Part shown: positions 1-33,383 of the stretch, piece after piece
Position numbering within the stretch: position 1 is the first letter of the stretch
Layout: the number at the start of each line of letters is the position of its first letter
From: a virus
Length of the DNA: 33,383 bases
Virus record (IMG/VR): IMGVR_UViG_3300028840_006402
Coordinates: 1-33,383 of that record
Strand: one strand, 5' to 3'
Program-made: the position numbers and the translations under genes
Notes under the pieces: generated by a model
The model's database searches: none
What the model was told of the DNA's origin: nothing
The model's input: the letters and a program-made list of their open reading frames with translations, nothing else

Positions 1-63
1 AGAAAGCACTAATAAATTACCCCTTTTAGTTTCTGGCAATTCTGGACTCCAATCACTACACAT
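1..63 (-). CDS. 5' end of an unidentified protein, cut by the window edge
   Basis: An ATG at 63-61 opens a frame that runs off the left edge after 21 codons (MCSDWSPELPETKRG...). An AGGAGA Shine-Dalgarno lies 6 bases before it, inside the last codons of the CgeB-like gene, so it is the next gene of the same operon. Too little is visible to assign a family. From its position it probably belongs to the glycan-modification island (inference). Confidence 0.6.
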   Translation of the reverse strand, partial: MCSDWSPELPETKRGNLLVLS

Positions 64-65
64 AA

Positions 66-1001
66 TCAATCTCCTATTCTATTAAAAATATCTTTCATCC
101 TATGTTCCCACGTATGTTCTCTTGTTGCACGATTATAAGAATTTAATGCAATATCATATCTTTCATCTTCTCCTTTTGTTAAATAATAATCTATCTTCTC
201 TGCGAAATCGTCCATCCCATCCCAATATGCCATCTCATTATCATTGAAATAATTCTTTAATTCAGGAAGATATTCTGCGAGTAAAAATGCTTTGCACATC
301 GGCACTTCGAAATTTTTTGCCTTTATTGGTTTTAATATCCCCTGTGGAGGATTTGCGAAATGTATGTTTATTTTTGCAGAATTTATCGCATAAAGATAAT
401 CGTTAAATGAAATCCTGCCAGAATCAAACTCATTCCCAAGTGTAACGAATTTATATTTATTGCCAATTCTTTTTTTTAATTCTTCCGTCATTATTTTTCT
501 GGTTCCCACGTTTTGCCCGGTAAAAACTACATCAATTGTTTTGGGTAGATTTATCGGCATAAAATAATCGGGATTCGCTGCCCATTGAGAATATATTACA
601 TTATAAAATTTATCTTTTTTATACCATTGTAATGCAACTCCAGCCGTTGTTATTGCATAGTCAATATGAGGAAGCCAAAATCTTGTCCCCAAAGGTCTAT
701 CCCAATGATAACGCCAGTGATCGTCTGAAAACCAGCAGGCAACCTTTACTCCCCTTTTTCTTAAAATATCGAATGTTTCATACCTGATTTCTTCTTTTAG
801 AATTATTGCAAATACTGTGTCGATATTGCAATACTCCACAATTCTTAAAATATCGTCTTGCAATTTCTGATTATCAGGGCTATCAATAAAAGAATTGTAA
901 TTGTAATAAACAACCTTATGTCCAAGATTCATTATAGAATCCTTGACTTGATGTTGCTGCTCAAAGTTTGGTTTGCCGTGTGTTAAATATAATATGTTCA
1001 T
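66..1001 (-). CDS. CgeB-like GT-B glycosyltransferase
   Basis: A 311-residue protein likely to transfer a sugar from a nucleotide donor in the cytoplasm. The start, MNILYLTHGKPNFEQQHQ, is a Rossmann-type first strand of a GT-B fold. The C-terminal third has the arrangement of the CgeB / glycosyl transferase 1_2 family: a 'YLYAINSAKINIHFANPP' stretch, a 'KNFEVPMCKAFLL' segment that would hold the donor, then 'EYLPELKNYF' and a closing 'TWEHRMKDIF' helix. CgeB is known from Bacillus spore-coat glycosylation, and relatives are common in surface-polysaccharide clusters. Donor and acceptor cannot be read from sequence. There is no signal peptide or membrane segment. The ATG follows the radical SAM gene's stop by 13 bases with only a weak purine-rich site, so translation is probably coupled. 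Family call fairly sure; substrate unknown. Confidence 0.8.
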   Translation of the reverse strand: MNILYLTHGKPNFEQQHQVKDSIMNLGHKVVYYNYNSFIDSPDNQKLQDDILRIVEYCNIDTVFAIILKEEIRYETFDILRKRGVKVACWFSDDHWRYHWDRPLGTRFWLPHIDYAITTAGVALQWYKKDKFYNVIYSQWAANPDYFMPINLPKTIDVVFTGQNVGTRKIMTEELKKRIGNKYKFVTLGNEFDSGRISFNDYLYAINSAKINIHFANPPQGILKPIKAKNFEVPMCKAFLLAEYLPELKNYFNDNEMAYWDGMDDFAEKIDYYLTKGEDERYDIALNSYNRATREHTWEHRMKDIFNRIGD

Positions 1002-1014
1002 ATCTTTAAATCTC

Positions 1015-2127
1015 TTACGGAAAATTTTTGCACATCGAATCCTTTATGAAAACCTTTTCTATTATTTCGTTATATGTTCCGAACGTGCATCTTGGACACT
1101 CGTTTATGTTTATTGAATTAATCATTTTTTTATGCTTATCTGATCCCCAAAATTTTAGTATTTCTTCGTGTTTGCACATTACAAATTCCTTTTTACCTCT
1201 CATGTCAAAACATAGATGACAGTTACCGTCTGCACCAAATGTAGCAAGCAAAGGTGTTGCTCTGCATTTACTGAAATTAAGTTTCCTTTTGAAATTTTTC
1301 CCGAATTTATGCCTTATTCCGAATACCTTGAAATTTCCATCTTCAAGTTCCATCGCTTTTGAAATTTGTTCATCAAATAAAGATATGTGTTTAGTAAAAT
1401 CCAATGTTTCACATTTATTGTTTGATTCTATATTATCTACACATGCAGGTCGAAGATGAAAATGCTGACATCCAATTTCTTTGGCAAGTTTAACAGCATC
1501 GTATATTTCGGAAACATTCTCCGGGAACAGCAGATATTTAAAGGCAATATCACACATCCTGCCTTTTAACTTGCTATTTATTTTACACATATTTTCTATG
1601 TTTTTTATAACTTTGCCGAAAATATCTTTATTTTTTATACCCTTTATTTTAATAAATGTATCGCCATTGCTTGCGTCAACGGATATTCCGCACCATCGAG
1701 AGCAATGTAATATTGCATCTATCTGTTTTTCTGTTATTACAGAGCCGTTTGTTATTACTCCTGATTCTATTGAATGATAATTTAAATCCCAGATAAATGT
1801 TGCAAGATGTGGATTTAATGTTGGTTCGCCGCCACCCGAAACGCATGTTGATTTTACACCAAAATCCGAATATATGCACACAAGGTTATTTAATTGTTTT
1901 TCAGATAAAGTGTGTTCCTCTTCCGATCTATATTTTTGTGCATTGCAATGCGGGCAATTAAAATTGCATTTGTTTGTAGGGTCTGTATCTACTGTAACGG
2001 GCGGAAGAATTTTACCCTTTGCAAGCGCTTCCAACTGTTCCCTCCAAACAAGCACCTTCATTGAATTAAAAGGATTTAACTGATCAGACCATTCGGTAAA
2101 TTCAGTATGATTTTTTTTTGCTGACAC
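1015..2127 (-). CDS. Radical SAM protein with SPASM-like C-terminus
   Basis: A 370-residue radical SAM enzyme. The CxxxCxxC motif that binds the 4Fe-4S cluster and S-adenosylmethionine is C54-C58-C61 (CNFNCPHC), followed by the SAM-contacting 'GGGEPT' at 98-103. The C-terminal part holds C288, C303, C306, C318, C344 and C347, spaced like a SPASM or twitch domain that carries auxiliary iron-sulfur clusters. Family members act on peptides, sugars or alcohols, and those in polysaccharide clusters often modify sugars. No nearby small peptide gene suggests a RiPP substrate, so a glycan-related substrate is the better guess (inference). The start is a GTG overlapping the upstream methyltransferase stop (TAGTG), which indicates translational coupling. 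The next ATG (codon 23) has no ribosome-binding site. Confidence 0.88.
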   Translation of the reverse strand: MSAKKNHTEFTEWSDQLNPFNSMKVLVWREQLEALAKGKILPPVTVDTDPTNKCNFNCPHCNAQKYRSEEEHTLSEKQLNNLVCIYSDFGVKSTCVSGGGEPTLNPHLATFIWDLNYHSIESGVITNGSVITEKQIDAILHCSRWCGISVDASNGDTFIKIKGIKNKDIFGKVIKNIENMCKINSKLKGRMCDIAFKYLLFPENVSEIYDAVKLAKEIGCQHFHLRPACVDNIESNNKCETLDFTKHISLFDEQISKAMELEDGNFKVFGIRHKFGKNFKRKLNFSKCRATPLLATFGADGNCHLCFDMRGKKEFVMCKHEEILKFWGSDKHKKMINSININECPRCTFGTYNEIIEKVFIKDSMCKNFP

Positions 2128-2963
2128 TATATTTCCATCTCTTTCAAGTCTCCGATAGTTTTTAAAATGATTGGTTTGCCCTTAATTGCAACGAAAATCT
2201 CTTTTATCCCGATTGCTTTGCGTTCAAAACTAATGTTAAACCCAATTCTGTTCAATAATTTATAGATTGAAGGTTTGTCTAACAAAAAACTTTCTTCGTT
2301 CCCAATCGATCCTCTGTTATTTAGTTCACCATGAGTTCTACCATCTTTTGTTACTTTGCTTTCTCCAGTTCTTTCTTTAAAATAAAACCCGGAATATTTT
2401 TCACCTTTATGTTGTACCTCTATATTTTTGGACGGATCGTGGTTATAATTTGTATGAATAAGCATTAGCTTTTTACACATTTTTGACAATCCTTCCATCC
2501 AATCAATTTGTTCGGGGAAACTCAAGTGGTAAAGTATCCCGGCATTTATAATCACATCAAATTCTCCATATTTTTCTAAAGTGCAATTTCTTACATCATC
2601 ACAATGAATATGCAAATTGTTTAAATTAAGAACTTTTTTCACAAATCTCTGCTTTTCACAATGTTCTTCTCTACCTTCAACGGATACAACTTCAGCCCCA
2701 TGCAATGCAGGTTCAATAGAATGTAATCCTTCTAATGAACCTAAATCGAGAACCCTTAACTTGTCGAACGGCTTGTTTGTTATGTCCTGCATTGCCTGCA
2801 TAAATATTCTTAAATGCACACCGTTACTACCTGCCCCGTTTTTACTGTTCAGGTAATCTAAACTTACATTATGTCTCGTGTATATTCCGTCACCCAGATA
2901 TGTATTTGCAGATTGCCATATACCTAAACTTTTCATCTCTTTTATTACTTGTTCTTTATCCAT
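2127..2963 (-). CDS. Class I SAM-dependent methyltransferase (paralog 1)
   Basis: A 278-residue methyltransferase with a Rossmann fold. Motif I is 'VLDLGSLEG' at 71-79, the acidic residue for SAM ribose is E96 in 'VVSVEGRE', motif III is 'CDDVRN' near 121-126, and 'DVIINAGILYHL' follows at 136-147. The N-terminal 'YLGDGIYTRH' resembles the extension seen in CmoB-like and sugar-cluster methyltransferases. It shares the motif I and 'AGxLYHL' signatures with the next two genes, so the three form a tandem paralog set. The acceptor is unknown; O- or N-methylation of a glycan made by the surrounding transferases is likely (inference). The start ATG has an AGGAGAA site 6 bases upstream. The gene overlaps the radical SAM start by one base. 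Confidence 0.85.
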   Translation of the reverse strand: MDKEQVIKEMKSLGIWQSANTYLGDGIYTRHNVSLDYLNSKNGAGSNGVHLRIFMQAMQDITNKPFDKLRVLDLGSLEGLHSIEPALHGAEVVSVEGREEHCEKQRFVKKVLNLNNLHIHCDDVRNCTLEKYGEFDVIINAGILYHLSFPEQIDWMEGLSKMCKKLMLIHTNYNHDPSKNIEVQHKGEKYSGFYFKERTGESKVTKDGRTHGELNNRGSIGNEESFLLDKPSIYKLLNRIGFNISFERKAIGIKEIFVAIKGKPIILKTIGDLKEMEI

Positions 2964-2977
2964 CTATCTTCTCCTAT

Positions 2978-3661
2978 TCATTTTATTGCGATAAAAGTTT
3001 CCCTCTGAATACCAGTTGGTGCTTCAGGGAACATCAATTTATATACCGAACCAAATCCTACGGCAGATAACATTTTTGCTAATTCTTTTTCTTTGAACCA
3101 AAAACTTTCGTCATTACTAATTGCAGAAGTTAATCTTTTTTCAATCTGAGTTGGGGACAGTCCCTTTATTGGCTCATCGTAAATCATTCCACTATAATTA
3201 ATGCCCTTATAATTAAATGTAGCTGGGAGCATATCTTTATATTTGGATGGCAAAACATCACAGCAATTCGTGTCTATTATTAATAGTCTATTGCAACATT
3301 TATATACTTCTTCCAACAAGTTACATATAGAATTAAAGTCAAGGTGATATAATATGCCCGGCAATAAAATAACATCAAAATGTCCGTATTTGTCAATATT
3401 AAAATTTTTCACATCATCATGGTAGAATATTAAATTGTCGGATTTGTTACACATTGCCTTTTCAATATTTATTTTCCTCCCCTCTATCCCAACAACAATG
3501 GCTCCAAGTAACGCAAGTTGATATGAATAAAATCCTTCAAAACATCCAAGATCTGCAATCCTCAATTTCTTGATTGATATGCCAACAATGTCTCGTATTA
3601 TTTGTATAAAAATATTTAACAATTCATTTTTTCTTATTTTTCTTATTTCCATCCTGTTCAT
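2978..3661 (-). CDS. Class I SAM-dependent methyltransferase (paralog 2, short)
   Basis: A 227-residue methyltransferase. Motif I is 'IADLGCFEG' at 35-43, E60 in 'VVGIEGRK' is the predicted SAM-ribose ligand, 'HDDVKN' lies at 81-86 and 'LPGILYHLDF' at 100-109. Compared with the neighbours it lacks roughly 30 N-terminal residues, including the 'LxDGxxT'-like stretch, so it is either trimmed or needs a partner. The ATG overlaps the upstream TGA (ATGA), typical of translational coupling, with only a weak GGCGGC-like site. An ATG three codons later is also possible. Substrate unknown; probably the same glycan system as its paralogs. Confidence 0.82.
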   Translation of the reverse strand: MNRMEIRKIRKNELLNIFIQIIRDIVGISIKKLRIADLGCFEGFYSYQLALLGAIVVGIEGRKINIEKAMCNKSDNLIFYHDDVKNFNIDKYGHFDVILLPGILYHLDFNSICNLLEEVYKCCNRLLIIDTNCCDVLPSKYKDMLPATFNYKGINYSGMIYDEPIKGLSPTQIEKRLTSAISNDESFWFKEKELAKMLSAVGFGSVYKLMFPEAPTGIQRETFIAIK

Positions 3662-4419
3662 TTAATTGCCGCCAATGTCAATCGTGGATCTTTTTTTAAC
3701 TTAGGGGGATGCTTAATTTCCAAAATTGTTTTAAACCCAAACTCTATTAGCATGTCATAAACACTCTTTTCGTTAAAAAGCACTGAATTATGATCTAACC
3801 CCATCCAACATTCTTTATTTTTTATAGGCAAAGCTTCTTCCTTCCACTTATCCTCCCTTATCCTTGTTCCATAATATTTATTATTTTTGTATTCTATCTG
3901 GTAATCATTCTTGTCAGTTGTAGTAGTTGATAAATAAAGAAACTTAGAACAAGCATTTGACGCTTCTTCCAAGATTCTTACCCCATAGTCTAAATCCAAA
4001 TGATATAATAACCCTGCAACCAAAACTACATCAAATTTTTCATGTTTTATTTCTGGTGGCAATCCTTGTCTCAAATCATATTGGATAAATTTAAGATTAT
4101 CCATAACAAGCAGATTCCTTAACTTGTTTGCCTTTATAATATTCTTATTGTTGGCGTCAACCCCTACTGCATATTCGGCTCCGTTCTGAATTAAAGCGAA
4201 AGAGTAATACCCCGTAAGACACCCCAGATCTATTACCCTAAGACCTTTCAATGAATTGTTAAACATTGACATCGTAACCTGAACCACCTGCTCAACCTTT
4301 GTATAAGACCCATTCTCTTTTAACCAACTACCATCTTCTAACATTATGTTTTGTCCAACCCAGTCCCCATATTTCTCGTAAACGAGAGACATTTCACATC
4401 GTATCTTGTCGGGATTCAT
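3658..4419 (-). CDS. Class I SAM-dependent methyltransferase (paralog 3)
   Basis: About 253 residues. Motif I 'VIDLGCLTG' is followed by 'AVGVDANNKN' with the SAM-binding aspartate, then 'YDLRQG' and 'DVVLVAGLLYHLDLD'. The N-terminal 'DWVGQNIMLEDGSW' resembles the N-terminus of paralog 1. It is the most diverged of the three, having 'TG' where the others have 'EG' in motif I. The reading frame also allows an ATG at 4425, but AAAAGG directly abuts that codon, whereas the ATG at 4419 has a normal 6-base spacing, so I prefer 4419. It overlaps the sulfotransferase-like gene by about 26 bases. Methylation of a sugar or aglycone is inferred from context only. Confidence 0.84.
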   Translation of the reverse strand: MNPDKIRCEMSLVYEKYGDWVGQNIMLEDGSWLKENGSYTKVEQVVQVTMSMFNNSLKGLRVIDLGCLTGYYSFALIQNGAEYAVGVDANNKNIIKANKLRNLLVMDNLKFIQYDLRQGLPPEIKHEKFDVVLVAGLLYHLDLDYGVRILEEASNACSKFLYLSTTTTDKNDYQIEYKNNKYYGTRIREDKWKEEALPIKNKECWMGLDHNSVLFNEKSVYDMLIEFGFKTILEIKHPPKLKKDPRLTLAAIK

Positions 4420-5011
4420 TTTCATCCTTTTTCTTTTCGTTATTTATATTTTCAATATTAGTAGTTATTCTCTTTATGTCAAATATCGTTTTAAATCCTT
4501 TTTCAAAAATATTTTTTTCTAAGTTTGGGAAAGGTTTTATTAGACAATTAAAAAGATATTCACTATTTTTAACAAAACTTGGGAAATTAATTGCAACAAC
4601 AGGTATGCTCCTGTGTTCCTTTAAATAGTCAGCTATTTGATAATATCGTTGCATAGTTACCATAAGCTGACGATCAGGGTCTCCCTTTGTTTCTATGTCT
4701 AATCCGCCCCTCCAGTAACCTTCATCCCATCTTTTTATCCTGCTTTTTGCAACTTCTTCAAAATCTCTACGAAGCCATATGTAATAATCAATATCCCATT
4801 GATCCAACCATTTAATGTCTTTTGCTGTATGCTCATGATCTTTGATTATATATGCATTCAAGTTTCCTTCGAGAAAAAAAGACCTGAATAATTCCTCGTT
4901 TTTGTAAGAATTTTTCCCGTAACCCGTCTCTAATCCTAAATATGACAACAAACACATCAATATTGTCGAACCTGTTCTTCCTGTCCCACCAACTATTATC
5001 TTATGTTTCAT
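4394..5011 (-). CDS. Sulfotransferase-like P-loop protein
   Basis: A 205-residue protein that begins 'KIIVGGTGRTGSTILMCLL'. The glycine-rich GRTGST loop at 11-16 right after the first beta strand matches the 5'-phosphosulfate-binding loop of PAPS-dependent sulfotransferases; a kinase P-loop would need GKS/T. A later 'DYYIWLRRDFEEVAKSRI' segment resembles the 3'-phosphate-binding strand and helix (R...xxxxxSR) of that family. The protein is shorter than the usual 250-300 residues, and the tail is polar and Lys/Asn rich. If active it would sulfate a sugar or protein hydroxyl. The ATG has a good AAGGTGAT site and overlaps the preceding GT2 gene by 11 bases. Moderate confidence; it could be another P-loop transferase. 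Confidence 0.6.
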   Translation of the reverse strand: MKHKIIVGGTGRTGSTILMCLLSYLGLETGYGKNSYKNEELFRSFFLEGNLNAYIIKDHEHTAKDIKWLDQWDIDYYIWLRRDFEEVAKSRIKRWDEGYWRGGLDIETKGDPDRQLMVTMQRYYQIADYLKEHRSIPVVAINFPSFVKNSEYLFNCLIKPFPNLEKNIFEKGFKTIFDIKRITTNIENINNEKKKDENESRQDTM

Positions 5012-5696
5012 AAATCACCTTATGTCCTGTTAAATGAAATTTTCTATCTGGGTACATATCCCTTATCATTTTTTTTATTTCTTTAGTGCATATATCATAA
5101 TTAGTAGCCGAAACCCCATTTTCGTTGTGATACAATAATCCCCCCACAACATCGACTTTTGAAAAATTAGTAATTTTAGACATTCTCAGCCAGTATTCCC
5201 AATCTTGGGCAACTACAAAACTTTCATTATAAATACCTATATCTTTCCCCAACTTTTTTCTATATATTACAAATTGCCCAATATAATTATGTCCCTCTAA
5301 TTTTTCTTTTGAATACTCATCTACATGCACCGTATGCATACCATTTCTGGTGTAATCAAAATTAGAATAAACTACTCCTATATCGGGATTACAATCAAGA
5401 AACTCAACCATTTTATTGGCACTTTCAGGATACCAGTAATCATCCTGACCTATCCAAGAAATATATTCACCTCTGGATAAAGAAATGCCTTTGTTGAGCG
5501 CAGTTGCATGACCAACATTTTTAGACAATTCTATATATTCTATAGGTAAATCACAAATTAGCGAATACTCATCCTCTGGCGAAGCATCGTTTACTACAAT
5601 AGTTTCGGAATTGTTAGCTGACAAACATGATTCAACAGCCTTTCTCAATTTGCCATGACTATTGTATGCCGGTATTATAAAACTAATTTTTTTCAA
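5001..5696 (-). CDS. GT2 family glycosyltransferase
   Basis: A 231-residue single-domain GT-A glycosyltransferase. It opens with 'KISFIIPAYNSHGKLRKAV', then 'ETIVVNDASPEDE' (nucleotide-binding aspartate), 'NVGHATALNKGISLSRGEYI' and the metal-binding DxD-type 'GQDD' at 83-86. 'VVAQDWEYWLR' is the usual acceptor-side acidic motif. It probably adds one sugar to a growing glycan on the cytoplasmic side; no membrane helix is present. The start is TTG at 5696, overlapping the preceding TGA (TTGA) and preceded by AAAGGAAA at normal spacing, so the rare start codon is well supported. Confidence 0.88.
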   Translation of the reverse strand: MKKISFIIPAYNSHGKLRKAVESCLSANNSETIVVNDASPEDEYSLICDLPIEYIELSKNVGHATALNKGISLSRGEYISWIGQDDYWYPESANKMVEFLDCNPDIGVVYSNFDYTRNGMHTVHVDEYSKEKLEGHNYIGQFVIYRKKLGKDIGIYNESFVVAQDWEYWLRMSKITNFSKVDVVGGLLYHNENGVSATNYDICTKEIKKMIRDMYPDRKFHLTGHKVIYET

Positions 5697-6439
5697 ATTG
5701 TTTCCTTTCTTAAATTAGAAGGGTTAAACTCTATGCCTGCATAATTGCAATACATCTTATATCTTGCAAGCATCATAAAATATTTTCGTTTACTAAGCAA
5801 ACCATCATATTTCTTGCTATGTCTCCACTTATATAATATTTGGGGGATATTGCTAATTTTACATTTGGTCATAAACCTAAAAAATAAATCGTAGTCCTGA
5901 CATCTTTCAAATATCTCATCATACATACCCGCTTCTTTTAACAACGATGTCCTGAACATTATAGAACCATGACAGAATTTATTTCTATTAAAAAAATCTT
6001 TTCGGATATCTATATCTTTAGTTGGCGATTTCACATCCATTTTAAATTTACCGTTTTCATTTATTATCCTATACCATGTCCCAATTAAACCAAAGCCATC
6101 GTTATCTTCTAAAAAATCAATTTGCCTTACAAATCTATCGGGTAGAGAAATATCGTCTGCATCCTGTCTGGCTATATATTTAATGTTGGGATTATCGTTC
6201 AAAACCTGTCTTATCAAAAAATTCAAAGATTTAGGAAGTCCATAATTCCCTTCCCTTGTAAATATTTTTATTTTTTCGTTACTTCTATATTCGTTGCAAA
6301 CTTCATAACTATTATCCGTAGCACCATCAATTAAAATGTAAAATAAATAATTATCGTAAATTTGGTTTAATATGGATTGTATGGCATCGTTGACATATTC
6401 ACCTGCATTATATACCGACATTATTACAGCAAGATTCAT
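5693..6439 (-). CDS. GT2 family glycosyltransferase
   Basis: A 248-residue GT-A glycosyltransferase: 'MNLAVIMSVYNAGEYVNDAI', 'ILIDGATDNSYEV', 'GNYGLPKSLNFLI', and the divalent-cation motif in 'RQDADDISLPDRF' at 91-103, followed by 'FERCQDYDLFFRF' with the acidic pair expected near the catalytic base. This is the textbook layout of GT2 enzymes of polysaccharide and LPS outer-core clusters. Donor and acceptor are unknown. The ATG overlaps the stop of the giant fusion gene (ATGA) and has an AAGGAA site. The gene shares the marked AT-richness of the fusion gene. Confidence 0.9.
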   Translation of the reverse strand: MNLAVIMSVYNAGEYVNDAIQSILNQIYDNYLFYILIDGATDNSYEVCNEYRSNEKIKIFTREGNYGLPKSLNFLIRQVLNDNPNIKYIARQDADDISLPDRFVRQIDFLEDNDGFGLIGTWYRIINENGKFKMDVKSPTKDIDIRKDFFNRNKFCHGSIMFRTSLLKEAGMYDEIFERCQDYDLFFRFMTKCKISNIPQILYKWRHSKKYDGLLSKRKYFMMLARYKMYCNYAGIEFNPSNLRKETI

Positions 6440-9400
6440 TTTTTATTCCTTACAAACAAATTGGGATGCGAGTCTTTAAAATATTTGCGAATTTTGTCGT
6501 CATGCCCTTTAGTATATATAATATTATATTCATCTTTAAATTCATAATCGTTATTTTTAGCAAGTTCGTTATATATTTTTGATCCCGGCAACCCGATATA
6601 TACATTCCTTGATACCTGCCCCTTGGGGATATATTTATCTATAAAATTTTCGGTTTCAATACGATCTTGCTCTGTTTCATACGGAGTACCGAAAAGAAAA
6701 GAGGCATGCATGTTCATACCTATTCCCTTGCAATATTTTGCAATCTTTATGTTATCCTCCATTTTAAATCCCGGTTTTAATAAAGGCAATAACCTTTCAG
6801 AACCAGTTTCAAACCCAATAAACAAACCTTTGCATCCAGCCCCTTGCATTTTATCAAGCAATTCAGGTGATAGATCTCTTACAGATGTTTCGCAATACCA
6901 ATCTATGTCAATATTATTTTGCTTCAAAAGATTACAAAAATTATAAATTCTTTCATTATTGAAACAAAAATTATTTTCCCTGAAGTAAATAGAACCAACA
7001 CCTTTTTCTGCTTTTAAATATTCTATGTCTTTAATTATTCTTTCGGCACTTTGAAATCTATACTTATTGCCAGATATAGGACCAGAAGAACAAAAAGAAC
7101 AATTATATGGACAACCACGAGAAGTATTCATGTTGAAAAAAGGCAATTTGGATTTGACATGCGACTTATATTTTCTGTCACCAATCAAGTCATATGCAGG
7201 CATTGGCAATCCATCTAGTTCTTTTATATATTTTGTCTTTATAACATGATCTTTTATTTTACCACTTATAAGATCTAAAATAACATTTTCAGCTTCACCT
7301 ATAATAATATGATCTATTTCATCTGGATAATCTTCGGTTACAGACCAATGCGGACCACCAGATATTATTTTCACATTATGTTTTTGGCTTTTTAGTTTGC
7401 GAACCTGATTCATAACATCTTTAATGCATATTGTGCAGGCATATATACCTACTATGTCAATATCATTACTTTCTAAATATTCAGAATCATAACTATCGGC
7501 AGGACCATAGTAGGGGTCTTTAAAAAAAATATTATGCCCCTCTTCCCTTAAAATAGAAGCTATGTACCCTAAGCCGATAGGAAATAATTTTTCCGATATA
7601 CTAAAATAAATATCGTTTTGAATTGGTGCAGATGCAGTAGTTAATAAAATATTCTTGCAATTTTTCTTTGAATATTTTTTGATAATTTTTTCCCCTATCA
7701 TTTTTCTAGTGCCATCTAATTCAGTAGAATACGTCATGGATTTTTGGGAAATATTTACATCTACCACGATCTTGTCAATAAAATTCCACGCATCAACTCC
7801 ATATTCGTCTAAAACTCTAAAATTCATTTCCATGTCACCCAGACATGGCAATGTGTCATCAAAATACCCGATGTCGTCAAAAATTTCTTTCCTAAACATT
7901 CTATTACAAGTAGTCCAATTCCTACCTGTTTCCAAAGGCGATTCCCCTCTTTTTACCATATTGGCAAGAGTATAATTCTCCTCTGGTATTATGTCGCCAC
8001 ATCTATAATTAAAATTTCTATTGGCTTTCCCATATACAGCCTTTATACCATTATTTGTAAATCCAGAAATTAAAAGTTCTAATGCATTTGGTCTAAAAAG
8101 ATCATCATCATCTAATTCTGTTACAAAATCTCCAGTTGCCAATTTTAATCCTGTATTTAAGGAAGCAAAAAGACCTAAATTATTGGAATGCCTAACGTAA
8201 ATATAATTTTCAAGTTCAGAATCTTTTATTATATTGCGGACATCATCGCCTCCATCATTTACAACAATAACCTCATAGTTTTCATATGTTTGTTTCTTTA
8301 TTGATTCCAATGCACTTAATAATGGCTTCTCCCTATTGTACGTTGGGACTATAATAGATATTTTTTGCAAAGACGGCACAACTGTTTTGAAAACTCTTAA
8401 AACATCCTTAGATGTTATTGACTTTACACATATATCATTGCCACGTGGGCATTTGAGCTTTCTATTCATAGGACGATCTATAGACCAAATTCTACAGCCT
8501 AGACAATTTAAATTTTCATTGCGAATTGCTTTTAATCTTTCTGGATATAGCAAAACAAGTTCCGGGGGAACGCTACCTAGTATTACAGCACCCGGTTTAT
8601 AATATGCATTGGCAATATGCATTGGGGCACTGTCTATGCCGAAAAAACCAGAACAATTCTTTATAATTCCTGCCGATTCCTCCCATGATAAACCACAGTA
8701 ACTATCAGCTATGTCTTGGGTCAAATTCCTACTCTTACCAATTTCTATAATTCTATACCCCATTTTCTTTATTTCCAACAAAGATTCTTTAGCAACATCT
8801 ATTGGCATATTTCTTCCATCCCAAGGATTGGGACCCAAATGTACAACTATATATTTAAAATTAAAATATTTTTCTACCCATTCTGCTATTTTGTCGGTAA
8901 GAAAAAATTCTGGTCTTTTGTCTTTTAAATGTATTCCTGATTGTGCCATGTAAGAATCTACAATATGACCAATTGATTCCGATTTATGATACATGCATTC
9001 GTATGTCATGTCTAAGTCTATAACGCAATCGTATTTACTCTCATTTATTTTACTAGAAGTCCCTAAAATATTATCTATCTTTGGGTTATTAACTAATAAT
9101 CCAGGAGCGTTTGTCACAATAGTTATTTCTGCGTAAACATTTTCTCTCTTTATCTGTTTTATCAATGGAGTTATTAAAAATACATCGCCAGAAGAAGATG
9201 TTCTTTTTATTAAATATGATTTTTTAAAACTTTTATTTTTTATATAATTAGAGAATTTATCTACCAATATCTTTTCATTTTTTAAATTATATCCCCTTAC
9301 ATCCTCCCTAACGAGCCGGGAAGTTGGACACGATTTGTCATGTATCATATTAAAAGGAGTATGCTTTATCTTAAACCCTCGCATCCTTGCACATAAACAC

Positions 9401-10260
9401 AAATCGGAATCCTCTGCATACGCAAATTCTAATTCAGGAGAAAATAAACCAAATTCTTCGGCATATTCTTTTTCTATTGCAAGACAACTGCCCTCAATGT
9501 AATCATAATTATCGGAATCAACACTATACCCCTTGCCATTATCTAAAAGACGACATTTAGTTGGTCCGCAAATTTTAACATCATGATCGGAAAACCCGGA
9601 TAATATTTTATCCAACCAGTAATCAGACACCGTAATGTCATTATTTAACATAAGAAAATAACGACCATTGGCTTTTTTAAATGCATATTTTTGCCCGCCG
9701 ATAAATCCAATGTTTTTCTTGTGCTTTATTATTATTGTTTTTATGTCGTTCTCTTCCTTAAAAGATTGAATATATTCGTATGTATCATCTTGGCTATTAT
9801 TATCAGTTAATATTAATTCATACCTTATATCGCCTTTAGAGTTTAAAATACTATTCAAACACTTTTTCGTTTGATCAATCCTATTGCAACACAATATTGA
9901 TATGGAAAATATAATATCTCTTTCGTCTATCTTGGATATTTTCTGATATTCATCCTGCTCATCTAAATCACCAACATTATCTTGCAATATTTCAATTTCA
10001 TCTGAAGATATCGGTGTGTCATCGTAATGCATATTTATTATTTCAGGTCTTTCAATATTCGCAATTTTCGAAACCCCAAACTGATCCAATGCAAATGATG
10101 GAACGTCTTTTTCTTCAACACGTTCCCAGCCTTGAGTCAAAAGTGCTTTTACCGAAGCCCGTTTTTTTACAATACAATACCCTTCAAAACATTTAATTAC
10201 TCCCTCATAATGAGTAGTGGTTGTATTCCTAAAATAACCTTTTTTATTCATCCAGTACAT
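6436..10260 (-). CDS. Giant fusion: GT2 - GT9 - GT2 - B12-binding radical SAM
   Basis: A 1274-residue multidomain enzyme. (i) Residues 18-64 form a short module with 'VIKCFEGYCIVKK', resembling part of the protein at 26369-26815. (ii) 116-315 is a GT2 domain ('SISILCCNRIDQTKKCL', NND at 206-208, AEDSDL at 282-287). (iii) 348-625 is a GT9 domain like ADP-heptose transferases, with 'VVHLGPNPW' and the signature 'FGIDSAPMHIANA' at 540-552, then four cysteines (586, 589, 604, 611). (iv) 633-855 is a second GT2 with DDDD at 717-720. (v) 868-1000 is a cobalamin-binding-type domain ('FPIGLGYIASILREEGH', 'ISGGPHW', 'GEAE'). (vi) 1040-1240 is a radical SAM domain with 'SRGCPYNCSFC' (C1050, C1054, C1057) and 'FIGFETGSE'. 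The ATG at 10260 has AGGAGA at 6-base spacing; the GTG at 10266 is too close to it. Very AT-rich. No stop or frameshift breaks the domains, so the fusion looks real. Substrates unknown. Confidence 0.92.
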   Translation of the reverse strand: MYWMNKKGYFRNTTTTHYEGVIKCFEGYCIVKKRASVKALLTQGWERVEEKDVPSFALDQFGVSKIANIERPEIINMHYDDTPISSDEIEILQDNVGDLDEQDEYQKISKIDERDIIFSISILCCNRIDQTKKCLNSILNSKGDIRYELILTDNNSQDDTYEYIQSFKEENDIKTIIIKHKKNIGFIGGQKYAFKKANGRYFLMLNNDITVSDYWLDKILSGFSDHDVKICGPTKCRLLDNGKGYSVDSDNYDYIEGSCLAIEKEYAEEFGLFSPELEFAYAEDSDLCLCARMRGFKIKHTPFNMIHDKSCPTSRLVREDVRGYNLKNEKILVDKFSNYIKNKSFKKSYLIKRTSSSGDVFLITPLIKQIKRENVYAEITIVTNAPGLLVNNPKIDNILGTSSKINESKYDCVIDLDMTYECMYHKSESIGHIVDSYMAQSGIHLKDKRPEFFLTDKIAEWVEKYFNFKYIVVHLGPNPWDGRNMPIDVAKESLLEIKKMGYRIIEIGKSRNLTQDIADSYCGLSWEESAGIIKNCSGFFGIDSAPMHIANAYYKPGAVILGSVPPELVLLYPERLKAIRNENLNCLGCRIWSIDRPMNRKLKCPRGNDICVKSITSKDVLRVFKTVVPSLQKISIIVPTYNREKPLLSALESIKKQTYENYEVIVVNDGGDDVRNIIKDSELENYIYVRHSNNLGLFASLNTGLKLATGDFVTELDDDDLFRPNALELLISGFTNNGIKAVYGKANRNFNYRCGDIIPEENYTLANMVKRGESPLETGRNWTTCNRMFRKEIFDDIGYFDDTLPCLGDMEMNFRVLDEYGVDAWNFIDKIVVDVNISQKSMTYSTELDGTRKMIGEKIIKKYSKKNCKNILLTTASAPIQNDIYFSISEKLFPIGLGYIASILREEGHNIFFKDPYYGPADSYDSEYLESNDIDIVGIYACTICIKDVMNQVRKLKSQKHNVKIISGGPHWSVTEDYPDEIDHIIIGEAENVILDLISGKIKDHVIKTKYIKELDGLPMPAYDLIGDRKYKSHVKSKLPFFNMNTSRGCPYNCSFCSSGPISGNKYRFQSAERIIKDIEYLKAEKGVGSIYFRENNFCFNNERIYNFCNLLKQNNIDIDWYCETSVRDLSPELLDKMQGAGCKGLFIGFETGSERLLPLLKPGFKMEDNIKIAKYCKGIGMNMHASFLFGTPYETEQDRIETENFIDKYIPKGQVSRNVYIGLPGSKIYNELAKNNDYEFKDEYNIIYTKGHDDKIRKYFKDSHPNLFVRNKK

Positions 10261-10970
10261 TTCCACTCTCCTATATAATATTTCCCTTTTTTATACCCGT
10301 TCATTGCAACCCGTATTGCCCTTACCCTCAAATCAGAACTCCCCCTGAATCTTTCTATTATTTTATTCTTTAATTCGTTTGGTCTTGCATGATGTTTAAA
10401 ACATTTCAATGGTCTGCTCCAGTATTGTGTTTTCAAGCTGACTCTCGCCCAGTCAATATCGTCACATCCCCATTTCACCCCGGTTTCTGGTTCGTAACAC
10501 CTGAACCCACCAAACTCTTTCACAACAGGGTGACGGGCAAATATAACCCTGTACGCCCTGTGATGACAATGGTCTATTGTTATCTTCTCGTTTTCCCCAA
10601 CTGTCATGCTGTCCATTTTAGGCATCTTCTCAAACTCTTTTAACACGTCTTCATCCCATCCCGGCAACGCTTCAATGTTCCCGTCTGCCTTCACAAATAT
10701 ATCTTCAGGATTAGAATCCGGCATCTCTTTTAACCAGAAAATATTTCTTGCTGTAGCAGGCGATAAATGTTCGCTTGATACTTTAAATTCGTGTATCATA
10801 CCTTTTTCTTTTAATGCAGAAAGTTTAACTTCCATGTCAGGATCAGGGCTATGGTTGTCTACATAAAACACCTGAACATTATCCGGGTTCTTTGCGTTTT
10901 GCTTCCAACTAACAGCACATTGTTCCCATACATCAGGTCTGTTCCATTCAACAATAAATATTTTAAACAT
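10248..10970 (-). CDS. GT-A fold (GT2-like) glycosyltransferase
   Basis: A 240-residue protein with a GT-A core: 'MFKIFIVEWNRPDVWEQC', 'VFYVDNHSPDPDMEVK' for nucleotide binding, 'SPATARNIFW', the metal site region 'IFVKADGNIEALPGW' (DxN in place of DxD, 94-98) and 'VKWGCDDIDWARVS' at 165-178. The C-terminal half has several His residues ('IDHCHHRAY', 'KCFKHHARP') that could help bind metal. It starts with an ATG preceded by GGAGAATAAA and follows the giant tail gene after 10 bases, so it is the first gene of the glycan island. Its base composition is like the tail genes and unlike the AT-rich fusion gene downstream. It could act on the tail protein or a host glycan. Confidence 0.78.
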   Translation of the reverse strand: MFKIFIVEWNRPDVWEQCAVSWKQNAKNPDNVQVFYVDNHSPDPDMEVKLSALKEKGMIHEFKVSSEHLSPATARNIFWLKEMPDSNPEDIFVKADGNIEALPGWDEDVLKEFEKMPKMDSMTVGENEKITIDHCHHRAYRVIFARHPVVKEFGGFRCYEPETGVKWGCDDIDWARVSLKTQYWSRPLKCFKHHARPNELKNKIIERFRGSSDLRVRAIRVAMNGYKKGKYYIGEWKCTG

Positions 10971-10980
10971 TTTATTCTCC

Positions 10981-13900
10981 TTATCCCTTCGCTAAATTTT
11001 TTGTAAGCCTGTATAAATCATTTAGATCATCAAAAGATATGTTCTTTGACATATAATTCACAAGAAATGTCGCACCTGCCAACCCAGAAAAATGATCTGT
11101 AACTTTTACAGTGTCCAATAATTTCAAAGAAGGCAAATATGCAGAATTTATTTCCATCTCTGCCTGCACAGTATTGTATCTTCTTATAATATTATTGGCG
11201 ATTGTAGTTGCCACATCATCTTCCTGAATATAAGGGTTTTCTATCTTTACTGTCTTGCCATAAGTCAGTGTGCCGGAAGTTGCACTTGCCTGAACAAAAT
11301 CTTCTCCCGTAACCACCGCTTCTTTCACAAGCCGATCCCTTCTCTGCCCTGTATACTTTACCGTTACTGCATTATCATTCTCCGTCAATGTGACTCCGGT
11401 AGTTGCAGAATGTGATGTTATATTACCCCATGTTTTAAAATAAATGTCCCCCTGATTGTTAGTATATACAACTCCATCACAAGCCTGTGCAAGTTTGAAA
11501 AGAACATCCCCGATGGATTGCTCTTGGATTGTAACATTGGAAAAATATTGTTCGTAATCCTCTAAAAATATATCTTCACCCGGTATATTTGCTTCAGTAA
11601 ACAACAGATCATGCATTATGTCCTTCACTCTCCATTGCCCCTGATAAATCTTGGGATCTGGAGTATTGTCTACCGGCATCCCCAACTTTGTGTCGATTGC
11701 TTCTCTTAATAAACTCCTGCAATAAATCTGAGCAGTTTCATCATTTGATATTTCTACCCTGTCAATATAATAGCGTCCGCTTAAATAATACTCACTCCTA
11801 CTACTAAGCTGAAATCCAGTAAATATTCTTATTTCATCACTCAAATAATTCCTGTTATAAAATATTGAACTGGTATCAAGTTCAGAAAAATACCTATCTT
11901 CATTGTTTACAATTAAAGTAACATCTCCGGCTACTATATTGCCAAGATCGTCTGGCTTAACAGGAACTTCAGAATTTAAATCGCTAATAGATGTTATGTA
12001 ATCTGTAATATTGATCTTCTCGTCTTCCCTTGCACCCGAAGCCGGAACTAATTGCACTCTGTATATTGGAGTGGAATTTGTCGAGTTCTGAGCGGTCATA
12101 AAAGCTGTCGATGGAACCTGACCGGGATCTGTATATTCGACAGTAAAATTGTTTACTATAGGGCTTCTGCCTGTAGCATGTGTGTTGGCTAAAATTATTG
12201 CCCATCTTACGCTATAAAAATAATCAGTAGTTGTTCCCGGCATCGCAACATATGTTTCAGGCATCGTTTGAGTTCCGGCAGATGAAGTTGACCAAACAGA
12301 ATGCCAAACGGGTTTTTTCTCTCCTGGCCCACCTCTTGGAGGTATCCTGCCTTCACCAGAATACAGCATGTTGTAACTGTCAATCGCCTTAAATAAATGT
12401 GGAGCCTGAATGTTATTCTCGTCCCATTCCCCGGAAGAACCAACATCTATTTGATAATCCCCAGCATTTAATTTGTTAAAATCTTCTGTGTATAACTGAC
12501 ATTCTGCACAATCAGTTGTCTTATTTGTCATATTAAGAGCATATCCCAGATAGCCACCTTCAATTACCGTTGCTCCTCCACGAAGATATAAAGTATTGCC
12601 CTTCCCTGAATTGTCTGTTATTAAATTTCCTGCACCCTCAAAATTGCTGGCAAAATCCCAGAAACCTAAACTTTGGTGCATGTCGGCCATTGCCCCATCA
12701 TCCGATAAGTCGAACTTATACCAGGGTGGCATAGGAAAGCTTGCATCCCCATTATTTATGAATTGCCTGTATGTAGGAACCATACCGCCAACTTCTCCCT
12801 GAGGATTGATGAAAAGGATATCTAATCCAATATCGCAATGCCCTATATAACCCACTGTATATCCAGCTTTTTTGTTTTGATCCTGCAATGCTAAATTATA
12901 ACCGTTCCCTAACATTGGTGGCATTGATAGGCTTGGGTCTAAAATTTTAGGACCTTCGCTACTTACGGATGTATACCCTTTCTTCCAGATAACATCCGGC
13001 AGACCATAACCCTGACCATCCTGATTGCTCGTATTATAAGTAAAACTAAACATATGATTTATGTCAACAGATGGAAGATGCACGGACATATAGCCAGAGG
13101 GGTATGTTGATGTATCGAGATAATCTCTAACCAAATCCCTCCATTGCTGTGACGATTTGAGATGTCCCTGAGCAAGCATTACTCCATGATATGAAGCACC
13201 GGGGAATTGTTGAACATTTGAAAATCCCCACGGTCCAATAGGATTTAATAGATCGCAATCATAAGTATCATCTCCGTTGTCTGTTACGTTTACAATTCTA
13301 TTTAATTGAACCTGAGCTCCACTCATGTATTCTGTTGCACCTACGGCAGGTCTACCCCAGAATAAAATATCCTGACCGCTACCTTCATAATCAGTAACTC
13401 CGTCAACCCAAGAATATTGCCTTGTCAAAGTTACAGATGTATCCCCTTCTACAACTCCGTTTGTCATCATCCATGGACTTCTCGCAAAATAATCGGCACC
13501 ACCCCAACCATTTTCAAAACCGTTGCCCCCACCAATTCTCGGCATCATGGAGACCCGGTAACATTCAAGTTGATCCCCTGTAAATTGAGCAACAATATAA
13601 TTCCAGTGATCATGCATCAGAAAATGTCCAAAACCCATATTCATACTTTGCTCAGGTGTAGGCTCTGCCGTATACCATTGACCATCGACATAAGCATGTG
13701 CCTGCACCATATTTTCATGCGTTACTTCAACCCAGAAATTACCCATATCAAATAATACGGCACCATCAACGGGAGGGTATCCCAGACTTGACATTGGATA
13801 AACAAGTAATGAAACATGGAATCTTTTATATGGATTGCTGAAACTAGATTCCTGAACAGCACTGCCTATTGTCCTTTTAGTACCATCGTCCCCTGTATAA

Positions 13901-16050
13901 TGAATCATACTCTTAGGAAGCCACATATTCAAATCTGGATAATAACAACCATTACTATCAAATGTCGATCCGGGTTCGATAAACGGATTCCCGTCAAACT
14001 TGGTGAAAGTAGTAAAATTAGTGCTTTGAGCAAATCCTATTTTCGCATATTCTCCCGTGCTTTCACCAACATATGCCATATAAACCGCATTGCCACGATA
14101 TTTTACCGACGGTTGTTTTACAGCAAGGGAATCCCATGCCCCTGCCGCACCAACATCAAGGACAATTCTTCTGTCTGCCCTTGTTCTCCATTTCACCCAA
14201 TTGCTTGTATCCTGATTATCATCTATCGTATACGCCCCACCGATTTTTGTAACTCTGTAAGAATTGTTTGCAACCCTTGCCATCTTATCAGCATCATAAT
14301 CATATGCATAAGTGGACGCACTATCTTCCCCATATCCAACATATTGCAAGCATATGTCATTCCCGCTTACGCCCGATACAGTGCATACTTCGTAATGATC
14401 CTGATCAAAAATTATTGCAAGATCATTGTCAATAAACTTAGTGCCGTCTGATACTGTTATTGAAACAGAAGATTGCCCCTGACTTGAAACCGAAGAAGAA
14501 ATACTAACCCTCGGTCGCTCCCTTGCAGTATAATACATAGCCATGACACCCGGAGCAGACCTCTCATCCCCCTGAATTATTGCAGGATCGGACACTATTT
14601 CATCCCATACAGCAGGCATGAAAGGTCTAACATTATCTATATAAAGAGTATCGGTTCCGCTTGGTGTACTGTCAGGTTGCACGTCAAATATTACCGACCT
14701 AATATATTTTCGACCCGCAAAAGAACTAAAATCAAAAGATGTGCTTCCTGTCGCCGCACCTCGTAAAACATTCTCAAAAGTATGAGTAGTAGATGTTCCA
14801 TCTGCGGCAAGCAATTTTACAGTTATATCGCCCTGAGTATTTGTCCCGCTTCCCTTATAGTTAAATTGAAAATAATTATAATTACTACCGTTAGTATCAT
14901 CGGAAGTTACTTCGAAATTCATAGGTACTGGCATTAACCCCCATAATTCCCCTGCATCAGTATACTCGCATTTCAAGCACGTTACGCCTGTCATTGCAGT
15001 TGTAGTATCAAGGGAAATAGTCAGATCTGAATCTTCGGAATCCCATACCATGTGCAATTCATCGCTATCTGCATACCCGTTGAATGTTTCAGTTTCGTTC
15101 CCATGCCTTATAATCGGATTTAATTTTTTCGGATTTTGGTTCCCTAAAAATTGACTCCAATTATAATAATCCTGTTCCTCTTTTGATAAAGCAAGACCTA
15201 TTTGAGAACTATACTTTTCCCTGTTTCCGGAAAAGAACAATCCGGGCTTATTCCATTCTTCCTTTTCATCCTTTTCGTATGTGTCAACGCCGTCTAATAT
15301 TCTTCCGCTCTCAATACCATCGCCTGCCCAATCCCAGGGATATTCCGTCTGCAATCCAAATAAAGGATTATCAGTATCCCTTGTCCATTTCGTATTTGTA
15401 TTGATAACATAAAGTTTATCATCCCTGCTTACTGGTAACGCAAGTTTTTCTATGTATATTCTTGTATATTCATCACTTAAAGTATTATTAACTCCTTCAA
15501 GGGATCTGCCCTCTGTGCAGTCATTGGAATTTAATATTTTATATATCATTACCTGATTATCTTTACTTTTAGAATGTATGGCAACATAATCACCCTGAAC
15601 AATATTAGTGTTTTTTACAACATCAACATATCTGAGAGTTGAGACAAGTAATCCATCAGACATATTATAACTATTATCAACAGTTTCAGTTAAATTTAAA
15701 GATTGGTCGTGGACTATGTTGTCAATCAACCCAACTTCCTGATGGTTGGAATCTTCTATAAGAACATAATCCCCATCGGCAAATCCATTTGTATAGGTAA
15801 CAGATATTCCACTATCAGTGTCAGCAACCAGATCCCCGCATGGAGCCTCTATTGCCGCAGGGTCAACCGTTCCGCTCGTTACGGTGGAACCGGGAGCATA
15901 CAAAAGACCTAGTCTTTTATGCTTCCACCTATCCCCGCTTATCTCTACCTGTCCTGCATAAATATCCCCGTCTGGACCAATATCTATATTTTCAACATGA
16001 ATTTCATCCCCAAGCCAATCTTGCAGGGTATTATATGTAAGTGTTGTCAT
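10981..16050 (-). CDS. Giant tail protein: sugar-binding/propeller-like modules plus hub-like C-terminus
   Basis: A 1689-residue structural protein that follows the distal tail gene, the usual place for a tail hub or receptor-binding protein. Four segments look like blades of a GH43/GH32-type beta-propeller: about 266-298 ('KPGLFFSGN...IGLALS'), 480-512 ('VSDPAIIQ...MAMYYTA'), 631-692 ('GAWD...QPSVKYRGNAVYMAY...NPFIEPG') and 1202-1232 ('GEWD...APHLFK...YNMLYSG'). Between the first two, 330-475 resembles a jelly-roll carbohydrate-binding module ending 'DTLYIDNVRPF'. Residues 1128-1170 have a LamG-like start ('GFWDF...DNSGKGN'). The last 350 residues, with 'GRYYIDRVEISND' and 'VKVTDHFSGLAGATFLV', resemble baseplate or hub domains. 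No catalytic acids can be assigned, so binding without cleavage is possible. The Shine-Dalgarno is weak. Likely the host-recognition protein (inference). Confidence 0.72.
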   Translation of the reverse strand: MTTLTYNTLQDWLGDEIHVENIDIGPDGDIYAGQVEISGDRWKHKRLGLLYAPGSTVTSGTVDPAAIEAPCGDLVADTDSGISVTYTNGFADGDYVLIEDSNHQEVGLIDNIVHDQSLNLTETVDNSYNMSDGLLVSTLRYVDVVKNTNIVQGDYVAIHSKSKDNQVMIYKILNSNDCTEGRSLEGVNNTLSDEYTRIYIEKLALPVSRDDKLYVINTNTKWTRDTDNPLFGLQTEYPWDWAGDGIESGRILDGVDTYEKDEKEEWNKPGLFFSGNREKYSSQIGLALSKEEQDYYNWSQFLGNQNPKKLNPIIRHGNETETFNGYADSDELHMVWDSEDSDLTISLDTTTAMTGVTCLKCEYTDAGELWGLMPVPMNFEVTSDDTNGSNYNYFQFNYKGSGTNTQGDITVKLLAADGTSTTHTFENVLRGAATGSTSFDFSSFAGRKYIRSVIFDVQPDSTPSGTDTLYIDNVRPFMPAVWDEIVSDPAIIQGDERSAPGVMAMYYTARERPRVSISSSVSSQGQSSVSITVSDGTKFIDNDLAIIFDQDHYEVCTVSGVSGNDICLQYVGYGEDSASTYAYDYDADKMARVANNSYRVTKIGGAYTIDDNQDTSNWVKWRTRADRRIVLDVGAAGAWDSLAVKQPSVKYRGNAVYMAYVGESTGEYAKIGFAQSTNFTTFTKFDGNPFIEPGSTFDSNGCYYPDLNMWLPKSMIHYTGDDGTKRTIGSAVQESSFSNPYKRFHVSLLVYPMSSLGYPPVDGAVLFDMGNFWVEVTHENMVQAHAYVDGQWYTAEPTPEQSMNMGFGHFLMHDHWNYIVAQFTGDQLECYRVSMMPRIGGGNGFENGWGGADYFARSPWMMTNGVVEGDTSVTLTRQYSWVDGVTDYEGSGQDILFWGRPAVGATEYMSGAQVQLNRIVNVTDNGDDTYDCDLLNPIGPWGFSNVQQFPGASYHGVMLAQGHLKSSQQWRDLVRDYLDTSTYPSGYMSVHLPSVDINHMFSFTYNTSNQDGQGYGLPDVIWKKGYTSVSSEGPKILDPSLSMPPMLGNGYNLALQDQNKKAGYTVGYIGHCDIGLDILFINPQGEVGGMVPTYRQFINNGDASFPMPPWYKFDLSDDGAMADMHQSLGFWDFASNFEGAGNLITDNSGKGNTLYLRGGATVIEGGYLGYALNMTNKTTDCAECQLYTEDFNKLNAGDYQIDVGSSGEWDENNIQAPHLFKAIDSYNMLYSGEGRIPPRGGPGEKKPVWHSVWSTSSAGTQTMPETYVAMPGTTTDYFYSVRWAIILANTHATGRSPIVNNFTVEYTDPGQVPSTAFMTAQNSTNSTPIYRVQLVPASGAREDEKINITDYITSISDLNSEVPVKPDDLGNIVAGDVTLIVNNEDRYFSELDTSSIFYNRNYLSDEIRIFTGFQLSSRSEYYLSGRYYIDRVEISNDETAQIYCRSLLREAIDTKLGMPVDNTPDPKIYQGQWRVKDIMHDLLFTEANIPGEDIFLEDYEQYFSNVTIQEQSIGDVLFKLAQACDGVVYTNNQGDIYFKTWGNITSHSATTGVTLTENDNAVTVKYTGQRRDRLVKEAVVTGEDFVQASATSGTLTYGKTVKIENPYIQEDDVATTIANNIIRRYNTVQAEMEINSAYLPSLKLLDTVKVTDHFSGLAGATFLVNYMSKNISFDDLNDLYRLTKNLAKG

Positions 16051-16053
16051 CTA

Positions 16054-16491
16054 TTAAGAATCCCCAAGTGTAAATGTTGAAGGTATTTCGGAAAGTAAAG
16101 ACGTTCCTACAAGTTCTATGTTTCCATAGTAACCTATAGGCGTAAATCCGGCTACGAACGTAAAATTAAAATCATTAGTCCATTGCACCATAAAAGATGC
16201 ACCTGACGCACTAACAGGCGCAGGGTTTATTATAAATTCCTGATGTGTATTATATACAGTCCTGAGATTATCATATTGATCATTTCTAATATAACTACTT
16301 TCGTTGAAGGTAAGATTAAAATGGATGATATAGCCACGATGATAATATTTTGTAAGCCCGCTACCGAGTTTTGTTTCGTTTTGAACATGCTCGTACCAGT
16401 GAGCTATTTTAGGGTTGTATTCGAATTGGTATTCAGTATAGGGCGAATCGTCGTATAAGAATTTTATGTTGTCTTGATCAAAAACTGCCAT
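16054..16491 (-). CDS. Putative distal tail / baseplate protein
   Basis: A 145-residue protein rich in aromatic residues and beta-strand-like stretches ('YQFEYNPKIAHWYEHVQ', 'FNFTFVAGFTPIGYYGNIEL'), directly downstream of the tape measure and upstream of the giant tail protein. In siphoviruses this slot holds the distal tail (Dit) protein or a small baseplate-hub component. I see no signature that proves the family; the call rests mainly on position. It starts with an ATG preceded by AAGGGTGTGA, close to the GGGGGTGA site used for the tape measure, and its stop is 3 bases before the next start. Confidence 0.55.
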   Translation of the reverse strand: MAVFDQDNIKFLYDDSPYTEYQFEYNPKIAHWYEHVQNETKLGSGLTKYYHRGYIIHFNLTFNESSYIRNDQYDNLRTVYNTHQEFIINPAPVSASGASFMVQWTNDFNFTFVAGFTPIGYYGNIELVGTSLLSEIPSTFTLGDS

Positions 16492-16500
16492 TATTTATCT

Positions 16501-19500
16501 TCACACCCTTCCATATCCATCGTCCTGCATTGCAGGTTTTATTTTTTGCCTGTAAAGTTTTCTCCAATACGCAGGATCATCAAAATTCCCAGCACCAACA
16601 TACAGGTTTACAGTGTTCCCGCCACCGCCAGTTCCCAACATTCTTGAAGGCATCATGTTCATGCCGGAAAACAATCTTTCTGCCATTGTGCCGAAGAAAT
16701 CCTTTATGTAGTCTCTCGGCAACACAACTTCGTTCGGATGAAGTATTGCAGGGATTGGTTTGGTTCCATGGGTTATCATCCCTTCTGCCGCCTGTGGTAT
16801 TTTAGGTAAACTGCCCGGACCTTTCTGGACATATCCTCCTTCTGCAAACATCCCACCTCCAGCGACGGCGCTTGCGAGACCCCTGATAACTCCGAGACCA
16901 GATAATGACGTGATTGCGGCAGATATCATATCAGCAAGAGCCCTCTTAAATGCTTTTTTCATGTTTTCCCACATTTCACTCATAGATTCAGAAAAACTTT
17001 GTCCTTCTTCAAACATACGGTAAAAAGCATCTGATAATTCCCGCTCAAAAGTATTTATAACGTCAACAATTGCTTGCGCAATACCCCTAAAAACACCCAT
17101 TATCATTTCGCCGATTATCCCCGACTTTCCTCCGAGACTTTCCATCCCCTGACTCATTGCACTGGTTGCCTGCCCCCAAGCTGATTCCATTCCTGCCGCA
17201 GTCTGATCCCATAAATTGCCAGTTTTATTCGCAAGGTCAAGATTTGTCATGGAAAATTGTTCCGCTTTGCCTTCCAACGCACCTTCGGGCAAATAATCGC
17301 TAAGGTATTCTTCCCCGGTTCCCCCGCTTTCTCCAACATTTAATGCGGGCAAGTTTACAGTCCCCATCGTGGAAAGCAATATATATCTTCTATATAATTC
17401 CCAAAGATTTTTGTTTAAATAATCTACCTGTTTGATTTGTTCTTTAATCTGTTGTATGTAATAATCTACAACCCACGTCGATTGACCATACTGTTCTCGT
17501 ACAATCTCAACTCCAGCCGCTAACCGTTCGAACTCTTCCTTTTGTTCCCTTGTTAATTCCTTGCCCGTTTTTAAATGTTCAGATAATGCCTGTAAAGAAT
17601 GGATGTAACTCGATAGTAAATTAAAACCATCTTCTACAGATCTTGTGTATTTCTCCTGTTCTTCGGTTCCATCAGATGTATAATCATTAACTTTTGTTTG
17701 AGTATTTATAAAAAAATCCGTAAAATCCTTGTATGTTTGATATTTATTATGCAATGTTTTTACAAATGTTTCCCCTTCTTCTTTCGTTATTTTCTCAGCA
17801 AGGACAGCTTTTCTAATTTCAGTGTCCCAAAAATCTAAGAATTTATCACTGTCAACATTTTCTGCTTTTTTTAATAGTTCAGTTCTTTTTTTAATATCTT
17901 GATTGAACCAATCCCACCAGCTTGTAGATTCATCCATAAATTCTTTTACGTAAGAAGTTATATCTTTTTTTGCTTGAACCATTGCGTGTTCATGCAGGTT
18001 AGTCATGTTCCTAAAAACTGCTTCAAACCATTTATTCAATATTGGAGTAAGATGTTTCATTATATAAATGCCTACACCCTGAAAATATTTTTTTAGTTTC
18101 TCAATCTGCTTACCGACTTCAACGACACTATCTACAAAATCTTTTTCAAAATATGCCCCCATATCTTTAGCATCTTTATTAAATTTTCTTATCCCAGCAG
18201 ACCCATTTTCTATGATAGGAATGAATTCACGTCCTGTTCTTTCAAATACTGCAATCGCAACACCAGCCTTTGTGCTTGCACTTGTTAATTTGGAAAATCT
18301 ATCGGCAATTAAATTTAACTGATCTTCAGGTTTTAAATCTTTTAAGTCTTTAAACGATAAGCCCAATTGACGATAAGCCCATGCTACACGCCCCTTTCCA
18401 CCACCTTCCTGCCCTAGCAGGGATATAGATTTACCCATATATGCCAATGCTCTCTGTAATTGTTCCGTAGTAATAAGATAAGTCTTCGCAGCGAGGTCTA
18501 ATCCCGAAAGTGCTTCCGTAGAAAATCCGGTAATTTTGGATAGCTGATCCATCTGGCGAGCGGCATCAATAATACCAAGAGTTAAATCTTTCATAAAATC
18601 TATCGTTTTAAATATAACAAAGTATGTTGCAAACCTCGTTGCCCAATGTTTTGTATACCTAAGAAATGCTTGCATTTCGGTTCTTCTTCTACCAAAATGA
18701 GCTTTTTCACTTTTCTCAGCCTGATTCTGCATTCTTTTTTCAGCTTGATATCTTTCAAGGACAAGCTTTTTTCTCATTTTAGCAAGATTTTCTTCACCCT
18801 TAAATCTATTTTTTGTAGATTTTATTCTTGCCATATCCGATTCTCTTTGAGCTTTAAGTTTCTGTCCTTGCATAAATTCTTCGATTCTTGCAGATTCCCT
18901 TTCTTGCTTTATTTTTTCTCGATATCTTCCATAGTCGCTCTTACTTAAATCATCATTCAATTGTTCGATCCGTTTTACTCTACCGTCTGCACTCTTTATG
19001 GTTTCCTTATCTGTATCCTGTTGAAGATCGAGATTGTCTTTCATCATCTTTTCTTTAGTTTTCCCGCCAGTTATTTCTGCCGTTTCTATCTCACCTAAAT
19101 ATTTCTTTTGCATATCAACGTCACGCTGAGCCCAATATTCTCTACTTTCATATTCCCGCTCTGCCATCTGAGTTGTCTTTTTTAAATGTTCAGTATTTAA
19201 TGCATCGTATTTTTGCATAACTCTACCAAGATCTGTCATACCAGTAACCATGCCCCTTTGCCCAGCACCTTCCATCGCAGTGCCAGCACCTTTTCTCCTT
19301 ACTTGATCCATCTTTTCGATGTATCGTTGAATCTTATTCATTTCACCTTCGATTACACGACTGGCATGTTTAAAATCCTTTTCAACTCCTTGCAAACTAA
19401 CAGATTGACTTTTTTCAAACTTCTTTAATGCATCTTCAGCTTTTTTAAGATGATCTACATAGTGTTTTTGTATCTCAATATATAACTCGTATAAAAAATC

Positions 19501-19518
19501 TTTATCAGCATTTACCAT
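16501..19518 (-). CDS. Tail tape measure protein
   Basis: A 1005-residue protein that would set tail length and help deliver DNA. The first 290 residues are highly charged coiled coil (many E/K/R/Q heptads such as 'KKAEDALKKFEKSQ'). A hydrophobic and amphipathic region follows ('FATYFVIFKTIDFMKDLTLGI'), then 'LSKITGFSTEALSGLDLAA' and 'AIAVFERTGREFIPII', which are typical of tape measures. Residues around 800-910 are hydrophobic and Gly/Ala-rich. Near the C-terminus 'AAEGMITHGTKPIPAILHP' matches the conserved end of many tape measures. It starts with an ATG preceded by AGGGGGTGAAACGATAA, and that Shine-Dalgarno sits in the last codons of the upstream gene. A rough guide of 1.5 angstrom per helical residue predicts a tail of about 150 nm. 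Confidence 0.93.
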   Translation of the reverse strand: MVNADKDFLYELYIEIQKHYVDHLKKAEDALKKFEKSQSVSLQGVEKDFKHASRVIEGEMNKIQRYIEKMDQVRRKGAGTAMEGAGQRGMVTGMTDLGRVMQKYDALNTEHLKKTTQMAEREYESREYWAQRDVDMQKKYLGEIETAEITGGKTKEKMMKDNLDLQQDTDKETIKSADGRVKRIEQLNDDLSKSDYGRYREKIKQERESARIEEFMQGQKLKAQRESDMARIKSTKNRFKGEENLAKMRKKLVLERYQAEKRMQNQAEKSEKAHFGRRRTEMQAFLRYTKHWATRFATYFVIFKTIDFMKDLTLGIIDAARQMDQLSKITGFSTEALSGLDLAAKTYLITTEQLQRALAYMGKSISLLGQEGGGKGRVAWAYRQLGLSFKDLKDLKPEDQLNLIADRFSKLTSASTKAGVAIAVFERTGREFIPIIENGSAGIRKFNKDAKDMGAYFEKDFVDSVVEVGKQIEKLKKYFQGVGIYIMKHLTPILNKWFEAVFRNMTNLHEHAMVQAKKDITSYVKEFMDESTSWWDWFNQDIKKRTELLKKAENVDSDKFLDFWDTEIRKAVLAEKITKEEGETFVKTLHNKYQTYKDFTDFFINTQTKVNDYTSDGTEEQEKYTRSVEDGFNLLSSYIHSLQALSEHLKTGKELTREQKEEFERLAAGVEIVREQYGQSTWVVDYYIQQIKEQIKQVDYLNKNLWELYRRYILLSTMGTVNLPALNVGESGGTGEEYLSDYLPEGALEGKAEQFSMTNLDLANKTGNLWDQTAAGMESAWGQATSAMSQGMESLGGKSGIIGEMIMGVFRGIAQAIVDVINTFERELSDAFYRMFEEGQSFSESMSEMWENMKKAFKRALADMISAAITSLSGLGVIRGLASAVAGGGMFAEGGYVQKGPGSLPKIPQAAEGMITHGTKPIPAILHPNEVVLPRDYIKDFFGTMAERLFSGMNMMPSRMLGTGGGGNTVNLYVGAGNFDDPAYWRKLYRQKIKPAMQDDGYGRV

Positions 19519-20016
19519 TTATCGTTTCACCCCCTTTAATTCTCTTTTTAAATTATCTTTTAAAATTTTCATCACATCTATGTCCTGCGCAGTCCATACA
19601 AGCACGGGTCTTGGTAGCATCTTGCTTGTTCCCTTAATTACCCACTCAACATGTTCATCCCATCCCTGCAACCATCCGACAGCACCTTTTATACCTTCCG
19701 TTATATACTCGGTTTTCTTGCCCAATTCGTCAGACATCATATGCTCCACTTCATGCACTCCCCATTCTGGTTCATGCCCGTGAAACTGTATCCCAGCATG
19801 TCTACTCGCAAAAGGATGGTCAAAATATGCTCCCAAAACATAATAATGCTGTTCTGGAGATCCTCCGTGCATCGTAAAAGATATATTTTGTTTAACGGCA
19901 GAATAATATTCCTGTATTGTCCAATCCATAGCCCTTTTACATGCAGACCGAACTTCCTTTGTTTTGTCTTCCATCTGCTTCTTAAAATTTACGTGATATC
20001 CCTGTCTTTTTGCCAA
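19519..20016 (-). CDS. HK97 gp10-like neck / tail completion protein
   Basis: A 165-residue protein. The N-terminal helix 'KEVRSACKRAMDWTIQEYYS' followed by a loop-rich centre and the end 'PRPVLVWTAQDIDVMKILKDNLKREL' is the pattern of HK97 gp10-type proteins, which sit between head connector and tail tube ('RPFL..A' then a terminal helix). The middle holds many His and Trp residues ('HGHEPEWGVHEVEHMM'), unusual for the family. Its place, between tail chaperones and tape measure, is also unusual; the normal slot is beside the tail terminator, occupied here by a three-gene insertion. The start is TTG at 20016 with AAGGTGT upstream, three bases after the chaperone stop. Family call moderate. Confidence 0.6.
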   Translation of the reverse strand: MAKRQGYHVNFKKQMEDKTKEVRSACKRAMDWTIQEYYSAVKQNISFTMHGGSPEQHYYVLGAYFDHPFASRHAGIQFHGHEPEWGVHEVEHMMSDELGKKTEYITEGIKGAVGWLQGWDEHVEWVIKGTSKMLPRPVLVWTAQDIDVMKILKDNLKRELKGVKR

Positions 20017-20019
20017 TCG

Positions 20020-20373
20020 CTACACCTTCTCCGCATATCCCCTTGATTGTAATTTGTTCATCGCCCTATCCAATGCTTCGTAATCTGCTTTCGTTTGAGG
20101 TTTTTTCAATACTACCCCCTTCTTTTCTCCTTTTGGGTCTTTTATCTTTTCGATCATCTTCTGATTTATCCTTGAATTATTGTAAACAAAGTTTCTAACT
20201 TGATCTCCTGTATGTTCCCACAAAAGCTCTCGATAAGTCCATCCGGTCTCCGTAATAATCCCAGCAATCATTTCTCCTATGGTTTCAATTTTGATGCCAT
20301 CTGACTCAGCTTTGACTGTTTTAGAATTGATCTTATCGAAGAGAATTCGAAAAAATCGAACATCACATCGCAT
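20020..20373 (-). CDS. Tail assembly chaperone, frameshift extension (T-like)
   Basis: This frame lies at -1 relative to the gene upstream and overlaps it by 97 bases. An ATG opens it at 20373 but has no evident Shine-Dalgarno; it is better explained as an extension reached by ribosomal slippage at 20349-20355. Slippage there gives a product of about 230 residues: 121 from the upstream frame and 109 from this one. The extension has a 'TIGEMIAGIITETGWTYRELL' helix and a basic tail ('KIKDPKGEKKGVVLKK'), as in lambda gpGT-like proteins that link the major tail protein with the tape measure during tail assembly. Absent from the mature virion in known systems. Confidence 0.72.
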   Translation of the reverse strand: MRCDVRFFRILFDKINSKTVKAESDGIKIETIGEMIAGIITETGWTYRELLWEHTGDQVRNFVYNNSRINQKMIEKIKDPKGEKKGVVLKKPQTKADYEALDRAMNKLQSRGYAEKV

Positions 20374-20711
20374 GACAGGCTTAACCCAAACTTTTCATTT
20401 TTTATCTGTTCTACACTAAAGCCTGTGTAGCAAGCCATCATTTCAAATAACTTGTCATGCCTTTCAGTATCGGTATCTTTCCTTAGCCTTTCAATAACAT
20501 AGCCAACGCTAAGCTCAGGATCACCTTCCTCTCTATACGCTTCTTTAAGTTCTTCCATCAGCATGTTGATTTTTAATTCATCCCCATAAAATATAGGCTT
20601 TAGCTTGATCTTCTCTCCGTTCGCATCTGTAATAACATCCTGATCCCCAAGAATCTCCTTGAATTCTGCAATTGCAACTTTTGCATCGTTTAGATTTTTA
20701 ATCTCGTTCAT
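20277..20711 (-). CDS. Tail assembly chaperone (G-like)
   Basis: A 144-residue soluble, acidic and helical protein ('NEIKNLNDAKVAIAEFKEIL', 'INMLMEELKEAYREEG') directly downstream of the major tail protein. Size, position and the overlapping -1 frame identify it as the lambda gpG-type chaperone that is thought to coat the tape measure and recruit tail tube subunits. The core 'RLRKDTDTERHDKLFEMMACYTGFS' is the kind of helical segment seen in such chaperones, but the family is too variable to confirm by sequence. It starts at an ATG after AAGGATATAGGGAAC, with further purine-rich sites upstream. It is transcribed through or after the terminator-like hairpin behind the major tail gene. Confidence 0.75.
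   Translation of the reverse strand: MNEIKNLNDAKVAIAEFKEILGDQDVITDANGEKIKLKPIFYGDELKINMLMEELKEAYREEGDPELSVGYVIERLRKDTDTERHDKLFEMMACYTGFSVEQIKNEKFGLSLSCDVMFDFFEFSSIRSILKQSKLSQMASKLKP
20349..20355 (-). other. Candidate -1 programmed ribosomal frameshift site (T TTT TTC)
   Basis: In the frame of the upstream chaperone the minus strand reads GAT TTT TTC, so the heptamer T TTT TTC has the canonical X XXY YYZ phase. Both tRNA-Phe anticodons can re-pair after a one-base slip. The downstream frame is the -1 frame, and the site lies inside the 97-base overlap. The position between major tail protein and tape measure is where lambda-like phages use such shifts. I found no strong stimulatory hairpin by eye. 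Confidence 0.72.
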
Positions 20712-20750
20712 GTTCCCTATATCCTTTTCTCCTTGTTTGTTGTTAAATTA

Positions 20751-20779
20751 TAAAAACAAGGGCGGGACATGCCCGCCCC
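20751..20779 (-). terminator. Rho-independent terminator after the major tail protein
   Basis: On the minus strand, 8 bases past the major tail protein stop, GGGCGGG and CCCGCCC form a perfect 7-bp GC stem with a 5-base loop, followed by TTGTTTTTAT. It should end or reduce transcription before the chaperone genes, keeping major tail protein in excess over chaperones and tape measure. The downstream genes lack a convincing promoter of their own, so it is probably leaky or antiterminated. Confidence 0.78.
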
Positions 20780-20786
20780 GTTAAAT

Positions 20787-21371
20787 TTAAGACGCATTTA
20801 GGCGTCTGTATCTGTACAACTGGCTTCCTGCACTCAATGTAGTGCCAAGCCAATCTGAAGTTCCGTTCCACAAATCAAACGAGTAGTCAAATTTGTTGTA
20901 ATCAGAAGGATTGAACGGATATGTCAATGCTCCGTTCCCTGAACATTTCCAAATATCGAGACTGATCGTAGCTCCTGTTGGCGTTCTGTGAAAAACTTCT
21001 AGTTGTAAATTAGCAACAGAAATCGTTCCCCCGAAATCATATCGTTCACTGCTTCCTGTAATAGCTGTAGTTCCTGCACCAAGGGCACGATACATATTCT
21101 CTATGTTCCACTCCCACCCCTTTACATTCAAAGTTCCTACCTCTTCAATACAATGTTTTATCGTAGTCCTCTGTGGTGTCCCCTGTTTACAACTCAATAA
21201 AGTTCGGGTGACCTCAAGCGTAACTTCATCTATAGTCCCAAAATCAGTTCCATTGTTATATGGTGTAACACCAGCGGCAGTAGGGGTCGTATAACTTTGA
21301 CCATACAATATACATTGACCTAAAGTTATACTGTCAGTTGTTTGACTAGGTATGTTATAATTAGTCGCCAT
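20787..21371 (-). CDS. Major tail (tube) protein
   Basis: A 194-residue protein in the major tail protein slot, directly before the two-frame chaperone pair. It is rich in Thr, Ser, Gly and Tyr and has alternating beta-strand patterns ('ATISLDIWKCSGNGALTYPF', 'DYSFDLWNGTSDWLGTTL'), consistent with the tube fold whose hexamers stack to form the tail. Its ATG has an AGGGGGTGATAT Shine-Dalgarno nearly identical to that of the major capsid gene, and it is followed by a strong terminator; both features fit a very abundant protein. Annotation rests on position, size and composition. It would also be a plausible target for the phage's glycosyltransferases (inference). Confidence 0.8.
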   Translation of the reverse strand: MATNYNIPSQTTDSITLGQCILYGQSYTTPTAAGVTPYNNGTDFGTIDEVTLEVTRTLLSCKQGTPQRTTIKHCIEEVGTLNVKGWEWNIENMYRALGAGTTAITGSSERYDFGGTISVANLQLEVFHRTPTGATISLDIWKCSGNGALTYPFNPSDYNKFDYSFDLWNGTSDWLGTTLSAGSQLYRYRRLNAS

Positions 21372-21389
21372 TTAATATCACCCCCTATT

Positions 21390-21800
21390 TTAAGTTCTCC
21401 TCAATGCAAATACTTCGAACGTGCAATAACAATTATATGTTATCGGTTCGCTGTCGGGGTCTATTGTATGCCTCGGAGTATCTGGCATCCCCCCCGTTAC
21501 TATATGGTAATTTGTATTTCTAAAATTTTTGATCGCCAATGCACTCTTCATCGCAGAATATATTTGAGCAGCTTCCTTTAATGTTTCTGCATGAGTTCTT
21601 ATTTCAAACATGAATCTGGATTCTGTGCTCAATGCTCCACCAACCCGTACGGGCATTACAATATAAAATGTTATGCAGGGAAATTCAACACTTCTTATTT
21701 CGGCAATCCTCTGCGGATAAACCCTGTCTTTCACGTATCCTTTGACAGTACTGTCTGACTCTAACTCGTTAATAAATATTTGAAATAATTTATGCAACAT
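21390..21800 (-). CDS. Tail terminator-like protein (DUF3168-like)
   Basis: A 136-residue protein. 'MLHKLFQIFINELESDSTVK' followed by 'DRVYPQRIAEIRSVEFPCITFYIV' and 'FEIRTHAETLKEAAQIYSAMKSAL' matches the pattern of small tail-completion proteins of the DUF3168/tail terminator type: an N-terminal helix, a 'V.P....P.I.y' strand and a helix that repeats 'a..i...v..al'. These cap the tail tube and join it to the head. It lies just upstream of the major tail gene, as expected. The Shine-Dalgarno is weak (GGATTAGA), and the start follows the preceding glycosyltransferase stop by 3 bases, so coupled translation is likely. Confidence 0.75.
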   Translation of the reverse strand: MLHKLFQIFINELESDSTVKGYVKDRVYPQRIAEIRSVEFPCITFYIVMPVRVGGALSTESRFMFEIRTHAETLKEAAQIYSAMKSALAIKNFRNTNYHIVTGGMPDTPRHTIDPDSEPITYNCYCTFEVFALRRT

Positions 21801-21803
21801 ATT

Positions 21804-24218
21804 CTAATCCGGCACTATATCCTTTCTGCCCGGCATACCTACAATCTCGACATCTTCTGCATATGGCATAATATGATCAAGCATTCTCTTGCTTGCACTA
21901 TAAACAGGATGAGCAGGATTTGTATTGGCTATAGCATGTTCAAGGCACGTTCTTGCCTTTCTTATATATAAAGATGCAAGTTGGTTGTGAGATTGAGTCA
22001 ACTTCGGAGAATGTATCATTGCCTGCTTGAAATGATATTCTGAATCATCCTCCCTGCCTTCGTTCAATCTGTGTAATGCGAGTGAGAAATGAGCCATGCC
22101 ATCATTAGGATTCCCGGCAAGTATCTTCTCGCATATCCTTGCATATCTTTTTAATTTCTTTTCAACAGCCATCGGGTCTTTTAAATATCCAAAATGATGT
22201 ATGCCTTCCTGCGGATTGGCAACAAATATTGTTTTGCCATACATTTTTATGTTCGATAAAGAATCGTTCACACTTTCATGTACTTCTCCGCTATATTTCA
22301 CTTCAGGCAAATTCCTAAACATTCTACTGTTTTCCGATATGAAATTCTTGCCGCTTGGAACATAATTTATCACAGGGATAACATAAGCAAGCACAGGCTC
22401 TTCTATCATGCGATAAAATCTAAAAACATCCAATCCCATATTACCGTTACTGAGGCGTTCATCTGGATCTAATTGAAAACACCATTTGGCAGTTGATTTA
22501 GATCTTGCAAAATCCCTCGCATCTGCAAAGTTATCCTTCCATACATAATCATACACTTTCGCCCCATAATGTTCTGCAATCCACTTTGTATTGTCTTTGG
22601 AACCAGTGTCAACTATGACCATCTCATCAAAAAACATATGGTAGCTGTCAAGGAACACTTCAAGATTTTCTTCTTCATTTCTGGCAATCATTATAAGCCC
22701 AAGAGTATTGTCGGGTGTGTATTTTACAAGTTTCACGTTTACATCTATAAGATGAGAATAATCAGATGCTCCGATCATTCTGGTTCTTTTGTCCGTATCC
22801 ATGTCCTGATACCAGTTATATTTCCTTACCCGATCATCCCTGTCAACATACCCATAATGCCTGATCCTGTAAGGAGTAATTACTACATTTTCTATAGGAA
22901 CCCATGGCACTGAATTACAATGGAATCCCTGCGGGTGATTGCTGACAATATGCTGGTTAGGCATATTCCTTACCATCCTGACATTCGCCATGTTGCCGAA
23001 GATCCCATCTGTTCTCTGCATATCTTCGGAATCCCAATGCGTTATGTATCTGAATATGTATGCATGAGTATCAGGGCGAATCGGGTTCATCAGCTTTTCA
23101 GCTACTTCTCTCGTAAACTTTTCTTCAAGTTCTTCGTCCCCGTCGTTGATGATGACCCAGTCTGGATTTCGTGATTTGCACAATTGATAGAGTATCTCTC
23201 GATCCCTTGCTTCGTTAAAGGTAGTTTCTGTTTGTCGATGGATTTCGACAACTTTCTTATGTTTCTGCGCAATTTCCACCGTCTTATCCGTAGAGTTATC
23301 ATCGAAAACAACGATTTCATCTGCAACCTCCTCCATTTTAGTTAGCACCCTATCAAACCAGCGTTCTACGTTTTTTACCCGATAGCCAGCGACAAGTTTC
23401 TTGTTTGATTTTTGAGAATTTATCATCTCCCATTTCTTGTGATACGGGAACCTGTTTTTCAGTCCTCTCCTTGCAAAGTCCTGTTTCAATCGAAGGGTCG
23501 TCTGCCCTCCAACATGATGAACAAAGGCGTTTCTTGCAATTACACTGGCATGCCCGGCAAGGTCTGCACGAACAATATAATCGTTATCCTCAAACCCTAA
23601 CGGCATATCCGTGTTGTTCATTCGGTATTTGTTCAAATCGTCGAGTTCCCCGACCGCTTCAAAACATTCCCTCGTCATTATCCAACAAAAACCCGAAAGG
23701 AAACCTGCTCTTTGAGCAAGGGATTCCCCCTTAATCCTGCACTCCTGCCTTCTTATCTTATCAAGCAAAACAGAAAATTCATGCAAAGTGTTGATGTTAT
23801 ATCTTGGTTCTTTAATCTGTTGCAATCCTGCCACATGATTCGACATGGGACCAGCAATACCGATCTTGTCCATGCCGAGTATCAATTCGGGGTGTTCTAT
23901 TGCGTAAATTAACTTTGTGTCCCATCCCTGAGTGAATACAAGGTCGTTGTTCAATACGGCAAGGTAATTACAATCCTTTGAAGCGGCATTTAATCCGAGA
24001 TTTATTGCCTTGCTGTAAGTTAGAAGCGTATCCGAACGCAATACTTTTACTTCGGGGAATTTCTTCAAACATTCAGTTGTCCCGTCAGTTGAAGCGTTAT
24101 CGACTACGATTAGCTGGTAGGGCGTTTCAGTATATGCCATTGCGCTTTTAATTGCATTGACAGTATGTTCCCATCCATCAGAAGCCGCAATCACCATTGC
24201 CAGTTTGTTCTTAGACAT
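21804..24218 (-). CDS. Triple GT2 glycosyltransferase with C-terminal TPR-like helices
   Basis: An 804-residue protein with three GT-A domains. The first (4-250) has 'YQLIVVDNASTDGTTECL', NND at 90-92 and GFEDND at 208-213. The second (about 275-480) has 'EIVVFDDNSTDKTVEIA' and 'VIINDGDEE' at 355-363. The third (about 505-680) has 'LGLIMIARNEEENLEVFL', 'DTGSKDNT' at 537-544, 'KDNFADARDFA', 'QLDPDERL' at 582-589 and 'GEVHESV', the signature of the SunS/WaaE-like GT2 group. Residues 695-770 form TPR-like helical repeats, often used to grip protein acceptors. The true start is the ATG at 24218, six codons inside the longest open frame, because AGGAGAATAAGA sits between the two ATGs. It overlaps the upstream gene by 8 bases. 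The gene interrupts the head-tail connector block. Acceptor unknown; a virion protein is plausible. Confidence 0.9.
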   Translation of the reverse strand: MSKNKLAMVIAASDGWEHTVNAIKSAMAYTETPYQLIVVDNASTDGTTECLKKFPEVKVLRSDTLLTYSKAINLGLNAASKDCNYLAVLNNDLVFTQGWDTKLIYAIEHPELILGMDKIGIAGPMSNHVAGLQQIKEPRYNINTLHEFSVLLDKIRRQECRIKGESLAQRAGFLSGFCWIMTRECFEAVGELDDLNKYRMNNTDMPLGFEDNDYIVRADLAGHASVIARNAFVHHVGGQTTLRLKQDFARRGLKNRFPYHKKWEMINSQKSNKKLVAGYRVKNVERWFDRVLTKMEEVADEIVVFDDNSTDKTVEIAQKHKKVVEIHRQTETTFNEARDREILYQLCKSRNPDWVIINDGDEELEEKFTREVAEKLMNPIRPDTHAYIFRYITHWDSEDMQRTDGIFGNMANVRMVRNMPNQHIVSNHPQGFHCNSVPWVPIENVVITPYRIRHYGYVDRDDRVRKYNWYQDMDTDKRTRMIGASDYSHLIDVNVKLVKYTPDNTLGLIMIARNEEENLEVFLDSYHMFFDEMVIVDTGSKDNTKWIAEHYGAKVYDYVWKDNFADARDFARSKSTAKWCFQLDPDERLSNGNMGLDVFRFYRMIEEPVLAYVIPVINYVPSGKNFISENSRMFRNLPEVKYSGEVHESVNDSLSNIKMYGKTIFVANPQEGIHHFGYLKDPMAVEKKLKRYARICEKILAGNPNDGMAHFSLALHRLNEGREDDSEYHFKQAMIHSPKLTQSHNQLASLYIRKARTCLEHAIANTNPAHPVYSASKRMLDHIMPYAEDVEIVGMPGRKDIVPD

Positions 24219-24600
24219 TCTTATTCTCCTCGTCATTTAAATATTTTTCGTCGCCGTCATATCTATATTCATCCGGTATATATAAACCAACTTCATCTGG
24301 GTTGTTAGTTTTTTCCCATTTTATAAACTCGATAGAGACTGTTCTTGTAGGCATCCCACATCTTATATCTACGATCCAACAATCAATATCGTTAACCATA
24401 AAATCAGAAAAGTCGTAAGTCAAGAGATCGTATATTGGTTTAGGATATACATGGTAATTATACATATGCTTTAAAGCATTTACCCAACAGTTAGAATTAT
24501 CTTCTTTGTGATATTTTATAACATAGGGTTTTCTTTTTTTTATCAAATTGAGATAATACTGCTTACCCCTATTCTCTATGCTTTTACCTATGTCTATCAT
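24211..24600 (-). CDS. Hypothetical protein in the connector-region insertion
   Basis: A 129-residue soluble protein of unknown family. It is rich in aromatic and acidic residues ('YLNLIKKRKPYVIKYHKEDN', 'YDFSDFMVNDIDCWIVDIRC') and ends in an acidic tail, part of which encodes the Shine-Dalgarno of the next gene. It has an excellent GGAGAATAAGA site and starts two bases after the upstream stop. It lies between a Cys/His protein and the triple glycosyltransferase, sharing their leader sequence, so the three probably arrived together. I assign no function. Confidence 0.7.
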   Translation of the reverse strand: MIDIGKSIENRGKQYYLNLIKKRKPYVIKYHKEDNSNCWVNALKHMYNYHVYPKPIYDLLTYDFSDFMVNDIDCWIVDIRCGMPTRTVSIEFIKWEKTNNPDEVGLYIPDEYRYDGDEKYLNDEENKNV

Positions 24601-24602
24601 TC

Positions 24603-25169
24603 TTATTCTCCTGCATCTTCGTTTTTGTTAAAATTAAGAATATCATAAATCTCAAATATATGATCTATGAAATGTTCTTCTAACTGATCTTTCACTTCCA
24701 TCCAGCGTTTATGTCTAATGCAGTCAATAGAAAGATCTTCGTTGTTTTCCTTCTTGGCTACAATTTTTTCGCAAATTCTGCATTTCCATTCTACAATATT
24801 ATCTGTACATATATAGCTAAAAAAAGAAAACATGGTTTTTGGCACATTGTTCTTGTAATGGAATTTATCTTCATGTTCTTTAATCAGTGTTTTTATTTTT
24901 GATTCAACATTGTTCACATCCGACCAACTATAATATGGATATGGATTGCCCTTGATATAAGGAGTTAAAGGTTCATCCGTTCCCGGAGGAACATATGGTT
25001 GCGTTGTAATAGTAGGGATTGAGACAGTATTTGAATGTCCAATTATCTCAATACTTTTTACTAATTCGGCTATTGCCACTATAAGATAATGATATTCAGG
25101 TTTTCCCTTACCTTTAGTTTCTTCAATACATTCTTGAAGTTTTTCGTTTAAAGATTTATTTAATTTCAT
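24603..25169 (-). CDS. Hypothetical protein with a Cys/His zinc-binding segment
   Basis: A 188-residue protein of unknown function. Residues 128-156 contain 'WKCRICEKIV' and 'DCIRHKRW' (C130, C133, C150, H153), spaced like a small zinc finger, followed by an amphipathic helix ('HFIDHIFEIYDIL'). The N-terminal half is helical and the centre is Pro-rich ('PTITTQPYVPPGTDEPLTPY'), probably a linker. It follows the putative head stopper gene and has the AGGAGAATAAGA ribosome-binding site shared with the next two genes. It could be a virion accessory or a protein partner of the triple glycosyltransferase; neither is shown by sequence. Confidence 0.7.
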   Translation of the reverse strand: MKLNKSLNEKLQECIEETKGKGKPEYHYLIVAIAELVKSIEIIGHSNTVSIPTITTQPYVPPGTDEPLTPYIKGNPYPYYSWSDVNNVESKIKTLIKEHEDKFHYKNNVPKTMFSFFSYICTDNIVEWKCRICEKIVAKKENNEDLSIDCIRHKRWMEVKDQLEEHFIDHIFEIYDILNFNKNEDAGE

Positions 25170-25179
25170 TCTTATTCTC

Positions 25180-25749
25180 CTATATCTCCGTTTTTGTTAA
25201 AATCATTTCTTTATGAGTATCCCCATCAAAAGATGTTATGTCTCTAATATTAGAAATAACATAATACTTCGGAACTTTATTTTCTTTTTTTACCAATATA
25301 TCATCGTTCTTTAAATCCACATTTGTTGCAGAATAAAAATCAGCATAATAATTAGTCCTCTCCCCCGGCAATTTCAACACTTCCATGTTGGTCTTTGTTC
25401 TGAAATAACCGTAGATAGTATACTTTGTTACCAGATTTCTGACATCTACGTTCGCTTCATCAAAAGTTTGGATCTTCATATAACCGGATAAACTCGCTGG
25501 AGTTACCCCCGATAGAGTCGTAAATAAATTCGTGCTTCTCTTTGATATATCGCTAGTATAAGTTAGTGTTTCTACTGTCGAACCATTCAAATAAATCGTT
25601 CCCGATTGAGCACTATTAAGTGTTATTAATATTAAAGATTCTTTTGCAGGATTTGGCTTTATGGAAACTTCATCAATTATTCCGTCATATAAAACATTGG
25701 TATACCTCTTTATCTCGACTAACTCGTTAGAAATGTCCTGTATCGTCAA
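25180..25749 (-). CDS. Putative head-tail joining (stopper) protein
   Basis: A 189-residue protein immediately downstream of the head-tail adaptor-like gene, the normal place of a head closure or stopper protein. It is beta-rich, with 'SGTIYLNGSTVETLTYTS' and 'VKKENKVPKYYVISNIRD', the latter like the 'gD.i...g..y.V..i' strand pair of small SH3-like stopper domains. The central 'LTTLSGVTPASLSGYMKIQT' is less typical. The start is TTG at 25749 with AGGAGAATAAAA in front, so the rare start codon is credible; a later start would remove part of the first helix. Function is inferred mainly from position. Confidence 0.6.
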   Translation of the reverse strand: MTIQDISNELVEIKRYTNVLYDGIIDEVSIKPNPAKESLILITLNSAQSGTIYLNGSTVETLTYTSDISKRSTNLFTTLSGVTPASLSGYMKIQTFDEANVDVRNLVTKYTIYGYFRTKTNMEVLKLPGERTNYYADFYSATNVDLKNDDILVKKENKVPKYYVISNIRDITSFDGDTHKEMILTKTEI

Positions 25750-25759
25750 TTTTATTCTC

Positions 25760-26347
25760 CTATTTGAATTGCCGCCTGAAAGGGTGAAGCAACGTATAAA
25801 TTCCGGGAGGCATCCCGTCAGTTAAATCATACCTTGTGTAATAATCTTCCCCTGCCTTTCTGGTTCTTATATCGTCAACACCGGAATCATAAAAATCACG
25901 CCTTACCAGCTTCATAGTTGCAAGTTTTATCGCATCAGGGATAGCCGTTGAAGCATACCCTGCCGTATAGGTAATCTCGAACTCCTTGTCCCCCTCATAC
26001 CAGTAGTCTTTTATGTAGTTTATAACATCTATATTATCAGTCGGTTTTTTTCTCAACATCCCCTTGTCGTAATACGAGTTATAATCGGTTCCCTCTACAA
26101 CAGCAGTCCCATGACTCGTTGCCCCTGCTATGCTCGTAACCGGATACTGCTTTAAAAATATCGCAACCTGCTTGTATTTAATGTCATGGTATTCGGTATA
26201 CGTATCAGATATTATGTCCCTGTGAAGCCATTGCTGAATCGAAGCAGTATATCCCTTTATAAGCGTATCAAGCCAGCCGTCATATTTTTCTTCGTCAACC
26301 AGCTTGCAAGCCATCTTTGCTTCATTTAAAGTGATAAACTTTGCCAT
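25760..26347 (-). CDS. Head-tail connector (gp6-like adaptor) protein
   Basis: A 195-residue protein that likely attaches below the portal ring. The N-terminus 'FITLNEAKMACKLVDEEKYDGWLDTLIKGYTAS' followed by 'IQQWLHRDI', a 'LKQYPVTSIAGATSHG' strand and 'FEITYTAGYASTAIPDAIKLATMKLV' is characteristic of HK97 gp6 / SPP1 gp15-like connectors: a helical bundle, then 'Y.aGy....iP..lk.A...l'. The call is well supported by motif and by position after the capsid gene. The Shine-Dalgarno is GGAGTC, 7 bases from the ATG. The short gap to the stop of the preceding gene holds no signal. Confidence 0.86.
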   Translation of the reverse strand: MAKFITLNEAKMACKLVDEEKYDGWLDTLIKGYTASIQQWLHRDIISDTYTEYHDIKYKQVAIFLKQYPVTSIAGATSHGTAVVEGTDYNSYYDKGMLRKKPTDNIDVINYIKDYWYEGDKEFEITYTAGYASTAIPDAIKLATMKLVRRDFYDSGVDDIRTRKAGEDYYTRYDLTDGMPPGIYTLLHPFRRQFK

Positions 26348-26368
26348 CGCATAGACTCCTATTAATAT

Positions 26369-26815
26369 TTATTTTTTGGCATTAGGGTTGTGACCCTTAA
26401 TGTATAATTGTAAATGGCTCGTGGGCATAAAAGCATCCCCGCATCCACATTTACATATTCTCTCTGATAAAACTTTCTTTGGCTTTTTATTGAGATTAGA
26501 CCTTCCTTTTCTCCCGTAAGTATCCTGCATATATTCCTCTCTCGTAGATGGAAGGGTTTCGCTTTTCCTTTGCTCCCTGCTGTTTTTATCCAGCAAACCC
26601 CTCTTTACAAAATGATCCCATACATTCTGAGGAAGATCATCGACTGTAATTACTACCGGGAATCCCCTGATTCTCACAGCCGGAACATATTTGTCGTTCT
26701 TTACAACAGCGTAACCCTTGTAGCATTTAACTATTTCGTCATAAAGCCGCACTTTAGTGACACACGTGTTGTTTGTTATGCCCCCAGCCATGTTTTGCGA
26801 TAATATCGTTGTCAT
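26369..26815 (-). CDS. Capsid-adjacent small protein with KC-GY module and CxCxC zinc-like tail
   Basis: A 148-residue protein encoded directly after the major capsid gene. Residues 25-72 contain 'YDEIVKCYKGYAVVKNDKYV' and 'GFPVVITVDDLPQNVWDHF', a small beta-rich module that resembles the first 60 residues of the giant GT2-GT9-radical SAM fusion. A basic linker follows (about 76-118). The C-terminus 'CKCGCGDAFMPTSH' (C121, C123, C125) with 'GHNPNAKK' matches a short metal-binding motif seen in many phage proteins. Possible roles are head decoration or minor head protein; neither is proven. Its ATG follows AAAGGAACG at about 10 bases. Confidence 0.68.
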   Translation of the reverse strand: MTTILSQNMAGGITNNTCVTKVRLYDEIVKCYKGYAVVKNDKYVPAVRIRGFPVVITVDDLPQNVWDHFVKRGLLDKNSREQRKSETLPSTREEYMQDTYGRKGRSNLNKKPKKVLSERICKCGCGDAFMPTSHLQLYIKGHNPNAKK

Positions 26816-26834
26816 GTACGTTCGTTCCTTTCTT

Positions 26835-26876
26835 AAAAATCGGGGAGCGAGGAAGGAGAATAAAATCTAATCCCCG
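26835..26876 (-). terminator. Weak terminator-like hairpin after the capsid gene
   Basis: On the minus strand CGGGGA pairs with TCCCCG across a 24-base loop (with a possible inner AGA/TCT pairing) and is followed by ATTTTTAAG. It lies 18 bases past the major capsid stop and could lower transcription of the connector genes relative to capsid. The short stem and long loop make it much weaker than the hairpin behind the major tail gene. Confidence 0.4.
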
Positions 26877-26893
26877 CATCCCCTTGGAAAAAT

Positions 26894-27847
26894 TTAGTCG
26901 GCATCAGCCCAAATTCCAATAAGTTTAGAAATTTTAAGCGGATTCCTTAAAACGAGAACTTCGTCGCAGAAGATTTCGAACTCGTCATACTGAGAAGTTG
27001 TTTTTGCCAGAGGCATCATTGTTACAGGTGTTAATTCACCTCTCCAGAGATGATCCGTATCAACAAAGTAAATTGAACTGGAAGAACCACCAGTATTTGC
27101 CTGCTCAGTCGTTCCATTGAAGAACTGAGTTATCGGCATGTTGGTGCTGATATAGATAGGTACTCCATTATATGTAAGTACTTTAAATCCACCAGCAACT
27201 TCGGTTACGTTTACAAATCTCTGATTAGCCTGCAATAAAGCGTTCAACTCTCTACGAGTTCGTCTCGCCATTATAATCATATCGGGGTTACCAATATTCT
27301 TGTCCATCGCTTCATCCATCAGCGATAAAGTTAAATCATCTCCACCCTGACTTGTCGTACATGCTACCATCTGGTTGTCAGTGCATAGATACTGTATACC
27401 TTCAGGGGTGCTGGCTGAACTTACACCAGTCATAAAAGCCTGATCTTCGGTGTCTTTCCAGCTTTCCATTTTGTTCTCAATTTCTTCCATGAGAACGTCT
27501 ATGTATGAAGCACCAGTTCTTTGAAGTTTCCTCGTTACCCTACCTTTACCAAGGATAGTCCTGTAAGCGAATGAAAACTGTGCATATGAACCAGCATCTT
27601 CTGTAGCAGTATCGGTATCAGCAACCCACTCAGCAGGAGTAGATCCGGGAGATGCCCTGTTTAAAAGCCAATTCTGACCGGAACCCTGTTTCGTAGGAAG
27701 ATTTACCCTGATTGGGTTCTGATAATCTGCAAGTAAAGGGATAACCTTATCGACTACGGGCTGTAAAAGTTTAGTACCCGCACCGGATGAAGTCAAAGCC
27801 TTGCGAATAGTCGCCAATCCTTCTGTCCAAATATCACCGTGAGCCAT
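26894..27847 (-). CDS. Major capsid protein (HK97 fold)
   Basis: A 317-residue protein following a scaffold gene, with the layout of HK97-fold capsid proteins: an N-terminal arm, then 'NPIRVNLPTKQGSGQNWLL' and 'EDAGSYAQFSFAYRTILGKG', a long spine helix 'IDVLMEEIENKMESWKDTEDQAFMTG', an A-domain 'NPDMIIMARRTRRELNALLQANQRF', the 'GGFKVLTYNGVPIYISTNMP' hairpin and the end 'LVLRNPLKISKLIGI'. The frame opens at a GTG at 27856, but GGGGGTGAT overlaps that codon, and the ATG at 27847 has the right spacing. The Shine-Dalgarno AGGGGGTGATAT is shared with the major tail gene. Because proteases are encoded upstream, the N-terminal arm may be trimmed in the virion (inference). Confidence 0.93.
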   Translation of the reverse strand: MAHGDIWTEGLATIRKALTSSGAGTKLLQPVVDKVIPLLADYQNPIRVNLPTKQGSGQNWLLNRASPGSTPAEWVADTDTATEDAGSYAQFSFAYRTILGKGRVTRKLQRTGASYIDVLMEEIENKMESWKDTEDQAFMTGVSSASTPEGIQYLCTDNQMVACTTSQGGDDLTLSLMDEAMDKNIGNPDMIIMARRTRRELNALLQANQRFVNVTEVAGGFKVLTYNGVPIYISTNMPITQFFNGTTEQANTGGSSSSIYFVDTDHLWRGELTPVTMMPLAKTTSQYDEFEIFCDEVLVLRNPLKISKLIGIWADAD

Positions 27848-27921
27848 ATATATCACCCCCTATGTGTCTTGCTCGGCATAATGTTTCGTATTTGCATTGT
27901 CTCAATTTCCATCCTTAATAT

Positions 27922-28806
27922 TTAATATCCGTGATTCAACTTGGCTTTCGAATCCTTCATAGCCGTCTTGAAACTTTCAATCGGATTCAGCTTCCTTTTG
28001 TTCATCTCATACTTGAACTCAGGGTTGCTTATTTTGTCGAGAAATTCCGTTAGTTCGTTTTCGTCAGAGTCGACATCACGGCTATTTGCAGGTTCCTCTA
28101 CTATCGCTTTGCGGTCAGGGATCTCGTTCTTTAATGCCTCGATTTCCCTTTCTTTCTCTGCAAGCAGTGTTTTGAGATTTTCGATTTCAGGATTCTTGTC
28201 ATCGACAGTATTTTGGGGTTCGTTTTTTTCGTCAACAGGCTCTTCTTTTGCATCAGCCAAAACCTCGTCTTTTACTTCGTCTTTTACCTCGTTCACAACT
28301 TCAGACTCTTTCTTCAACTCGTCACCGATAGGATTTCCGGGAGTGTCAAGAGTCATCCTCTCGGAATTTTTCTTTTCGGCAACCTCTGTTTTAGGTTCAG
28401 GCTTAACATCGGCATTTGCACTGTCGAGTTGCTCGTTAAGTTCCGCAAGAGTGTCAAGCTGTTCAGGATCAACAACTTTTTTGTTCCTTAAATCAGCTTC
28501 CCTTGCCATTGCTTCCACGTCAACTTCGCCTTTTATTTCCGCTGTTTGTTTTGTTTTTTCTTCTTTCGCCATTTCTTCATCACCCCCTCCTTCTGTATGT
28601 TCATCTAACTCTAAATCTTCCCCTTCAACTTCTTTTTTCTCTTTAACTTCTTCTTCATCACATTTATCCGGGCTTTTCTTTTTACGCTTAAAAATCATAA
28701 ATTCTTTCAAATTTGCACCGTCGTCAACGTAAGATACTTCATCTAAAAAAGCCTTTTTAAAAACTCTGGGCTTTTTTTCTTCGCCCTTACTCTTTTTCTT
28801 TGCCAT
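27922..28806 (-). CDS. Scaffold protein with XkdF-like N-terminal segment
   Basis: A 294-residue, very acidic, Glu/Lys-rich helical protein lying between protease and capsid, as scaffolds do. Residues 15-43, 'VFKKAFLDEVSYVDDGANLK' onward, resemble the 'EVS.VD.GAN' segment that forms the end of XkdF-type proteases, so the N-terminus looks like a continuation of the upstream gene. The rest is coiled coil ('ENLKTLLAEKEREIEALKNE') and short repeats ('EVKDEVKDEV'). The C-terminus 'NPIESFKTAMKDSKAKLNHGY' is probably the capsid-binding helix. Its ATG has GGAGGTGG at 6 bases and overlaps the protease by 20 bases in the +1 frame. A strong internal start at codon 79 probably yields a second, 216-residue scaffold lacking the N-terminal segment. 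Confidence 0.85.
   Translation of the reverse strand: MAKKKSKGEEKKPRVFKKAFLDEVSYVDDGANLKEFMIFKRKKKSPDKCDEEEVKEKKEVEGEDLELDEHTEGGGDEEMAKEEKTKQTAEIKGEVDVEAMAREADLRNKKVVDPEQLDTLAELNEQLDSANADVKPEPKTEVAEKKNSERMTLDTPGNPIGDELKKESEVVNEVKDEVKDEVLADAKEEPVDEKNEPQNTVDDKNPEIENLKTLLAEKEREIEALKNEIPDRKAIVEEPANSRDVDSDENELTEFLDKISNPEFKYEMNKRKLNPIESFKTAMKDSKAKLNHGY
28570..28592 (-). promoter_or_regulatory. Internal Shine-Dalgarno and in-frame ATG inside the scaffold gene
   Basis: The minus strand reads AAGGAGGGGGTGATGAAGAA followed by ATG, in frame at codon 79. The GGGGGTGA core and spacing match the sites before the major capsid, major tail and tape measure genes. The peptide side (EGGGDEEM) is not conserved-looking protein, so the purine run is plausibly kept for ribosome binding. 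Confidence 0.68.
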
Positions 28807-29410
28807 CTTCGTCCACCTCCACCAAGCCTACTCCAGATGTGGAATAGCCTCGTATTTCCTTATTTTTTATTTTCTCTAAAACCTGATCGTTTAAAACTTC
28901 AGTGTTCATAAACCATGTACCACGCTTGATCTTGCCGCTTTCAATCAAGTTCATAATTTCATCACTAAAAAACATGCTGTCAACTATAGCCCCGAACTGG
29001 GTTTTGCCGGGAATCTCGTAATCGAGTTCCATCTTCTTTTCAATTTCGACAGCATTTTCTAATTTCTCAAAATCTACTCCGGCTATTTCCCTGCCGTCTT
29101 CCGTCTCATACAATTGTATCGCATCAATGCTCTTTAAAAATTTCTTCAGGTTTGCAACATTACCGTGCATATAAGAAATTATCTGGCTCGTTTTCATGTA
29201 TTCATGAGCCATATCCTCTACAACGTCATAAGGGAAGAGATCCCCCTGCCCGTCAACTTCGTCCGCCTGAGTTACAACCCCCCCAACTATCCGCTTTTCC
29301 ATATCAATAACTTCAGGGTCAATGTCCATTTTCTTCTCTATGTATTTTTCTTTATCCATACTCTTTTTTATTCTCTTGCCCGATTTCTTAATCTTGTTGT
29401 CTATAAACAT
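28787..29410 (-). CDS. XkdF-like prohead serine protease
   Basis: A 207-residue protein. 'RIVGGVVTQADEVDGQGDLFPYDVVEDMAHEY' (split over residues 40-71), 'SYMHGN' with H82, 'GTWFMNTEVLNDQVLEKI' and 'KNKEIRGYSTSGVGLVEV' (S190 and S192) follow the layout of the XkdF / phage serine protease family related to herpesvirus assemblins, which cut scaffold and capsid arms during head maturation. H82 and S190 or S192 are the likely catalytic pair. I place the start at the ATG at 29410, which has a TAGGGGGGG site; the longer open frame to 29473 would overlap the ClpP-like gene and has no better site. A ClpP-like protease is encoded next to it, which is unusual. Confidence 0.82.
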   Translation of the reverse strand: MFIDNKIKKSGKRIKKSMDKEKYIEKKMDIDPEVIDMEKRIVGGVVTQADEVDGQGDLFPYDVVEDMAHEYMKTSQIISYMHGNVANLKKFLKSIDAIQLYETEDGREIAGVDFEKLENAVEIEKKMELDYEIPGKTQFGAIVDSMFFSDEIMNLIESGKIKRGTWFMNTEVLNDQVLEKIKNKEIRGYSTSGVGLVEVDEDGKEKE

Positions 29411-29423
29411 TAATGTTCCCCCC

Positions 29424-30116
29424 CTACGATACAATTTCGTCCACAAGACCATATTTAAGTGCTGTTTCAGCATCCCACCAAATATCGTGTCTCAAAATCT
29501 CGTCAAGTTCGTCTTCGGGAACATTAGCATATTCCCTGTAAGCATTCTTTATCTTCTCCATGAACATATCCATGTTCTTTTTCGAATCGGCAAGTTGCGT
29601 ATATTTACCCATCGAAAAACTCGAAAGTTCATGGATTAAAATAAACCCGTTCTTTTTGATATATCTGATATTACCCACGATACTCATAAGGGTAGCTGCA
29701 GAAGCAGCACTGTTGTCTATCAATGTATATATAGGAATCTTCTGGCTTATGTTCTTAATTTCATCCATCGCACTGAATCCTGCCATTAAATCTCCACCGG
29801 AACTGTTTATATACAGCCATATTTCTTCTGTCTCATCAATCAGCTTTTCTGAGATATAACGTAAGTCCATTATCAATCGCTGAACAGAATACATGTCAAC
29901 ATTATCATAAAAATATATGCTTTTCTTTTGTTTTTCCTTTTTTTCGGGTTCGTCCTCAGATTTTACGTTATCGGATAGGGATTTCTGAAAATCAACTTCC
30001 TTGACCCTCGAACGCTTTCCGTCCCCCCATATTACATTGTCTGCGTTCCGCACTTCGTTAAACACACTGCCACCATGACTTAACACGGAAGTAATTATGT
30101 CCCTTATTTTAAACAT
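29424..30116 (-). CDS. ClpP-like (S14) head maturation protease
   Basis: A 230-residue protein with an N-terminal extension of about 65 residues and a ClpP-type protease core. 'EEIWLYINSSGGDLMAGFSA' at 98-116 is the conserved region before the active site; 'DNSAASAATLMSIVG' carries the nucleophile S139, 'FILIHELSS' carries H162 and 'RHDIWWDAETALKYGLVDEI' carries D211, so the Ser-His-Asp triad is intact. Such proteases are used by many phages to trim scaffold and capsid during head maturation and can assemble in the prohead. The ATG overlaps the portal stop by one base (TAATG). Family call is firm; which substrate it cuts beside the XkdF-like enzyme is unknown. Confidence 0.93.
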   Translation of the reverse strand: MFKIRDIITSVLSHGGSVFNEVRNADNVIWGDGKRSRVKEVDFQKSLSDNVKSEDEPEKKEKQKKSIYFYDNVDMYSVQRLIMDLRYISEKLIDETEEIWLYINSSGGDLMAGFSAMDEIKNISQKIPIYTLIDNSAASAATLMSIVGNIRYIKKNGFILIHELSSFSMGKYTQLADSKKNMDMFMEKIKNAYREYANVPEDELDEILRHDIWWDAETALKYGLVDEIVS

Positions 30117-32014
30117 TAGCTGTCAGCCCCTTTCGTTTTCTCCTTTAATATGTTTTCTACAAAACCACATATGTCCTGATGTATCGGAACAATTGCCCTG
30201 TCCGACACTATCCTCCGTAAATTCTTGGATACATAATTCGTTGACCTGCTTTTAAAATTCCTGTTCCTGAAAACAGATATGCTTTTGGCAATTTTCGATT
30301 TTATACCGATAAGAAGCAACGAATTAAGGTCTTTGTTTTTGATATTGTTCTCTTTTAGCACATTATTCATCTTGGAATACAACTGATCCCCCATCCTGTC
30401 AATCACATTCCTTGTCTTTTCTTTTTCATATATAACCGACTGCACCAAAGCTGGCATTAACCATTTCTCCGATTCGTCAAATACTTCCATCAATTCCTGT
30501 TTCAGTTTAGTGTTCAAATTCTGTTCATCGTCAACATCATCATTGTTCACTTCTTCAACATTATCGGGTTCTTCTTTTTCTTCCTTTGGAAAAAATTTCT
30601 TGGATTTATTATCAACATTATTGTTACCCTGCTCTAATCCGGTAATATTGTTGTTCAAATATGTAAGCTGGTCTGCCATGTCTTTGACAAGGACAGCACC
30701 AAAAGGCAAATTCGGGTGTAATATGTATGGTTCGTCCCCGCCGGGTATTGCATCCTCGTTCAACCTGTATCTGAGTTCGTTTATTGTCAATATCCCCATC
30801 GGAACAAGGTTAGCCAACTGTAAAATATGTGAAAGGTCATCTTCCTTCGGCTTGTCAAACTCGATAGAAATGTTCGGGCTGAAATGCGACCAGATTATCT
30901 CTATGTCTATGTAATCTTTTAATATTAAACTTATAGGGCGAAGCAGTTTGCTGTTGGATATGCTCTCCTGCACCATTGCCGTTGCCCTGGTGGTATCCTC
31001 GATGGAACCCATTTCCAACGGAGTTATACCAAAGCACCTGAATATCATCCTGTGGATCTTGTCAATGAGTTCTGATAATTGCAGTTCTTTCGGGTCTTTA
31101 GTAAGTCGTGTCCATTCGACTTTCTCCGTATCATGTATAATTGTAAGTTCGTAATCTTTCTTGCCTCCCGAACCGCCTTCTTCAAAATATTCCCTTGCCC
31201 TCTCATATGCCTGCTCTCCTATCTTTCCGAGATTCAATATTCCCGGAGGTATCTGGTCGTATTCCGATATTTTAGCAATCAACTGTGTTGAAAGCATTGC
31301 AGCAGCAATCTCGTTTACAAGAGCATCCATCACTGGATTACCGTAAGGAGTAGATGAAGAAGGATGCATTACAAGATATATGATTTCTTCGGGTGCAAAA
31401 GATACAACCCTGTTTTTATTAACAAATCTTTGTTCATACCCTCCAACAACACCGTGCTGGTTAATCTTTACATGAAAATGCTTCGGGTCTCTCGACCATA
31501 TTTCAGTTAGTTCCCTGTTTTTGTTAAATACTTTTTCTATTACAGATGTGTCGTATATAAGGAGGTCTCTTACAACCTTACTCCTGAATGTGCTGAAACT
31601 CTCATCGTTTGCGTTCGGATTTTTAAAAAATTCCGTTGCCCTTTTAATTTGGTTTTTAGTCCTGACGCTTATGTTGCTTGTATCCGGCGTATTGCTTACA
31701 ATTCTCCAGTCAAGGGAAGATATGATTCTTGTAATTCCGTCTATGATTGCACGGATAACAGAAGATTTTAAATATATTTGTTCTAATTCTCGCCAAGATA
31801 TGTTGTTGTATCTTGCATTTGTAGAGGGAGAAAGGTCTCTGTTTTTACCAAGATCCCATGTAGAGAAGGAAGGGTCGTATGCCTTTGCCCTTTTTTTAAT
31901 AGGAGCAACTTCGTTGGAAGGAGCAGGAACTTCACGTATGACCTCTTTAGTTACAACTTTGGCTTCCTGAAGCCTTTTTAACGCTATTTTTTGTTCCCAT
32001 CTATCAAGAAACAT
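30116..32014 (-). CDS. Portal protein
   Basis: A 632-residue portal that would form the dodecameric ring at one head vertex. 'SVIRAIIDGITRIISSLDWRI' near the N-terminus, 'VFNKNRELTEIWSRDPKHFHV', 'YLVMHPSSSTPYGNPVMDAL', 'RMIFRCFGITPLEMGSIEDT' and 'AMVQESISNSKLLRPISLIL' follow the order of HK97/SPP1-type portals, with the crown after 'NELRYRLNEDAIPGGDEPYI'. The C-terminal 180 residues are acidic then basic ('NRNFKSRSTNYVSKNLRRIV') and may reach into the head. The ATG has AAAAGG close by and AAGGAGAG further up. It is the first gene after the promoter region, and the large terminase, normally beside it, is not in the window. Confidence 0.9.
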   Translation of the reverse strand: MFLDRWEQKIALKRLQEAKVVTKEVIREVPAPSNEVAPIKKRAKAYDPSFSTWDLGKNRDLSPSTNARYNNISWRELEQIYLKSSVIRAIIDGITRIISSLDWRIVSNTPDTSNISVRTKNQIKRATEFFKNPNANDESFSTFRSKVVRDLLIYDTSVIEKVFNKNRELTEIWSRDPKHFHVKINQHGVVGGYEQRFVNKNRVVSFAPEEIIYLVMHPSSSTPYGNPVMDALVNEIAAAMLSTQLIAKISEYDQIPPGILNLGKIGEQAYERAREYFEEGGSGGKKDYELTIIHDTEKVEWTRLTKDPKELQLSELIDKIHRMIFRCFGITPLEMGSIEDTTRATAMVQESISNSKLLRPISLILKDYIDIEIIWSHFSPNISIEFDKPKEDDLSHILQLANLVPMGILTINELRYRLNEDAIPGGDEPYILHPNLPFGAVLVKDMADQLTYLNNNITGLEQGNNNVDNKSKKFFPKEEKEEPDNVEEVNNDDVDDEQNLNTKLKQELMEVFDESEKWLMPALVQSVIYEKEKTRNVIDRMGDQLYSKMNNVLKENNIKNKDLNSLLLIGIKSKIAKSISVFRNRNFKSRSTNYVSKNLRRIVSDRAIVPIHQDICGFVENILKEKTKGADS

Positions 32015-32044
32015 ATCCTTTTCGCATCTCTCCTTATGCTCACC

Positions 32045-32059
32045 GTTGCAAAATGCAAC
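32045..32059 (-). promoter_or_regulatory. Perfect hyphenated palindrome in the portal leader (possible operator)
   Basis: GTTGCA and TGCAAC arms flank a 3-base centre, 13 bases downstream of the predicted -10 box and about 30 bases before the portal ATG. It sits where a repressor or activator of the late operon would bind, or it could form a small hairpin in the leader RNA. No copy was noticed elsewhere in the window, so the role is speculative. Confidence 0.4.
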
Positions 32060-32071
32060 ACTTCTACTTTT

Positions 32072-32100
32072 AACATAATGTAATAAAAATAGAAAGTCAA
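32072..32100 (-). promoter_or_regulatory. Sigma70-type promoter for the virion operon
   Basis: Minus strand TTGACT (32100-32095), a 17-base AT-rich spacer and TATGTT (32077-32072). Five of six bases match the -35 consensus and four of six the -10 consensus, with ideal spacing. It lies between a strong upstream terminator and the portal gene, and no comparable promoter occurs further down, so it may drive the whole operon to base 1. Confidence 0.6.
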
Positions 32101-32175
32101 GAAGAATTATAGAAAGTATAAAAAATATTTTGCGTATTTATGATTTTCTGTGCATTTTTTGAACAATAAAACGCA

Positions 32176-32206
32176 TTTATAGGCAGGATGTATCAAAGTG
32201 TGTCAA
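32176..32206 (-). promoter_or_regulatory. Second promoter-like element
   Basis: TTGACA (perfect -35 consensus) and TATAAA lie on the minus strand with a 19-base spacer, longer than the 16-18 usually used, just after the terminator T-tract. It may be an auxiliary promoter or chance in AT-rich DNA. Confidence 0.35.
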
Positions 32207-32214
32207 AAGAACAC

Positions 32215-32246
32215 AAAAAAGCCCCGATAGAATTAACTACCGGGGC
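32215..32246 (-). terminator. Strong rho-independent terminator ending the upstream operon
   Basis: On the minus strand a 10-bp stem (GCCCCGGTAG with CTATCGGGGC, one G-U pair in RNA) with a 6-base loop TTAATT runs directly into TTTTTT. It lies about 50 bases past the stop of the small Cys-rich gene. A weaker 4-bp hairpin followed by seven T's at 32259-32282 precedes it, so the two may act in tandem. Confidence 0.9.
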
Positions 32247-32299
32247 AACTAAAGGAGCAAAAAAATCCCTGACGGAGCGGGAAGAATTTCAAACCATAA

Positions 32300-32641
32300 T
32301 TATTCCACCCAGAACTTCCACCACTTGCGCTGGTAGTAAGGACAATCGTTGTTTCTATTGAGATATTTATGAACATTCCCGTAATAAATGTTGTTTTCTT
32401 TCAATATTCCTTCTAATTCTGGATATTTAAGTTCTTCGTCTTCAACATAATCATAGAGATTGCCCCCATATGCAGTATCTTTTGTCCATGTCGCTCTATG
32501 TTTACGGGTCGCAGAACAAGTAACATTGGGTTGTCTTTCCTTTGCACTCGAAGCATCGCAGTCCTGAATAAATACCCTTCTATCGTTAAACGGAGGAAGA
32601 TTCCAAAACTTACAATTCTTGCAATATACCTTGTTATCCAT
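32300..32641 (-). CDS. Small Cys-rich hypothetical protein
   Basis: A 113-residue protein with C7 and C10 ('VYCKNCKFW') and later C28, C42 and C100 ('NNDCPYYQRKWWKFW'), a composition common among small zinc-binding phage proteins. Residues 44-52 are basic and the middle is acidic. It ends with a Trp-rich tail. Its ATG has AGGAGAATAAA, and the Shine-Dalgarno overlaps the stop of the ribonucleotide-reductase-like gene, so the two are co-translated. It is the last gene before the strong terminator. Function unknown. Confidence 0.7.
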   Translation of the reverse strand: MDNKVYCKNCKFWNLPPFNDRRVFIQDCDASSAKERQPNVTCSATRKHRATWTKDTAYGGNLYDYVEDEELKYPELEGILKENNIYYGNVHKYLNRNNDCPYYQRKWWKFWVE

Positions 32642-32650
32642 TTTATTCTC

Positions 32651-33181
32651 CTATCCGCATTTCTCCCAATTACAATCCAGACAACCCACACAACCCCCTT
32701 CGTGCTTTAAATTGTGGCTCCCACATTCAGGACATCTCTTGCCTTCAAAACCGTTACCCAATTTTGTGTCCCCATCGGATACAGGTAACACTTCAGGTAC
32801 ACTTTTGTTCTCTGTAACTTTTTCTTCAATTTCTGGCAACTCAATATTCTTAATCTTCATATACTTGGCAATACATTTTGCAATAGCATCAGGTAATGAA
32901 CGCACCGATCCGTATGATTTCGTGATTGTCGGATTTGCTCCCACTATACCATCTAACTGTTTATGAATGTTCAAAATTGGAACATTGTTTTTAAAAAGAA
33001 GCGAAATAAGCCTACCCAACGCTTCAGCTTTTGCGTGGGTTGACTGCCCCGATTTCCCAACCACAGCAAACAATTCACAGGGCTTTCCATCATCGGTTTC
33101 GTTAATCGTGCAATACAAATGACCGTATCCGGTATTTATTTTAATCGTATATCCTCTTAATACATCAGGTCTTTCTCCCAT
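32651..33181 (-). CDS. Stand-alone TSCPD / zinc-tail protein of class II ribonucleotide reductase
   Basis: A 176-residue protein matching the C-terminal part of B12-dependent NrdJ. 'RPDVLRGYTIKINTGYGHLY' and 'TINETDDGKPCELFAVVGKS' followed by 'AEALGRLISLLFKNNVP' and 'LPDAIAKCIAKYM' give the TSCPD domain. The tail has C150, C153, C164, C167, C170 and C175 ('CPECGSHNL...GGCVGCLDCNWEKCG'), like the Cys-rich end of NrdJ that relays electrons to the active site. The catalytic barrel is missing, so this is either one half of a split enzyme whose other part lies beyond the window or a free accessory. It starts at an ATG one base before the upstream stop ends; its role would be deoxyribonucleotide supply for phage DNA. 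Confidence 0.85.
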   Translation of the reverse strand: MGERPDVLRGYTIKINTGYGHLYCTINETDDGKPCELFAVVGKSGQSTHAKAEALGRLISLLFKNNVPILNIHKQLDGIVGANPTITKSYGSVRSLPDAIAKCIAKYMKIKNIELPEIEEKVTENKSVPEVLPVSDGDTKLGNGFEGKRCPECGSHNLKHEGGCVGCLDCNWEKCG

Positions 33182-33383
33182 TTAAAGTATTCCCTCTAGA
33201 ATATTTTTTAATACTACATATTCGGGGGCAATTAATGACAAAAAACCTTCTATTGCCATAACTAAAAAACTAACAAACAATCCCGCACCAAGCAACACGC
33301 TAATAATTGCACCTATAAGACTGAGTTGATCTTCAAATACATCTAGAGACCATTTTTTTTTAAATATAAGACAACAGACAATT
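33182..33383 (-). CDS. C-terminal part of a small hydrophobic (membrane) protein, cut by the window edge
   Basis: An open frame of about 66 codons enters from the right edge and ends at TAA (33184-33182), immediately before the ATG of the NrdJ-like gene. The end 'DQLSLIGAIISVLLGAGL' continuing 'FVSFLVMAIEGFLSLIAP' is one hydrophobic segment long enough for one or two membrane helices, with a short polar end. Tight packing with the next gene supports it being real. The start is outside the window. A holin or other small membrane protein is possible, but nothing here proves it. Confidence 0.55.
   Translation of the reverse strand, partial: IVCCLIFKKKWSLDVFEDQLSLIGAIISVLLGAGLFVSFLVMAIEGFLSLIAPEYVVLKNILEGIL

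Follow-up and report, generated by a model that had tools for sequence, protein, structure and literature searches.

Phage glycosyltransferases (GTs) decorate virions, host surfaces and DNA, and radical SAM enzymes form a class that is usually oxygen-sensitive. Sugar-acting members of the latter class include AprD4, the 1,2-diol dehydratase of apramycin synthesis, which deoxygenates one sugar within a pseudodisaccharide, and GenK and GenD1, both of class B, which methylate sugar carbons of pseudodisaccharide-type compounds (PMC5461906). The protein O-heptosyltransferase TibC carries an iron finger formed by Cys-339, Cys-342, Cys-358 and Cys-370 (PMC4358343). A Brachyspira plasmid bears neighboring but separate radical SAM and GT genes (PMC4267127), and PMC9723712 reports 15 radical SAM enzymes for one huge virus. 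Mycobacteriophages are known to have virion glycans, as far as PMC12619734 cites Freeman 2023 to that effect. Here we describe a phage gene whose product joins three predicted GT modules and a B12-binding/radical SAM module (B12rSAM) in one chain, and compare it with relatives from phages and bacteria.

The fused gene and its modules

The window, meaning the whole stretch of DNA analyzed, is a virus record of 33,383 bases. Its minus strand contains the following fused open reading frame (ORF), with the modules given in their order from the N terminus:

6436-10266, minus strand: fused ORF, 1274 aa from the ATG at 10260, 1276 aa from the GTG at 10266
10078-10242, minus strand: N-terminal domain, residues 7-61, paralogue of the protein encoded at 26369-26815
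9226-9915, minus strand: GT2 module (GT2a), residues 116-345, by Pfam and model; NND at 9637-9645
8386-9225, minus strand: GT9 module, residues 346-625, by Pfam (21.1 bits) and Foldseek; DSAPMHIA at 8611-8634
7651-8364, minus strand: GT2 module (GT2b), residues 633-870, by Pfam and phmmer; DDDD at 8101-8112
7270-7590, minus strand: B12-binding-type domain, residues 891-997, by Pfam (43.4 bits) and fold
6634-7125, minus strand: radical SAM core, residues 1046-1209, by Pfam and fold (AprD4, E 1e-21); CxxxCxxC at 7090-7113

The first-pass annotation had read this interval as a single phage polypeptide with four catalytic modules, which frame, Pfam matches and predicted folds bear out; the N-terminal domain is a module that it did not contain. 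Every motif residue that it named is in place in the 1274-aa translation (NND 206, DSAPMHIA 543, DDDD 717 and CxxxCxxC 1050/1054/1057, counted from the ATG). The stop codon occupies 6436-6438, and the coding part from the ATG runs unbroken from 10260 to 6439 on the minus strand; the plus strand of 6436-10260 is packed with stops. The sequence is known from metagenome contigs only, which could suggest an assembly join of neighboring genes. We regard this as practically dismissed, because an independent, separately assembled twin contig of 53.7 kb (IMGVR_UViG_3300017971_000343, G001) encodes the same 1274 aa with 0 differences, and the existence of similar fusions elsewhere, in further contigs and genomes, argues against it as well. 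Two differences separate twin and window: one SNP, at window position 102, and an indel of 108 bp within the tail gene at 10981-16050. The twin has these 108 bp (36 aa) extra at window position 12321/12322, in frame and not as a tandem duplicate of the flanking sequence; the indel reflects either assembly or natural length variation of the large tail protein.

A Pfam HMM search, one of the checks proposed at the outset, placed both GT2 modules, the B12-binding domain and the radical SAM core above cut-off and the GT9 module slightly below. Glycos_transf_2 (PF00535) matched two stretches with 178 bits together, carrying the acidic metal-site motifs (NND 206 and DDDD 717), while Glyco_transf_9 (PF01075) remained under its gathering cut-off of 22.0. 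Structure models, also proposed then, recovered the predicted GT9 and B12rSAM folds from separately modeled segments. For the AlphaFold model of residues 101-640 (pLDDT 79), the top solved matches in Foldseek are GT9 enzymes, with 3tov at E 2e-13, heptosyltransferase II (1psw) at E 8e-12 and TibC among the top folds. Foldseek and alignment together give the GT9 module a GT-B heptosyltransferase fold with GD...TP and DSxxxHxA motifs. The module also displays a four-Cys finger, C-x2-C-x14-C-x6-C, at 8428-8505, and similar Cys patterns are seen in other phage GT9s. A homologous GT2a-GT9 didomain is present in the viral contig L165 (509 aligned columns, 27%).

In the B12rSAM part, PF02310 (B12-binding) exceeded its cut-off of 32.1 bits and Radical_SAM scored 76 bits against a cut-off of 30, with cluster cysteines C1050, C1054 and C1057. 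The AlphaFold model (26 sequences; pLDDT 88, pTM 0.88) has AprD4 (6fd2) as its best solved fold match, with TM 0.78-0.80, followed by TsrM, MgmA, CysS and OxsB; among solved structures, AprD4 ranks first by sequence too (E 1e-22). The AprD4 family model of NCBIfam (NF033070) gives 94.7 bits and is not reached at its cut-off of 500, and none of the curated NCBIfam radical SAM families, methylases included, is reached either (best scores 52-124 bits, cut-offs 251-775). The initial description of the enzyme as cobalamin-type therefore holds for a B12-binding-type domain, recognized by Pfam and fold; as a label for the enzyme it is read from the fold only. Because AprD4 and GenK/GenD1 provide precedents for both, the module could catalyze either deoxygenation/dehydration or C-methylation. 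Methylation, the example given earlier, stays one option, while AprD4, the nearest solved structure, deoxygenates a sugar.

Gene surroundings

The genes around the fusion that bear on its function are:

10248-10970, minus strand: upstream gene, GT-A-like by eye, without a family match
5693-6439, minus strand: GT2 gene (Pfam), overlapping the fusion by 4 nt; a partner of B12rSAM in bacteria too
5001-5696, minus strand: further GT2 gene (Pfam), with a 4-nt overlap with the gene at 5693-6439
4394-5011, minus strand: putative P-loop protein, sulfotransferase-like by eye (GGTGRTGS), without a Pfam match
3658-4425, 2978-3661 and 2127-2963, minus strand: three class I methyltransferase genes (Pfam)
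1015-2127, minus strand: second radical SAM gene (Pfam), without a B12-binding match
66-1001, minus strand: Glyco_trans_1_2 gene (Pfam), with close relatives in the bacterial giant fusion L133 and the phage L140
21804-24236, minus strand: gene for an 810-aa multi-GT2 protein, located between the genes for capsid and tail
26369-26815, minus strand: small protein that has the paralogous domain; the major capsid gene is 78 bp away
26894-27856, minus strand: major head protein (PHROG)

The fused gene shares its strand with the tail, capsid, protease and portal genes of the virion structural operon and is nearly contiguous with them. No nucleotide-sugar synthesis genes were recognized in the 53.7 kb twin, so that donor sugars would have to be host-derived. 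Just past the window end (G001 20247-22232; L005:247-2232), adjoining 66-2127, is a second Glyco_trans_1_2 and radical SAM pair, which looks like a tandem duplication within the island. The 810-aa protein lies far from the glycan island, and one part of it resembles the family of the peptide S-glycosyltransferase SunS, below the family cut-off. A 38-bp direct repeat (35/38 identical) at 24597-24634 and 25166-25203, TCATTCTTATTCTCC...TTTTTGTTAAAAT, is located where three successive small genes meet.

Fusions in other phages

The B12rSAM part has no detectable relative among 50,697 named phage records and no close one in a plasmid search, and predicted viral proteins gave only distant fold matches to it. 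With a first profile, the matches listed contained only unfused B12rSAM (26 other viral contigs and at least 80 genome loci, at most 34% identity). A fusion unique to this phage, a candidate that we considered, was overturned by a whole-genome search and a better profile. Likewise, the statement in the first-pass annotation that no such phage enzyme was described does not extend to uniqueness, since B12rSAM-GT2 fusions are encoded in five bacterial genomes and in no fewer than four further phage contigs; homologues are thus not always separate proteins, in phages or in bacteria. The virus search suggested there did retrieve B12rSAM/GT fusions, though in domain orders that differ from that of the window.

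The viral fusions came from a subfamily profile search. Two have the order B12rSAM-GT2-GT2 (L140, 945 aa; L146, 908 aa), one is GT4-GT2-GT2-B12rSAM (L144, 1224 aa) and one GT2-B12rSAM (L148, 824 aa), and genes for head, tail or terminase are present on all four contigs. The same B12rSAM clade is joined to GTs in these proteins and in the window, whereas order and partners differ. A further viral contig, L192, has an unfused B12rSAM followed directly by a GT2. A B12rSAM tree built from 39 rows splits the five fused viral sequences into as many branches, every split being required by well-supported forks, and pairs the window with a bacterial gene that is unfused (support 95/85); fusion (or fission) thus happened several times. 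The major head protein gene is immediately followed by a GT9-type gene in each of two unrelated phages (L144:5923-7407 and L140:1117-2142).

Bacterial relatives and the partner GT2

Searching whole genomes with the GT segment led to bacterial giants of up to 2769 aa, and bacterial fusions that combine B12rSAM with several GT modules measure 1302-2769 aa. The B12rSAM of five bacterial genomes (L130, L133, L134, L135 and L136) is 39-42% identical to the phage module, with E down to 2e-104. In one phylum, 11 of 395 genomes possess the subfamily, five fused and six unfused; in two other phyla, at E <= 1e-110, it is sparse, being found in 0/198 and 1/193 genomes.

The six unfused bacterial genes (L153-L158) are each followed within 64 bp by a GT2 of the 5693 type. 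By eye, their neighbors include other glycan genes and, at three of these loci, ABC exporter genes. Among 4688 ORFs from a non-random set of loci gathered via B12rSAM and GT searches, each of the 14 top matches to the phage gene at 5693-6439 is either fused to a B12rSAM from the clade of the phage module or separated from one by no more than 64 bp; numerous further GT2 genes in the set have lower ranks. Because all 14 adjoin or are fused to this clade, co-inheritance of B12rSAM and the 5693-type GT2 is well supported. The earlier proposal that sugar transfer is physically linked to a radical step is likewise supported by the single chain and reinforced by gene neighborhood.

Some of the bacterial giants, of 1875-2769 aa (L131:4376-11185, L133:3106-11412 and L137:8693-14317), contain up to six GT2 stretches, and some of these add GT4-like, methyltransferase, radical SAM or TPR parts; the giants are apparently an undescribed class of modular glycan-synthesis proteins. 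Their relatives in L134 and L135 are near flagellar hook genes, recognized by eye. A Nanoarchaeota MAG encodes a tandem double B12rSAM protein of 1186 aa (L113:3065-6622).

The N-terminal domain

Residues 7-61 are 33% identical to the protein encoded at 26369-26815 (E 3e-7 in a single comparison). The alignment score of this pair is 74, against 26.8±4.5 in 5000 shuffles (maximum 52), and the protein is the top-scoring match to these residues among all twin-genome proteins, the next scoring 48. A scan of the collection for the domain in other phages matched the twin genome only. The idea that phage GTs in general carry an N-terminal targeting domain was rejected after shuffle tests, with nothing convincing among 15 other viral GT9s, and an apparent targeting domain in L140 was discarded when its score tied with that of an unrelated ORF. 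The viral GT9 proteins L174, L176, L181 and L187 display a similar-looking N-terminal extension of ~60 residues, with no paralogue nearby.

Proposed function and alternatives

We give an even chance to the reading that the fused protein is a glycan-assembly enzyme derived from a captured bacterial cassette and most likely modifies the virion. The cassette, B12rSAM + GT2 + GT2, would have been taken from bacterial surface-polysaccharide (O-antigen-type) loci and fused repeatedly in phages. The GT2, GT9 and GT2 modules would add sugars successively, yielding a short glycan from host nucleotide sugars, and the B12rSAM module would alter one sugar of that glycan by radical chemistry, through either deoxygenation/dehydration or C-methylation. 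The separate GT2 of the next gene (5693-6439) may work together with B12rSAM, as bacterial gene order suggests. A virion protein is the likeliest acceptor, given the location of the gene within the late structural operon and an N-terminal domain copied from a protein next to the capsid gene; this domain could hold the enzyme on the 26369-26815 protein, or mimic it, during glycan building. Two points count against a virion target: the N-terminal domain was found in this phage only, and the bacterial relatives lie in loci for cell-surface glycans, which would suit a host-surface target equally. A more specific version, in which the duplicated head-associated domain docks the enzyme as a virion-tethered assembly line, the three GTs and the radical SAM module build and edit a capsid or tail glycan, and the protein is one of several independently fused, previously undescribed GT/radical-SAM megaenzymes of phages and bacteria, is advanced tentatively, as rather unlikely in its entirety.

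The main rival to a virion target is modification of the host surface, for which we see a possible if doubtful case. The enzyme would then remodel an O-antigen-like surface polysaccharide in infection, for example to block superinfection or to keep progeny off debris, and its place among late genes would reflect timing only. The closest bacterial relatives do lie in surface-glycan loci with exporter genes, and SAR11 phage glycosyltransferases have been interpreted as host-surface modifiers (PMC7029224). However, no membrane GtrA/GtrC-type gene was recognized in the island, and no integrase family was recognized among the tested twin-genome proteins, which makes lysogenic serotype conversion unlikely; host-surface modification also gives no role to an N-terminal domain copied from the protein beside the capsid gene.

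Two other readings concern the chemistry. A radical SAM part that is catalytically dead and serves as a scaffold would agree with the long terminal branch of the window (1.19) in the B12rSAM tree, but CxxxCxxC, GGPH and other invariant columns of the clade are retained and the predicted fold is confident, so that we consider it improbable. Less probable still is hypermodification of phage DNA, with a base as the substrate of radical SAM and GT reactions: virus-encoded GTs with this function are known, to the extent that PMC12619734 cites Pyle 2024 for them, but the twin genome has ordinary C5 and N4/N6 DNA methyltransferases, and the bacterial relatives are in polysaccharide loci, none in nucleotide loci.

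Under the preferred reading of a virion-modifying glycan-assembly enzyme, a radical enzyme and several GTs in one chain would imply an unusual phage-made sugar. The repeated, reordered fusions of one bacterial cassette suggest a rule, namely that this B12rSAM subfamily accompanies its partner GT2, and from this rule a function can be predicted for many genes that lack annotation, both in phages and in bacterial surface-glycan loci. With its N-terminal domain, the protein also offers a directly testable hint of how a phage may direct a modifying enzyme to its own particle.

Comparison with known systems

Phage and bacterial glycan-synthesis enzymes are known, and the fused GT/B12rSAM form is so far undescribed in the open-licence literature, where no paper on it was found; description elsewhere is possible. 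The phage GT9 module resembles TibC in its GT9 fold and has a similar four-Cys finger, a candidate iron finger, after the DSxPxHIA motif, whereas the last two Cys are spaced differently and no TibC-type beta-barrel directly precedes the module. With the sugar-acting AprD4, the phage B12rSAM module shares the overall fold; AprD4 has a C-x3-C-x3-C motif and P-Y (CPYPCRFYCPY), while the phage module has C-x3-C-x2-C (CPYNCSFCSS).

The O-antigen-type bacterial cassette B12rSAM > GT2 > GT2 of L153-L158 has the same adjacent partners, but as separate genes, and its third, GT2b-like gene is recognized in only part of the six loci. The bacterial fusions of L130, L133, L134, L135 and L136 combine the same B12rSAM subfamily and GT2 types in a single chain, without a recognized GT9 and without the phage N-terminal domain. 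Their module order, B12rSAM-GT2(5693 type)-GT2b-..., is permuted relative to that of the phage, and the 5693-type GT2, which is inside the chain in the bacterial fusions, is a separate overlapping gene in the phage.
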